From the NCBI GenBank assembly GCA_026391555.1, contig JAPLEB010000093.1:21674-85673 (forward strand): DNA of 64,000 nt, given 5' to 3'. Made by a program: the position numbers and the translations under genes. The notes under the pieces were generated by a model. It was not told the DNA's origin and searched no databases. It saw only the letters and a list, made by a program, of their open reading frames with translations. The DNA comes from Bacteroidia bacterium (lineage in GTDB: Bacteria > Bacteroidota > Bacteroidia > Bacteroidales > VadinHA17). Below, piece by piece: positions 1 through 64,000 of this stretch; the stretch's first letter is position 1, and every line of letters starts with the position of its first letter.

Positions 1-2
1 AT

Positions 3-719
3 TCAATTAATATCGGAAGATTACTCCCTCAATCGGTATACTATTTTTATGCATGGTCGAGACTCTCGGAGAGAGTTGATGACAAAGCGGTCTTCAGTGT
101 GCCATCAGGCAATTTCGGGAACCTGATGGGTGGACTTATTGCCCGTAAAATGGGCCTTCCAGTTAAGCAATTTATTATTTCAACAAATGAAAATGATGAG
201 GTTCCTGAATTTTTACGAACCGGGAACTACAAATCAATCAGTCCATCAAAGAATTGCATTTCAAGTGCAATGAATGTTGGCCACCCAAGCAACCTGGCAA
301 GAGTTGTGGCCCTTTACGGAGGAATGATGGATGAAACAGGAATCATTATCAAAGCGCCTGACCTGAATAGAATGCATGAAGATCTCTTTGCAGTAAGTGT
401 AACCGATGAAAAGACAAGGTTGACAATTGCAGAAATTTACAAACAATATAACATCCTGATCGAACCACACGGAGCTATTGCATGGCAGGGAATAAACGAA
501 TATTTCAGGTTTTATAAAAACTACAATTCTGAAAAGCAACTTTGCATTTCTCTTGAAACAGCTCATCCTGCAAAATTCCCTGAGGAGATCCGGCAAATTA
601 TTAATGTAGACCCCATCCTTCCGCCATCTCTTATTGGCCTGGCTGAGAAAACCGAAAGTTATTTTTCGCTGGAAAATGATTATGAAAGGTTTAAGGCCCT
701 CATTCTAAAATATTATTAA
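3..719 (+). CDS. thrC: Threonine synthase, C-terminal part (truncated by window start)
   Basis: Frame is open from base 3 (SINIGRLLPQSVYYFYAWSRL...FSVPSGNFGNLMGG); PLP-enzyme SGNFGN motif typical of threonine synthase; the 99-719 ORF is an internal start. Confidence 0.9.
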   Translation, partial: SINIGRLLPQSVYYFYAWSRLSERVDDKAVFSVPSGNFGNLMGGLIARKMGLPVKQFIISTNENDEVPEFLRTGNYKSISPSKNCISSAMNVGHPSNLARVVALYGGMMDETGIIIKAPDLNRMHEDLFAVSVTDEKTRLTIAEIYKQYNILIEPHGAIAWQGINEYFRFYKNYNSEKQLCISLETAHPAKFPEEIRQIINVDPILPPSLIGLAEKTESYFSLENDYERFKALILKYY

Positions 720-738
720 CAAGAATAACCATCTAAAT

Positions 739-1368
739 ATGTATATAGTATGTTCTGATCTTGAAGGTGTATTTGTGCCGGAAATATGGATAAATGTTTC
801 TAAACAGACAGGAATTGATGAGCTTAAACTGACCACACGTGATGTAAGTGACTATAATGTCCTCATGAAAGGGAGATTAGAATTATTACGTAAACATGGT
901 CTTACGTTACTTGATATCCAGAAGGTTATCTCGCGTCTTAAACCACTTCCCGGTGCATTGGAATTCGTTGACTGGCTCCGTACACTTTCCCAACTTATAG
1001 TTGTTTCTGACACATTTATCGAATTTGCTGATCCTCTTCTTAAACAGTTGGGAAGACCGACTCTTTTGTGCCATCATCTGACCACAGACACAGCAGGTAA
1101 CATAATAAATTATAACCTAAGGCAGAAAGATGCAAAAAGAATGGTGGTTGAAGCACTTCAAAGCCTTAATTACAAGGTAATTGCTATTGGCGATTCCTAC
1201 AATGACATTTCAATGCTCAGAAAAGCAGAGTTTGGAATATTATATAACCCTCCACAGAATGTGATTGACGAAAACAACGATCTGATGGTTGTTAAATCCT
1301 ATTATGATCTGAAGGAGATCATTTCGCAACTTATTGCCAAGGAACGGTTACCAGACACAGTCTCTTAA
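739..1368 (+). CDS. thrH: Bifunctional phosphoserine phosphatase / homoserine phosphotransferase ThrH (HAD superfamily)
   Basis: MYIVCSDLEGVFVPEIWINVS, VVSDTF, GDSYNDISML HAD motifs; ThrH-like length and position next to thrC. Confidence 0.85.
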   Translation: MYIVCSDLEGVFVPEIWINVSKQTGIDELKLTTRDVSDYNVLMKGRLELLRKHGLTLLDIQKVISRLKPLPGALEFVDWLRTLSQLIVVSDTFIEFADPLLKQLGRPTLLCHHLTTDTAGNIINYNLRQKDAKRMVVEALQSLNYKVIAIGDSYNDISMLRKAEFGILYNPPQNVIDENNDLMVVKSYYDLKEIISQLIAKERLPDTVS

Positions 1369-1427
1369 GAATTGTTCTGAATGCCACAAATACCTTTATT
1401 AATCACCTGAATTATTTTCCTGAAATA

Positions 1428-2273
1428 CTATTGTAAAATTTCTGATGTATATCGATCTGCAACATCACTCTGATCTTTCGACAAGCCAGAAATAATTACG
1501 ATTATATTATCCTTCCATGCCAGAAAAATAGTTCCGTTATATCCGTCTTTTAACATATATCTGCCACTTCCCGCACCGACTGCATCCATCCCGGTTGCTG
1601 CAAGATAAGTTTCTATCGATTTCATTGCCTCCGCGGGGGAATTGTTTTCCATTATAAAGATGGAAAAGTTATCGCTCCCTGCTTCATAAATTGCTTTATA
1701 TGCTTTGTTCAGAAACTTATGTCCAAGAACACTTTCATTAATGTAAGTTTCTTCATTTATCTTTTTTCCAATTTCGGGGAACTGTGAAAGCATTGCAGGC
1801 ATTTCGGAATCTCCCCTAAGCATGCTGGCAACTTTAAGAGCCAGTGATTCAGCCGATTGCAATACTTTTTCACTAATTGAATAGGTCCTGATCTTGACAT
1901 AATAATTTTCTTTAAAGAAATTAATTGCACCATCAGCAATATATCCCTGAGCTCCAATATTCATGAACCTGAAGGAAGGAGAGCGTTCAGTTGAATATAT
2001 GCCGAAAGCCAGTGTTTTATCGCTGTGCCGGTATATCTCGAGCTTAATGACATTCTTACCCTTCTTATATTCTGCAACATGCAGATCAATGAACCCGTAG
2101 GCGAGATATGTATCAGCTGCCCCGTCAATAAAATCCCAGAGGTTATCAGGAACAAAGACGGGATAGTCGGTGGTCTTTTTAAAACCTGCAAGTTCCGGAA
2201 AGGTAAAGTCCTGAGCTAATGCTAATCCGGAAAACACAATCAGTACAAATCCGATAAAAATAAATTTTCTCAT
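1428..2273 (-). CDS. Secreted hypothetical protein, DUF6599-like
   Basis: Signal peptide; FPELAGFKKTTDYPVFVPDNLWDFIDGAADTYLAYGF pattern. Confidence 0.55.
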   Translation of the reverse strand: MRKFIFIGFVLIVFSGLALAQDFTFPELAGFKKTTDYPVFVPDNLWDFIDGAADTYLAYGFIDLHVAEYKKGKNVIKLEIYRHSDKTLAFGIYSTERSPSFRFMNIGAQGYIADGAINFFKENYYVKIRTYSISEKVLQSAESLALKVASMLRGDSEMPAMLSQFPEIGKKINEETYINESVLGHKFLNKAYKAIYEAGSDNFSIFIMENNSPAEAMKSIETYLAATGMDAVGAGSGRYMLKDGYNGTIFLAWKDNIIVIISGLSKDQSDVADRYTSEILQ

Positions 2274-2326
2274 TTCTGATAAATTAAATTAAATTAAGAA
2301 TCCCTAATGGATTCGTAAAAACTTTT

Positions 2327-3520
2327 TTAAGTCAGAAAATCTGCAGGAACATTTACCAACCGGGATATATCTGCTATTTTCTCTCTGATATTGAAATTTT
2401 TAGTACATTCTACTTTACAGATGTTACACCCATTACACGGATTATCATTCGTACCCAGCTCTCCAAGCAGAGAGTAAGCCATTGCCGGGTCTGAATAACC
2501 ATAAGCATACATATATGCTCTCATCAGATCAGGAACCGGAAGGTTCATAGGACAAGCCGGAATACATTTGCTGCATCCTGTGCAGTAGAGACCGGTTTCA
2601 GCACTTGCAATAATAATGTCATTCTTTTCCTCTTCTGTAATCGAAATGTCAGTAAGCAGCTTAACATTAAGATCGAGCTGATCAAAGTTAGTCATACCAG
2701 GTACTGTTGTATGAATATCCGTATTTGATAAAACCCATTTCAAAGCAGCCGTGGAATTAACCGGCCTGGTTTTTTCCTTGTCAAGGAATCCACCTGCCAA
2801 TGTCTTCATCGCGACAATACCTATTCCTGCTTCATTAGCTTTTTTAATCGCAGAATTTAATTCGTTGATATAGGCGTGTTTAAAATTGTAGGCCGTCAGT
2901 ATTACATCCCAGTTATCTGTTGCAACAGCAGCATTAATAACATCTGGTTCATTACGGTGTGTCGAGAACCCCATAAACCTTATTTTTCCATCTTTTTTTA
3001 ATTTCTTAACTGCATTAATAATTGGCTTATATTCAAGAAGTTCCGGATTATTAACAGCATGAACGTATAGAATGTCAACATAGTCCATCTTTAGTCTGGA
3101 AAGGCTGGTATTGAATTTCGTAAGAAAATCTTCAGCAGTAGTTTTGCTGGTAGGTTTACCCTCCTTGTCCAAACCCACAGCTCCTACTTTTGTAGCAATA
3201 AAAAATGAGTTTCTGGGGTAATCAATTAAAAGATTTCCAAGCATTGTTTCGTTATTGCCATTCTGGTACCCGTTAGCAGTGTCAAAAAATTTAATACCTT
3301 TTTCATAGGCAGCCTTGCAAAGGTTTGGATTATCAGCCTTCATTACGCCAAAACTGATTACAGGAACCTTCATTCCGGTTTTTCCCAAGGTTCTATAGAT
3401 TATATTTTCCGCCTGATCTGATGATACTGCCGATACTAATGAGGGTGAGAATGCAACGATTCCGGCAGCGCCTGTTATTCCTGTTCTGAGGAAACCTCTT
3501 CTGTTTATACTTTTCATCAT
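2327..3520 (-). CDS. Exported aldo/keto reductase with C-terminal 4Fe-4S ferredoxin-like domain
   Basis: Tat-like leader (NRRGFLRTGITGAAG), AKR barrel (GKTGMKVPVISFGVMK), C-terminal CTGCSKCIPACP and CNGCNICKVEC motifs. Confidence 0.85.
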   Translation of the reverse strand: MMKSINRRGFLRTGITGAAGIVAFSPSLVSAVSSDQAENIIYRTLGKTGMKVPVISFGVMKADNPNLCKAAYEKGIKFFDTANGYQNGNNETMLGNLLIDYPRNSFFIATKVGAVGLDKEGKPTSKTTAEDFLTKFNTSLSRLKMDYVDILYVHAVNNPELLEYKPIINAVKKLKKDGKIRFMGFSTHRNEPDVINAAVATDNWDVILTAYNFKHAYINELNSAIKKANEAGIGIVAMKTLAGGFLDKEKTRPVNSTAALKWVLSNTDIHTTVPGMTNFDQLDLNVKLLTDISITEEEKNDIIIASAETGLYCTGCSKCIPACPMNLPVPDLMRAYMYAYGYSDPAMAYSLLGELGTNDNPCNGCNICKVECTKNFNIREKIADISRLVNVPADFLT

Positions 3521-3556
3521 AATATAATTTTGATTTTAAAGGTATGATATGATCTA

Positions 3557-4309
3557 TTATTTTAAGTTTCTGATACGTACGGTAATATCGGTATCCTTTA
3601 AAAGTTTTACTATTTCATCCGTGTTAGTGTCTCCAAAATGGTAGGGGTATAAAATTTTAGGCTTAAATGCCCTTGCCGCATCAGCAACCATTTCAGGAGT
3701 CATCGTATATGGAAGGTTCATTGGAAGAAAAGCGACATCAATATTTTTCAGCGCTTTCATTTCAGGGGTGTTTTCAGTATCTCCTGCAATATAAAACCTT
3801 TTACCCCCGATAGTGAGAATATATCCGACCCCTGCTCCTTTCGGGTGAAAAGGCTGACCAGGTGCGCGTTCATTAACAATATTATAAGCGGGTACGGCTT
3901 CAATAATAATGTTATTGATTTCCTGCCTGTCGTCCGCCCTCATAGCCATAGCCCATGAAACTTTTGCAGTAGAGTTTTCATTGCTGAATAACAGGGTTCC
4001 CTGCTTCTTCAGGTTATTAATCAGGTTAACATCAAGATGATCACTATGCTCATGGGTAACCAGGATAATGTCGGCTTTTGGAAGAAAATCGTAACTTCCT
4101 GAACTCCGTACCGGGTCGATGTAAATAACAAAACCGTTCACTTTATACATGAGTGATCCATGTCCGAGGAAGTGCATTTCAACTGTTCCTGCAGAGGTAT
4201 TTATTTTGTCAAAAGCAGGAAGGTCCTGAGAATAAGCCGAAATGGTCATTGAAATAATTATTATGGTTAGAAAAAATTTTAAAGCTCTGTTTAAATAGTA
4301 GTTTGCCAT
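3557..4309 (-). CDS. Secreted metallo-beta-lactamase fold hydrolase (UlaG-like)
   Basis: THEHSDHLD motif, IAGDTENTPEM; likely start at internal Met (MANYYLNRALKFFL). Confidence 0.8.
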   Translation of the reverse strand: MANYYLNRALKFFLTIIIISMTISAYSQDLPAFDKINTSAGTVEMHFLGHGSLMYKVNGFVIYIDPVRSSGSYDFLPKADIILVTHEHSDHLDVNLINNLKKQGTLLFSNENSTAKVSWAMAMRADDRQEINNIIIEAVPAYNIVNERAPGQPFHPKGAGVGYILTIGGKRFYIAGDTENTPEMKALKNIDVAFLPMNLPYTMTPEMVADAARAFKPKILYPYHFGDTNTDEIVKLLKDTDITVRIRNLK

Positions 4310-4463
4310 AAAATGAAAATTAGAATCTACAATGTTCAAATTCAGTTGTAAAAATACGAATTTTATGTTTTAATCAAATTTAATCCGGTTACAATCATTA
4401 TATGTTGAATTTTTAATAACTTGCCTCCAGAATTTAGGTTATAGTGTTAATTAATTAACATTG

Positions 4464-7400
4464 ATGCGTTTAGGGAAAGATAAACAGGCTATTTTATTAG
4501 CAGTTTTTCTGCTTTTATCAGCATCAGCCGGCGGACAGGCAGGAAAAAGTTTCAAATACCAGTTTGATGGTAATTTGCAGAAGAGTGATGCCATTACCGA
4601 AAATCAATCTCTAATCATAAATTATTCAATATCAGAACTTAACGTTGAATGTGTTACAAATGATAATGGTTCTTTTTACCGAGTCTCAATCGCGGGCCAC
4701 ACTCCTACCGCCACTCCGGGTAAACCTGAGCTTCCGGTATTTAGCCGTTTGATCTCAATTCCTGATGGATCTGAATATAATGTGAAGATTTCTGAAGTCC
4801 GATCATCCAAAATCAATCCTTCGGGGGAAAAACTTGAAGGTGTTCTTTTCCCGGTACAGGAGGGTGAAACAAAGGAAGTTCAGCAAAGAAAACCTGATTT
4901 TAAAATTGACAAAACGGTGTACGCGGCAAGGGGATTAATCTCCTCTGACACAGTAAGAATTGAATCGTTAGGTATAGTAAGAAATAATAAACTGGCTAAC
5001 CTGTATGTTTTCCCGGTAAGATATAATCCACATTCGAACGTGCTCGAGGTTATTACTTCCATGAAGATTGAGATAACTTTTTCATATCCCGACAATATTG
5101 TGTCAAAATCTCTATTACCTGAATCGGCACTTTTTAATGAATCACTTGGTAAAGGAGTACTTAACTACAATCCCCGGGATGTAATTCCTGGTTACTCCGA
5201 CCAGCCCGTGAAGATGGTAATCATCACCGACTCTGCTTTCAGAAAGCAGCTTGAGCCATTTTTAAAATGGAAAACCCAGAAAGGTTTTAAACTTAAGGTC
5301 CTGTACAAAGGAGCCGGTCTGGCAGGTAATACCTATACTCAATTAAAGGATACTCTGACAAATATTTACAAAGCCTCATCCGAAACCGACCCTCCGCCTG
5401 AATATCTGCTGATCATCGGAGACGTGAACAGAGTGCCTTATTTAAATACCGGATATCCTTACTATAATATCACCGACATGTATTACGGTGAATTTGATGG
5501 TAATGGCGATTATATTCCTGAAATGTATATCGGAAGGCTTCCCGTTGCCGACACAACTGAATTAAAATCTGTGGTTAATAAAATAATTCAGTACGAGAAG
5601 TTTCAATTTGCCGATACTAATAAATTCTATTCACGGGCATTAGCTGCTGCAGGTAAAGATGCCTATTATGCAAATTACATGAACGGACAGGTGAAATATG
5701 CAATATCAAACTATCTGACAAAAATCAATAAAATAAATGAATATCACTTTTATAATCAATCAGCCAGCAATGACTCAATAAAAAAGCTGATTAATTTTGG
5801 AGTTTCATTCATAAATTACACGGGCCATGGCAGTTCTGACGGCTGGTTATACTCTAAAGATCCACCTTACTCTTATTATTTAAAGACTTTGGATGTAGGA
5901 GGGCTGGTTAATAAAAATATGTATCCATTTGTAATCAGTAATGCCTGCCAAACGGCCATGTTTAATATTGCTTCTTCATTCGGAAATAAAATGGTTCTTT
6001 CCGGAGAAAAGGGGGCAATTGGGTTTATTGGATGCTCAGCCAACTCTTACTGGGATGAGGATTATTACTGGGCCGTAGGACCCCGATCACCTTCTGCAGA
6101 TTCCACCTATCAGGGAACAGGGCTCGGGGCTTATGACCGGCTATTTCATACACACGGGGAACCTGCTTCAGACTGGTATTTCACCATGGGACAGGTTAAT
6201 TATGCAGGTAATCTTGCTGTGAGCGCAAGTACATCCTCATGGAAGAAGTATTATTGGGAGACCTATAACCTTATGGGAGATCCAAGTGTTATTCCCATCC
6301 TGGGGAAACCTGATACTTTCAACATCTCATTACCTGATACACTTCCAAATGGTATTAAATCTCTTTCGCTGAATATTGAACCGTTTGCATATTTGTCTGT
6401 ATCGCATTTTGATACTCTATGGGATGCTTCATTTGCAAGTCCTTCAGGATCAGTTACACTTGATATGCCCGGGTTATCTTATGATTCATGCATGATTGTA
6501 ATTACAGGCCAGAACAAATTACCTCTGATTAAGACAATATATTTTTCCGATGTCAATAAGGAATTCATTAATCTGACCTCCACCGGCATAAATGATAGTC
6601 AGGGAGATGGCAATGGCCAGGCTGACTTTGGAGAAACATTTTACCTGAACCTTAAAGTCAGTAATCTTGGTTTAACAGATGCCAGCGGCCTTTATGCAAA
6701 AATATCGTCATCCTCCGACTGGATAACAATTAACAACGATTCAGTATTAATTGGAAATCTTCCGGCCAAATCAGATACTGTTCTTTCAAATAACCTGGGT
6801 ATTGCTATTTCCGATAATGTCCCTGATAAAGGATTAGTTACGATTAAGCTGATGCTGAAAGATCAGAAATCAGAGAAACATTATACTATTGATATTTGTA
6901 TTCATGCATCCGAACTCCAGATACTGAATTGCATAATAGATGATAAGACATTAGGAAATGGCGACCAGATTGCCGATCCGGGAGAAATTTTTAACCTTGT
7001 TTTTAAGGTTCGGAACCAGGGAAGCAGTGATATATCAGGACAATTTACTATTGTCAGTCCCAATGAAAAAATCGAAATCTTAGACCTATATGGCAAATCA
7101 GGAATAATGAAATTTGGGGAGATTACTGATATTCCGATAAAAGTAAAATTACCAGAGACAATCTCATCCGGTAGTTTCATTTTAGTTTCGGCAACACTCA
7201 ATTGCAGTCCGTTCCTGATAAATAAGGACTTCTCTTTCAGGGTTGGCAGGATTAGAGAGAGTTTTGAATCATTATCATTTAATGTCTTCCCATGGATCAA
7301 TAACAGTAAAATACCATGGTCAATAGCCGGAACTAGTTCATATGACGGTAGTATTTCAGCCAGGTCGGGCGCTATCAATGATAATGGATCCACTTCATTA

Positions 7401-8261
7401 ATAATAAGGACCATTTATGCAACCGCCGATTCTGTTAAATTCTTTTACAAAGTTTCATCTGAAACTAACTATGATTTCCTTTCTTTCAGGCTTAATGGCA
7501 CCGAGGTTTTCAAAAAATCGGGAGAAACAGGATGGACAAAGAAAGCAATTCCTGTAACAGCCGGGCTAAATAAAATGGAATGGATTTACTATAAAGACGG
7601 CACCAAACTTGAGGGTTCAGATTGTGCATGGATCGACATGATTGATTTTGCAGGATCAGGTACTGTCAAATACATTCAAAAAGACATCCAGGTTGCAAGA
7701 ATAGTAACACCGGTTCAAAAGGACCAAAATGGACAAGGAACTGTAACGGTAAAAGTTATGAACATTGGTAAGGACACTCTAAATGGCTTCAATCTGGCCT
7801 ACGAGGTCAATGATCATTTACCCCCAGTAACACAATATTTCGAAAACCCGGTTATTCCTTACGGTGATTCGTGTACAGTTTCATTCAAGACAAAAACTGA
7901 TATGTCGAAATCAGGCATTTATAAAATCACTGCTTACGTTGTTGACAATAACGATGATTACATTTTTAATGACACATTACGAGTCAGTTTTGAGAACAAA
8001 AAAATCGATGAGATATTTGTATTTCCGAATCCATTTACAGATCAGTTTACAATACTTATCAATTCCCAGGCTGCTGATAAACTTCAGATATCCATTACCA
8101 ATATTTCAGGAGTTAAATTGTATAACGTTGAAAAAGAGATCATCAGCGGAAAGAATGCAATAATTATTTCTGATGTCAGATTATTACCTTCCCTTTATTA
8201 TCTAAATATCCGCGGAGCTACAGTCAATAAAACCATATTCGTTCTAAAAATAAATAAGTAG
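4464..8261 (+). CDS. Gingipain-type C25 peptidase with T9SS C-terminal sorting domain
   Basis: NYTGHGSSDGW (catalytic His) and FVISNACQTAMF (catalytic Cys) motifs; C-terminal VFPNPFTDQFTI...GVKLYNVE sorting domain; ORF track starts at TTG 4461, ATG at 4464. Confidence 0.88.
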   Translation: MRLGKDKQAILLAVFLLLSASAGGQAGKSFKYQFDGNLQKSDAITENQSLIINYSISELNVECVTNDNGSFYRVSIAGHTPTATPGKPELPVFSRLISIPDGSEYNVKISEVRSSKINPSGEKLEGVLFPVQEGETKEVQQRKPDFKIDKTVYAARGLISSDTVRIESLGIVRNNKLANLYVFPVRYNPHSNVLEVITSMKIEITFSYPDNIVSKSLLPESALFNESLGKGVLNYNPRDVIPGYSDQPVKMVIITDSAFRKQLEPFLKWKTQKGFKLKVLYKGAGLAGNTYTQLKDTLTNIYKASSETDPPPEYLLIIGDVNRVPYLNTGYPYYNITDMYYGEFDGNGDYIPEMYIGRLPVADTTELKSVVNKIIQYEKFQFADTNKFYSRALAAAGKDAYYANYMNGQVKYAISNYLTKINKINEYHFYNQSASNDSIKKLINFGVSFINYTGHGSSDGWLYSKDPPYSYYLKTLDVGGLVNKNMYPFVISNACQTAMFNIASSFGNKMVLSGEKGAIGFIGCSANSYWDEDYYWAVGPRSPSADSTYQGTGLGAYDRLFHTHGEPASDWYFTMGQVNYAGNLAVSASTSSWKKYYWETYNLMGDPSVIPILGKPDTFNISLPDTLPNGIKSLSLNIEPFAYLSVSHFDTLWDASFASPSGSVTLDMPGLSYDSCMIVITGQNKLPLIKTIYFSDVNKEFINLTSTGINDSQGDGNGQADFGETFYLNLKVSNLGLTDASGLYAKISSSSDWITINNDSVLIGNLPAKSDTVLSNNLGIAISDNVPDKGLVTIKLMLKDQKSEKHYTIDICIHASELQILNCIIDDKTLGNGDQIADPGEIFNLVFKVRNQGSSDISGQFTIVSPNEKIEILDLYGKSGIMKFGEITDIPIKVKLPETISSGSFILVSATLNCSPFLINKDFSFRVGRIRESFESLSFNVFPWINNSKIPWSIAGTSSYDGSISARSGAINDNGSTSLIIRTIYATADSVKFFYKVSSETNYDFLSFRLNGTEVFKKSGETGWTKKAIPVTAGLNKMEWIYYKDGTKLEGSDCAWIDMIDFAGSGTVKYIQKDIQVARIVTPVQKDQNGQGTVTVKVMNIGKDTLNGFNLAYEVNDHLPPVTQYFENPVIPYGDSCTVSFKTKTDMSKSGIYKITAYVVDNNDDYIFNDTLRVSFENKKIDEIFVFPNPFTDQFTILINSQAADKLQISITNISGVKLYNVEKEIISGKNAIIISDVRLLPSLYYLNIRGATVNKTIFVLKINK

Positions 8262-8321
8262 TGCATTTCTGACACTATATTAATATGTCAACCAGCCCAT
8301 GATATGGCTTTGAACAAAAAA

Positions 8322-8348
8322 AAGGCTGACGGAAGAACCGTCAGCCTT
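8322..8348 (-). terminator. Rho-independent terminator for the 8415-9902 gene
   Basis: Perfect 11-bp stem aaggctgacgg/ccgtcagcctt with a U-tract on the - strand (A-run on + strand before 8322). Confidence 0.8.
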
Positions 8349-8414
8349 AAATTAACTATACGAAAATTTTTATTAAATTTCTTTAATATTAATATTTCTT
8401 AACCAAACATCTGA

Positions 8415-9902
8415 TTACACCGGCATATCTGGTAATGTATAACCTTTGCTGTAATTATGTTTAACCATCTCAGCAGCAAACTGTTTTGCGTTCATCGGAT
8501 CAGTCCATTTTTTGTTAAATTTTGGATCGCCATCTGTGATGGTGAAATTATCTGAAATACAAATTTTCAAACTTTCAGTATCGCTGATATTAGTGAATTC
8601 CATCTTTTCACCATTCCATTCAAGTTCTTTGTTAAGACCCTGGAGTCGTACAGCAAGAACACCCATAACAACCATTTCGTTAAATGGACCTGCTTGTGAA
8701 AAATCAGATTTAGAAAGAACTCTGCTTTCCGGGCTCTCTTTACAAGCTCTTACCCAGTCCATCTCGTGTTTTCCATCTTCAACCCTGCGTTCTGTTTTAG
8801 GAACATTTGGAACACGACCAGACAACAGCCATGGGTCGACGCCATAACAACCGCAAATAAGGGTATCTTTTGAACCATGGAAGATAACACCGCCACCACG
8901 ATTATTCATATTTTTTCCTTCCGGCCAGCCTTTTGGTTTTGGAGGTTGCAGACCACCATCATACCAGGTAACTACAACCTCAGGGTATTTAATTTTTGAG
9001 CCTTTTGGTGCAATTCTTTCGGGATATGTTAATGTAACCATCTGTGCATTAGGTGCGCAGTCAGATAAAAGAAGTGTTGAACTGCCCTGAGCTTTGATCG
9101 GGTATTGCAATTTCAGACCTTTGAATACCGGGTGAAGAATATGGCAAGCCATGTCGCCAAGTGCTCCTGTTCCGAAATCCCACCAGCCTCTCCAGTTCCA
9201 TGGAGTGTATATGCTATTATATGGACGCATCCGGGCCGGGCCTATAAAAAGATCCCAGTTAAGTGTTTCAGGAACCCATTCACCTTTTGGGACATTTAGT
9301 CCTTGTGGCCAGATAGGACGATCAGTAAATGCTTCAACTCTTCTAATTTCACCAATCTCACCATTCTGTATCCATTCTGTTGTAAGATTAACTCCTTCTC
9401 CAGAAGAACCCTGGTTACCCATTTGAGTTGCAACCTTATATTTTGCAGCCAGTTTGGTTAATAACCTTGATTCATAGACCGAGTGTGTCAGAGGTTTTTG
9501 AACATAGGCATGTTTGCCCATGGTGATAGCATTTGATGCTGCGACGCAATGCGAATGGTCAGCAGTTGCAACAATAACTGCATCGATAGATTTACCCATT
9601 TCATCATACATCTTTCGCCAATCCCAATAAGCTTTTGCATCCGGGTTTGCAGTAAATACCTTTTTTGCATATCCCCAGTCAACATCGCACAGAGCGATAA
9701 TATTTTCAGTTGGGGCAACAGCTTTTAAATTTGAATTACCCATACCACCAATACCAATAACAGCGATATTCAGCTTGTCGCTGGGGGCCTTGTGGCCAAA
9801 GCCACTCATAACTGAGCCAGGAAGTATCGTCAGACCTGCTGCAACAGTACCGGTTCTTTCAATAAATGACCGTCGTGTAATGTTTTTCGAATTTTCTTTC
9901 AT
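8415..9902 (-). CDS. Tat-exported Gfo/Idh/MocA family oxidoreductase
   Basis: RRSFIERTGTVAAGLT leader; IAVIGIGGMG Rossmann; YVQKPLTHSVYE EKP-like motif. Confidence 0.9.
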   Translation of the reverse strand: MKENSKNITRRSFIERTGTVAAGLTILPGSVMSGFGHKAPSDKLNIAVIGIGGMGNSNLKAVAPTENIIALCDVDWGYAKKVFTANPDAKAYWDWRKMYDEMGKSIDAVIVATADHSHCVAASNAITMGKHAYVQKPLTHSVYESRLLTKLAAKYKVATQMGNQGSSGEGVNLTTEWIQNGEIGEIRRVEAFTDRPIWPQGLNVPKGEWVPETLNWDLFIGPARMRPYNSIYTPWNWRGWWDFGTGALGDMACHILHPVFKGLKLQYPIKAQGSSTLLLSDCAPNAQMVTLTYPERIAPKGSKIKYPEVVVTWYDGGLQPPKPKGWPEGKNMNNRGGGVIFHGSKDTLICGCYGVDPWLLSGRVPNVPKTERRVEDGKHEMDWVRACKESPESRVLSKSDFSQAGPFNEMVVMGVLAVRLQGLNKELEWNGEKMEFTNISDTESLKICISDNFTITDGDPKFNKKWTDPMNAKQFAAEMVKHNYSKGYTLPDMPV

Positions 9903-10083
9903 TGTCAGATAGATTAAAATTTAATATTGATCGTTAAAAATAATAATTATTATATTAAGTCAGCAATTTCAAGCGCCATATTTACTATAAGATTACAAAA
10001 CAGTCAGAAGACCGAAGTCAGAAGTCAGGAGTTTCAAATACATTTAATAATGATCAGTAATAAAAATAAGTAAATAAAAAAAA

Positions 10084-10875
10084 CTATAATTCTCTGATCC
10101 AGATATTTCTATAGGCAACCGGATTCCCATGATCCTGAAGGACGAGACTTGCCGGCCCATGTTTTTTAATGAAATATTCAGGAATTCCGATATATTCAGT
10201 TGGCCCTCTCAAACTTACATTATTCTGAATCAATACTCCATTATGAAGAACAGTAACCCTTGGAGGTGTGAAATATGTAGTAGTATCGTTATTAAAAGTC
10301 GGAGCTGTGTAAATAATATCATAAGCCTGCCATTCGCCAGGTTTCCGGGAAACGTTTACCAGAGGAGCATATTGCTTATACAGGCTGCCTGCCTGACCAT
10401 GACGATAGGTGCGGTTATTGTAACTATCAAGTACCTGGACTTCATAAAGTTCCTGTAAAAACACACCACTGTTTCCCCTGCGCTGGCTTTCACCGGTAAC
10501 TTCAGATGGTGTCCTCCATTCAATATGTAACTGAAAATTCGAAAATTTACGTTTTGTTTTTATCACACCTGATCCCTTTACACAAATAAGTGCACCATCC
10601 TGAACGATCCACTTTGAAGGATTTTCCCGGCTATCTTCCCATTCCGAGTCGATATCTATTCCATTAAATAAAACGATCGCATCGGAAGGAGCATCACTGT
10701 CTTTTGCACCAGGTTGTACGATTTTTACTTCAGGATCCCAAATCTCTGTCATCCCCGGGGTCATTTTGTTGGGATCAACAGGCTTCGTTGATGGAGGTTT
10801 AGTAGTTTGTTGTGCCTGTATTGAGCCATAAGCATAAGCGAACAACATTAAACTGATAATTAATAGTTTTTTCAT
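10084..10875 (-). CDS. Secreted DUF1080 (3-keto-disaccharide hydrolase-like) protein
   Basis: Signal peptide; LFNGIDIDSEWE, GNSGVFLQELYEVQVLDSY, GEWQAYDIIYTAP typical DUF1080 motifs. Confidence 0.88.
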   Translation of the reverse strand: MKKLLIISLMLFAYAYGSIQAQQTTKPPSTKPVDPNKMTPGMTEIWDPEVKIVQPGAKDSDAPSDAIVLFNGIDIDSEWEDSRENPSKWIVQDGALICVKGSGVIKTKRKFSNFQLHIEWRTPSEVTGESQRRGNSGVFLQELYEVQVLDSYNNRTYRHGQAGSLYKQYAPLVNVSRKPGEWQAYDIIYTAPTFNNDTTTYFTPPRVTVLHNGVLIQNNVSLRGPTEYIGIPEYFIKKHGPASLVLQDHGNPVAYRNIWIREL

Positions 10876-11102
10876 AATTTTTTTAATTAATAGAGTTTTA
10901 TTTTTTTTATATATGTCGTAATCAAATAATTAAGCCTACTAAACAGGAGAAGTTTGTAATGACAGTATTTAATGTAGACCATCTTAAGCTAATAAGCTCA
11001 TAAAAATATATATTTTCCCTATTGCCTGGTACATTATTCAGAAATAATCCTGACTATTGCCAGTATTCAGAAAAAAAGATAAATTGCCGGAAATAATTAT
11101 TA

Positions 11103-11576
11103 ATGGAAATAAAATATTTTTCTCTTGGTATAAGTGAAAACAACAAATTTGTAAAAATATTCAAGATAGTATTCGGTGTTGTGTGCTTTGCAGTTGCAAT
11201 CTTTTGGATGATTTTCAATATCAAATCATTAAAGCCTGATGGAACAGCCTGGATAACAATTATATTCCTTTCAGGGTTTGGATTTTACCAGATATTATCA
11301 GGGTTAGGCCGTGCTACCAGGTTTATCGAAATAGGCAACGATTGTATTCGCCTTAAGAAGAATCCTGTTCTTCCACCTGTTGTAATGAGTGAAAAAGATA
11401 TAGAGAAAATAGAACTGTATCCCATGAATCTCATTTTCTTCCTGAAAACAAAAAAAAGAATTCTTCTGCGGTTTGGATCTACGTTTTACGAAACGAATGA
11501 ACTGATAAAAGATGAGATTCTTGGGTTTGCCGAATCGAATAAAATCCCACTCGAAATAATACAGGAAGAGTTATAA
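11103..11576 (+). CDS. Hypothetical membrane protein
   Basis: Two N-terminal hydrophobic segments; uninterrupted ORF with ATG. Confidence 0.5.
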   Translation: MEIKYFSLGISENNKFVKIFKIVFGVVCFAVAIFWMIFNIKSLKPDGTAWITIIFLSGFGFYQILSGLGRATRFIEIGNDCIRLKKNPVLPPVVMSEKDIEKIELYPMNLIFFLKTKKRILLRFGSTFYETNELIKDEILGFAESNKIPLEIIQEEL

Positions 11577-11593
11577 GAAGCAAAATCAGTTTA

Positions 11594-14500
11594 TTATTTC
11601 AAAACAACATCTGCGAAATCCATAAACCAGTTCCAGTCTTTCAATAGCATATTATGAACTCCGTCTCGTATATGATAAGCTACTTTGCCACTCATTACCT
11701 GTTTATTAAGAGGCGGTATAGCTTCCGGAATATCAGAGGCTGTTCCTAATAACTTAAAAACAGGTATCGCATTATAAAGCGACAGATATGATCCACGCGG
11801 ATCACCCCAGAGGTCGTCGCTTGCACAATCAACATAAAGAGCCCTTGGTGCAATCAGGGCTAAAAGCATATGCATATCGACAGGAAGAGCATCTTCATTA
11901 TTATTGTACTTTTTATAGTTAGAACAGAACCAGTGTGGAAATGATGTGTTGATCCTTCCAACCGTTTCTCCAAAGCGGCGCCTGGCTAAAGCAGCTCCTC
12001 CGCAACCTGATTCATTTGATACCACCATTGCAAAACGGGAATCCTCAGCCCCTGCCCATAACGCGGTTTTACCACCGCGTGAATGACCAACCACAGCGAC
12101 CTTATCACCGGCAATATCTTTATCAGTTACAAGATAATCCATACAACGGCTTGCACCCCAGGCCCATGCAGCAATGGTTCCCCATGCATCATCAGGGCGC
12201 GAATCTTTGTCAAGAAGTGAGTGTATCCCATTCTTAAAATCATCAAAATTATCAGGATCTACATCTGCATTGCAAAAAACTGCCATCCCGTATCCTCTTG
12301 CAATGGCCTCTTCTACTGGCCAGAACTCATTTTTTACCTTCCTGTATGGATCTATATTCGCCGGCCCACGGTTATCGATCAAAAGAAATACAGGAACAGG
12401 TTTCTTTGCATTATTTGGTGTAAAAAGTGTGAGATGGATATCCAGAGTTTTACTAATTGATGCGATTGTGATATCGACCAGCTTAAGTGTCGCAGCTCCA
12501 TCCAATGCATTATTGTCCAGATTTACTACCTTAAAACTTTTCTGATAAGGAGTTTCAGGTATCCTTCCATAAACATTTTCCCGGAAAAGTTCCAGTATCT
12601 CATTCCTGCGAACATCCGTCCACATCCGGGGTGTTGTGACTTTTTTTCCATCGGCAGTTGTCAGCGCATCCGGTAATGAATATGCAGGCACTTTTTCTTC
12701 ATAATAGTTAAACTCCGGTCTGTTTTTAGAGAGCTTTTCGACAGTTTGTACTGATGCACGCCAACCGTTGTCCGATTTTATTTTTGTAAAAGTAACTGTC
12801 TGTTCACCTTTAAGCGAAGGATCGAGAAACTCCAGAACTACCCGCGTTACCCCTTTTTGCCAATAACGTTTTAAAGAAGCATCAAAAACTTCGATCTGCT
12901 CAATTTTTGGCTTCACCACTTTTTGATTATAGGCCATATTCAGACTGAACCCATCACCATCAAATCTTAGTAAGCCTGGAGAAACCACTGTTACCTTGCA
13001 ATAAGTGATCAGGTTAGATGATGTGGGAGCCTCTCCCCTGCCGGATAACTGAAACTTGTCGTTAATAACAAAATTCTTCCCCCGGTTAAGGGTATAACTG
13101 CGAACCCAGCTTTTTACCAAAGCATCTTTGGTATAAGCACCGGCAATATCTGTTGAAAACGTGGCAGACTTCTCATTTGCAGTGAATGATGAATTCTTTG
13201 CTTTGAAACCGGCACCCTCCTTCTGATCATTTCCATTGATTACAGGAAGGTTATGATATCCCGACTGCATTGTCCATATCTCATAACGTTTGGAACTGAA
13301 AGTTTTAGCAGTATAACCTTCACGGCCCAAATCAATAAGACAAGGCTTTCCATCGTAGTACATCACACAAGAACCTATGTCGTTGTGATTGTGACTTTCA
13401 GCATTAAACCCACCTTTGGCACCAAAGAAGAAACCTGCAAAACTTCCTTCCTTATCGCGGGCTCCGGCAACCTCGGTATCAGGAAGCCAGAAATCGGCCA
13501 TAAGCGCCTCTTTGGCATCAGCTTTTATGATTTCAGGCAACAGAACCAGGTTTTTGATCTGTTCACATATCTTGCCTGAGAAGGCATTTTCGCCCCATTT
13601 ATTCAGATTTGCCAGGTATGCGCCAAACTGTTGCATCTGAAGATCATTAATTGCTTTCCCATAAAGATAAACTGATGCCGGACTTCCCCCTATTGTTGCG
13701 TCAGCATCGGCAAAATTTATAAAATATGGAGCGTGAATATTGACTTTATAGAAATATTTCCCGATATTCTGAACCAGAGGATTATCGTACACATCAAATT
13801 TTCCATTAGTTGCACTTTTAAGGACAGCAAGACTCTCGTACAACAATGCCCCGGCGACTCCCCAATAGGATGGACCTTCATCGCAACCGCCATCATCTGA
13901 ATAACCATTCAGAAATTTGTCAAGAGAGTTGATAGTCTTCTGAACTTCAGCCTGCTTTTTAACAGGATCATCCCCGAGCAGGAGAAAACAGTTCAGCATG
14001 TTATAATTGACCCATGGATTCCAGTTATTCGGACGTCCGCCTATAAAACCCATATAACCAAAATCAGACCGTTCAAAATAGGGCTTAACAGCTTTATTAA
14101 TGATCTCCTGCTTCAGTCGTTGAGATATTAAAGGATGTACCTTATCAAACTCATCTTTAAACAGATACCATGTCCAGGAAAGATCACTTGCTATTTCACC
14201 TACACCAAGATCAACAGTTGGTTCATTCACATCTGGTAATCCACGGGGAGCTTTCTGGAAATGGAGATGAGCTGACCATCCCCACCATGTCTGTTCGCTG
14301 TAATACCACACTGCATTTATGATCTGATCGATAAAACGACCTTTGCCCTCAATAAGCTCTCCGGTAACAAGTGAATTGAGAGCTCTGCCGGGTGCGGCAT
14401 AAGCGCCCTGGCGGCGATCGCCTGATCGTATAAACTCAAGATAATCAGTCGCCCTGACAACCGGCCAGTTATAATCGAGATAACCCTCAGCTCTTGAAAT

Positions 14501-14743
14501 ATACTCTTTCCTGAGATTTGAAGGGACGCTCTCCCAGAACTGACGGTTTTTATAATCAGGCAACTTATTCCATGAGTTATCGGTAATAAGAGATTTTGCA
14601 AGGTCGATCTCCCTTGCTTTATTGGCCAGGATATTCCTCTCTTTTGTCTGGACAGATGCTGTTAAAGGGTAAATTGATGATAAGACAAGCATGGCGCAAC
14701 AGCCCGAAAGAAAGAGCTTCAGATTATGGTTAAATTTTATCAT
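11594..14743 (-). CDS. Heparinase II/III-family protein fused to a CE15 glucuronoyl-esterase-like domain
   Basis: N-terminal part with GFNAESHNHNDIGS (heparinase II/III motif); C-terminal alpha/beta-hydrolase with VVGHSRGGKTALWAG nucleophile elbow and IRDGVHNMLLKDW His motif. Confidence 0.82.
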   Translation of the reverse strand: MIKFNHNLKLFLSGCCAMLVLSSIYPLTASVQTKERNILANKAREIDLAKSLITDNSWNKLPDYKNRQFWESVPSNLRKEYISRAEGYLDYNWPVVRATDYLEFIRSGDRRQGAYAAPGRALNSLVTGELIEGKGRFIDQIINAVWYYSEQTWWGWSAHLHFQKAPRGLPDVNEPTVDLGVGEIASDLSWTWYLFKDEFDKVHPLISQRLKQEIINKAVKPYFERSDFGYMGFIGGRPNNWNPWVNYNMLNCFLLLGDDPVKKQAEVQKTINSLDKFLNGYSDDGGCDEGPSYWGVAGALLYESLAVLKSATNGKFDVYDNPLVQNIGKYFYKVNIHAPYFINFADADATIGGSPASVYLYGKAINDLQMQQFGAYLANLNKWGENAFSGKICEQIKNLVLLPEIIKADAKEALMADFWLPDTEVAGARDKEGSFAGFFFGAKGGFNAESHNHNDIGSCVMYYDGKPCLIDLGREGYTAKTFSSKRYEIWTMQSGYHNLPVINGNDQKEGAGFKAKNSSFTANEKSATFSTDIAGAYTKDALVKSWVRSYTLNRGKNFVINDKFQLSGRGEAPTSSNLITYCKVTVVSPGLLRFDGDGFSLNMAYNQKVVKPKIEQIEVFDASLKRYWQKGVTRVVLEFLDPSLKGEQTVTFTKIKSDNGWRASVQTVEKLSKNRPEFNYYEEKVPAYSLPDALTTADGKKVTTPRMWTDVRRNEILELFRENVYGRIPETPYQKSFKVVNLDNNALDGAATLKLVDITIASISKTLDIHLTLFTPNNAKKPVPVFLLIDNRGPANIDPYRKVKNEFWPVEEAIARGYGMAVFCNADVDPDNFDDFKNGIHSLLDKDSRPDDAWGTIAAWAWGASRCMDYLVTDKDIAGDKVAVVGHSRGGKTALWAGAEDSRFAMVVSNESGCGGAALARRRFGETVGRINTSFPHWFCSNYKKYNNNEDALPVDMHMLLALIAPRALYVDCASDDLWGDPRGSYLSLYNAIPVFKLLGTASDIPEAIPPLNKQVMSGKVAYHIRDGVHNMLLKDWNWFMDFADVVLK

Positions 14744-14774
14744 CTCTGTTTTTATTATCAAAATATTAATAAAA

Positions 14775-14809
14775 AGCCATCATGCCGACCGTTATCAGTC
14801 ATAATGGCT
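14775..14809 (-). terminator. Rho-independent terminator downstream of 14853-15695
   Basis: On the - strand AGCCATTATG...CATGATGGCTTTTTATT (one stem mismatch) followed by U-tract. Confidence 0.6.
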
Positions 14810-14852
14810 CATAAATAATGTTTACCATTTGAGATATTTACCAAAAAATATT

Positions 14853-15695
14853 TTACATATTCTTCAGTAAATAATCACGGCTTATTCTTGCGCTCTCAAG
14901 AGGTGTATGGGTTTTACAGTTATCCTGCTCAACGAAGAAATACTTCATCCCGGCCTTTTTAGTTAATGCAAAAATCGGTTTAAAATCAATTGTACCTTCG
15001 CCCATTGTTGCGTCCTTTTTATCAGATGACATATCTTTCATATGCAGAAGTGTGTACCTGCCCGGATATTTGTTAATATATTCAACAGCACTTTGATCAC
15101 CGGCGGTTATCCAGCAAAGATCAAGTTCAAATATAACCAGCTTTGAATCTGTCCTTGTAACGAGTAAATCGTAAGGGATCTGGTCGTCTATTTTTTTAAA
15201 TTCAATCGAGTGATTATGGAAACCAAATTTCATCCCGGCATTTTTGCACTTCTCCCCTGCCAGGTTAAAGAAATCAGCTGCCTGCTTGAAACCATCGAGT
15301 GATTTTCCCCAGTCACCCGGGAGAGAAGGCAGTACAACATATTTCAAGCCGGCTTCGGAGCAATCAGCCACAACTTTATCAATATTTGAAGTATTTAATC
15401 CTCCGTTATGGCTGCTGAGTAATTGCATTCCAAAACTTTCAACCTTTTTACGGAAATCGGCCGGTTTAAGATTATAGAAAAGACCGTTGGAATAATTTGC
15501 TGCTTCAACCCAGTTATATCCCATATCTGCAACTGCTTTCAGGGTACCATCCGTATCACTAATCATCTCATTACGGACTGTGTAAAGAATCAATCCGGTT
15601 TTAATACCGGCAGGTTTAAAATCCAAAGAAGGTAAAAATGCTGTTGCCGCTGCAGCAATTCCGGCTTTTTTCAGGAAATCTCTTCGTGTTACCAT
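14853..15695 (-). CDS. Exported sugar phosphate isomerase/epimerase-like TIM-barrel protein
   Basis: Tat-like RRDFLKKAG leader; AP-endonuclease family 2 barrel motifs (FGFHNHSIEF, FELDLCWITAGDQ, MGEGTIDFKPIF). Confidence 0.85.
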   Translation of the reverse strand: MVTRRDFLKKAGIAAAATAFLPSLDFKPAGIKTGLILYTVRNEMISDTDGTLKAVADMGYNWVEAANYSNGLFYNLKPADFRKKVESFGMQLLSSHNGGLNTSNIDKVVADCSEAGLKYVVLPSLPGDWGKSLDGFKQAADFFNLAGEKCKNAGMKFGFHNHSIEFKKIDDQIPYDLLVTRTDSKLVIFELDLCWITAGDQSAVEYINKYPGRYTLLHMKDMSSDKKDATMGEGTIDFKPIFALTKKAGMKYFFVEQDNCKTHTPLESARISRDYLLKNM

Positions 15696-15942
15696 ATTTT
15701 AGGAATTAAATGAATATTAATTTATTAAAATACTTTGAAATCTGATTACAAATTTATTAATAAATGTGATAGTAAGTAATTTTTACTTATAATCATTTCA
15801 GACATTAGTATTGAGTGATATAAGGACAGCAGGCAGCAGGCTTTAGGCGGAGCAAAGACAGAACGGGATAACAGTGAAATGGTACAACGGCAAAAGGTTA
15901 CAGGAGTAAATTTTTTCAAAAAGGTTATTTATTAATGTACTT

Positions 15943-16980
15943 TTGATATCAGATAAAAATGGTATGATACCCCTTTTTAAAATAAACGATAAGAACCTTG
16001 AATGCCTGTTATGTCCTCATTATTGTAAGCTTAAGTCAGGAAAGACAGGCATTTGCGGCGTGAGGAAAAACACAGGAGATAAAATTGAGTTGCTTACATA
16101 CGGCGTCCTCTCAGGATTTTCGCTTGACCCGGTAGAAAAAAAACCACTTTATCATTTTTTCCCAGGATATAATATTTTGTCTGTAGGATCATACGGCTGT
16201 AATATGAGATGTGATTTTTGCCAGAATTACAATATATCTCAGAAAATCCCTGAAGGCATGATCCCGGAAACAACTCCTGAAAAAATTGTTAAGGCAGCTC
16301 TTTCTGCTGAAAAGAATATTGGCCTGGCATTTACTTACAATGAGCCGGTTATCTGGTTTGAGTTTATGAGAGATACAGCAACAGTTGCTCAAAATGAAGG
16401 GTTATTTACGGTTATGGTCAGCAACGGGTATGTCAACAGTGAACCTATGAATGAAATAATTCAATTCATTAATGCTTTTAATATTGACCTTAAAGCCTTT
16501 AATAACAAATTTTACAGAAAACTTACCGGCTCAGACATTGAACCTGTTCAGAATAGTCTGAAGCAGATTGCAAAGTCGGGGAAACATCTGGAAATTACTA
16601 CTCTTATTATACCGGGGCAGAATGATGATGAGAGGGAAATGGCTTTACAGGCGGAATGGATCGCATGTGAACTGGGGAAAGATGTTCCTCTTCATCTCAG
16701 CAGGTACTTCCCCATGTACAAGAGGGACGATCCGGCAACATCACAGGAAACTCTGAACAAACTTTTTGAGATCGCCTCCGGGAAACTGGATCATGTCTAT
16801 ATGGGAAATTCAATCTCAGAATCAGGACAAAACACTTTATGTCCGAAATGCGGTACTATCGTTACAATACGATCAGGATATAAAACCCGGCTGTTAAACC
16901 TGGACAGAGGAGGAAAATGTACCGGTTGCGGAACATTGGTTTACAAACACTTTACTTTTTCTTCTCCGTTAAAGCGCTGA
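15943..16980 (+). CDS. amrS: AmmeMemoRadiSam system radical SAM enzyme
   Basis: LCPHYCKLKSGKTGICGVRKN and SYGCNMRCDFCQN (CxxxCxxC) motifs; start likely at internal ATG 15961 or as in ORF track. Confidence 0.85.
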   Translation: MISDKNGMIPLFKINDKNLECLLCPHYCKLKSGKTGICGVRKNTGDKIELLTYGVLSGFSLDPVEKKPLYHFFPGYNILSVGSYGCNMRCDFCQNYNISQKIPEGMIPETTPEKIVKAALSAEKNIGLAFTYNEPVIWFEFMRDTATVAQNEGLFTVMVSNGYVNSEPMNEIIQFINAFNIDLKAFNNKFYRKLTGSDIEPVQNSLKQIAKSGKHLEITTLIIPGQNDDEREMALQAEWIACELGKDVPLHLSRYFPMYKRDDPATSQETLNKLFEIASGKLDHVYMGNSISESGQNTLCPKCGTIVTIRSGYKTRLLNLDRGGKCTGCGTLVYKHFTFSSPLKR

Positions 16981-17245
16981 GCCTGATAAAAAGCTTATCG
17001 ACGCCTGTCATGAGATCTTTTTCAACCGTCTTATAATAAGCCTTCACAATTTTAGGATTATCCTTGCCGTCAGGGTTATTAACCCGTGCTATAAGATCAT
17101 TTCTGAAATTAACGGCATCAGACATTATGGTTGATAATTCATCAGATTTATTTTCAGGATGAACTCCTGAATAAACAAAACAATCAGAAATCACTTCAAA
17201 AATCAGGTAATCAATATCTTTTTTCAGTTCTCTTACACTTGCCAT
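16952..17245 (-). CDS. Hypothetical protein (97 aa)
   Basis: Intact ATG ORF; overlaps the 3' end of amrS by about 29 bp convergently. Confidence 0.5.
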   Translation of the reverse strand: MASVRELKKDIDYLIFEVISDCFVYSGVHPENKSDELSTIMSDAVNFRNDLIARVNNPDGKDNPKIVKAYYKTVEKDLMTGVDKLFIRLSALTEKKK

Positions 17246-17315
17246 ACGATACAGGTTTGAATTAATAAGGGTTCAAATATAATAAATATCCTTCAGACTG
17301 TTCAACGGGCTACCA

Positions 17316-18152
17316 TTATTCAGGTCTGAAAAGCCGCGTACTCTCATCAACTTTTACCAGATACAGCTGCCTTAACCTCTCCATAAGCGGCAGTCTGACA
17401 TTGAAAAATTTATCGCCAATACAATAAAAAGGGAGAACCATTGGGGAAGTCCCGGTCATAAAAACCGCATCATATTTCAAAATATCTTCAGATTTCACGC
17501 AGGATAATTCCACTTTAATCTTGTTTTCTCTGCATATTTCAAGAATATGTTTACGTGTAATTCCATTAAGAATAATGTTATCAGGCGCTGTTACCAGAGT
17601 CTCTCCTTTTATAAAAAATATATTGGAACGGCTCCCTTCAGTAATTAATTTATTATCGTTCACGAGAAGAACTTCGTAACCACCTTCCTGAATGAGTTTA
17701 TGATAGATTGATGACCTCAGTTTATGGTCGATTACTTTTGATTCAGGGTCCTTCCGTTCAGCAAAAAAGAGAATACCTTTCACTCCTTTTTTATACTGTT
17801 CACCAGATGGATAAATTGGCTCAATAAAGTAGACCAGGTAATTATCTGAGCCCTTATTATAGTTAAAGACGATTTTGATGTTTATCTCCTTTTTCCTGTC
17901 TGATCTGGTAAGCGAGATGATTGCCTTTCTTAAAGCAGGAACATCAGCCAGGTGTTTTTTTCGCTGAAGTTTTACACTCGAGGCCAGCCGTTCCATGTGG
18001 TCATGAAAAAAGACGGGACACCCCTTTACCATCCTGATCACTTCATAAATTGAATCACCCTCATAAACCATTGAATTATCGAACAATTCTGCCGGTTGAA
18101 GATCTCCGTTAAGTATGAATTTTTTTCCATAACATTCATTCATGATAAACAT
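17316..18152 (-). CDS. Aminotransferase class IV (BCAT/ADC-lyase-like)
   Basis: FDNSMVYEGDSIYEVIRM, LLVNDNKLITEGSRSNIFFIKG motifs; start uncertain (ORF extends to 18197). Confidence 0.82.
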   Translation of the reverse strand: MFIMNECYGKKFILNGDLQPAELFDNSMVYEGDSIYEVIRMVKGCPVFFHDHMERLASSVKLQRKKHLADVPALRKAIISLTRSDRKKEINIKIVFNYNKGSDNYLVYFIEPIYPSGEQYKKGVKGILFFAERKDPESKVIDHKLRSSIYHKLIQEGGYEVLLVNDNKLITEGSRSNIFFIKGETLVTAPDNIILNGITRKHILEICRENKIKVELSCVKSEDILKYDAVFMTGTSPMVLPFYCIGDKFFNVRLPLMERLRQLYLVKVDESTRLFRPE

Positions 18153-18242
18153 TTTTTGACAGACAAAAATACAAACTATCAGCCAATCTGCCCGCAATTC
18201 TGATTATATTCGTAGCCGCCATTTCAAAGGAGATTTCAACAG

Positions 18243-18950
18243 ATGTATGCGATTATTGAAAACATAAGACAAGAACTGATCCGGGATGCTGATGAAAAGA
18301 CAAAGCAGTCAGGAGAGAGATTCTTTAAGGAAGAAGTTAAACTGTACGGTGTCAAATCAGCTGTAGTCCACCAGATCGGAAAGGAACATTTTAAAGTTAT
18401 ACCTGATAAAAATAAATCACATATTTTCTCTCTATGCGAAGAACTATGGAAATCGGGTATTATGGAGGAATCATTTATTGCTTGTAACTGGTCATATAAT
18501 GTCCATAAACAATACGAGCCGGCTGATTTTGAGGTCTTTGAAAGATGGGTTAACAACTATGTAAGTAACTGGGCATCGTGCGATACATTTTGCAATCATA
18601 CAGTGGGAACACTTGTTGAAAAGTACCCATCCCTGCTTTCCGGATTGAAGAGATGGGCAAAATCGCAGAACCGGTGGGTTAAGCGTGCTTCTGCAGTATC
18701 GCTTATTGTACCTGCAAGGAATGGCAAATTCTTAGAAGACATTTTCGAAATAGCTGATATTCTTCATTCTGACAGTGATGATATGGTGCAAAAAGGATAT
18801 GGATGGATGCTTAAAGCTGCAAGCCAGGCTCACCAGAATGAGGTGTTCGATTATGTTTTCAGCAAAAAGGCAACTATGCCAAGAACTTCACTAAGATATG
18901 CAATAGAAAAAATGACGAAGGAATTAAAAGCAAAGGCAATGGCAAAATAG
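18243..18950 (+). CDS. DNA alkylation repair protein (AlkD-like HEAT repeats)
   Basis: WVNNYVSNWASCDTFCNHTVGTL...WAKSQNRWVKRASAVSLIVPAR typical AlkD family. Confidence 0.85.
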   Translation: MYAIIENIRQELIRDADEKTKQSGERFFKEEVKLYGVKSAVVHQIGKEHFKVIPDKNKSHIFSLCEELWKSGIMEESFIACNWSYNVHKQYEPADFEVFERWVNNYVSNWASCDTFCNHTVGTLVEKYPSLLSGLKRWAKSQNRWVKRASAVSLIVPARNGKFLEDIFEIADILHSDSDDMVQKGYGWMLKAASQAHQNEVFDYVFSKKATMPRTSLRYAIEKMTKELKAKAMAK

Positions 18951-18964
18951 TTTATCCTGTTTCT

Positions 18965-18972
18965 TACCTTTG
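18965..18972 (+). promoter_or_regulatory. Bacteroidota -7 promoter element candidate upstream of ggt
   Basis: TACCTTTG matches TAnnTTTG 21 bp upstream of the ATG. Confidence 0.4.
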
Positions 18973-18992
18973 CATTATTATATAAACTCGAA

Positions 18993-20681
18993 ATGAGAAG
19001 AATCCTTTCAATAATTTTTGCTCTTTTAATACCTGCTATTACATTTTCACAGGACAGGATCACAGGGCGGGATTTCGCAACACGCTCAGAAGTTATTGCC
19101 CGCAACGGTATGGCAGCAACAAGTCAGCCGCTTGCCACACAGGTAGCCCTCGATATACTAAAAAAGGGCGGCAATGCCATTGATGCGGCAATTGCCGCTA
19201 ATGCAGTACTGGGAGTTGTTGAACCGACGGGCGCCGGGATCGGTGGAGATCTGTTTGCAATAATCTGGAGTGCAGATAAGGGGAAGTTATACGGACTTAA
19301 TGCCAGCGGAAGATCGCCCCGTTCGCTTAAGCTTGAATATTTCAAGGAAAACGGGTATGAGTTCATTCCTTCGTATGGTCCTCTGCCTGTTTCAGTTCCG
19401 GGATGTGTTGACGGCTGGTTTGAAATGCATGATATGTTCGGCCGACTGCCAATGAAGGAAATCCTTCAACCTGCAATAAGCTACGCCAGGGATGGCTTTC
19501 CGGTAACAGAAGTAATTGCATATTATCTCGACAAAGGGACAGCAATTTTGAAAGAATATCCGAATATTAAAGAGGTTTATATGCCAGGAGGGAAGGCTCC
19601 TTCCAAAGGTGAAATTTTTAAAAACCCTTTACTGGCCAATACTCTTGAAAAAATAATAAAAGGGGGGCGAAATGAGTTTTACAGGGGTACCATAGCCAGA
19701 AATATTGATGCATTTATGAAAAAGCAGGGTGGTTTCCTCACTTTTGATGATATGTCGCGACATCATTCTGAATGGGTAGAGCCGGTAAGTACAACCTACC
19801 GGGGTTATGAGGTTTGGGAACTGCCACCAAACGCACAGGGAATTGCTGCGCTACAGATGCTGAACATCCTCGAAGGCTTTGATATTGCCTCTATGGGCTT
19901 TGGATCATCCGAATATATTCATGTTTTTACCGAGGCTAAAAAACTTGCTTTTGAAGATCGTGCAAAGTATTATGCCGATCCTGTTTTCAACACAACACCT
20001 GTTGCACAACTGATCTCAAAAAAATATGCTGCAGAAAGACGAAAACTGATCGATCGCGAAAAGGCTGCAAAGATATTCGATGCAGGTAAGGTTGAAGCCG
20101 GAAATACAATATATCTCGCCGTGGCAGATAAATATGGCAACATGGTTTCACTTATCCAGAGTAATTACCGTGGAATGGGATCAGGCATGTGTCCTACCGG
20201 TCTTGGTTTTGTCCTGCAGGACAGGGGTGAAATGTTCAGCCTGGCAGAAGGGCATAACAATATTTACGCACCGGGAAAAAGACCATTTCATACAATAATT
20301 CCTGCCTTTATTACTAAAAACAATAAACCATGGATAAGCTTTGGTGTTATGGGTGGTGATATGCAACCGCAGGGGCAGGTGCAGATTGTTATCAATCTTA
20401 TCGATTTTAAAATGAATCTGCAGGAGGCTGGCGATGCTCCAAGGATGCATCATATTGGATCATCCGAACCGACAGGCCAACAGATGACCGATGGAGGAAT
20501 TCTGCTTCTTGAAAACGGATTTCGTGTGGAAGTCATTCAAAAGCTAATGTCAATGGGACATACAATACAATGGGATCTTGGCGGTTATGGTGGTTACCAG
20601 GCGATCATGTGGGATGCGAAGAATAAAGTATGGTTCGGAGCCTCCGAATCGAGAAAGGACGGGCAGGCAGCGGGGTATTGA
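18993..20681 (+). CDS. ggt: Gamma-glutamyltransferase
   Basis: GMAATSQPLATQVALDILKKGGNAIDAAIAANAVLGVVEP; EAGNTIYLAVADKYGNMVS aligns with the catalytic Thr region. Confidence 0.92.
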   Translation: MRRILSIIFALLIPAITFSQDRITGRDFATRSEVIARNGMAATSQPLATQVALDILKKGGNAIDAAIAANAVLGVVEPTGAGIGGDLFAIIWSADKGKLYGLNASGRSPRSLKLEYFKENGYEFIPSYGPLPVSVPGCVDGWFEMHDMFGRLPMKEILQPAISYARDGFPVTEVIAYYLDKGTAILKEYPNIKEVYMPGGKAPSKGEIFKNPLLANTLEKIIKGGRNEFYRGTIARNIDAFMKKQGGFLTFDDMSRHHSEWVEPVSTTYRGYEVWELPPNAQGIAALQMLNILEGFDIASMGFGSSEYIHVFTEAKKLAFEDRAKYYADPVFNTTPVAQLISKKYAAERRKLIDREKAAKIFDAGKVEAGNTIYLAVADKYGNMVSLIQSNYRGMGSGMCPTGLGFVLQDRGEMFSLAEGHNNIYAPGKRPFHTIIPAFITKNNKPWISFGVMGGDMQPQGQVQIVINLIDFKMNLQEAGDAPRMHHIGSSEPTGQQMTDGGILLLENGFRVEVIQKLMSMGHTIQWDLGGYGGYQAIMWDAKNKVWFGASESRKDGQAAGY

Positions 20682-20830
20682 CAAGACAAAAGATAAAAGT
20701 ATAAAGTCGAAGCGCAGCGAAGATCCCGCTTAGGCGGGGACAAAAGTATATACGTACTGAAGCTCATAAAATAATAAAACAGTAAAGACACAATATATTG
20801 CATCTCATAATAATAAATATCATTTACTAT

Positions 20831-22180
20831 ATGAAAAAGAACCTCCTTACTCTATCCCTCATCAGCACACTGATAATCAGCATGATATCGTGTAAGCAAA
20901 AACCCACACCCCTCACCGACTACACAAAAGAATCAAAAGATAGTTATGAGGCACGTATGAAATGGTGGAACGACGCCCGCTTCGGTATGTTTATCCACTG
21001 GGGTGTTTATTCTGTTCCTGCAGGAATATATAACGGAAATGAAGTAAAAGGTGGCGGTGAATGGATAATGAACCGTGCCAAAATTCCAATTCCTGAATAT
21101 GAAAAATTTGGAAAAGAATTCAATCCGGTTAAATTCGATGCAGCCGAATGGGTAAGGATAGCTAAGGATGCCGGAATGAAATATATTGTTATCACCTCAA
21201 AGCATCATGATGGCTTTGGTCTGTGGAACTCAAAGGTTTCAAAATATGATATTGTGGATTTTTCCCCTTATAGAAAAGATGTTCTTAAAATGCTTTCTGA
21301 CGAGTGTGCTAAGCAGGGAATTACTCTTTGTTTCTATCACTCTATCATGGACTGGCACCATCCCGATGCAAATGCAGAAAACTGGGCAAAATACCGTGAG
21401 AACTATCTTAAGCCCCAGCTCAAAGAACTGCTAACCGGTTATGGCAAGCCTGGTGTTCTGTGGTTTGATGGGGAGTGGATAAAAGAATGGACTGAAGACC
21501 AGGGAAAAGATATTTACAATTACTTAAGGAATATTCAGCCCGATCTGATAATCAATAACCGCGTCGGGAAAGGACGCAAGGGAATGCAGGGAATGAATAA
21601 GGACACCAGCTTTGTCGGCGATTTCGGAACCCCTGAACAGGAAATACTTTCAACATCTTCTTCTATGGCATGGGAATCGTGCATGACAATGAATAACACG
21701 TGGGGATTTAAAACCAATGATACAAACTGGAAATCATCGGAAAACCTTATAAAAAACCTTGTTGACATTGTATCAAAAGGTGGTAATTTTCTCCTGAATG
21801 TTGGTCCGACATCGGAAGGGCTCATCCCGGCTGCCAGTGTTGAAAGATTAAAAGAGATGGGAAAATGGATCAAAGTGAACGGAGAGGCAATTTATGGTGT
21901 CAGACAACTGAAAAGTTATAAGGAGGGTGATGATCTGAGGTTCACTATTTCAGCAGATGGTAAATTGATCAACGCCTTCATAATGAACTGGCCAGGCAAA
22001 CAATTGAATATTAAACAGATAAAGCCTAATGATGGGTCAAAGATCCGAATGACCGGATATGATATCGATCTGAAATGGAATTATGATGTAGAAAAAGGAT
22101 TGACAATTGAACTACCGGATCAGGCCAATCTGCCATGCAAATTTGTCTGGGTTTTAAAGATTGAAGGCGCAGAAATTTAA
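20831..22180 (+). CDS. Alpha-L-fucosidase, GH29
   Basis: MKWWNDARFGMFIHWGVYSVPAG; GVLWFDGEW nucleophile region; lipobox-like signal peptide. Confidence 0.92.
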   Translation: MKKNLLTLSLISTLIISMISCKQKPTPLTDYTKESKDSYEARMKWWNDARFGMFIHWGVYSVPAGIYNGNEVKGGGEWIMNRAKIPIPEYEKFGKEFNPVKFDAAEWVRIAKDAGMKYIVITSKHHDGFGLWNSKVSKYDIVDFSPYRKDVLKMLSDECAKQGITLCFYHSIMDWHHPDANAENWAKYRENYLKPQLKELLTGYGKPGVLWFDGEWIKEWTEDQGKDIYNYLRNIQPDLIINNRVGKGRKGMQGMNKDTSFVGDFGTPEQEILSTSSSMAWESCMTMNNTWGFKTNDTNWKSSENLIKNLVDIVSKGGNFLLNVGPTSEGLIPAASVERLKEMGKWIKVNGEAIYGVRQLKSYKEGDDLRFTISADGKLINAFIMNWPGKQLNIKQIKPNDGSKIRMTGYDIDLKWNYDVEKGLTIELPDQANLPCKFVWVLKIEGAEI

Positions 22181-22210
22181 CCCAATTATTTTAATATATT
22201 GGATTTGTAG

Positions 22211-22230
22211 GGACGCATCACGATGCGTCC
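22211..22230. terminator. Bidirectional hairpin between convergent genes
   Basis: Perfect inverted repeat ggacgcatc-ac-gatgcgtcc followed by ttactatttt. Confidence 0.55.
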
Positions 22231-22233
22231 TTA

Positions 22234-22989
22234 CTATTTTATCCCTAACAGATCCATCACACCATTAATAAATGTCAGTGGATGAACCGGATTACCCGGG
22301 ACATAAAGATCAATATTATTCTCTTCAATAAATCTTCTGTCAAGAGCCGGACTTCCTTCAAAAATACCACCGCTGATAGCATCTGTCCCTGCAAGGATTA
22401 TAATTCTTGGTTCAGGAATTGATTCATAGCATATCTTTAATGCTTCTGACATATTTTCGCTCACCGGACCTGTAATAACTATTCCATCAGCATGGCGTGG
22501 TGAAGCAACAAACTCAATTCCGTAGCGGCCTGAGTCAAAATTCACATTGCCTGTAGCAGCAAGTTCCATTTCACAAGAATTATCTCCCCCGGCAGATACC
22601 TGGCGCAGCTTCAATGCACTTTTAAAAAGCCTTCTTATCTCTTTTCTTACCCTGTTTTCATCAAGTTGTACCGGAGTTTCAGAACCCGGTTTGATTATAA
22701 GTGCTTCCCTCACATTGGATGATATCCTGTAATCATTTGTGAACCTGATCTTTTCGGGGAGCAGGAACGAACATTCTTTACAGTAAACACATCTGCCCAT
22801 ATCTATAGATCTTGATTTACCATCAATGGCCATTACCGGGCAGACGGCAGAGACAGTTTTGATTTCATCTTTTGTTATATCACCTGAAATGACCGGCCTC
22901 CCTCTGAACAACGCTGAAACAGGCTGGGTACGAAGGTTTTTGACATATTGTCTGCCGTGACTCTTCAGAACTTTTATCTCTTTAAACAT
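22234..22989 (-). CDS. HyfI/NuoB-like small subunit fused to degenerate ferredoxin domain (Ehr-type complex)
   Basis: RYGIEFVASPRHADGIVITGPVS...PRIIILAGTDAISGGIF...VPGNPVHP; canonical Cys positions replaced by D, D and N. Confidence 0.85.
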   Translation of the reverse strand: MFKEIKVLKSHGRQYVKNLRTQPVSALFRGRPVISGDITKDEIKTVSAVCPVMAIDGKSRSIDMGRCVYCKECSFLLPEKIRFTNDYRISSNVREALIIKPGSETPVQLDENRVRKEIRRLFKSALKLRQVSAGGDNSCEMELAATGNVNFDSGRYGIEFVASPRHADGIVITGPVSENMSEALKICYESIPEPRIIILAGTDAISGGIFEGSPALDRRFIEENNIDLYVPGNPVHPLTFINGVMDLLGIK

Positions 22990-23012
22990 AGTAGTTCACT
23001 TACTGTATAAGA

Positions 23013-24533
23013 TTATAAATCGTTTCCGCAATACGACAGGTTAAAGCTCTTATTACACACCGGGAAATCCGATATTTCCTGATTGCGCACTGCCAAAGCT
23101 AAAGCCAACCAATTATGCATTGAAGGATCTTTGACTTTGTAATGTGCAATATTTCCATTATTATCAGTGATAGCGATGTGACAAATTTCACCTCTCCATC
23201 CTTCGACCATCGAGATTGCAAAGCTGTTTGGCTTTAACTTATATTCATAAACAGGCTTCTTGATGTCTTTAATTTTTTGTCGCCATATCTCAATAAGTTC
23301 ATGAATAATTTTCACCGATTCACGTGCTTCAAGATTACGCTCCATACCGCGTGCAAGAACATCGCCTGTCTCAAGAATTACCGGTCGAACCGGATAGTTT
23401 TTATAGTATTGAAAAGGATGTGTTTTTCGAATATCACGTAAAATCCCGCAGGTACGGGCAGCCATTCCAACGGCACCCAGGCTTAAAGCTTGTTGTCTGG
23501 TAAGTATCCCTATATCATCAAAACGGCCAAGAACACTTGGTAGGGAATAAATAAGATCAGTTACTTCAGAATATCGTCTATCTGTATCATCAAGTACTCT
23601 GAGCATTTCGTCCATAATATTATTACTCATGGGATAATTACTGCCTCCGGGGCGAACTAATCCCTTCCCAAAGCGATTTCCGCACCAAAATTGAGTAGTA
23701 TTTATTATTGTAGTTCTGAGCGCTTCACACACAACTTGTCCAAGCTGGTAAGCAACATCGCCGCATAAAGCAGCAGTGTCGCCAATGTGATTGGCAAGCC
23801 TTTCCATTTCCAAAGCGATGCACCTTTCGATCTGTAGCGCTTCGCTGACCTGAATACCAGCTAATGACTCAATAAGCTGCGAGTGAGCCAGTGCATGTCC
23901 AACTGAAGTATCTCCGGCAATGCTTTCTGAAAGAACACATCTTTGTAATGCATCGTTTTTTTCTATAAATAATTTTTCAATACCACGGTGCTGATACCCA
24001 AGTTGAATTTCGAGGTGTAAAACCTTTTCCCCGTTGCAGATAAACCTAAAGTGACCTGGTTCAATTATACCCGCATGTATCGGACCTACTCCCACCTCGT
24101 GCAACTCTTCGCTCTCAATCTCATAGAAAGGATAATTATCCATAATCTGTGACTTATCTGAACGTTCATGCGAATATCTAACCGGCTTTAACCATGGGTG
24201 CCCTTCGAATTTCACTCCAAAATTTTCATGAATCTCACGCTCAAAAATATGAAGCTGGGAGCAAACCGGAGTTAATGATTTCAATACAGGTTTATCCTTA
24301 TTAATCACGTGAGCAAACACTTTAATACTATTATTATTGTCATCAGCAATACAACAATAAAGTTTCAGTTTACCCGCTGATTCTACACCGTAATAGGCAA
24401 CGCAGTGTTTTACTTCATCTTTTAAAAAAGCCATAATCTGATCAAAAAAAATATCATATTTTAATATCGGTATTTCGTTAAGGTCAGTCGGTAATGAATT
24501 GTTTATTATTTCTATATATAGTTTTTGATCCAT
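23013..24533 (-). CDS. HyfG/NuoCD-like large subunit lacking NiFe-binding cysteines
   Basis: HEVGVGPIHAGIIEPGHFRF, LGYQHRGIEKL, ERLANHIGD; the CGIC motif position reads SIAGDTSVGHALAHS. Confidence 0.9.
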   Translation of the reverse strand: MDQKLYIEIINNSLPTDLNEIPILKYDIFFDQIMAFLKDEVKHCVAYYGVESAGKLKLYCCIADDNNNSIKVFAHVINKDKPVLKSLTPVCSQLHIFEREIHENFGVKFEGHPWLKPVRYSHERSDKSQIMDNYPFYEIESEELHEVGVGPIHAGIIEPGHFRFICNGEKVLHLEIQLGYQHRGIEKLFIEKNDALQRCVLSESIAGDTSVGHALAHSQLIESLAGIQVSEALQIERCIALEMERLANHIGDTAALCGDVAYQLGQVVCEALRTTIINTTQFWCGNRFGKGLVRPGGSNYPMSNNIMDEMLRVLDDTDRRYSEVTDLIYSLPSVLGRFDDIGILTRQQALSLGAVGMAARTCGILRDIRKTHPFQYYKNYPVRPVILETGDVLARGMERNLEARESVKIIHELIEIWRQKIKDIKKPVYEYKLKPNSFAISMVEGWRGEICHIAITDNNGNIAHYKVKDPSMHNWLALALAVRNQEISDFPVCNKSFNLSYCGNDL

Positions 24534-24541
24534 GATAATTA

Positions 24542-25969
24542 CTATTTAAGAAAAATGGAAATGCTCTGGTTAATAAGATCAACCAAAAAGGGCGGTTGAT
24601 AAAAGCACATAATAATCACTACTCCGAGAAGCACAAATTGGCTAATGGTTTCAGCAGGGTTAACTTTATCAGGTGGTCTCAGACTATCTTCATTTCTGGG
24701 GTCGGAAAAGATAATGTGCATGATCCTGGTGCTCATAGCATAGATTACAAAGCAAAGTAGCAAAATTGTAATAATCAGGATGAACCATTGATCATTGAAA
24801 ACCAACCCTTTAAATATCATAAACTCCATAATAAACAATCCCGACGGCGGAATGGCAAGAATGCAAATCATTCCTATAATAAGTACCAGGGCGCCAGCCG
24901 GGTAAAGTTTCATATATCTGCCGCTTTCATCTAATTTGAACGTATGGAGGACCCGTGACAACTGCCCCATTTGATAAAAAAGACTTGATTTTGTTAATGA
25001 ATGTAACACTAACAGAAGCAGCGCAGCATAATAACCAACACCCCCGACACCAACAGCTATGGCTACTAAGCCCATGTTTTCAAGACTTGAATATGCAAGC
25101 ATACGCTTAAGATGTTTTGCTTTAAGCATATATCCTGCGGCAATTAACAAAGACAATATTCCTGCAAGGATAAGAACATGATTCATGAAAGGCAAAATAG
25201 GTGATGAAGAAAACAAAGTATAAACACGAAAAATAGCCAGAAAACCGACATTCATCAATGTTGTGGAAATTAAAGCGCTTATTGGAGGCGGCGCTACAGA
25301 ATGTGCATCAATGGTAACAGTATGCATGGGAAAAAGTCCCATCTTCGTGCTGAAGCCAACCAGAACAAAAATAAATGCAATTTTCAGATACATGGGGTTG
25401 GCCTGATTAATAATATTGGCTAAAGATGTAAAAGAAAGATTAGCAGCATCTTCCCGGCCATAAATAAATCCTAAAAACAAAATACCCAGGTAAGCCAGAG
25501 CTATCCCTGTTGAACAGATAAAAACATATTTCCATGTTGCTTCAAGCGCCATTTCGGTGCGGTCGTGATATATCAGGGCTGCAACAGCCAATGAGGTAGC
25601 TTCGACAAAAATCCATAAAACAGTCATTCCATTTGCCAGGTATGCACCCGACATAAAAGTCATTAAAGCAATCAGGGCAGCATGATAAATATTATATTTT
25701 TTTACATCGTCACCGGCTGCATAAATAAATCCATGATAAACAGTTGGAATAGCTAAAAACGATAAAACTGAAAGTAATAACACCCCGGCGCTGTTATAAG
25801 TGAAATAGCTCAATTCGGTTTTATTTAAGTTAGTCCAGCAATAGAGAGTAAAAGCAATGTGCATCAATGCGAAACCGAGGGTTATAATTTTAGTAATAGT
25901 TTTACTTTTAAGTAAGACTATCGAGATACACATAAGTGATGAAATGATAAAAAAGCATAAAAGCGTCAT
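24542..25969 (-). CDS. HyfF / NuoN-L-like antiporter-type membrane subunit
   Basis: Many TM helices; VEATSLAV Glu and STKMGLFPMHTVTIDAHSVAPPPISAL Lys-containing motif. Confidence 0.88.
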   Translation of the reverse strand: MTLLCFFIISSLMCISIVLLKSKTITKIITLGFALMHIAFTLYCWTNLNKTELSYFTYNSAGVLLLSVLSFLAIPTVYHGFIYAAGDDVKKYNIYHAALIALMTFMSGAYLANGMTVLWIFVEATSLAVAALIYHDRTEMALEATWKYVFICSTGIALAYLGILFLGFIYGREDAANLSFTSLANIINQANPMYLKIAFIFVLVGFSTKMGLFPMHTVTIDAHSVAPPPISALISTTLMNVGFLAIFRVYTLFSSSPILPFMNHVLILAGILSLLIAAGYMLKAKHLKRMLAYSSLENMGLVAIAVGVGGVGYYAALLLLVLHSLTKSSLFYQMGQLSRVLHTFKLDESGRYMKLYPAGALVLIIGMICILAIPPSGLFIMEFMIFKGLVFNDQWFILIITILLLCFVIYAMSTRIMHIIFSDPRNEDSLRPPDKVNPAETISQFVLLGVVIIMCFYQPPFLVDLINQSISIFLK

Positions 25970-25972
25970 CTT

Positions 25973-26587
25973 TTAATCTTTTAGCGTTGTTAATTCGTTA
26001 GTATGCGGTTTGAGTCGTAATCCAAAAAAACCAAGAATCAGAACTCCAGCAAAAATGTCAAGTAATATCCCAATATTGATCAACATAGGCATTTTATTTC
26101 CAACAGCAAGTGAAAACATAAAAATCGCGTTTTCAATAATTAAAAAACCTATGAGATGTGAGATTATCAGTCTATGGGTTACTATCAGCAACAATCCGGT
26201 AAATAAAGTAAAGAGAGCTATTGCCATATATATTGTATTGATAAAAGGATTAATAAGAGAATTAGCCAATACAACACTTATCAATAATGCAAAAATTGAT
26301 AAAATCAGCAAATAAAATCCGGGCATTGCCTGATGGTGCACTTTAGATACGCCGGAACGATTAATGATCCTGACCAGAAGATATGGAATCAATAAAGCCT
26401 TAAAAACCAAAGACTCTGAGGCAATAAATATCAGGTTAACAGTACTGACTTCCTTTAGCTCAATTAAAGCTATACCACAAAGTAATAATCCCTGCAATCC
26501 AATCAGCCTGGAATAAATTATTAATCGCTCAGCAGAAGCAAAATATACCAGGGTTATAGCAAACAAAACTATCAGATAATTTACCAT
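25973..26587 (-). CDS. HyfE / NuoK-like membrane subunit
   Basis: Small multi-TM protein in the conserved operon position; IGFLIIENAIFMF. Confidence 0.8.
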   Translation of the reverse strand: MVNYLIVLFAITLVYFASAERLIIYSRLIGLQGLLLCGIALIELKEVSTVNLIFIASESLVFKALLIPYLLVRIINRSGVSKVHHQAMPGFYLLILSIFALLISVVLANSLINPFINTIYMAIALFTLFTGLLLIVTHRLIISHLIGFLIIENAIFMFSLAVGNKMPMLINIGILLDIFAGVLILGFFGLRLKPHTNELTTLKD

Positions 26588-26596
26588 ATCTCGTTA

Positions 26597-27508
26597 CTAT
26601 ATCAATTTATTAGTCAATATTAAAATTACCACAAAAGCTATCCATGCAATTGCAGAGATGGTAAGAATGAACTTGGGATTTAAATTCATTTTATTCCGTG
26701 CCCTGAACGATTCTATCAGGCCGATGATAATTGCAAATACCACCTGAACTGCCAGAAATAAACCAGTTTGCAAAAATATGTTCCATCCGGCAGGCACTAT
26801 GACATTGTACATTAATGAACCATAAATTGCAAATTTCAGGTACGACCCTAAATGAATTATTGCTTTATCAAAACCGCTGTTATCCAATATCATCACCTCA
26901 TGTATCATTGTGAGTTCGAGATGTGTTTTGGGGTCATCGACAGGGAGCCTGCTGTTTTCGATCATGGCTATCTGGACAAATAAATAAAATCCTATAATAC
27001 TGTATATCAACACATAATGATCTCCTGTAAGAAAGAAGTGGCTAAAGATATCCGAGAATGAAGTAAAACCGGTAAACATGGCAAAAGTGGCCAGCAAAAT
27101 AAAAAATGCAGGTTCCACAAGCATTGAGAAAAATGCTTCGCGATTGGCTCCCATCCCCCCGAAACTGCTGCCGGTATCAAGAGCAGCAAGAATAGTAAAA
27201 AACTTTCCGAAAGCAAGCAGGTAAGAGAAGAAAATAAAATCTCCTTCAAACGAAATAAGAGCCCTCTGATTTGCAAATGGTATTACAAGTGAAGCACACA
27301 AAGTACCTGACAATGCAACAACAGGCGCTATCTGAAATATTATTCCTGAGGTCTTGCTGAAAACACTTCCTTTCCTCACCAGCACTCCAATATCTTTTAT
27401 AGGCTGAAGTATTCCGGGACCTTTGCGTCCTGAAGTAATGCTTTTTGTTCGTAATATTATGCCGGGAAAAAAGAAAGCTGCAATTAAAATCAAAACAAAT
27501 CCTATCAT
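26597..27508 (-). CDS. HyfC / NuoH-like membrane subunit
   Basis: SSFGGMGANREAFFSMLVEPAFF and RLPVDDPKTHLELTMIHEVMILDNSG motifs. Confidence 0.9.
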   Translation of the reverse strand: MIGFVLILIAAFFFPGIILRTKSITSGRKGPGILQPIKDIGVLVRKGSVFSKTSGIIFQIAPVVALSGTLCASLVIPFANQRALISFEGDFIFFSYLLAFGKFFTILAALDTGSSFGGMGANREAFFSMLVEPAFFILLATFAMFTGFTSFSDIFSHFFLTGDHYVLIYSIIGFYLFVQIAMIENSRLPVDDPKTHLELTMIHEVMILDNSGFDKAIIHLGSYLKFAIYGSLMYNVIVPAGWNIFLQTGLFLAVQVVFAIIIGLIESFRARNKMNLNPKFILTISAIAWIAFVVILILTNKLI

Positions 27509-27510
27509 AC

Positions 27511-29502
27511 TCAGATAAGGTTAAAATAGGTTAACAAAAAGACAAGCAGCATAAATACAAACGCATATAGAATGTAATGCTGTATTTGTCCGGTCTGCAT
27601 TACTGCAATTTTTTTAAGAAGAGATGAAAACCAATCTATCGGTTTGTCAATAAGAAGCTTTTTGAAAATATCATCACTATGCGACACAAAGGTTCTTTTG
27701 CCGGGAAATATTTCATCTTCCCGGATGTCAACCATTATTTTTTTTGTCTGGAGCAATGGTTTTACAAGATGATTGTAATTATAGGCATATGATGTTGCAG
27801 TATATTGTTGTTTAAAGGTGCCTGCAGTATAGCCGCAACCCCATGTTGGGCCGACATCAATTTGTTTGGTCTTGAGATGGAAATGCCTGTAAACGAGCAA
27901 TATAATAATCGTAATAACAAAAATTCCACTCAGAATGCTTATTTGCGTGAGGTTATTGACAGAAGCTGCTGCTGCTATATTTGTATCGGGTATATTGAAA
28001 GCCGATGATACTATATTAAAAACAGGTTTCACAAAGAAGACTGAGGCTAATCCTATCAGCATTATAAAAGCTATGGTTATGAATTGAGGGAAAATCATCA
28101 CCCGGCTTACTTCTTTAGCCATTGATGCTTTTTCTGAACGTGGTTCTCCAAGGAAGACTATTCCAAACGCTTTAGTAAAACAGAAAATTGCCAGTCCCCC
28201 GATTAGGGCAAGTCCGACAATGCTTGACAGTATTACAATAGATTGATATAAGTTGGCTGCTGACAGGCTTTTAAACATGCCAACGTAAATAAGATATTCT
28301 GAAATAAAACCGTTGAAGGGAGGCAGACCGCAGATAGCTAAAGAACCTATTAAAAAGAGAATTGCTGTATATGGCATTTTCTTCATTAAACCGCCAAGAT
28401 GTTCAATGTTTCGTGTATGTGTGGCCGTGTACACCGAGCCTGCATTAAAAAAGAGAAGAGATTTGAATAAAGAATGATTCAACACATGTAGTAAGCCCCC
28501 GCTGAAACCGAGCAGGCTTAATGCGATATTTTTTGTAGCAAGGCCTATCACCCCCAATCCAATTCCGATACCTATAATACCAATATTCTCAATGCTATGG
28601 TATGCCAGCAATCGCTTAAGATCATGCTGAACGATAGCCATCATTACGCCAAGCACACCTGATATTAGAGAAACTGACAGAATGATGAGGCCAATCAAAA
28701 GCAGATCATTCTGAACCGACATAAGAACCCTTAAAATACCATAAATGCCCATTTTTATCATTACCCCCGACATTACACCCGATACATGCGATGGAGCTGC
28801 AGGGTGAGCTTCGGGGAGCCATGTATGCAAGGGAATAAAACCGGCCTTTATTCCAAACCCGATAAAAAACAGGATAAAAAGCAGAAAATTAGAATGGCTT
28901 GAGAAATATAGCCTGAGAGCATCAAAGCTCATTTGCCCGGTTGCTTTATCAACAATTAAAAAGCTGATTAAGATAAAAAACATGCCTACATGCATCTGTA
29001 TCAGGTAACTGATACCTGTTTTCATTATAGTGCGGTCTTCTGCATCAAAAATCACCAGGAGGAACGAAGACAGAGCCATTAATTCCCAGACAATTAGAAA
29101 CGACAAGCCATCGCGGATCATAACTACCATTATCATCGAAAGGTAGAGCCACAGGTACGAGAAGTAATGTATTGAAAAATGTAACGCGTTTTTGCTTTGA
29201 TAATACGACTGGAGGTATCCCCTGGCATAAAGGAACCCTATAAAAACAGTTATATTAACCACGATGATAAAGAATGCAGAAAGCTTGTCAATTATAAAGA
29301 CAAGACCGTTTTGCAGGAAAGGTAATTTTAGCTGTATTTCAAGTATTTGTTTATCATTTGAAACCAATTCAAAGCACCACATTGAGCTTAATATGATCCC
29401 ACTTGTAAGCAAAAACAGTGTATAGAAATACTTTAGAGATTTGGGAATAAAAAAAACAGCGAATGACAGAAGTAAGATAATAAAAAATAATAATGTATTC
29501 AT
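27511..29502 (-). CDS. HyfB / NuoL-like antiporter-type membrane subunit
   Basis: LIVWELMALSSFLL, GIKAGFIPLHTWLPEAHPAAPSHVSGVMSGVMIKMGIYG. Confidence 0.92.
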   Translation of the reverse strand: MNTLLFFIILLLSFAVFFIPKSLKYFYTLFLLTSGIILSSMWCFELVSNDKQILEIQLKLPFLQNGLVFIIDKLSAFFIIVVNITVFIGFLYARGYLQSYYQSKNALHFSIHYFSYLWLYLSMIMVVMIRDGLSFLIVWELMALSSFLLVIFDAEDRTIMKTGISYLIQMHVGMFFILISFLIVDKATGQMSFDALRLYFSSHSNFLLFILFFIGFGIKAGFIPLHTWLPEAHPAAPSHVSGVMSGVMIKMGIYGILRVLMSVQNDLLLIGLIILSVSLISGVLGVMMAIVQHDLKRLLAYHSIENIGIIGIGIGLGVIGLATKNIALSLLGFSGGLLHVLNHSLFKSLLFFNAGSVYTATHTRNIEHLGGLMKKMPYTAILFLIGSLAICGLPPFNGFISEYLIYVGMFKSLSAANLYQSIVILSSIVGLALIGGLAIFCFTKAFGIVFLGEPRSEKASMAKEVSRVMIFPQFITIAFIMLIGLASVFFVKPVFNIVSSAFNIPDTNIAAAASVNNLTQISILSGIFVITIIILLVYRHFHLKTKQIDVGPTWGCGYTAGTFKQQYTATSYAYNYNHLVKPLLQTKKIMVDIREDEIFPGKRTFVSHSDDIFKKLLIDKPIDWFSSLLKKIAVMQTGQIQHYILYAFVFMLLVFLLTYFNLI

Positions 29503-29657
29503 TATTTACAGAAATCTTTTCGAACTGAACAGCAAATTTGTGGCCGCGAAGGTAAAAAATAATCTCCCTTAATTTTACTTTTTACAGCAAATTCAGCGTA
29601 AAAATCTGAGTAATCTGTGTTAATCTGCGAGATCACCGCGCACCGCACACCGAACCA

Positions 29658-31148
29658 CTATTTCACATTCAGCTGCATCTTCGCTTCTGCCTCTTTCAGT
29701 TCCAGAACTTTGGTTGTGCCTCCGGTTTCGAGATTTATCCCGTGAGGTTTATTGGTTTTCCATGAGCCTCCGGTAAAGTCAGGTATATCAATTGATTGCG
29801 ATCTGTTTGCTACGGACCATTCACTTAGTGGTGCGATTGAGCTCCAGAGAGCACCGTCGTAGACATTCTCATCAAGAGGCAGGCCATTTCGCAAACAGTC
29901 AATCAACCGCCAGTCCATAATGAAGTCCATGCCGCCATGTCCACCGACTTTCTTTGCCATTTCCCCTACCCTCTTCACAATTTCAGGAGTATATTTATCC
30001 TGTACCTCTTTCATCTCATCATCCTTTAACCAGCTATGCCCCAAGGCTATACGCTCCTCGGGATACTTCATTGCACCACCGGCAGTACCACTAACAACAT
30101 GCAGCCTTGAATAGGGCCGAACCGATGAAACATCGTGCTGTATCATTATTGTCCTGCCGTTACTGGTTTTTACCAGGGAAGTATTCATATTACCACGGAA
30201 GTTTTTATTTGCGTAGGGAGCAAAGAAAGAGTCACCTGCGGCAAGCAGATTTGCATGTTTCCCCATAGTAAAATCTATTGTCGACATGGAAGTAAGATAA
30301 TCCATCTTATCGCCACGGTTTATATTCATTATCTGGCAAATAGGCCCCAGTCCATGTGTCGGATAGAGGTTACCGTTCCGGGTAGCATTCTCTTTCAGAC
30401 GCCACATATCGGTATAAGCACCATCGGATTGTTTATCATCAAGCGGTTTCTTGAAGTTATATCCCATAAGGTTGTGAATATAAGCGCCTTCACCATGAAC
30501 AAGATCACCAAACAAGCCCTGGCGGGCCATATTAAGAGTAAGGAGTTCGAAGAAATCATAACAGCAGTTTTCAAGCATCATGCAATGCTTTTTGGTTCTT
30601 TCCGAAGTCTCCACAAGTTGCCATGCATCATCAATAGTGCGTGCAATTGGTACTTCGCAGGCAACATGTTTTCCGTTCTCCATTGCATAAACCGAGATAG
30701 GTGTGTGCAATATCCATGGGGTACATGTATAGATAAGATCAAGGTCAGGAAGCTCCACTAGATTTTTCCAGCTGTTTTCATCGCCAAAAAACTCCCGGGC
30801 AGCAGGTCTTCCGATACTTGTGAGGTACTTCTGTGAACCTTCCACTGCTACCTTTCGGAGATCGCCCAAAGCTGTTATCTCAACACCCTCAATATAGGAT
30901 AACCGTTTAACGGCTCCGCTTCCCCTGTCGCCCAGACCGATAACACCAACTCTTACTAAAGGAAGAGCAGGCGCTGCATAACCGCACATATTAAAACGCT
31001 GTGAATGAGATTTTTTAACTGATTCCAGAATACCTGCCATATTTGATTCGGGTTGTTTTGAAATACAACCGGGTATTAAACCACCAGTCATGGCTCCTGC
31101 ACCGGCGAATGTTGCTGTCTTTAAAAAATTACGGCGATTACTTGTCAT
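29658..31148 (-). CDS. Tat-exported Gfo/Idh/MocA family protein, GH109-like
   Basis: RRNFLKTATFAGAGAM leader, VRVGVIGLGDRGSGAVKRLSYIEGVEITALGDLR, GKHVACEVPIA. Confidence 0.82.
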   Translation of the reverse strand: MTSNRRNFLKTATFAGAGAMTGGLIPGCISKQPESNMAGILESVKKSHSQRFNMCGYAAPALPLVRVGVIGLGDRGSGAVKRLSYIEGVEITALGDLRKVAVEGSQKYLTSIGRPAAREFFGDENSWKNLVELPDLDLIYTCTPWILHTPISVYAMENGKHVACEVPIARTIDDAWQLVETSERTKKHCMMLENCCYDFFELLTLNMARQGLFGDLVHGEGAYIHNLMGYNFKKPLDDKQSDGAYTDMWRLKENATRNGNLYPTHGLGPICQIMNINRGDKMDYLTSMSTIDFTMGKHANLLAAGDSFFAPYANKNFRGNMNTSLVKTSNGRTIMIQHDVSSVRPYSRLHVVSGTAGGAMKYPEERIALGHSWLKDDEMKEVQDKYTPEIVKRVGEMAKKVGGHGGMDFIMDWRLIDCLRNGLPLDENVYDGALWSSIAPLSEWSVANRSQSIDIPDFTGGSWKTNKPHGINLETGGTTKVLELKEAEAKMQLNVK

Positions 31149-31171
31149 GATGAAAGTATTTTCAGGTTAGA

Positions 31172-31345
31172 TCAAAAAATTAATCCACCGCAAATTAATA
31201 CTTTATTATAAAATTCTATGACCTTTGAAGATTCATTTTCCCAATTTACAGATTCTGAAGCGAAAATAGAATTTTTATTTAAATCGGAAAGGAAGTTTCG
31301 GTTATCTCTGGGGCTCCGGTTCAGGGGGCATAAGGCGGTTAGTCT
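31172..31345 (-). pseudogene. Decayed copy of the 3' end of a glycosyltransferase gene
   Basis: NSIFASESVNWENESSKVIEFYNKV matches the C-terminus of the 33983-35128 glycosyltransferase (NSIIASESVNWENESSKVVEFYNKV); near-identical DNA at 31201-31280 and 34009-34080. Confidence 0.8.
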
Positions 31346-31502
31346 TCTTGGTTCCCCTCCTGGGAGAGCCTGCCCCGCTTCGGCGGGGGGCACAAGGGGT
31401 GGGTTTTATCGGGTAAAGGATAAGCAATCTGCAACCTGCCTACGATAAAGCTTCGGCAGCCAATGCCTGCAACATTTTATATGAATTTCATGTTTAAAAT
31501 AT

Positions 31503-31554
31503 ACTATAATCGATTCTTTTAAATATATTTGTAAAGAATAGACTATAATCGATT
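31503..31554 (+). promoter_or_regulatory. Promoter with two direct repeats actataatcgatt flanking a TATATTTG -7 box
   Basis: 13-bp exact repeats at 31503-31515 and 31542-31554; TATATTTG at 31524-31531; second repeat abuts the ATG at 31555. Confidence 0.6.
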
Positions 31555-32763
31555 ATGATAAATAGAGAAAAATACTTAGACAGAATCAGGCCTTTCATTA
31601 ATAAGCCAGTTATTAAAGTAATTACAGGTATAAGAAGGTGTGGGAAAAGCACTTTTCTTAAAATCCTCATGAATGACCTGTTTGCCAATATAGTTGACCA
31701 GAAGAACATCGTTTTCATAAACAAGGATTCTCTGGAATTTGACAGCATTATTACATACAATGACCTTAATGTTTTTGTTCTCGAAAAATTTAAAGGGATA
31801 AAAGGTGGCAGGTATCTCTTTATTGACGAGGTACAAATGATTAAAAATTGGGAGAAAGCAATTGCCGGGTTTTTCGCAGATAATATTGCAGATATTTATG
31901 TTACCGGCTCCAATGCAGGATTACTTTCATCTGAATTGGCAACACTACTGACAGGCCGATACATTGAATTTAAGATCAACACTCTTGTATTCTCCGAATT
32001 TTTGAAATTCAGAAGCAAAACAAATGAAGAAAAGGAGGAGGAATTCGGTTTATTTCTGAAATATGGCGGATTTCCAGGTATCCATCAGATGGAATTCAGC
32101 GATGAAGTAATCAGTCAATATATAAGTTCCATCTATAGCACAATTCTTCTTAAGGATGTTGTTGCAAAAAATCAGGTTCGCGATGTAGCCCTGCTTGAAA
32201 GAATTGTCAGGTACATTGCTGATAATTGTGGAAACATTACTACAGCAAAAGGAATAAGTAAATATATTAAATCGCAACACTTAAACTGTTCTATTGATAC
32301 TATCCATAACTATATTGTCTGGCTTACTGATGCTTATGTTGCATTTAAAGCTATGCGTTACGATATAAAGGGGAAACGTCAACTTGAACTTTATGAAAAA
32401 TATTTTCTCGGTGATATCGGTTTTATCTTTAGCATACAGGGTAACAAAACATCCGACATATCAGGTAAACTTGAAAATATTGTATACCTTGAATTACTGT
32501 CACGTGGATATTCAGTAAATATTGGAAAACTATATAACCGGGAAGTGGATTTTATTGCAGTAAAAAATGATCATAAAATGTATATTCAGGTGACTTACCT
32601 CCTGTACGATGAAAAAGTTATTGAAAGAGAATTTGGAGTATTGTCGTCATTAAAAGATAATTATACTAAAATAGTTCTATCTCTTGATAAATATTTTGGT
32701 GCCGAGAGAAATGGCATAAGATGGTACAATCTTATTGATTTTTTATTGATGGAGGACATTTAG
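31555..32763 (+). CDS. AAA+ ATPase, DUF4143-type ATP-binding protein
   Basis: VITGIRRCGKSTFLKIL Walker A, YLFIDEVQMIKNWEKAI Walker B, C-terminal DUF4143/nuclease-like ENIVYLELLSRGYSVNIGKLYNREVDFIAV. Confidence 0.88.
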   Translation: MINREKYLDRIRPFINKPVIKVITGIRRCGKSTFLKILMNDLFANIVDQKNIVFINKDSLEFDSIITYNDLNVFVLEKFKGIKGGRYLFIDEVQMIKNWEKAIAGFFADNIADIYVTGSNAGLLSSELATLLTGRYIEFKINTLVFSEFLKFRSKTNEEKEEEFGLFLKYGGFPGIHQMEFSDEVISQYISSIYSTILLKDVVAKNQVRDVALLERIVRYIADNCGNITTAKGISKYIKSQHLNCSIDTIHNYIVWLTDAYVAFKAMRYDIKGKRQLELYEKYFLGDIGFIFSIQGNKTSDISGKLENIVYLELLSRGYSVNIGKLYNREVDFIAVKNDHKMYIQVTYLLYDEKVIEREFGVLSSLKDNYTKIVLSLDKYFGAERNGIRWYNLIDFLLMEDI

Positions 32764-32830
32764 CAGTCTGAGGTTGAAGTTGAGGTCAACTACCAAGCTG
32801 CATGGCTTTTTACTTTCTGCTTTCTACTTC

Positions 32831-33022
32831 TTACTTTATTCTCTGAATCGCCCTGTAACCACAATAATTAGTACACAAACCACATTCAGTACACTTATCT
32901 TCATCTATTTCAGGTGCACTGAAGGGGGTTTTTTGTGAAATTGCTCCCGCAGGGCAAATTCTGATTACCGGACAAACATGATTTTGCGGACATTTCGATG
33001 CTTCTATTCCAATTGAATTCAT
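32831..33022 (-). CDS. Small 4Fe-4S ferredoxin-like protein
   Basis: CPQNHVCPVIRICPAGAI...CTECGLCTNYCGYRAI. Confidence 0.8.
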   Translation of the reverse strand: MNSIGIEASKCPQNHVCPVIRICPAGAISQKTPFSAPEIDEDKCTECGLCTNYCGYRAIQRIK

Positions 33023-33029
33023 TTTGTTT

Positions 33030-33296
33030 CTATTTTTCGTTAATATGAATATCTCTATTAATTTTTTTCTTACCCTTAATTTTCAACAGGAGATCTTTGA
33101 CTATACTTCCTGCAAGGTACCCAAATGCCAGACCCCATAAAGTACTTAAATACCAGACCGATTTAATCGGGCAGGTACCCGACTGGCAACCGACAAATTT
33201 CCAGTATAGAAATCCGCCAAGTGCTCCTGCAACTGAAAATACTATTACTAAAAGATGTTTTTTGATAAATTCTGTCATAACCATATTTTGATGCAA
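33030..33296 (-). CDS. Small membrane protein, DUF6132-like
   Basis: Two TM segments around GCQSGTCPIKS motif; start probably at internal Met (MTEFIKKH). Confidence 0.6.
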   Translation of the reverse strand: MHQNMVMTEFIKKHLLVIVFSVAGALGGFLYWKFVGCQSGTCPIKSVWYLSTLWGLAFGYLAGSIVKDLLLKIKGKKKINRDIHINEK

Positions 33297-33323
33297 AAGT
33301 CGCTACATCACAAAATATGGTCA

Positions 33324-33337
33324 GTGACTAAAGTCAC
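33324..33337. promoter_or_regulatory. Crp/Fnr-type operator candidate
   Basis: GTGACTAAAGTCAC (6-bp arms, GTGA-N6-TCAC) between the crp-like gene and the DUF6132-like/ferredoxin genes. Confidence 0.6.
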
Positions 33338-33345
33338 AGAAGAGA

Positions 33346-33990
33346 CTATTTTCGTACGAGACGAGTGTAATCAACTGAATTTCTTTCAGTTATAACAAGA
33401 TATTTTCTTTCAAGGTTTCTGAGAAGTCTTGAAACAACCTCCCGTGAGGTATTAAGCTGCAATGCTATTTCCTGGTGGGTTCCCGGGAAAACTGTTTGCC
33501 CGGTTGATCTGAACCTCTCCTCAAAAAAACGGATCAGCCGTTCATCGAGCTTCATAAATGCAATGGAATCTATGGTATCGAGAAGCTCATCAAAACGTTT
33601 CCTGTATGAATACATCATCAGTTCTTTCCACGATTTATACTCCGACATCCATTTTTCCGGTTTATCTACAGGAATAGTAATAATAACTGAATCTTCTTCT
33701 GCAATCATTTTAATATTGCTTTTCTGAAGAACCATGCAACAGGTGAGCGACATGCTGCAAATCTCACCCCGGTTCAGATAGTACAATAACAATTCGTTTC
33801 CCTCCTCTGAAAGACGTACAACCCTCAGACAACCATCAAGAACCATAGGGAAGAATTTAATGTAGTCCCCCTCTCCAAGTATGCTTTGGTCTATCCTAAG
33901 GTTGTGAAGAGTAGAAATAATATTTATTTCGGAAATTAATTCCTTTTCTAAAAATGGAAATGTTTTCCTTATTAACTCCTGCTTATCCAT
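33346..33990 (-). CDS. Crp/Fnr family transcriptional regulator
   Basis: cNMP-binding fold followed by HQEIALQLNTSREVVSRLLRNLE HTH. Confidence 0.9.
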   Translation of the reverse strand: MDKQELIRKTFPFLEKELISEINIISTLHNLRIDQSILGEGDYIKFFPMVLDGCLRVVRLSEEGNELLLYYLNRGEICSMSLTCCMVLQKSNIKMIAEEDSVIITIPVDKPEKWMSEYKSWKELMMYSYRKRFDELLDTIDSIAFMKLDERLIRFFEERFRSTGQTVFPGTHQEIALQLNTSREVVSRLLRNLERKYLVITERNSVDYTRLVRK

Positions 33991-35128
33991 TATAGTAAAT
34001 AACCTTATTATAAAATTCTACGACCTTTGAAGATTCATTTTCCCAATTTACAGATTCTGAAGCGATAATAGAATTTTTCTTCAATTCTGAGAGCAAGCAT
34101 CGGTCATCTCTTAATTCAATCAGGGCCTTAGATATCTCTTCCGGGGTCACTTCCGGAATAATCATCCCACATCTGTTTTCCAGAATGATATTTTTTACCT
34201 CTGTAAGATCACTTGCAATTACAGGAATTCCGGCACTTATATAATCAAACAATTTATTTGGAAGACTAAATTTGTAATTCAGGTTAGTATTCTTATCGAG
34301 ACTAATTCCTGCATCAGCTGATTTAGTATATCTGATAAGTTCTTTCCATTGAAGTTTAGGAATAAACTTCACCCTTTCCGCAATATCCATTTCCTTCACC
34401 ATAGTTTTTAATGCTTCAAGATTATCTCCTGCACCTACAACAAGTAATGAAACATTACCAGTCTTATGAACTGCTTCAATTAGTTCTTCCACTCCCCTGT
34501 CTATATTAATACCCGTACCCTGGTAAATCAGCAGAAGATGATCTTTGCTTATTCCCAATTCATAACGTGAGTAACCGATTATATCAGTAGTTGATCTTGA
34601 GCAATTCCTGATTATCGCAAGTCTGATACCATATTCATTTTCGTACAAACTTGCAATTGAATCATTTACAGTCATAACATGTTTCAACCTTGGAAAAATC
34701 ATCTTCTCAATACTCTTCCAGACCCATTTTACTAACGGTCTGTTCTGAATCTCCGGTACACCGGTAAAATATTCATGCGAATCATAAACAAGGGTCAGCT
34801 TCTTTAGTCTTGAAACAATAAAATTCGGTAATAATGTATCGAGGTCGTTTGATACAAGAATGTCGTATTTATGAAAAAGAAGATAAAAAAATAACCTGAT
34901 ATTATAAAATTTATAGAAGAGGAATCCTCTTTTGAAGAGCATTTTGAATCTTCTAGTCCTGAAGGGAACAGAATCATAATCGCAGCAACCACCTGATTTT
35001 CGACCTATTATAGTGATCTCACAACCCAAGCAACTGACAGTCTCTGCAATCTTCAGCACACGCTGGTCGTGGCAGATGCAGTTGGTAACAGAGAATGCTA
35101 CTTTGGTTTTATGTGAGCGAGAAGGCAT
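33983..35128 (-). CDS. Glycosyltransferase (GT4-like)
   Basis: LLIYQGTGINIDRGVEELIEAV, SLPNKLFDYISAGIPVIASDLTEV motifs; overlaps the Crp gene start by 8 bp. Confidence 0.85.
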   Translation of the reverse strand: MPSRSHKTKVAFSVTNCICHDQRVLKIAETVSCLGCEITIIGRKSGGCCDYDSVPFRTRRFKMLFKRGFLFYKFYNIRLFFYLLFHKYDILVSNDLDTLLPNFIVSRLKKLTLVYDSHEYFTGVPEIQNRPLVKWVWKSIEKMIFPRLKHVMTVNDSIASLYENEYGIRLAIIRNCSRSTTDIIGYSRYELGISKDHLLLIYQGTGINIDRGVEELIEAVHKTGNVSLLVVGAGDNLEALKTMVKEMDIAERVKFIPKLQWKELIRYTKSADAGISLDKNTNLNYKFSLPNKLFDYISAGIPVIASDLTEVKNIILENRCGMIIPEVTPEEISKALIELRDDRCLLSELKKNSIIASESVNWENESSKVVEFYNKVIYYNG

Positions 35129-35218
35129 GGGGTAAAATTACTAAAATCCGGGGAATAGGGAAAGGGGTGATGGGGAGAATGGAGGAAATTTGTACTTTTA
35201 CATCAAATTGAGACATTT

Positions 35219-36235
35219 ATGATCTATAAAAATATCTCACTGAAAAAATTTAATACCTTCGGTCTTGATTGCATGGCTGATTGCATGATCCGTATCAGGA
35301 ATGAGAAGGAAGCAATATCACTTTTCAGGGGAGAAATTTCCTGGAAAAAACCTTTTCTTATCATTGGAGGTGGAAGTAATATACTGTTTACCAGCGATTT
35401 TAAAGGTACAATTCTCTATCCTGAAATAGGCGGAATTAAAGTTGAAGTAAAAGACCAGGAATATGTCATTATCTCGGCCGGTGCCGGTGTAAATTGGGAC
35501 AAACTGGTTGAATGGACAGTTAATAAAGGATATGGTGGTTTGGAGAACCTCTCATTGATTCCGGGTCTGGTCGGGGCTACTCCTGTTCAGAACATCGGCG
35601 CTTATGGGGTTGAAGTGAAAGATACAATAGAAAAAGTCATAGCTGTTTCTATTGACGATGGGGCCATAACAGAATTCAGTAAAAATGACTGCCGGTTTGG
35701 TTACAGAAACAGCACTTTTAAGAGCGAAAATAAAGGTAAATACCTGGTAATCAGAGTTTATTTTAAATTGACCATTAGCCCATTGCTTAATCTGAATTAT
35801 GGTTCTCTGAAAGAAGAGGTGACTAAACTGGGAAGTGTAACATTGAAAAATGCCAGACAAGCTGTAATAAATATAAGGAGAAGCAAATTACCTGACCCTG
35901 AAATCATTGGTAATGCAGGAAGCTTCTTCAAGAATCCGGTTGTGAGCAGTTCTGCTGCAGAGAGTCTCAATAATAGGTATCCTCAGATGCCATCGTATAA
36001 AGACCAGTCAGGAGGTACCAAACTGGCAGCCGGATGGCTGATTGATCAGTGCGGCTGGAAAGGCAAAAGGGTCGGAGATGCAGGCGTGCACGATAAACAG
36101 GCTTTAGTCCTGGTAAACTATGGAAAAGCGACCGGAAAAGAAATCTACAACCTTTCTGAAAAAATTATAAAATCTGTTCAGGAAAAATTCGGCATTGATT
36201 TGGAACGGGAAGTTGAAGTCGTTGGAACTATTTAA
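35219..36235 (+). CDS. murB: UDP-N-acetylenolpyruvoylglucosamine reductase
   Basis: LIIGGGSNILFTSDFKGTIL, IPGLVGATPVQNIGAYGVE, GNAGSFFKNP. Confidence 0.95.
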   Translation: MIYKNISLKKFNTFGLDCMADCMIRIRNEKEAISLFRGEISWKKPFLIIGGGSNILFTSDFKGTILYPEIGGIKVEVKDQEYVIISAGAGVNWDKLVEWTVNKGYGGLENLSLIPGLVGATPVQNIGAYGVEVKDTIEKVIAVSIDDGAITEFSKNDCRFGYRNSTFKSENKGKYLVIRVYFKLTISPLLNLNYGSLKEEVTKLGSVTLKNARQAVINIRRSKLPDPEIIGNAGSFFKNPVVSSSAAESLNNRYPQMPSYKDQSGGTKLAAGWLIDQCGWKGKRVGDAGVHDKQALVLVNYGKATGKEIYNLSEKIIKSVQEKFGIDLEREVEVVGTI

Positions 36236-37259
36236 ATATCTTCCTCTTATTAAGCTCTTTTTGATAAAGTGCTGCGTAATGGTTATGCTCGGTAAGTGTT
36301 TTGGAAAAGTTATGATACCCTGAAAAATCAGGTTTTGCAGCAAAATATATATAATCGTGCTGTTCAGCATTTAGAACCGCGTCAATTCCTTCAATAGAAG
36401 GGCAACTAATGGGCCCGGGCGGAAAACCACGGTGCTTGTAAGTATTATAAGGTGAGTCGGTATGCAGGTGCTTATGTAGAACTCTTGTAATTGTAAAATC
36501 ATTTAACGCAAATTTTATTGTCGGACAAGCCTGCAGGGGAATACCTCTTTTTAATCTGTTCAGGTAGACACCGGCAATACGGGGCTTCTCATCAGGATTT
36601 ACAACTTCATCATCAATAATAGAAGCAAGAATGGCGACCTCTTTTTGATCGAGTCCCTTTTCTTGTGATTTTGCCAGTCGCTGATCATTCCAGAACAACC
36701 TGTATTCTTTCAACATCCTGTTATAAACTCCCTTAGCATCAGTATTCCAGTAAAATTCGTACGTGTTGGGGATGAACAATGCAATAATATTTTCCTTTTT
36801 AAATCCGTCAGAAAGAAAGTTAGAATCATCCGATAAAAAGCTGATTATCTCAGAAGAGTCAGCTTCTATGTGTTTACTGATTTTCCCTGCCAGCTGGTTC
36901 AATGTCCTGATATTATGAAAGGTGATTTTGACAGGTGCCTGCCGGCCCGACCTCAGGAGATTGATTAATCCATTATAACTCAAGTCTTTGTCAATGACAT
37001 ATCTTCCGGGCTTAATAAGAGCCGGATAGTTTTTCTTATTCGCAACCCACTTAAGGACTTTCCGGTTTTTAATTATCAGGTTCGATTCAAGAGTATCAAG
37101 TACCTGTTCATAAGTTGAACTCGTTGGAATATAAATGACCTGATTAATATCTTCTGCTTTGATGCTTACACCAAACAGATTCCTGTAAATCAGGATTAAA
37201 ATGACCAAAACCAGAGTTCCAAGCCCTGACAAAAAATATAATATTTGCTTTTTCTTCAT
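36228..37259 (-). CDS. mltG: Endolytic transglycosylase MltG
   Basis: LFIPNTYEFYWNT, ILASIIDDEVVNPDEKPRIAGVYLNRLKRGIPLQACPTIKFAL. Confidence 0.93.
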   Translation of the reverse strand: MKKKQILYFLSGLGTLVLVILILIYRNLFGVSIKAEDINQVIYIPTSSTYEQVLDTLESNLIIKNRKVLKWVANKKNYPALIKPGRYVIDKDLSYNGLINLLRSGRQAPVKITFHNIRTLNQLAGKISKHIEADSSEIISFLSDDSNFLSDGFKKENIIALFIPNTYEFYWNTDAKGVYNRMLKEYRLFWNDQRLAKSQEKGLDQKEVAILASIIDDEVVNPDEKPRIAGVYLNRLKRGIPLQACPTIKFALNDFTITRVLHKHLHTDSPYNTYKHRGFPPGPISCPSIEGIDAVLNAEQHDYIYFAAKPDFSGYHNFSKTLTEHNHYAALYQKELNKRKIFK

Positions 37260-37353
37260 TGTCTTTCAACCGGATTGCAAATTTACTGATATTGTTTAAA
37301 AGTACAAGTGGAACCGTCTGAATATCTATTGGTCTTGTGGTTATTCAGGTCTA

Positions 37354-37395
37354 TTTACTTTTGTCTTTTTACTTTTGTCTTTTTACTTTTGTCTT
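37354..37395. repeat. 14-bp tandem repeat, 3 perfect copies (tttacttttgtctt)
   Basis: Exact copies at 37354, 37368 and 37382. Confidence 0.9.
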
Positions 37396-37486
37396 TTATC
37401 TTTTCTGACTCTCTCCCATTCTCCCCTTCGTAATTATTCCCATTATATTTATAAATTTGTGTGATTGATTATCAAACTAATATTCG

Positions 37487-37861
37487 ATGAAAATGACAAC
37501 ATCAATGCTACTGATCCTTATTGGGATAGGGATACTAACCGGAGTTATGGCAGGCATGCTGGGAATAGGAGGTGCAATAATAATGATCCCCGCTCTTGTA
37601 TTTTTTATGGGATTCAGTCAACAGACTGCACAGGGAACCAGCCTTGCAGTGATGCTCCCCCCAATAGGAATTATTGCAGCTTACAATTACTATAAAGCAG
37701 GACAGGTAAATATCAAATTTGCCATTATCCTTGCGGTTTTTTTCCTGGTTGGTTCCTATTTTGGATCCAAGCTGGCATTGAATCTTCCCCAAACGTTACT
37801 TAAAAAAATATTTGGAATTCTTTTGCTTTTGGTTGCTGCAAAAATGCTTTTATCAAAATAA
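37487..37861 (+). CDS. Half-size TauE/SafE family permease
   Basis: ILTGVMAGMLGIGGAIIMIPALVFFMGFSQQTAQGTSLAVMLPP; about half of normal family length. Confidence 0.85.
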   Translation: MKMTTSMLLILIGIGILTGVMAGMLGIGGAIIMIPALVFFMGFSQQTAQGTSLAVMLPPIGIIAAYNYYKAGQVNIKFAIILAVFFLVGSYFGSKLALNLPQTLLKKIFGILLLLVAAKMLLSK

Positions 37862-37863
37862 TT

Positions 37864-38508
37864 CTAGAACATAAGACCCACGCTAAGAAGAAATGCATTT
37901 TGTCTGTCATCCAAAGGAAACTTTGCCCCTCCGGTAAGCGCCTCAATCTGGTTCTGGTATTTTTTAAGGCTTCCTTCATACCTTAAATCGATAATAAGTG
38001 TCTTTAATATATCAAGGCCCACACCCGCCTGATAGCCAAAGGTCATATTGCTATACATATTTTTTAAATTCGGATCATCAATAAGCGCTTTGGGTGAATT
38101 GATCAGAAGCGAAGCTGCCGGACCGGCATTCAAACGGACAGGACCAAGTTTAAAGCCAAGCATAACAGGAATATCAAGTTTATTGAAACTCTGTTTTTGG
38201 GCCAATTTAACTGTAGGAGTCGCAAGATTGATAACGGAATATTCATTTGTTGTTGAAGAGAATAAAAACTCAGGTTGAATATATAAGCCAAACAAGCTGA
38301 GCCGGATGAAAGCGCCTCCATGGAATCCATAATTTGCGCCTTTAAGAGCCTCAACTGTATATGAAGTGGTTCCTGTAGTTACAGTTTTAAGTGTTTCCAT
38401 CGATAGAGAAGTTGTACTCAATCCTGCTTTCAGACCATAATTAACCTGTGAGAAAGCCGGAATTGATAAAAGAACTATTAGAACAATTACAAATAATTTT
38501 TTCATCAT
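37864..38508 (-). CDS. Outer-membrane beta-barrel (porin-like) protein
   Basis: Signal peptide, NYGLKAGLSTTSL, alternating beta strands, terminal aromatic FLLSVGLMF. Confidence 0.8.
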   Translation of the reverse strand: MMKKLFVIVLIVLLSIPAFSQVNYGLKAGLSTTSLSMETLKTVTTGTTSYTVEALKGANYGFHGGAFIRLSLFGLYIQPEFLFSSTTNEYSVINLATPTVKLAQKQSFNKLDIPVMLGFKLGPVRLNAGPAASLLINSPKALIDDPNLKNMYSNMTFGYQAGVGLDILKTLIIDLRYEGSLKKYQNQIEALTGGAKFPLDDRQNAFLLSVGLMF

Positions 38509-38800
38509 TTTAAGTTTTAAATTTTCTAAATCAAATAGTTAATAAATAATCAGTATTGGAATAGACTATAAATATAACGTATATCAAAATAAAAAGGTTG
38601 CATTCGCTACCCACTTTTTAATCAGACCTCTTTTCAAAACGGAAGAAAAGTACATTTATTTTCAAGCCAGCGTCACAAAGATAACCTTATTCATCTGGTA
38701 AATTCCTTCCGGTTAAAGATAGACTAATAAAACAAATTGGAATAAATAATTACCTTAGTAAAATGAACAGGGAAACAAATAATGCAAAATCCTTACTTCG

Positions 38801-40402
38801 ATGAAAAAGATTCTATTTTCAGTATTAACATTAAGTATTTTAACAATATCACTGAATTACGGACAGGTATCACCGGTGGAAAAAGGGCTTCAGGCAATTA
38901 CTCCGGACGCAATAAAAGCTCAGTTTGGTTTTTTGGCCTCAGACTGGACCGAAGGAAGAATGGCCGGAGAAAAAGGTGAATTTCTTTCAGCCGATTACAT
39001 TGCCAGCATGCTTCAGTTATATGGCGTTAAACCAGGCGGGGATCTTCTCCAGACAAGAAGCCAGGGGAAAAATATTAACAGCAGTGAAATATCTTATTTT
39101 CAGAATTTCGTCCTGCTTAAAACTAATGCTGGTGATGAGCAGATACTTAAAGTAAAATCATCTGATGGTAAAATGGTGAAAACAACAAATTTCACCTATA
39201 ATGTTGATTTTACCGTCAAACCTTCAGACCCCGGAATTGAAATTGAGGCACCCGTAGTATTTGCAGGTTATGGATTTATTAGTAGCAAACTAAAATACAA
39301 CGATTTCAGCAAAATAGATGTAAAGGGAAAGTTCATATTGAGAATTTCAGGTATTCCAAAATTTATCAAGGAGACCCTCAATACAACAGAAACAGAATCC
39401 CTTGCCAGGGAAATGGAATCGACGTTAAAAGCAATGGGTGCGATAGGTATAATTGAGTTTAATCCCCAGGCAACAGTAGTTGGTAATCCTGATAGTAGAG
39501 AATTTGTGAATTTGTCTCCATCAGAGGGAACTCCGCGATCAGGAAAACCTTATGCAAGCTTCTCAATACCAGGGAAAAAGAGTGCCGACAACCTTATCAG
39601 AATAGGGGTATCGGTAAAAACAGCTAATGAAATATTGAAGGGGACCGGGGTTAATTTTGATGATTACATTAAGAAAACCGATGCCAACGAACCATTTTTG
39701 ATACCTCCTGTAACCGATAAGTCTATCTATTTTAAAACGACTATAAAAACAACTCAGGTTGCAGTAAGAAATGTTATCGGGATAATTGAAGGCACTAATC
39801 CGGAACAGGTCATTGTCCTTGGTGCCCATTACGATCATTTAGGTATCGGCAATGGATATATATGGAATGGTGCTGACGATAATGGGTCAGGAACCGTAGG
39901 GGTTATGACCCTGGCAAAGGCAATTATGGAAACCGGTAAAAAACCGGAGAAAACTATAATTTTTGCCTTATGGACAGCAGAAGAAGAGGGACTTTTAGGA
40001 TCGCGTTATTGGGTTCAGAATCCTACTTGTCCATTAAAAAATATCAGGCTGAATGTAAACTTTGATATGATCTCAAGATATTTTTCTGATGATGAACCAA
40101 AGAAAGTCACGATGACATATACCAGTTCATGCCCCGGTTTTAAGGATATGACGATAGCTAACCTTAAAAAGTATGATATTGATCTTATAGTTGACTATCA
40201 GCCTTCAGCCGATCCCACGGGAGGGACTGATCACAGGTCTTTTGTTAATGCAGGCATCCCGATAATGAGATTCAAACCAGGTCATCGTGAAGAGTATCAT
40301 ACACCTAAGGATGAACTCAATACAATTGACTGGGATATTATGGAAAAGATAATCAGGATCAATTTCTCCAATGTATGGGAACTGGCTAATACAAATTGGT
40401 AG
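38801..40402 (+). CDS. Secreted M28 family peptidase
   Basis: VIVLGAHYDHLGIG, NGADDNGSGTVGVM, WTAEEEGLLGSRYW, DHRSF metal ligands. Confidence 0.92.
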   Translation: MKKILFSVLTLSILTISLNYGQVSPVEKGLQAITPDAIKAQFGFLASDWTEGRMAGEKGEFLSADYIASMLQLYGVKPGGDLLQTRSQGKNINSSEISYFQNFVLLKTNAGDEQILKVKSSDGKMVKTTNFTYNVDFTVKPSDPGIEIEAPVVFAGYGFISSKLKYNDFSKIDVKGKFILRISGIPKFIKETLNTTETESLAREMESTLKAMGAIGIIEFNPQATVVGNPDSREFVNLSPSEGTPRSGKPYASFSIPGKKSADNLIRIGVSVKTANEILKGTGVNFDDYIKKTDANEPFLIPPVTDKSIYFKTTIKTTQVAVRNVIGIIEGTNPEQVIVLGAHYDHLGIGNGYIWNGADDNGSGTVGVMTLAKAIMETGKKPEKTIIFALWTAEEEGLLGSRYWVQNPTCPLKNIRLNVNFDMISRYFSDDEPKKVTMTYTSSCPGFKDMTIANLKKYDIDLIVDYQPSADPTGGTDHRSFVNAGIPIMRFKPGHREEYHTPKDELNTIDWDIMEKIIRINFSNVWELANTNW

Positions 40403-40404
40403 AT

Positions 40405-40821
40405 TTATTGATACTCAATATATTGACTGTTCTGTCTTAATTCCAGAAAATCATCACCGATTTCGCGATAGCCGTATTCAAAGCAATAATGAAACTCATG
40501 GCCCTGCGATGTTTCGATATTATGGGTAAAGAAACTGAAGTTATAACCAAGGGCAAACAGAGCATCTTTATGAATTTTTATTTTACCCTCAGCATACAGA
40601 TCAGCAAGAATTCTTCTGTTCTTTCTCAACAACCCGTGAACATTTCTGACAAAATTGTTTGAATCGCGGTTCAGTCGGTTGTTGTAGTTATTCCGGCACT
40701 GGTCAGAACAGAATTTTTTATCAGTACGGCCACGTAAGGTGTCACCGCAATCGAGACATTTTTTTTCCACAGCACTAATGTTTTGATAAAGATATATAAA
40801 AACGTTTTCAAACGGATACAA
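40405..40821 (-). CDS. Zinc-ribbon protein of unknown function
   Basis: CLDCGDTLRGRTDKKFCSDQCRNNYNN Cys4 zinc motif. Confidence 0.6.
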   Translation of the reverse strand: MYPFENVFIYLYQNISAVEKKCLDCGDTLRGRTDKKFCSDQCRNNYNNRLNRDSNNFVRNVHGLLRKNRRILADLYAEGKIKIHKDALFALGYNFSFFTHNIETSQGHEFHYCFEYGYREIGDDFLELRQNSQYIEYQ

Positions 40822-40934
40822 ACGACTATAAATGATTACAAACCGTGTATAAATGATTAATAACCGGAACAGTATCAGAGGGTGGCTTAAGTTTGCTAAG
40901 AAATTAAACTAATGTTAAATTAAAACTTAAAGTC

Positions 40935-41306
40935 ATGAATTCATTAAAAAACAGAGTCACACTGATTGGAAATCTTGGTCAGGATCCGGAAACAAAAACC
41001 ACCGAGAGTGGAAAAAAAGTTACCAATTTCACACTTGCCACCGATGATGGTTATAAAAATTCTGATGGCCAGAAGGTAAGCGAAACTACATGGCACAATA
41101 TTGTTGCCTGGAACGGGCTGGCTGAAATCGCCGGGAAGTACCTGAAAAAAGGCCGGCAGGTGGCGGTTGAAGGTAGGATCGTCTATCGCACTTATGAGGA
41201 CAAGAAGGGTGTCACAAAGTACATAACTGAGATTGTTCTTAATGATCTTATTCTGCTCAGATCAGGTAAGGATGAGGGAAAAGAGGAACCGGACAAAGGT
41301 GAATAG
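40935..41306 (+). CDS. ssb: Single-stranded DNA-binding protein
   Basis: NRVTLIGNLGQDPETKTTESGKKVTNFTLATDDGY...TTWHNIVAWNGLAEIAGKYLKKGRQVAVEG. Confidence 0.92.
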   Translation: MNSLKNRVTLIGNLGQDPETKTTESGKKVTNFTLATDDGYKNSDGQKVSETTWHNIVAWNGLAEIAGKYLKKGRQVAVEGRIVYRTYEDKKGVTKYITEIVLNDLILLRSGKDEGKEEPDKGE

Positions 41307-41343
41307 TCAGGAGAATCGAAAATCGGTCGCTGCATTTTCGATT

Positions 41344-41378
41344 AATAGAGGTTGTCAATGACAGCCTCTATTTTTTTT
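41344..41378 (+). terminator. Rho-independent terminator after ssb
   Basis: aatagaggttgtc-aat-gacagcctctatt stem (one G:T) followed by T-run. Confidence 0.85.
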
Positions 41379-41476
41379 GTATTCTGCTAAATATCAGTGA
41401 TATCAACATTACTCCTGTAATCCCCAAGATGAGGTTCAGCAAAATATAATTAAATCGACTTATCAGGATCAGGGGT

Positions 41477-42052
41477 CTATTCCCCCGAGCAATCCCTTCC
41501 GGCTTTAAGCGCTTTCAGATTAGCTTCAACAATCGCTTCACCTTTTCTTCCAAATAACTTCCTGATCGCATTTTCGAGACTCACAAAGGACATATCAATA
41601 AACGGCGACGCAGCTCCCAGAATTACAATATTACCGGACCGTGCAGATCCCGCTTCCTTCGCTATAGTATCTGCATCAATAATAATATGGTTTTTTATCT
41701 TTTTTATCTCTTTAATAATCTCATCTATAGGTGGATAGTCAGGTATATTAATAAAAGGGGTTGAGTTGGTTACCAGCCAACCATTTTTTGAAAGCCATGG
41801 AAGATATCTCAATGATTCCATCGGTTCAACAGAGATTATAAGGTTGGCTCTTCCATAAGGGATCAGATCAGAATAAACCGGCTTATCTGAAAGCCTCAGA
41901 TGCGACTGAACATCTCCCCCTCTCTGGCTCATCCCATGTACTTCCGATTGTTTGAGAAAAAGGTTATTAGCAACCGCAGCCAGACCAATTGTCGCAGCAA
42001 TTGAAAGGATGCCCTGTCCTCCTACTCCTGATAATATTATGTCGTTCTTCAT
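41477..42052 (-). CDS. iorB: Indolepyruvate oxidoreductase beta subunit
   Basis: IILSGVGGQGILSIAATIGLAA, SEVHGMSQRGGDVQSHLR. Confidence 0.88.
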   Translation of the reverse strand: MKNDIILSGVGGQGILSIAATIGLAAVANNLFLKQSEVHGMSQRGGDVQSHLRLSDKPVYSDLIPYGRANLIISVEPMESLRYLPWLSKNGWLVTNSTPFINIPDYPPIDEIIKEIKKIKNHIIIDADTIAKEAGSARSGNIVILGAASPFIDMSFVSLENAIRKLFGRKGEAIVEANLKALKAGRDCSGE

Positions 42053-42072
42053 TGAAATTCATTTTGGTGTTA

Positions 42073-43674
42073 TTAGTTTGAAGCTTCTGATCTTTTTCTT
42101 TTAGTTGCAGTCTGAATACATTCGCGTGAAGCAATAATCACTGATACTCCCCTATATTCAAATTCTTCTTTCATTATACGTATATTTTCCTCGTGATTCT
42201 TACGTAATGGTATAATGGTTTTCAGGTGCTCCCGTGAAACTCCGATGCCTTCACAAATCTGTTCGATCCGGCCGGTAGCCTGAGATTGCTGACCGCCTGT
42301 CATCCCTGCAGTTGAATTATCGGATATTATTATCGTTACTGATGAGTTTTTTACTACGGCATCGAGCAGGCCGGTCATACCGGAATGGGTAAAAGTTGAA
42401 TCTCCTATTACGGCAACCGATGGTAACAAGCCTGCATCGGCTGCTCCAACCGCCATGGTAACAGAAGCACCCATATCGACACAAGAATTTATTGCATTAT
42501 ATGGAGGTAGTGCTGCCAGGGTATAACAGCCTATATCGGAAAATACACGTCCCGGGCCATAAGATTTAACAGCTTCTATTAAAGAATTGAACATATCGGC
42601 ATGTCCGCATCCCTTGCAAAAGGAGGGTGGTCTCATTTTAACCAGCGACGGAACCTCTTCACCATAAATAACCGGTAAGCCAAGAGCCTTTGCAACAATA
42701 GCCGGGTTTAGTTCCCCATCGCGTGGAACCGTTCCATCAAGTCTGCCATAAATTTTTATTCCATTATCAAGAATTCCTCTTAAGGCTTCTTCAACAAGAG
42801 GGGCCCCCTCTTCAAGGATAAGAACCTCATTGCACCTATCTGTAATATCCTTAATAAGGTCTTTTGGGAAAGGGTATGCTGATATCTTCAGTACCGGAAA
42901 ATCATCGATAGAGCTATCTATATTCTCCATCAGGTAGTTATAGGCTATTCCACAGGCAATTATTCCAATATCTCTTTTTCTGCCATCTTTAAAAGAGTTA
43001 TATTTCGAAATTATGTTTTCATATCTTAATGATTCATAAGATGATAGCAAAGCATTGTATTTTTTCCTTGCAATTGATGGAAGAAGAACAAACTGGAAAA
43101 GATCGGCAGGCAGTTGTAGTTTTTTTTCAGGAAGAACTTCTTTTAACTGAACACTTGCCCTTGAATGTGCAAGACGTGTAGTTATCCTGAAAAGAACCGG
43201 CAGTTTATATTTTTCTGAAGCTTCAAAAGCATCAAAAATCATTTCATACGCTTCCTGCTGGTTTGATGGTTCAAAGCATGGTACCAGAGCGAATTTCCCA
43301 TAGAATCTTGAATCCTGTTCATTCTGTGAAGAATGCATTGACGGGTCGTCAGCCGAGACCACTATCAGTCCACCATTTACTCCTGTCATGGCAGAATTAA
43401 TAAAACCGTCGGCAGCAACATTCAGACCAACATGTTTCATGGCAACCATAGCCCTTTTGCCGGCATAGGACATGCCAAGAGCAGCCTCAATGGCAGTCTT
43501 TTCATTTGCTGACCACCCCCTGTGAATGTTACGGTCAGAAGCATCTTTTGATGATTGAATATACTCCATTATCTCGGTTGAAGGAGTTCCGGGGTAAGCA
43601 TACATGCCGCTTAAACCTGCATCTAAAGCAGCCTGAGCTATCGCTTCATCACCTAATAACAGTAGTTTTTTCAT
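42073..43674 (-). CDS. iorA: Indolepyruvate oxidoreductase alpha subunit, no C-terminal ferredoxin domain
   Basis: LLLGDEAIAQAALDAGLSGMYAYPGTPSTEIMEYI; PPSFCKGCGHADMF; ends after VSVIIASRECIQTATKRKRSEASN. Confidence 0.88.
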   Translation of the reverse strand: MKKLLLLGDEAIAQAALDAGLSGMYAYPGTPSTEIMEYIQSSKDASDRNIHRGWSANEKTAIEAALGMSYAGKRAMVAMKHVGLNVAADGFINSAMTGVNGGLIVVSADDPSMHSSQNEQDSRFYGKFALVPCFEPSNQQEAYEMIFDAFEASEKYKLPVLFRITTRLAHSRASVQLKEVLPEKKLQLPADLFQFVLLPSIARKKYNALLSSYESLRYENIISKYNSFKDGRKRDIGIIACGIAYNYLMENIDSSIDDFPVLKISAYPFPKDLIKDITDRCNEVLILEEGAPLVEEALRGILDNGIKIYGRLDGTVPRDGELNPAIVAKALGLPVIYGEEVPSLVKMRPPSFCKGCGHADMFNSLIEAVKSYGPGRVFSDIGCYTLAALPPYNAINSCVDMGASVTMAVGAADAGLLPSVAVIGDSTFTHSGMTGLLDAVVKNSSVTIIISDNSTAGMTGGQQSQATGRIEQICEGIGVSREHLKTIIPLRKNHEENIRIMKEEFEYRGVSVIIASRECIQTATKRKRSEASN

Positions 43675-43895
43675 ATATAGTACTAATATTTATGATGAAA
43701 CAAATATTGAAATATTTTCCATATATAAAAATGACAAATGGATGAATTAAATATAATAGGTATCAGGGAATTGATTTATTGAGAATAACAAATAATGAAT
43801 GTCGTTAAAATATAGTTAAATATTTTACCGTTACACTCAATAATGTTTATTTTGCAGTCACAATTCGATTTCATCAGATATAAACACAGTTCTAA

Positions 43896-44588
43896 TTGAA
43901 CAGACTCATTTATACCATCGCATTCTTCATCCTGACTTTTTTAGACGTATATGGTCAGACAAATGAAAGGGAGAGATTCGTTCAGGTAAGCGGGATTATT
44001 ACTGACGAGTCATATAAAGCTGTGCCAGGGGTGGCGGTTATCTCCAAAAAACTTCGCAGGGGAACCATAAGTGAAAGAACCGGTATCTATTCCATCACAA
44101 GCACCCCTGGTGATACTATTTTTTTCAGAGCTTTAGGATTTAAAAGATATCATACAATTATTCCGGTATCGTACGAAGAAAGGCATTGTAATGTTGATAT
44201 TGCCCTGGAAATTGATACTATTCCGATTGAAGAAATAACGATTCTCCCATGGAAGAGTTATAATGATTTTATTAAAGATATAACTAAAGAAAAGCCTGTT
44301 GATCCGATTATTGAAAATATGAATGATAACATTGCTTCAATTTATATAGCATTGGCAAATCAGACAGGGGTAAGAATTTCACCTGAAGCAGGTTACAGAT
44401 ATGCTATGGAGCAGAATTTCAGTGCTTTAACAACAAAAAACCAATATCCTGTCAATAACCTACTCAACCCATTTGCCTGGGCAAAATTCATTAACGGGAT
44501 TAAGAATGGATTATTTAAAAATCAGAAATTCAACAAACCTGTTAACGCCAAAGTCAGAAAAATAAAAAAGAAATCGGAAAACAAATAA
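43896..44588 (+). CDS. Secreted carboxypeptidase-like regulatory domain protein
   Basis: VSGIITDESYKAVPGVAVISKKLRRGTISERTGIYSI CarboxypepD_reg-like; ATG position uncertain. Confidence 0.65.
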   Translation: MNRLIYTIAFFILTFLDVYGQTNERERFVQVSGIITDESYKAVPGVAVISKKLRRGTISERTGIYSITSTPGDTIFFRALGFKRYHTIIPVSYEERHCNVDIALEIDTIPIEEITILPWKSYNDFIKDITKEKPVDPIIENMNDNIASIYIALANQTGVRISPEAGYRYAMEQNFSALTTKNQYPVNNLLNPFAWAKFINGIKNGLFKNQKFNKPVNAKVRKIKKKSENK

Positions 44589-44602
44589 TCAGCCTTTTCT
44601 GT

Positions 44603-45352
44603 ATGAAAAAGTATGAAGGGAGATTGATTGGCATTCTAGGTACTGTAATAATTCATCTTATTGCCGGAATAATATTTATGTCATTCCAGATAAAGTCATT
44701 GCAAAGGAATTTATCGGATGAATTCGAGGTTGAATTTGCCCCTGTTGTGGGGTCTCAGATAAAGGAGAAGCTGATTGAGTTACCTGCAACAACTATTGAA
44801 AGAATTCTTAAGGGGGACGATGAGATGCTTAATATTGCAAGAAATCTCGCGAACAAGTCGGAGGAAAAGATAGATCCTGCTGATTATATTGATATGGTTA
44901 AAGAGGAACTTATAAAGAGCGGGAAGCTCGGAATTGACAATTATATCGATGAGCAGAAAAGGTTGGATGAAATGAAGGCAGACGAGAAACTTACATTTGA
45001 GAATGATACTGTCAATAAGAATGAAAGTGACAAGCCTAAAGAATCGCAGAAAATGGCTGCAAATTACAAGGGACCGACAAGGATCTATTATTATCTGGCA
45101 GACCGTAACCACACGTATCTGCCAATTCCTATATATAAATGTCAGGGATCAGGCAAGGTTGTCCTGTCTATTGATGTTAACCAGAAAGGAGTTGTTGAAA
45201 AAGCGTTGGTAATTGCAGATGAAAGCACCACTTCCGACCCTTGTCTTGTTGAAACAGCAGTAGCCACAGCTCTGATTTCGAGATTCAACTCCGATCTCAA
45301 TTCCCCAAAAATACAAACAGGGACACTTTCATATCAGTTTGTAGCCCAGTAA
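44603..45352 (+). CDS. TonB-like energy transducer / hypothetical membrane protein
   Basis: N-terminal TM, linker, C-terminal GSGKVVLSIDVNQKGVVEKALVIAD TonB-C-like region. Confidence 0.55.
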   Translation: MKKYEGRLIGILGTVIIHLIAGIIFMSFQIKSLQRNLSDEFEVEFAPVVGSQIKEKLIELPATTIERILKGDDEMLNIARNLANKSEEKIDPADYIDMVKEELIKSGKLGIDNYIDEQKRLDEMKADEKLTFENDTVNKNESDKPKESQKMAANYKGPTRIYYYLADRNHTYLPIPIYKCQGSGKVVLSIDVNQKGVVEKALVIADESTTSDPCLVETAVATALISRFNSDLNSPKIQTGTLSYQFVAQ

Positions 45353-45388
45353 GTGTGCTTTAACATGGCGCTCTGCCATTGTAGCGAA

Positions 45389-45417
45389 GGATTGCTTCGT
45401 TACTTTGCGCAATGACC
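45389..45417 (+). repeat. Possible REP-like repeat copy (GGATTGCTTCGTTACTTTGCGCAATGACC)
   Basis: Shares the GATT..TTCG..CGC.AATGAC pattern with repeats at 59.7-60.3 kb. Confidence 0.4.
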
Positions 45418-45510
45418 GTAGTGAAGTGAAACGTTTGGCGATTGTTCAGTTTTGAACCATTTACCTCTTGTTACGAGTTACGGGCCATAAGCTATAAGCT
45501 ACAGTATTAA

Positions 45511-45768
45511 CTATTTTTTCTTCTTGAGAAGGAAAAATCCCGCAGCTCCTGCAACAACAACAGCTCCTGCTATTATGGCTATAGTTGCGGAACTTCCTTT
45601 AGCTTCGCTTTTCTCATCCTCAACAGCATAATAGAATGTTGGTTTTGCATCAGTATCCATATTGACTGTATCTTTCTTTGGTCTGGGCTGCTCCTGTGCA
45701 ATTGCCATATTCATACCACCAAGAAGAAGGAGCGATGTCATCGAAAACACTAAAACTGATTTTTTCAT
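45511..45768 (-). CDS. Small secreted/tail-anchored protein (85 aa)
   Basis: Signal peptide and C-terminal ATIAIIAGAVVVAGAAGFFLLKKKK hydrophobic tail plus Lys. Confidence 0.6.
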   Translation of the reverse strand: MKKSVLVFSMTSLLLLGGMNMAIAQEQPRPKKDTVNMDTDAKPTFYYAVEDEKSEAKGSSATIAIIAGAVVVAGAAGFFLLKKKK

Positions 45769-45786
45769 TTTTAAACTTTTTATAAA

Positions 45787-47856
45787 TTATTGAATAGTAT
45801 TTGCCAGTTCATCATATTTTTCTGCAACGTCGGGGTTTGATTTCCTGTAAGTATCAGCCAGTGCAACTATTGCAGGCTTATACCGCGGACTCATTGTCAG
45901 ACACGTTCTGAGTAAAGCCCGGGCCCTCATTATATCACTGTCAATCAATAATTCCGACAGTCCGACATATGCATCAAAGTACTTCCTGTCAGCTTCAATA
46001 AGTCTTTGGTAATACCTGATAGCCTCATCCGTTTTATTTTGCGACCCGGCTATGTTTCCAAGGTACATCAGTATCGGCTCAAAATCAGGATTTATCTCTA
46101 ATCCCTTATTTAAAACCGAGTCTGCCTTCTGATACTGCCCATCGTTATATAAAGCTGCTGCAAAATTATAATAAATCATTTCATCACCATCATCAACCAG
46201 CAATACCTTCTCAAAGTATTTTATTGCATCCTTGCTCCTGCCTTCATTTAAAGCAATATAACCGTAAAAATCATCTTTCGATTTTCGTTCAATAACTGCA
46301 CAAACCGGAATCCGGTCAGCATATATAATATGTATAGCATTTGTGGGAGGCCAGTAATTATTCTTTAATTGGTAAGGTGAGATATACCTGTTTGCTACAA
46401 TGGCATAATCCCAGTCGGACTGGCTTCTTTCTTCATACCTGAAATATGATGTTTCAATATCAGGATGAGCGCGAAACAGCCATTTTACAGAATAAGTTGC
46501 CTTAACTTTTACAGAGCCGGTAATATTCTTCTCTTTGAGATAATCAATCAGCCATTTTGATGCTTCAGTCTGACCGACATAATAATAATCCGTTTCATAA
46601 TTAGCATAAGCCCCTCGTAATCCTCCAACCAGCTGATTATAATACAAATAATAGTATGGATGATTTACGATCATGAACTTAAGAGGATGAACCGATAGTA
46701 CAGCCAGCAGTGCAACCACACCCCATTTTGAATACTTGTTTTTAACACAATCAAAAAAGTAATGAAATCCTATCGCGGCTAATAAAACTATTGCAGGATA
46801 GATAAAAAGAAACTGCCTCCAGGAACTGTACAGATTTGATTTATCATAAACCACAAAAACAAGGGGAAACAAAACTGTAAAAATTACAAATCCATATAGG
46901 ACAGTCTTTCCATGATTGAATATAAGCTTTGACAAAAAACTGAATAAAATCAAACCTGTCAATACAATAAGAGGAATGGTGATTGACATGGATTTAGGAA
47001 GGTAGTACCATGGCATATAATCCGACCATTCAACTTTTCCTTCAAATATCTGACGGAAGGTATCCGGAAAATGAGCCATAACATGATAAGATTCGAGAAC
47101 ATTCTTAACGGGACTCTGAAGTGCATAAGGCCATAATAAAATGCTTAATAACCAGGATACTATGGAAATCCCGGTTATCCATAAAAGCTTAGTTCTGATT
47201 TCAATAAAATCAATTATATTACCTCTCAGATATTTAACCAGGTAGAAGATAAAAAAGAAAAAGAAGAGATAACAGATCAATAGTAACCCTCCTGCCCTGA
47301 TGCTGATAGAAAATGCGATACCGGCAGTTAGTAAAATTATATACCGGGTTGAAATTTTCCTTCCTGAAAACAGGAACTTAAGAGTGAAAAAAATACTTGA
47401 AATATAACCAAGCGCGAATGGAATATCCTTCAGGTTATTCTGAGTGTGACCAATAAAAGTAGGTGAAACAGCAAACAGGATCAGGACAAGAATACCGGCT
47501 CTGTAACCGGCGAGCCAAACAGCAAAAAGAGCTGTTAATAAAATAACAAGCCACCCTGCGACAGAACTCATAAGGTGACGAAATCCGTATATATCATCAA
47601 TATTAAACCAATTGATTAATATCGTGACCAGATTATCGTATGACTGGCCATAATATTTCAGATTAGTAATGGGGGTATTCAGTGCAGACTGATCATTACC
47701 ATGAGTTGCAAAATAGTTATAAACTGAGACAGAATGATTGTAATGCAGAACTTCATCGCAAGTGATACCGGCATCCCTGCTTGTGAGCAGCATCAGAAAA
47801 AGAAGAATTGCGGAAGAAAAATAAAAGATATATTTTAGCCTTGCCACTTTCATCAT
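45787..47856 (-). CDS. Multi-TM glycosyltransferase-like protein with C-terminal TPR repeats
   Basis: GT39-like membrane region (FAVSPTFIGHTQNNLKDIPFALGYI) and TPRs near the C-terminus. Confidence 0.75.
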   Translation of the reverse strand: MMKVARLKYIFYFSSAILLFLMLLTSRDAGITCDEVLHYNHSVSVYNYFATHGNDQSALNTPITNLKYYGQSYDNLVTILINWFNIDDIYGFRHLMSSVAGWLVILLTALFAVWLAGYRAGILVLILFAVSPTFIGHTQNNLKDIPFALGYISSIFFTLKFLFSGRKISTRYIILLTAGIAFSISIRAGGLLLICYLFFFFFIFYLVKYLRGNIIDFIEIRTKLLWITGISIVSWLLSILLWPYALQSPVKNVLESYHVMAHFPDTFRQIFEGKVEWSDYMPWYYLPKSMSITIPLIVLTGLILFSFLSKLIFNHGKTVLYGFVIFTVLFPLVFVVYDKSNLYSSWRQFLFIYPAIVLLAAIGFHYFFDCVKNKYSKWGVVALLAVLSVHPLKFMIVNHPYYYLYYNQLVGGLRGAYANYETDYYYVGQTEASKWLIDYLKEKNITGSVKVKATYSVKWLFRAHPDIETSYFRYEERSQSDWDYAIVANRYISPYQLKNNYWPPTNAIHIIYADRIPVCAVIERKSKDDFYGYIALNEGRSKDAIKYFEKVLLVDDGDEMIYYNFAAALYNDGQYQKADSVLNKGLEINPDFEPILMYLGNIAGSQNKTDEAIRYYQRLIEADRKYFDAYVGLSELLIDSDIMRARALLRTCLTMSPRYKPAIVALADTYRKSNPDVAEKYDELANTIQ

Positions 47857-48782
47857 TTTTCCAGACCGCCGTCATAAAACTTCCTCACAAAATAGACCGG
47901 ACGGTTTTGTGATTCCTTATAGCTTCTGTAAACATATTCGCCCAGGATACCCAAAAAAACCAACTGAATGGATCCGAGAAAATAAATACTGAGAAGAGTG
48001 GATGACCACCCGATAACCGCGAAGCCATAAGCTTTTGCTATCAGAACATAAATTCCTGCGCTCATAAAAACAAGAGTGCCTATTATCCCAAGCATCAGAC
48101 AGAAGCGAATTGGAAATCTCGAGAAGGAAAAAATGGCATCTGCAGCCAGGACAAACAACTTGCGAATGCTCATCTTAGAGACACCTTTGAAGCGGTCTTC
48201 TCTGACGAATTCGACATATCCCTGTTTGAAACCGATAAATGTTCTCAGCCCCGGCAGATACCTGACTTTTTCTTTCATTGAAAGAATTGCGTCAACGGCT
48301 TTCCGCTTCATCATCGAGTAATTTCCTGAATTCTCCATGTTTTTTATTTCGCCAATATGCTTAAAAAGAAGATTAAACAAAATTGCATACAGGTTGCGGC
48401 CCTTATTACCTTTTCTCCCGATCTTTTTACCACTGATAATATCAAAATCTTCTTCTTTTATCTTCCTGTACATCTCGGAAAGCAGCTCCGGAGGATCCTG
48501 AAGATCACCGTCCATCATTGCAACAAAATCTCCCTTAGCATATTCCAATCCGGCTGTATATGCAGCCTGGTGACCAAAATTCTTCGATAATGACAGAATT
48601 TTTATCTTCCTGTTTTGTTGCTGCCATTGCAGAATCTTATTAAGACTCGTGTCAGTGCTCCCATCGTCAACGAAAATCACCTCATAATCAGGGATGAATG
48701 ATTCAAGAGCTGAAATAGTCCTTTTCACCAGCTCATCAATCAGTTTCTCTTCATTAAATATAGGAATTACCAATGAAAGCAT
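47853..48782 (-). CDS. Glycosyltransferase family 2 (dolichol/undecaprenyl-phosphate sugar synthase-like)
   Basis: LSLVIPIFNEEKLIDEL, VIFVDDGSTD, FVAMMDGDLQDPPELL, C-terminal two TMs. Confidence 0.92.
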   Translation of the reverse strand: MLSLVIPIFNEEKLIDELVKRTISALESFIPDYEVIFVDDGSTDTSLNKILQWQQQNRKIKILSLSKNFGHQAAYTAGLEYAKGDFVAMMDGDLQDPPELLSEMYRKIKEEDFDIISGKKIGRKGNKGRNLYAILFNLLFKHIGEIKNMENSGNYSMMKRKAVDAILSMKEKVRYLPGLRTFIGFKQGYVEFVREDRFKGVSKMSIRKLFVLAADAIFSFSRFPIRFCLMLGIIGTLVFMSAGIYVLIAKAYGFAVIGWSSTLLSIYFLGSIQLVFLGILGEYVYRSYKESQNRPVYFVRKFYDGGLEK

Positions 48783-48804
48783 AACAGGATTTATAATTCC
48801 AAAA

Positions 48805-50019
48805 TTATTTTACTGGTTGAAGTCGTGCAAGTGCAAATTCGGCTTCGTCCTTTAACTCAGTATTTGATACAAGATTTTTAATAGCAGGAACAGAATAATC
48901 AGAACCCATCCAGCTTAATTCGCGGAGTAAAAGTTTCTTTGCTTCAACTGTAGCCTCATTGCTGGTAAGAACTTTTACCATCATCTTCTCAAGATTCAAT
49001 AACCCCTGTTCATCACCTGCAAGATTACGGATATGGCTCTGCACATAACTGAAATATTTGGTGCTTTTTGCTATATCATAACTCCCAACATTTGCCATGG
49101 CCTCATCAAGTTTCATTTCCTTGAAGTCGGGACGTAGAACAACCCCTGCAGCACTTGGGAAATCCCATGGTATGGGTTGAGTTACATCGCCGGTAACAGC
49201 CCATTCTGCACCTCGCTGCAATGTTACAATAAATCCTACGCACTGCATTGCAGGGCCACCGCCTTCATCAGCATGCCCCATGGCAGTATGGAATATCCTG
49301 CCTTTCTCATAACTGATAACCATAAGCATAGGCTCGTCTCTCCTTGTACCTCCGCCTTTAGCAGAATCAGCAAAAGCCGTTGCCAGTATCTGCATGTTTT
49401 TAGCAGGTCCCCGAAGCTGACTGTATAACTCATCATTCCCATGCAACCATCTTACAGGCAAACCTTTGGTTATAGGATGGTCAGTAATTCTTGCTCTGAC
49501 AAGAAATTCCCTTCTTTTACCATGAGAACCACCTTTGCCAGCCGCTGTGTCTATAACCAGCTGATTATTTTTGTAATAAACATAAGGTCCGTCTTTTTCT
49601 GTGCGGTTTCCCCATCCGCCAAGTCCTATCATTTCGTTATATTCTTTCCATGCCGGAAAAGAATTATCGGCAGCATGGTAAACCACAACTCCACCGCCGT
49701 TTTTAACATATTCAAGGAATGCAGCGTTTGTTTTTTCTGACCATGAGTCGCCGTTATAATCCAGAACAATCAATTTATATTTTGAAAAATCAGGATTGAA
49801 AGTATTCATATCTCCGCCTTTTTCAGGAGTGATCAGGATATCCGCTGTAAACATTCCTGTTTCGTCAAGTATCTGTTTCAAAACCGGTGAACTTGCTTTC
49901 CAGTTATGATTATTCTGACCTGTGATTATCAATGTTTTGTAAACTGCCTCATTTTTACAGGCAGATACAAAGGTTAATAAACCTGCTACAAATAATAATA
50001 GTAAATATTGTTTTTTCAT
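48805..50019 (-). CDS. ThuA-domain lipoprotein
   Basis: Lipobox FVSAC; ThuA motifs LIITGQNNHNWKASSPVL, GGGVVVYHAADNSFPAW. Confidence 0.87.
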   Translation of the reverse strand: MKKQYLLLLFVAGLLTFVSACKNEAVYKTLIITGQNNHNWKASSPVLKQILDETGMFTADILITPEKGGDMNTFNPDFSKYKLIVLDYNGDSWSEKTNAAFLEYVKNGGGVVVYHAADNSFPAWKEYNEMIGLGGWGNRTEKDGPYVYYKNNQLVIDTAAGKGGSHGKRREFLVRARITDHPITKGLPVRWLHGNDELYSQLRGPAKNMQILATAFADSAKGGGTRRDEPMLMVISYEKGRIFHTAMGHADEGGGPAMQCVGFIVTLQRGAEWAVTGDVTQPIPWDFPSAAGVVLRPDFKEMKLDEAMANVGSYDIAKSTKYFSYVQSHIRNLAGDEQGLLNLEKMMVKVLTSNEATVEAKKLLLRELSWMGSDYSVPAIKNLVSNTELKDEAEFALARLQPVK

Positions 50020-50031
50020 TTTTCTTACTGA

Positions 50032-51345
50032 TTAAACTGTTGGTAATGTCCATGGTTGACGGTAAGGACGGCTCAGCATGCGGCCGGCCCTTGGATTGCC
50101 GATTATCTCTTCCTTATCCGGATCCCATTTAATTGTCTGGCCGGTTGTCATGGCAATTTCACCCAATAAGGCAACAGATATTGCCCTGTAAGCTACTTCT
50201 ATGGGAGCAATTGTTGGCTTTCCAGAGCGGACACAATCGATGAAGTTCTGCCAATGGTTCTCGCTTTTATATAACTTAATCTCATTCTCACCGATAACTT
50301 CATCGAGAATTTTAGGATCAGAAGCGGAAATTTTGTTTCCCCTGTCAACATGAACCCAGCCCAGGTCGCCATGCCATGTAGTTCCCATGCCAAGAGGAAG
50401 TCGTGATGCATTTGCTACCCGCATTTCAATGCCGTTAGCATATTTGCATAGGAAATCATATTCAACGGGTACATTATAAATTCCTTCAACAGGGTAAACA
50501 CCTGCTCCTGAAATTTCAACCGGACCAGTATGTTCAAGTCCTGCACCCCAGTTTGCGATATCAACATGGTGCCCTGCCCAATCGGTTAACTGCCCCCCTG
50601 AATAATCAAGTATCCAGCGCCAATCCCAATGCGAAACACCGCGATAAGGTACTTTTAAAGCTGGTCCAAGCCACATCTCCCAGTTCAGTTCAGCAGGAAC
50701 TTCCTGAATTGGCGGAGTACCTATGCATTTATTTCCGTCAGGTAGTCCTACTTCAATATATTTTATCTTTCCAACTCTGCCATTAATAGCAAGTTCGGCT
50801 CCATGGTGAAAATTGGGTAGAGAGCGTTGCCAGCTGCCAGTCTGCCAAATAATGTTGTTCTTTTTAACTGTGTTGACAATAGTCTGACCATCTTTTATTG
50901 TCCGGCAAATAGGCTTCTCACCATATACATTAAATTTCTTGTTTGCGACTTCCGAATAAATGATCCCGTGCCAGTGATCGGGTAATGCTAAAGAAACAGC
51001 ATCCGGTTTTTCCTTTTCGAGGAATTCGCGGTAATCACCATAAGTCCGGCAATCACTGTTCTTATTTGCCTGGTTAACTGTCTCTTTGGCTTTTGCCAGA
51101 TGAAGGGCGTCCACATCGCATACTGCAACAAATTGCACGGCATCTTTGAGTCTTAAAAAGTCTCTCATATTGCTCATTCCCTGCGATCCGGTACCGATAG
51201 CGCCCATTACAATACGATCGCTGGGAGCAATCCTCCCTCCCATTCCAAACGCTGACGAAGGAATGATTTGCGGAAGCACGATAGCCCCTGCTACAACTGC
51301 CGCCGATCGTTTAACAAATTCTCTTCTTGATGATTTGTTTGCCAT
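50032..51345 (-). CDS. Tat-exported Gfo/Idh/MocA family oxidoreductase
   Basis: SSRREFVKRSAAVVAG; MGAIGTGSQG; FNVYGEKPICRTIKD. Confidence 0.9.
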   Translation of the reverse strand: MANKSSRREFVKRSAAVVAGAIVLPQIIPSSAFGMGGRIAPSDRIVMGAIGTGSQGMSNMRDFLRLKDAVQFVAVCDVDALHLAKAKETVNQANKNSDCRTYGDYREFLEKEKPDAVSLALPDHWHGIIYSEVANKKFNVYGEKPICRTIKDGQTIVNTVKKNNIIWQTGSWQRSLPNFHHGAELAINGRVGKIKYIEVGLPDGNKCIGTPPIQEVPAELNWEMWLGPALKVPYRGVSHWDWRWILDYSGGQLTDWAGHHVDIANWGAGLEHTGPVEISGAGVYPVEGIYNVPVEYDFLCKYANGIEMRVANASRLPLGMGTTWHGDLGWVHVDRGNKISASDPKILDEVIGENEIKLYKSENHWQNFIDCVRSGKPTIAPIEVAYRAISVALLGEIAMTTGQTIKWDPDKEEIIGNPRAGRMLSRPYRQPWTLPTV

Positions 51346-51388
51346 TTTGATTTTATTTTAGTTATGCTATAATATAATAACTTATATA

Positions 51389-52723
51389 TTAAACCTTTAC
51401 TGATGTTCCGGGGATAGGTGTTTCGAAAACCATATCAACAGGGCCTAACTCAATTTTAGCCGGTCCAAGGTCCATATCAGATTTTAAAATCTCATCCCAT
51501 GATATTGACAGGCCGGTATAGGCCGCGGTCCTTCCCATAATGGCTGTAAGTGTCGAAAGGGCTGTTTGTTCTGCTTCATTAACATAATTGCCAGTACGGA
51601 TAGCATGAACAAGGTGCATGTGCTCCTGGACATAAGGAGGAATCTTTAAAGCGTTCATAGGATTTCCGTTTTCATCTTTAGGATATTCAAACTGCCATTT
51701 TACATTTCCCTTCAAATCCCAGATTGTGTTGGCACAATTGGTATAACCTTCAGACCCCACAATAACTTCTCCCGTTCCGTTAGCGCAGCTATCTATCTGA
51801 CGGCACATACTATGCGAGCTGACGCCATTCCCATAATCGAAGTCGATGCTAAAAAAGTCATACTGATCACCGGTAACTCTGCGATGACGGCCGCCATAGC
51901 CGATTGCCTTTTCGGGATGCTTACCCATGAACCAGTTGATAACATCTATATTATGTACGTGTGTGTCAAGGATATGATCACCGCTTAACCAGCAGAAATT
52001 ATTCCAGTTACGGATCATGTATTCCATATCGTTCCATCCCTTTTCCCGCTCACGGAACCATACATGATCCTGGTTCCAGAATGCTTTGGCAGAGGTTATT
52101 GTGCCAATTGCACCGTTCACTACCTGTTTATATGTCTCTATATAATCTTCCTGATGACGTCTCTGAGTTCCTGTGACAACACATAATCCGATAGCTTCGG
52201 CTTTTTTCCCGGAAGTTATAACTGAACGTATTCCAACAGGATCTACTGCTACCGGTTTTTCCAGGAAGGTATGTTTGTTATTCGAAACAGCCTCAAGAAA
52301 ATGCTCAGGGCGGAACTGAGGTGGAGTTGCAAGTATAACAACATCAACATCAGGAAGAGCCATCAGCTTTTTATAAGCATCAAACCCGACAAAGCAGTTT
52401 TCGGCAGGTATTGGAAGATTGAACGAAGCAAATCTTTCGCGGCAGGCATCAACCTTATCCTGGAAAACATCGGCAAGGGCTATAACCTCCAGGTCGGGCC
52501 CTGCACTTATAAAATTAATGGCTGCTCCGGTACCTCTTGCTCCGGCGCCAACAAGGCCGGCCCTGAGTTTCTTACCTTTTGGGGCACCATTTAAAATAGG
52601 AGGAAGACCAAGCGCTTCAATATCCGGTTTCCTCTTGCATGCTGCTATCAATGCCCCTGCACCGGCTAATCCCATACCTGCAAGCGCTGTTTTTCCAATG
52701 AATTTTCTTCTGTCGATATTCAT
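51389..52723 (-). CDS. Tat-exported Gfo/Idh/MocA family oxidoreductase
   Basis: DRRKFIGKTALAGMGLAGAGALIAACK leader; LRAGLVGAGARGTG; HTFLEKPVAVDP. Confidence 0.9.
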   Translation of the reverse strand: MNIDRRKFIGKTALAGMGLAGAGALIAACKRKPDIEALGLPPILNGAPKGKKLRAGLVGAGARGTGAAINFISAGPDLEVIALADVFQDKVDACRERFASFNLPIPAENCFVGFDAYKKLMALPDVDVVILATPPQFRPEHFLEAVSNNKHTFLEKPVAVDPVGIRSVITSGKKAEAIGLCVVTGTQRRHQEDYIETYKQVVNGAIGTITSAKAFWNQDHVWFREREKGWNDMEYMIRNWNNFCWLSGDHILDTHVHNIDVINWFMGKHPEKAIGYGGRHRRVTGDQYDFFSIDFDYGNGVSSHSMCRQIDSCANGTGEVIVGSEGYTNCANTIWDLKGNVKWQFEYPKDENGNPMNALKIPPYVQEHMHLVHAIRTGNYVNEAEQTALSTLTAIMGRTAAYTGLSISWDEILKSDMDLGPAKIELGPVDMVFETPIPGTSVKV

Positions 52724-52773
52724 ATATTCTGTTCCTTCGTTTGTCGATTGTCGTTTTTCGTTCGCCTTTTGTC

Positions 52774-54306
52774 TTATTTAATTGTGCTGTCTGCTTCGCA
52801 TACTACCCTGAATCCTACATCGATACAATCGGAATACCACCATATACTTTTCGGCATTTGGGGATCGGTCACCAGCCATGCTTTTGTTTTTGTGAAATCG
52901 CGGGCCGCACTCCTTACATCTTTTGCATCGCTTTTGAACGACCCGCCGCGAATTACATGCTCTTGTCCGGTTACAGGTCCTTCAGGATTGACCATTTCTG
53001 ATGAATCGGCTTTATAAGCATCGGGAGAATAATAATCAAAACAAAACTCTGACACATTTCCCGACATATTCTTCAATCCAAATGGATTCTCTTTTACTGA
53101 CACAGGCTCCAAAGTCCTGGAAGAACTATTCAAATTATAAACTACCAATGAAGCGATATTTGAAGTATCCGGTCCAAATATCTTCTTTAACAAACCAGAT
53201 GATGTGAACTCTTTTGGATTTCCCTCAAAGAAATAAGGAGTTTCAGTTCCACCCCTGCATGCATATTCCCATTCAGCCTCAGTAGGTAGCCGGAATTTTT
53301 TACCTGTAACCTTCGACAACCACAGGCAATAAACATTTGCTGCATGCCACGACATAGTTATTGCTGGCCTGGCGCCTTTGCCCCAGCCCTGGTCGGGAGC
53401 GCCCCATGGAGGAGTTGCTCCACTGATAGCATCCACATTCTTTTTGCTGACCACCTGGCCTTCTGTTCTTCCCTGCGAACCAGTTGCCCTGAAGAAGGCT
53501 AAGTATTCATCCCATGTAACCTCAGTTTTGGCCATCCAGAATTTCGATACGGTCACTTTCCGGACAGGACCCTCATCGGGTTTGCGTAATGGCTCACCAT
53601 CAGGACTTCCCATGTTAAATGTTCCTTCCGGGATTGCCACCATTTCAAATGACACATTTGAGCCCGGTATCATTTCATTGAAGTTTTCAAATTTTTCAAC
53701 TTTGGCAGATTCAGTGAAAATAGCCTTATTTGCTGTAATCGTAACACCAAAACTTGTGTCATGAGCATGTATGGCATTCCTGTCGTAATGCCCGACATTA
53801 AGGTGACAGTTGATGCAATTTAACGGTTCCCTGGATGTCGTATAGAAAAGGTGGGCATTGCCGCCATTGACGGATAATTTAACCGGGAAAAGGTTCTGAT
53901 GGCATTCGAGACATGATTTTTCATAAACGAATCCTTTTGCGTTTTCAAGTAATTTTTTCTCCTGCCAGTTTAACTTTGCACTGTCTTTTAAGAAATACCC
54001 ATAGACATCCTTGATCCCATGTTTTGCTTTTGCAAGAAGGTATCCATGACCTTCGGGAGGCAGATGACAATCAGCACAATGGGTAATGCTTCCTGAGTGA
54101 TTATTATAATGCGTTGACAATTTCCAGCTCTGATCTGCCTGTGGGTGAATATGGCACGATACACAATATTTATCGGAAGAAGTGTAAGATACAACTGATT
54201 TCCCCGATTTCAAAAAGAGGAGACCTAAAATGAAGCCCACAATAATAAACCAGACTTTTGTCCTGACCCTTATAGAAGCCCGGCTACGGAAATTCCTTAA
54301 ATTCAT
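52774..54306 (-). CDS. NapC/NrfH-type tetraheme cytochrome c fused to FGE/SUMF1-like domain
   Basis: N-terminal TM, four CXXCH (CVSCH, CADCH, CLECH, CINCH), then MVAIPEGTFNMGSPDGEPLRKPDEGPVRKVTVSKFWMAKTEVTWDEY...RLPTEAEWEYACRGG. Confidence 0.9.
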   Translation of the reverse strand: MNLRNFRSRASIRVRTKVWFIIVGFILGLLFLKSGKSVVSYTSSDKYCVSCHIHPQADQSWKLSTHYNNHSGSITHCADCHLPPEGHGYLLAKAKHGIKDVYGYFLKDSAKLNWQEKKLLENAKGFVYEKSCLECHQNLFPVKLSVNGGNAHLFYTTSREPLNCINCHLNVGHYDRNAIHAHDTSFGVTITANKAIFTESAKVEKFENFNEMIPGSNVSFEMVAIPEGTFNMGSPDGEPLRKPDEGPVRKVTVSKFWMAKTEVTWDEYLAFFRATGSQGRTEGQVVSKKNVDAISGATPPWGAPDQGWGKGARPAITMSWHAANVYCLWLSKVTGKKFRLPTEAEWEYACRGGTETPYFFEGNPKEFTSSGLLKKIFGPDTSNIASLVVYNLNSSSRTLEPVSVKENPFGLKNMSGNVSEFCFDYYSPDAYKADSSEMVNPEGPVTGQEHVIRGGSFKSDAKDVRSAARDFTKTKAWLVTDPQMPKSIWWYSDCIDVGFRVVCEADSTIK

Positions 54307-54400
54307 TTTCTCCGGAAAAGTTCAATTAAAACTTTCTAAAGTTAATTGTTTACCGGATTTGGTGACAAAAATTATTGTCTTTTTTAATTAAATTTAACAA

Positions 54401-55333
54401 TCAGAACCTTTTTACATAACCATGACAATATGGAACCTTACCGTTGTTGAAATAATAATCCTGGTGACAGGCTTCTGCCGGATAGAATTCTGAGGCTTTG
54501 GTCACAGTAGTTTCAATTTTATAACCTTTAGTTTTCAGAATGTTCAGATCTTTTTCGGCAATATCCTTCTGATCATCATTCATATAGAATATTTCTGACC
54601 TGTACTGGTCGCCAATGTCCGGTCCCTGTCTGCCAACCTGGGTTGGATCGTGTATCTCAAGGAACAATTTAAGAAGCTTTTCATAAGATATTTTATCAGG
54701 GTCATAGACTATCTTAACCGCCTCAGCATGGCCCGTGTTTCCTGTACAGACCTCTTTATAAGTCGGATTTTTTACCTGCCCTCCTGTATAACCCGAAGTT
54801 ACAGAGATTACGCCCGGGGCTTTCTGAAGAAAATATTCAACACCCCAGAAACATCCGCCGGCAAAAATCGCTGTGCCATATCTCCCTGCTTCGAGTTGAG
54901 CAGGTACAAAATCGAGTGAAACGGAATTTACACAATGCCGGATGTTCTTTTCAGTGAGTCTCTCCCCTGTGAAAACATGACCAAGATGAGCGCCACAGTT
55001 GGCACATTCGATTTCGGTTCTCAATCCATCTGCATCCGGAAACCTGTTAACAGCTCCTTTTATTTCATTATCAAAACTCGGCCATCCGCAATCTGATTCA
55101 AATTTGTCGGATGAATAATAAAGCGCCGCTCCGCACTTTTTACAGACATAAGTACCTTTTTCCTTAAAATTTGTAAATTTTCCTGTAAATGGAGATTCGG
55201 TACCTTTATTATTAATGACATACGATTCCACTTTTGTGAGATCGTAGTATTGTAATTTTTCCTGTGAATAAGATTCTTCGCTCATACTGCCAAAGTAAAT
55301 AAATAATATTAATATAGCATATCTAATATTCAT
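54401..55333 (-). CDS. msrBA: Secreted MsrB-MsrA fusion, peptide methionine sulfoxide reductase
   Basis: MsrB: CKKCGAALY, GWPSFD, CANCGAHLGHVF, RHCVNSVSLDF; MsrA: IFAGGCFWGVEYFLQ, GHAEAVKIVYDP. Confidence 0.93.
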   Translation of the reverse strand: MNIRYAILILFIYFGSMSEESYSQEKLQYYDLTKVESYVINNKGTESPFTGKFTNFKEKGTYVCKKCGAALYYSSDKFESDCGWPSFDNEIKGAVNRFPDADGLRTEIECANCGAHLGHVFTGERLTEKNIRHCVNSVSLDFVPAQLEAGRYGTAIFAGGCFWGVEYFLQKAPGVISVTSGYTGGQVKNPTYKEVCTGNTGHAEAVKIVYDPDKISYEKLLKLFLEIHDPTQVGRQGPDIGDQYRSEIFYMNDDQKDIAEKDLNILKTKGYKIETTVTKASEFYPAEACHQDYYFNNGKVPYCHGYVKRF

Positions 55334-55645
55334 AACACGCTTTTTATGTTAATATTTATTACAAATTTGAAACCAAAAAGTTTCTTTACCAGAACTTTTT
55401 AACATATTTATTTGTTCCTAATATCAGATTATGCATAGATTAATAATTTGCATCTGTTCAGTATCAAATATAAAGAAGCAGGAAGTCAGAAGTCGTGAGC
55501 TAATAGTAGAAAGACTTCGGTCTTCTGGCTTATTAGTTAAAATTTTTGCAATTAAACGAAATATTTGTTTAAATTTTATTTTAACACAAAGATTGTTTTT
55601 TCAATGAAAAGTTTATTTTTGTAAATAATTAATATAGTATCTGGT

Positions 55646-55771
55646 ATGAAAAAATTTGCTGTTTTACTTATTGTTGCTTTTATTACGGCATTAGTTGCAA
55701 GTTCCTGTAGCCAAAAGGAATGTCCGGCTTATTCCAAGGCCAATACGGAGCAGACAGGTCAGAATGTCTGA
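55646..55771 (+). CDS. Small putative lipoprotein (41 aa), not in ORF track
   Basis: Translation MKKFAVLLIVAFITALVASSCSQKECPAYSKANTEQTGQNV* with a lipobox-like ASSC. Confidence 0.65.
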   Translation: MKKFAVLLIVAFITALVASSCSQKECPAYSKANTEQTGQNV

Positions 55772-55822
55772 TTCCCGGGTTGCTCTTTTAATTTCTCCAA
55801 TTTTATAAGTTAGCAATAAAAA

Positions 55823-56620
55823 ATGAAGAAGCTGCTTATAATAGCGGTATTGTTTGCATTTAGTACAGTTTCGCTATATGCCCAGGGTGAATTAGATGAG
55901 CAGCAGAAGGTATTTTTCCGTAATGAAATATCTTTTGCAATTCTTCTTAACACTGACGGTATTGGAGTCAGCTACCGTGGTGCCAAAAGAATTGATTATC
56001 TCAATAAGCGTCTCATCGAGATTGAAGCAGGAACTCTGAAACATCCTAAAGAATATAAACTGTCCAATCCTTATAGTCAGAGTGGTTCTTTTGTGTTTGG
56101 CAAACTCAATTCCACCTTTTATCTGAGGGGAGGAATTGGTCATCAGCATGAACTTTTCAAAAAAGCCGATCTTGGTGGAATAGCCATCAGGTATTTTTAT
56201 TCAGCCGGTCCGGTAATAGCATTATACAAACCCTACTTCTATAAGGTGCTATATCCTATTTCAGCTAATGAATTTGAAATTAAAGAGGAAAGATTTGATG
56301 TCTCAATTGCTCTGCCTCAGGATATTTACGGCAGAGCTTCATTTACAAAAGGACTTGACGAAATTAAAGTACTTCCCGGGTTATTTGCAAAAGGAGGTTT
56401 TAATTTCGAGTATAGTAAAGAGGATAAGATAATTCATGCCATAGAGATCGGAGCCCAGATTAACGCTTTTCCTAAGAAGGTGCCAATTATGGCCGGTTCC
56501 GATAACAAAACTATATTTTTTTCATTATTTATCAGTTACAGGTTTGGAATGATAATTGACCCACTTGATCCGGAATCAAATAAGCTTTCAAATATTTTCA
56601 GGAGAAAAAAGAATAATTGA
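55823..56620 (+). CDS. Secreted hypothetical protein
   Basis: Signal peptide; probable beta-rich outer-membrane protein. Confidence 0.65.
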   Translation: MKKLLIIAVLFAFSTVSLYAQGELDEQQKVFFRNEISFAILLNTDGIGVSYRGAKRIDYLNKRLIEIEAGTLKHPKEYKLSNPYSQSGSFVFGKLNSTFYLRGGIGHQHELFKKADLGGIAIRYFYSAGPVIALYKPYFYKVLYPISANEFEIKEERFDVSIALPQDIYGRASFTKGLDEIKVLPGLFAKGGFNFEYSKEDKIIHAIEIGAQINAFPKKVPIMAGSDNKTIFFSLFISYRFGMIIDPLDPESNKLSNIFRRKKNN

Positions 56621-56655
56621 TCCTTTTTACATCTTGCCTTTTAGCTGGAAAATAT

Positions 56656-56663
56656 TAATTTTG
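56656..56663 (+). promoter_or_regulatory. Bacteroidota -7 promoter element candidate for gap
   Basis: TAATTTTG matches TAnnTTTG about 37 bp before the ATG. Confidence 0.4.
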
Positions 56664-56666
56664 TGA

Positions 56667-57701
<1,035 letters not shown>

Positions 57702-57720
57702 TAAGCATATATAACTAAAA

Positions 57721-57750
57721 AGTAGTGACAGGTCGTGACCTGTCGCTACT
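57721..57750. terminator. Hairpin terminator between convergent gap and SiaC-like genes
   Basis: agtagtgacaggtc-gt-gacctgtcgctact followed by ttttt; A-run on the other side. Confidence 0.75.
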
Positions 57751-57752
57751 TT

Positions 57753-58130
57753 TTAAACGATCATCTCCATCTCTAACAGAATACCTGCTGTATCGCGATA
57801 GTGTTCACCAAGTTCGAGCATTGCTTCATCGTCTTCCTCATAAAGCCATTTCATTTTTACAAGCTTTCCTGAATGCTTGTAACTTGTCAGTCTTTTTAGT
57901 ATCTCGTACAGATACTTTGAGGAGCCGCTGTTAATATATTCAAGTTGAATAATTACATCCAGCCCGCTATTCTTTGCAAAATGGAGTGTAATCCATTCTT
58001 CAAGACGCCTGAAGATCAGCTCAGGATTTTCAGGAATTGACCGTCCGACCAGTTCAAGTTTATTTGCATCGGGGTAATAGACCATACCCGGACAATTTTT
58101 TAACTCTTCCTGAATTACATATTTTTCCAT
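57753..58130 (-). CDS. DUF1987 / SiaC family regulatory protein
   Basis: NCPGMVYYPDANKLELVGRSIPENPELIFRRLEEW...YINSGSSKYLYEILKRL. Confidence 0.85.
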   Translation of the reverse strand: MEKYVIQEELKNCPGMVYYPDANKLELVGRSIPENPELIFRRLEEWITLHFAKNSGLDVIIQLEYINSGSSKYLYEILKRLTSYKHSGKLVKMKWLYEEDDEAMLELGEHYRDTAGILLEMEMIV

Positions 58131-58141
58131 ATTCTGATAAT

Positions 58142-59383
58142 TTATTCGTATCTTAAAGCTTCAATAGGATCAATATTAGCAGCTTTTACAGCCGGTGCAT
58201 AACCTGAAACAACACCTACAATAAAACAGACAACTATGCCGGTCATTACCCATACCCAGGGAATTACAAAACTTGACCTCAGCATTGAAGATACAGCATT
58301 TCCGATAAGTATTCCAAGAATAATTCCAAAAACACCCCCAAGCTGGCCTATCAGTATCGATTCAAAAAGGAATTGGTACTTAATAGTCTGCGTTTTTGCC
58401 CCTATAGCTTTTCTTATACCTATTTCGCGTGTCCGTTCTGTTACTGAGACAAGCATAATATTCATAAGTCCGACTGCAGCACCAAATAAGGTAACGATGC
58501 CAATAATTGTAGCGGCAAGTGTAACATACCTGAGGTTCTTGAGAAGCATGTTAACAATGTTGTCGCTCTTTGAAATATTAAAATCCGATTCATCCCTTGG
58601 ATTAAGATTCCGTACAATCCTGAAAAGAGCTTCCGCCTCACCTGTCATCATATCGAGATTCACTGGGTTTATAGGCATAATAGTAAGGCTGAATGACATA
58701 TTTGGGCGTGAAAAGTACTGCCGGGCAGTAGTGACAGGCATAAAGCACACATTATCACCGTTAATGGCACTGGCGCCCTTGCTCTTAAGAACCCCGGCAA
58801 CCTGAAGTTTTAATCCTGCCACAGTAATCACTTTCCCCAGAGGGTCAACACCCGAAGGGAAAAGATCCTTCACTATATCTGCACCAATAAGTACAAGATG
58901 CCGGTTCAATTGAACCTCATCAGCAATGAAATTTCTTCCTGATTCAATCTCATAACCAGAAACAGTAAGATGGTTTTCATCAACACCCATAAGGCTGACA
59001 TTCGGATTTGTCTCCTCTGAACCATACTTCACAGTTGATAATCTTGAAGCACTGAAGGAAATGGAAACCCATGCGGCCTCAGTAAAACGACTTTTAAACT
59101 CTTCAGCTTCCCTGTAAGAGATACGCGAAAAGTTTTTTGCCCTGTATTTACTATTACCAATCTGAATATTCATACCACGGGAAGTAATGGTGAATGAATT
59201 GGCACCCATCATCGTAAACTGATTTGTCAGCGATGATTTTATTGCATCAATAGCTGTGAGGATACCAACAAGCGCCATAATACCAATCGCTATAATACAT
59301 ATAGTAAGGACAGCCCGGAGCCTGTTGGATTTAATTGCCCTGAATGATATTCTTAAATTCTCCCTGAAAATGCCGATTTTCAT
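58142..59383 (-). CDS. ABC transporter permease (MacB/FtsX-like)
   Basis: [53 protein letters not shown]. Confidence 0.92.
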
Positions 59384-59683
59384 TACTTCACTCCATTTAG
59401 AGGTACCTCTACATGCTTTTCATAAATAAAAAATTAAAAGTACAACTTTTTTCCCTTTTACCGAAAACTGAAATGGGAATAAATAATTATGAGTATCTGG
59501 AATCATTTACGTTAAGCTAAATATCAAATGAAATACTTTTATAAAGCGCTCATCTACCCGGATTCCCGGGTATGTGGTAATAAAAACATATAAACATCGC
59601 TGGAATTATTTTTGAAAACCTATACTCATTTTTAAATTTTACTAAAAATAACACTACTAAACAGATAATATATGAAATTAGAA

Positions 59684-60266
59684 GGAGATTACCTTCGGTG
59701 AGCTCGCAAGGCTCGGTTCTTCGCTTCACTTCGTTTCGCTACTAATGACAACATTTTATAATTCATAGATTATTAGATATATGTGGCTTCATAAAATCTT
59801 TATTCTGTGGTTGTATGAGTCTCTCTTATAATGGTGCTTTTTAGAAGGACATCAATTGAAGAGGGAGATCCCTCACTGGCGCTCGGGATGACATAGCATT
59901 TGAGAGGTTAAATAGGGAGAATTGGCGATTTGCCTGGGCAAACCGCCAATTCTCCCTCCCCTGACCAAGAAAGAGCTGTCATTCTGAGCTGAAACCCAGA
60001 GCGAAGCGAAGGGGTAGCGAAGAATCTCTATATCACGGAGCAGCACTTATCAATAATGTCCGTTTCAATTTGTGAAGATTCATCATTCTATTCGCTTAAT
60101 TACAAATGACAACAATTTAGTAGTAACACATGATATAGAACTCATTTAGTTGTTATAAGTATTTGTGTGCAAATTTGTATGGGGACTCAGAATGACAGAC
60201 ACATGTTTTTTGAGGAGGGAAGAACCGAGCCCCGCATGCGGGGCGAGCTCACCGAAGGTAATCTCA
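59684..60266. repeat. Nested-palindrome intergenic island with REP-like repeats
   Basis: 22-bp exact inverted repeat 59685-59706 / 60244-60265; 12-bp exact inverted repeat 59710-59721 / 60220-60231; internal inverted REP copies and a 44-nt hairpin. Confidence 0.8.
59914..59957. repeat. Long perfect hairpin (14-bp outer stem, 6-bp inner stem)
   Basis: agggagaattggcg-a-tttgcc-tg-ggcaaa-c-cgccaattctccct. Confidence 0.9.
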
Positions 60267-60494
60267 TACTTTTAATCGGTCACTAATGTAAAAATAATTA
60301 GGTTTTTAGTTGCATAACTAATTATTTCGTTTTATATTTATAAGATTGATTGTGAAAAATATGAAACATCTCTTCGCAGAATCTTCTTCCAAAACACCGG
60401 TTTATTACTTCCGATTACCAACTCATCGGATTTTAATATCATTATGTAGCTTTAATATATTCATTTGAGACATAAATTAATAATATGTTCTGAA

Positions 60495-62858
60495 ATGAAA
60501 CCAAAATTCTTCTTAACTTCTATATTCACTTTTCTATTATTAAATATTACTGTTGCTCAATCTCAGTGGTATTCTTTCCGTTCTCTGATATCTGCTGACA
60601 AGAATGACACCATTGAAATCTTTCAAAATTATGGTGGATCACTCCCTCGTGTTCCAAATAGTTTCTGGATGAGAATTGAAAGCAATACGGACACAATAAA
60701 AGAAATTCAGGTTGAAGAAGGGACATCAGAAAAATTAAAAGATGGTACTTTTTTAGTTAAATTGACAGATGTGCACATTGATCGGTATTTTACATTTATC
60801 GGAAACAAAAAATACAAATATCATGATACTAAAGTTTCATTTTCTTTCCCAAATTATTTCTGTTTGAAAAATTTTATTTCAGAAATGCATAGAGATTCCC
60901 CAGGGAACGGGAACTTTCTCCGATATACAATTGATGATATCATTCGAAATGGTAAAATTATAGTCTTCCCAAAAGGTAAAATGGACTCTGTTTTCAGGAT
61001 AACTGAATTTCAATTATCCTTTCGAAGTGGCGATAAAATTGTTAATTTTTTAAGCCCTGTTTTCAAAAACGATTCCATCCCTTCAAGTTACGCAGAATCC
61101 TTAAGAAAGTATTTTACCGGGCCCTCAGAAATTGGCAGGTTGTATTTTAGCATACAAAACTATAAAATTATCGGGCTCGATTCAGTGATATATAAAATTC
61201 CTAACAATTCTCAGAGTGCAATAATTTATAAGGACAGTTCCTATTTACTTATTGATAAATATTATTACTTGAATGGTGAGGTAACCAGATCTGATCTCAG
61301 AATTAAGTTAGTGGGCAATCCAACGTCCGAAGATAGGCAAACTGTTGAAAAGATAGTGAATGAGTTTAATTCATTGCAAGTTAATATAAAAGCAAAAATT
61401 GTACGTTTCTTACCTTCTGTCGTGATTCATTTCGATTCAATAGGTACGTCATTAGGTAGAGGGTCATTAACATCCAGGCAAATGCAATCATATAAAGTGA
61501 ATCCCTTTTTCCCAAGTTTATCTTACTCTGAATTATTTTTGGATAATGACCTTAAAGATCAACATGACCGGGATCTGATGCTTTGGGAACTAATTACAAG
61601 GAAGTCAATTGCGACCTTTGGTATTTTTCCAACAAATAATAATAATTCGATCATTATAGGATTGAGTAAAATCCCGGGCTTGACCGACGAAGATAAATTG
61701 GCACTTAAAGAAATTCTGTCAAAAAACTATATTAAAACGGCAAAATTGTTTGGAAGGACTACATCCACAGTTAAAATCCAAGTTTTCCTTTTAGTATTTA
61801 TATCTATAATTCTATTCTTTATATTATATGAGATACATTCCTATTTCAATTTTGGGAGGTTTGTTAAAAATGCATTTTTATTAAATTCAATTTACAGCAT
61901 CTTAATTGCTCAGTTGTTAATTATTACCAGCTTTCTTGTTCAAATACATTCTCTTAATGACCTATGTCAATCTGAAATCTACTTTTGCGGATTTGCTTTG
62001 GCAACAGGATGGTTTTTTATTGTCTCAGACCGGCTTTTAAAAAAATACATAAGTGCAAACTGGCTAAAGTTGTTATTTAACCCTTTTCTAACTCTTATTT
62101 CACTTTACCTGTCATACCAGTTTATTTACTTATTCGTTCGGGGTGAATTTCTTCGCTTTATAACAATAGATATTAATACAGTTATAATAGGCTTATCCAT
62201 AATAGCAGTCCGGTTTTATTTACAATATGAAAATGAGAAGATAACAAGTCTGTTGCAGGAAAAGGAATATGAGCTTACCAGGCAAAGGGAACTGAAAAAC
62301 CGTGCCGAACTTAGTACTCTGCAAGCAAAGATTAATCCCCATTTTCTGTACAATGCCCTTAATTCAATTGCAGCTCTTGCCCCAATCGACTCCTCACGAA
62401 CCGAAGAAATGGCCCTCTCATTGTCGAAACTGTTCCGGTATAATGTGAACCGCGAAGAAGATATGGTTTCCACCATCAGGCAGGAAATAGAAATGGTGCA
62501 ACTCTATCTTAATATCGAGAAACAACGCTTTGCCGACAGGCTCAGTTTTGAAGTTTCGGCAGATGAAAACCTTTATGAGCGACAAGTGCCCCGGTTCCTT
62601 ATTCAACCATTGGTGGAAAATGCCATCAAACATGGAATCTCACAAATAACCGGACAGGGAATAATCAAACTTAAAATATTCGAACAGGGTAAAAACTTAT
62701 TCATTGAGGTACATGATAATGGTCCTGAATTTCCGCAGGGTCTTGTAACGGGTTATGGTCTGCAGAACACATACGACAAACTCACACTGGTTTATAAAAA
62801 CCCGTATGAAATAAGATTTGTAAATGAACCTGAGAAGTTTATACAAATAAAGCTGTAA
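60495..62858 (+). CDS. LytS-like sensor histidine kinase with long uncharacterised extracytoplasmic N-terminus
   Basis: LQAKINPHFLYNALNSIAALAPID His_kinase motif, multi-TM region, N-terminal signal; ORF track start is TTG 60465, ATG at 60495. Confidence 0.88.
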   Translation: MKPKFFLTSIFTFLLLNITVAQSQWYSFRSLISADKNDTIEIFQNYGGSLPRVPNSFWMRIESNTDTIKEIQVEEGTSEKLKDGTFLVKLTDVHIDRYFTFIGNKKYKYHDTKVSFSFPNYFCLKNFISEMHRDSPGNGNFLRYTIDDIIRNGKIIVFPKGKMDSVFRITEFQLSFRSGDKIVNFLSPVFKNDSIPSSYAESLRKYFTGPSEIGRLYFSIQNYKIIGLDSVIYKIPNNSQSAIIYKDSSYLLIDKYYYLNGEVTRSDLRIKLVGNPTSEDRQTVEKIVNEFNSLQVNIKAKIVRFLPSVVIHFDSIGTSLGRGSLTSRQMQSYKVNPFFPSLSYSELFLDNDLKDQHDRDLMLWELITRKSIATFGIFPTNNNNSIIIGLSKIPGLTDEDKLALKEILSKNYIKTAKLFGRTTSTVKIQVFLLVFISIILFFILYEIHSYFNFGRFVKNAFLLNSIYSILIAQLLIITSFLVQIHSLNDLCQSEIYFCGFALATGWFFIVSDRLLKKYISANWLKLLFNPFLTLISLYLSYQFIYLFVRGEFLRFITIDINTVIIGLSIIAVRFYLQYENEKITSLLQEKEYELTRQRELKNRAELSTLQAKINPHFLYNALNSIAALAPIDSSRTEEMALSLSKLFRYNVNREEDMVSTIRQEIEMVQLYLNIEKQRFADRLSFEVSADENLYERQVPRFLIQPLVENAIKHGISQITGQGIIKLKIFEQGKNLFIEVHDNGPEFPQGLVTGYGLQNTYDKLTLVYKNPYEIRFVNEPEKFIQIKL

Positions 62859-62864
62859 AGTATC

Positions 62865-63629
62865 ATGAATACACTCTGGCGCACTCTTATTATTGACGAT
62901 GAAGTACTTGCAAGGGACCGGTTGAAGCGGCTCCTTGGAAACATAGACAATGTATTTCAGATTATCGGAGAAGCATCAGATGGCGACCAGGCTCAGAAAA
63001 TGATTGAATCATTAAAACCCGATATCATCTTTCTCGATGTGCAGATGCCCGGGAAAAATGTTTTTACCATGCTCACCGAGATCCGGCATAAACCATTTGT
63101 GGTCTTTTGTACCGCTTTTGACCACTATGCACTCGATGCTTTTAATTCCCACTCGGTGGACTATCTTATAAAACCTGTTGAAGAGGAACGGCTCAGGCGC
63201 ACTGTTGAGAAGCTGGATAAGATCACCGAAAGATCTTTTAATGGTTCGTTGCATTCAGTACTTGAGGCAATTAAAAAGATGGAACCCCGGCAAATACCAA
63301 CATCCATACCACATAAAGTGGGTGATAAAACTATTCTGGTAAAACTGGAACAAGTAGTTTTTCTCCAGGCCGAGGATAAGTATGTCAATTTCTACAATGC
63401 TGAAGGAAAAAAGTTTATGTCGGACCAGAGCCTTAAAACTCTTGAAGAAAAGCTGCCGGTGAATTTTATCCGCGTTTCCAAATCAATCATCCTGAATCGA
63501 AATTTTGTAAATGAGGTTCACAGGTATTTCAGAGGTAAAGTAATTTTTGTAATGCACGACATCAACAAAACAAAGATAACCAGTGGCAGTACTTATTCCG
63601 ATATCATAAAGAAAACTTTTGATTTGTAA
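62865..63629 (+). CDS. LytTR-family response regulator
   Basis: LIIDDEVLARDRLKRLL, IIFLDVQMPG, FCTAFDHYALDAFNSHSVDYLIKPV, C-terminal LytTR (FLQAEDKYVNFY...FIRVSKSIILN). Confidence 0.95.
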   Translation: MNTLWRTLIIDDEVLARDRLKRLLGNIDNVFQIIGEASDGDQAQKMIESLKPDIIFLDVQMPGKNVFTMLTEIRHKPFVVFCTAFDHYALDAFNSHSVDYLIKPVEEERLRRTVEKLDKITERSFNGSLHSVLEAIKKMEPRQIPTSIPHKVGDKTILVKLEQVVFLQAEDKYVNFYNAEGKKFMSDQSLKTLEEKLPVNFIRVSKSIILNRNFVNEVHRYFRGKVIFVMHDINKTKITSGSTYSDIIKKTFDL

Positions 63630-63820
63630 AAAATTATGAGAATCATGAATCATAAACAGAAATTCAGTGATTGTATCTTTCATGATGGAAAAGCAGATTA
63701 TATAGTCCAAACTCAAGGTAGAGATAAGCAGTTGATCAACATTTGGTTGAAGAGATACAAAGATTCATCGCTACCTCTTGGGATGACATGGCGAATTATC
63801 AGAAAAGAGGAAGAGATCAG

Positions 63821-64000
63821 GAGATTCCTCGCTGGCGGTAAGGAAATGGAATAACAAAATGATCAAAGAGGGTACGGTAAAGGGAAATGGAGATTCCTCG
63901 CCGGCGGTAAGGAAATGGAATAACAAAATGATCAAAGAGGGTACGGTAAAGGGAAATGGAGATTCCTCGCCGGCGGTAAGGAAATGGAATAACAAAATGA
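63821..64000. repeat. 69-bp tandem repeat array, running off the window end
   Basis: gagattcctcg(c/t).ggcggtaaggaaatggaataacaaaatgatcaaagagggtacggtaaagggaaatg starts at 63821, 63890 and 63959. Confidence 0.95.

Follow-up and report, generated by a model that had tools for sequence, protein, structure and literature searches.

Results

An Ehr-type operon

Six intact open reading frames (ORFs) lie at positions 22234-29502 of the window, by which we mean the whole stretch of 64,000 nucleotides of Bacteroidia bacterium DNA that was analyzed, and are arranged on the minus strand with gaps of 2-23 nt as an Ehr-type operon in the order of HyfB-C-E-F, large subunit, and small subunit. The first gene (27511-29502) encodes a HyfB/NuoL-like antiporter subunit of 663 aa (B; Pfam Proton_antipo_M, 2.1e-52; NCBIfam hydrogenase 4 subunit B, 1.1e-164), and is followed by those for a HyfC/NuoH-like subunit of 303 aa (C; 26597-27508; Pfam NADHdh, 6.3e-29), a HyfE-like small membrane subunit of 204 aa (E; 25973-26587; NCBIfam hydrogenase 4 membrane subunit, 1.4e-11), and a HyfF/NuoN-M-like antiporter subunit of 475 aa (F; 24542-25969; Pfam Proton_antipo_M, 3.1e-42). 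The large subunit (L; 23013-24533) is a NuoC+NuoD/HyfG-like fusion of 506 aa (Pfam Complex1_30kDa and 49kDa) without NiFe ligands, and the last gene (22234-22989) encodes the small subunit (S) of 251 aa, in which a ferredoxin domain is joined to a HyfI/NuoB domain (Pfam Oxidored_q6, 1.8e-18). All of these features are on the minus strand, as are those described below. The HyfE-like subunit was matched by NCBIfam only, whereas the other five were matched by Pfam. The six tightly packed Hyf-like genes of the original prediction were thus confirmed by the ORF calls and family matches, and one operon holds L and S homologues together with HyfB-, C-, E-, and F-like membrane subunits, as expected for Ehr. 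The gene order was kept in 57 of 65 loci, with contig ends explaining most of the exceptions. Two other ORFs in the window share a length of 533 aa and are unrelated.

Loss of the NiFe site and retention of the pocket in the large subunit

The absence of NiFe cysteines from L was borne out by alignment. The former L1 motif reads SIAGDTSVGH (23895-23924), with A206 and T209 in place of the two Cys of the first CxxC, and the former C-terminal motif reads NKSFNLSYCGNDL (23016-23054), with neither DPCxxC nor a maturation tail. L accordingly lacks the L1 and L2 CxxC motifs of group 4 NiFe hydrogenases and shows the loss of NiFe cysteines that marks Ehr. In a tree compared against L047, L048, and L075b, it grouped with the Ehr of Nitrospira and Geobacter, apart from hydrogenases and complex I. 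The pocket residues E222, R237, E244, R245, R287, R337, D367, R369, D391, R395, E444, R447, S471, W475, D489, N494, K495, S496, Y501, and D505 were conserved at 0.93-1.00 in all four sets, with N494, K495, S496, Y501, and D505 being invariant in every Ehr examined, and D208 was conserved at 1.00 in the Bacteroidota and Patescibacteria sets and at 0.77 in classical Ehr. The structure model of L (pLDDT 85.7) matched HycE (7z0s_E) with a TM of 0.87.

Replacement of the N2 ligands in the small subunit

The ligand positions of N2, the proximal [4Fe-4S] cluster, were located by aligning S residue by residue with MbhJ, HycG, and PSST of complex I, and the sets compared were 50 window-type loci, 15 loci of N2-bearing sister Ehr of other Bacteroidota, and 60 loci of classical Ehr. 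As predicted, three of the four ligands were found to be gone. The first is D136 (22582-22584), being D in 48 and E in 2 of the 50 window-type relatives and Cys in 15/15 N2-bearing sister loci; the third is D203 (22381-22383; D in 49 and A in 1 of 50); and the fourth is N233 (22291-22293; N in 50/50). The sole remaining Cys, C139 at the second position (22573-22575), is drifting (C in 37, T in 4, A in 4, N in 3, S in 1, and G in 1 of 50). The window S, therefore, has D/C/D/N where 59 of the 60 classical loci have CCCC. Chance and sequencing faults are excluded, since dozens of separate genomes carry identical substitutions. The structure model of S had a pLDDT of 83.5 and a TMt of 0.84 to MbhJ.

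The missing cysteines were not recognized as a displaced cluster set in L, either. The cysteines of L that are near-invariant in window-type loci, C44, C166, and C257, belong to different secondary-structure elements and form no CxxC pattern. With C139 of S, the last N2 Cys, not being conserved, relocation of a four-Cys cluster is unlikely.

S has an N-terminal ferredoxin-like domain (residues ~29-95; 22705-22905), which was identified by a TIGR01971 NuoI match at residues 58-100. It contains one full [4Fe-4S] set, made up of CP (C50) and CxxCxxC (C67, C70, and C73), with all four Cys conserved in 50/50 window-type relatives, and has lost the second set. In complex I, CxxCxxC with CP marks the N6b-type site, which adjoins N2. 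Thus, the original prediction that the Fe-S ligands are missing holds for N2 but not for the complex as a whole, which is not Fe-S-free since S retains this complete site, overlooked earlier.

Conservation of the ion path

The ion-pumping residues of the membrane subunits had been read as intact, and those quoted were all present and invariant in relatives. Conservation was 100% for E140, K219, K250, K347, and E402 of B (42 relatives), for E132, E184, D191, E198, H203, and E204 of C (44 relatives), for K63 and E152 of E, and for E123, K209, H323, and K327 of F (47 relatives). The ion-path residues, at 100% in the window set, were at or near 100% in both the N2-less and N2-bearing sets.

Distribution and history of N2 loss

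The small subunit was detected at E <= 1e-25 in 93 of 393 sampled genomes of the order, and dN/dS, determined against three relatives, was 0.07-0.18 for all six genes, indicating purifying selection. The sister Ehr of other Bacteroidota (L168-L182) have four N2 cysteines and the same gene order as the window operon, and the N2-bearing S of L168 is 56% identical to the window S. Because both these same-phylum sisters and classical Ehr keep all four cysteines, N2 loss is secondary. A one-clade origin of N2-less Ehr was rejected by the AU test (delta lnL 311.7, p-AU 2.5e-37) on trees from quick searches with long branches, ruling out a single ancestral loss. In Patescibacteria and related sets, the N2 Cys are replaced by T/D/S, D/G, and D/N, which are mostly acidic or amide residues, and no Fe-S or ferredoxin motif was found in any core subunit. 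Patescibacterial Ehr lost N2 separately from that of Bacteroidota. The loss is no quirk of a single genome; it dates to the ancestor of a large Bacteroidota clade and arose independently in Patescibacteria and others. The Ehr-like identity proposed originally is upheld by the subunit set, the NiFe loss, and the tree, with one amendment: since classical Ehr keeps N2, the window complex is a derived variant of Ehr and not Ehr as such.

Genomic neighbors

No conserved redox partner gene was found beside window-type operons. Their commonest neighbors, for example, a gamma-glutamyltransferase-like gene, reflect same-genus synteny only. As no neighbor of the window lineage is conserved beyond the genus, the neighbor evidence was drawn from relatives. 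There, the conserved neighbors, where present, were ATP synthase (Patescibacteria) or SulP anion transporter (other Bacteroidota) genes, with no dehydrogenases. F1 ATP synthase genes adjoin 6 of 12 N2-less non-window loci. In the sister Bacteroidota, a SulP gene either borders the Ehr operon or lies within it; six of these genomes have no other strong SulP, and a seventh has one more. Loci of Nitrospirota, Planctomycetota, and Acidobacteriota likewise have SulP next to Ehr. The window operon has no SulP next to it, the one SulP of the genome being on another contig.

Discussion

The operon may encode an ion-translocating, largely redox-uncoupled, membrane-bound complex of the Ehr type, in which electrons no longer have a wire to the pocket and a conserved acidic site has taken its place. 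We assign this reading a probability of roughly 0.5. The six subunits would assemble as a membrane-bound complex of the complex I superfamily, with ions moving through the two antiporter-like subunits and the NuoH-like subunit and with the D136/D203/N233 acidic site replacing the electron wire into the L pocket. Since neither the pocket nor the membrane arm differs between Ehr that has N2 and Ehr that lacks it, we infer that the work of the complex needs no electrons via N2. It would most likely be a redox-independent ion exchanger or an ion-driven machine of the Mrp/DAB sort, with the former redox arm taking on a binding or regulatory role. In the window lineage, the [4Fe-4S] that survives in the ferredoxin domain would be structural or a redox sensor; the Patescibacteria form lacks it altogether. 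More tentatively, there may be a machine that works without any electron transfer, a purely ion- or ligand-driven energy converter, given that the wire has become an acidic site in Bacteroidales and that all Fe-S ligands are gone in Patescibacteria, where the operon is often found beside the ATP synthase genes. Against the redox-uncoupled reading, all 50 window-type loci retain the ferredoxin cluster site, a puzzling finding for a complex in which electrons have no role, and the D/D/N acidic ligands could hold a different metal or cluster.

That conservation of C50, C67, C70, and C73 speaks for a complex that is still a redox enzyme, in which electrons would enter at the ferredoxin-domain cluster, presumably N6b-type and hence next to N2, and bypass N2 on their way to an acceptor, by slow tunneling, by a different cofactor on D136/D203/N233, as D/D/N could bind a metal ion, or by another exit from the ferredoxin domain. 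We consider this rather unlikely because N2 is replaced and not moved, with C44, C166, and C257 of L scattered, because not a single cluster motif exists in the Patescibacteria form, and because the gap to the pocket, going by the distances in complex I, would be about 20 A and thus beyond fast tunneling. A DAB-like machine for inorganic carbon or anions, in which CO2/bicarbonate or a related anion would be bound or converted in the pocket and the membrane arm would couple this to the ion gradient, appears more doubtful still. The SulP genes associated with sister Bacteroidota Ehr operons, often the only strong SulP of the genome, and with Ehr in the three other phyla fit this possibility, as does the precedent of DAB2, in which a NuoL-like subunit can couple to non-redox CO2 hydration (PMC13144422). 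The SulP cargo may, however, be sulfate and not bicarbonate, the window operon lacks an adjoining SulP, and neither DabA nor carbonic anhydrase was found in the operon.

The missing catalytic and cluster ligands would also be expected of an ordinary Ehr decaying after loss of function, but such pseudogenization is refuted by the selection on all six genes; the ORFs are intact in tens of genomes, the new residues are near-invariant, and the operon order is kept, leaving this explanation scarcely credible. It is just as improbable that another gene set provides canonical small and large subunits to the window membrane subunits. The genome does have two further NuoB-family genes, but they are in a complex I operon (contig C78) and in a complete operon for a NiFe hydrogenase of the Mbh/Mrp type (contig C119). 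Both operons encode membrane subunits of their own, and no separate gene was found to supply the window complex.

The redox-uncoupled Ehr variant that we favor can be placed among known systems as follows. Classical Ehr of Geobacter, Nitrospira, and other bacteria has the same subunits, the same loss of NiFe cysteines, identical pocket residues, and the EGWRGE and NKSFNLSY(x)GxDL signatures in common with the window form, and differs in its four N2 cysteines. The Ehr of Candidate Phyla Radiation bacteria, noted as lacking NiFe cysteines (PMC7304191), is also N2-less, a trait that we did not find mentioned there; unlike the window form, it has a separate origin, the order S-B-C-E-F-L, and no ferredoxin domain, and is often beside an ATP synthase operon. 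The closest solved structures are those of formate hydrogenlyase/Hyd-3 and Hyd-4 (group 4 NiFe hydrogenases) and Mbh, with MbhJ (6cfw_J) and HycG (7z0s_G) being closest to S, whereas the NiFe site and the proximal cluster are absent from the window form. Respiratory complex I has NuoB, C/D, H, L/M/N, and K-like counterparts and the coupling residues in common with it; unlike complex I, the window form has no N2, no NADH module in the operon, and no counterpart of the quinone-site Tyr, the RMDY of the genome's own NuoD aligning with the SIAG of L.

How complex I converts redox energy to ion movement is a central open question. The N2-less relatives, which keep all the ion-path and coupling residues but lack the cluster that feeds the pocket, are a natural experiment on the need for electron transfer. 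Ion transport by them would mean that something besides redox can drive the membrane arm and pocket; without such transport, this conserved complex must carry out a chemistry not yet proposed. Neither an assay of any Ehr nor a report of its N2 loss was found in the literature searched, which did not extend to the early papers on Ehr in subscription journals, and an earlier mention is possible. Ehr itself is a complex I relative widespread in bacteria and unstudied. Because the trait is common in the order, a metabolic reconstruction in which these genes are annotated as hydrogenase or NADH dehydrogenase is likely to be wrong.

Mrp antiporters and DAB complexes, including DAB2 (PMC13144422), are precedents for complex I-type subunits without redox chemistry. 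The window operon differs from them in retaining a NuoB/C/D/H-like arm and in having no MrpB/E/F/G, its genes being those for the B-, C-, E-, and F-type membrane subunits and L and S only, and no DabA beta-carbonic-anhydrase domain was found by Pfam among the six proteins. One relative (L035) carries an extra B-C-E-F module without L and S, which fits the redox-uncoupled reading, but the module may borrow these subunits from the adjoining operon.

Gene content and loss of cluster ligands

The six − strand genes (22234–29502) lie where the original prediction placed them, with intergenic gaps of 2–23 nt, and profile searches with Pfam and NCBIfam named their products as NuoB-like, NuoC/D-like, Proton_antipo_M (HyfF-like), HyfE-like, NuoH-like, and Proton_antipo_M (HyfB-like). 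Sequence searches of solved structures matched the large subunit (L) with formate hydrogenlyase HycE (7z0s_E, 4.5e-37) and the small subunit (S) with MbhJ (6cfw_J, 3.5e-22). The fold was kept in the AlphaFold2 models of L and S (pLDDT 85.7 and 83.5, respectively), as indicated by a TM of 0.87 to HycE and a target-normalised TM of 0.84 to MbhJ. The complete B-C-E-F-L-S order was found in 57 of 65 Bacteroidota loci, the remainder being mostly interrupted by contig ends.

The absence of NiFe ligands from L, initially read directly from the sequence, was borne out by A206 and T209 at the L1 cysteine positions and by a C-terminus of NKSFNLSYCGNDL, and the substitutions claimed for the proximal [4Fe-4S] cluster (N2) site of S were recovered in the alignment as D136, C139, D203, and N233. 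The N-terminus of S, which did not figure in that prediction, is a ferredoxin-like domain, where C50 of a CP motif and C67, C70, and C73 of a CxxCxxC motif make up one complete [4Fe-4S] ligand set, the second set of a two-cluster ferredoxin being missing. All four cysteines were present in 50/50 window-type loci, that is, N2-less Bacteroidota loci like that of the window. We take this set to be the counterpart of N6b of complex I, the cluster adjoining N2. The same genome also encodes complex I (contig C78). On contig C119 it has a complete operon for an Mbh/Mrp-type NiFe hydrogenase, in which CGIC and DPCYCC motifs are present along with Mrp subunits and a maturation-protease-like gene. Because each has its own operon and membrane subunits, neither is the missing half of the Ehr-like complex, and no separate canonical subunits were found for it in the genome.

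Distribution, conservation, and history

Of 60 close relatives, 24 have the window-type small subunit (≥55% identity over almost its full length), as do 93 of 393 sampled genomes of the order (E ≤ 1e-25). Matches in the wider phylum (17/396 genomes) were mostly N2-bearing, namely 15 loci (L168–L182) with C/C/C/C and the same genes, and the small subunit of L168 was 56% identical to that of the window. A scan of named genomes yielded 80 Ehr loci. In classical Ehr (Nitrospira moscoviensis, a Geobacter, Rokubacteria, Acidobacteria, archaea, and others), the NiFe cysteines are missing as a rule and N2 is kept, with all four Cys in 59 of 60 loci. The window complex groups with Ehr but lacks this N2 feature and is therefore classed as an Ehr variant. 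In published reports, Ehr is described as lacking NiFe ligands and as of unknown function (PMC6349859; PMC10284858; PMC7894505), and CPR Ehr as having a large subunit without the metal-binding cysteines (PMC7304191); in the parts of the literature covered, early subscription papers being outside the scope, no mention of proximal-cluster loss in Ehr was found. This proximal-cluster-less form of Ehr is real; it is also widespread and conserved and, within that literature, undescribed.

Across the 50 window-type loci, N2 position 1 was D in 48 and E in 2, position 3 was D in 49 and A in 1, and position 4 was N in all 50, while position 2 was C in 37 and T, A, N, S, or G in the others; therefore, the replacements are better conserved than the leftover cysteine. 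Decay of the operon was ruled out by this conservation, by the kept gene order, and by dN/dS values of 0.07–0.18 for all six genes against three relatives. Ion-path and coupling-loop residues of B, C, E, and F were invariant (100%) in the window set, and their conservation in the other sets was 100% or close to it. About twenty polar residues of L that surround the former NiFe pocket or lie beyond it were conserved at 0.93–1.00 in N2-bearing and N2-less sets alike. Thus, the pocket and membrane arm are unaltered by N2 loss, which most simply suggests that the role of the pocket in Ehr may be independent of N2-delivered electrons.

Patescibacteria form a second N2-less group together with a small number of MAGs, assigned to Calditrichaeota, Thermoleophilia, and one Bacteroidota (L043). 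The third group is made up of Moranbacteria, Uhrbacteria, and one further MAG. Forcing all N2-less rows into one clade cost 311.7 log-likelihood units (p-AU 2.5e-37), so the proximal cluster has been lost at least twice. Its replacements are mostly acidic, amide, or hydroxyl residues.

Ehr of the Patescibacteria type was also seen in MAGs whose labels are Thermoleophilia and Calditrichaeota (L056 and L120), which may reflect lateral transfer or mis-binning. Separately, Ehr-like large subunits with L1 cysteines (RICGAC/RICAAC type) and an ELCYxCxD C-terminus occur in L073, L083, L086, L091, L092, L096, L112, L117, L121, L122, and L125, mostly from Bacillota and also from Acidobacteriota and Planctomycetota; they are possible intermediates between hydrogenase and Ehr.

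Neighboring genes and proposed mechanism

No partner gene conserved beyond the genus was found beside window-type operons. Among the 12 other N2-less loci, F1 ATP synthase genes adjoin six, of Patescibacteria type: beta and/or epsilon upstream on the same strand in L050, L058, L094, and L111 (epsilon and beta of L111 by Pfam), epsilon in L128, and genes on the opposite strand in L052. The operon of N2-bearing Bacteroidota follows an HTH+PTS_EIIA gene in 12/15 loci, and a SulP transporter adjoins or lies inside it in seven (L168, L169, L171, L173, L174, L175, and L181), being the sole strong SulP in six of these genomes and one of two in the seventh. Kdp genes adjoin L120 and L168. These neighbors, seen in the loci of relatives, suggest a link with the traffic of ions and anions and not with a dehydrogenase partner.

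The best-supported reading is that the assembled complex would translocate ions with a redox arm that has stopped carrying electrons to the pocket. It may exchange ions in the manner of Mrp, gated by the arm, or it may work like DAB and link the flow of ions to an event in the pocket that is not redox chemistry. DAB2, in which CO2 hydration is coupled to a NuoL-like subunit, is a solved precedent for the latter (PMC13144422). In the window lineage, the chief objection to a view free of all redox chemistry is the retained ferredoxin-domain cluster, which would fit a redox sensor. Unlike the window lineage, the Patescibacteria form lacks even this cluster, and no ferredoxin motif was found in any core subunit of the 12 non-window N2-less loci.

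In L035, a locus of the same genus, a second full B-C-E-F module without L or S lies divergently beside the Ehr operon (1577–6582, −) and may be an Ehr-derived ion transporter that works on its own. Pairs of tandem HyfB-like subunits, which could provide an additional ion channel per complex, were observed in the Ehr operons of L032, L040, L176, L178, L185, L195–L197, L199, L200, and L205.

Other features of the window

The window also encodes a secreted C25-family cysteine peptidase of 1266 aa that carries a sorting tail for type IX secretion (4461–8261, +), a 1055-aa protein combining a heparinase II/III-like region with a glucuronyl-esterase-like domain (11594–14761, −), and a NapC/NirT-type cytochrome c N-terminal region fused to a formylglycine-generating-enzyme (FGE-sulfatase) domain (52774–54306, −), an unusual pairing in a single protein. 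At 63820–64000, a unit of 69 bp is repeated in tandem (2.6 copies, 99% identity), and the array runs off the window end.
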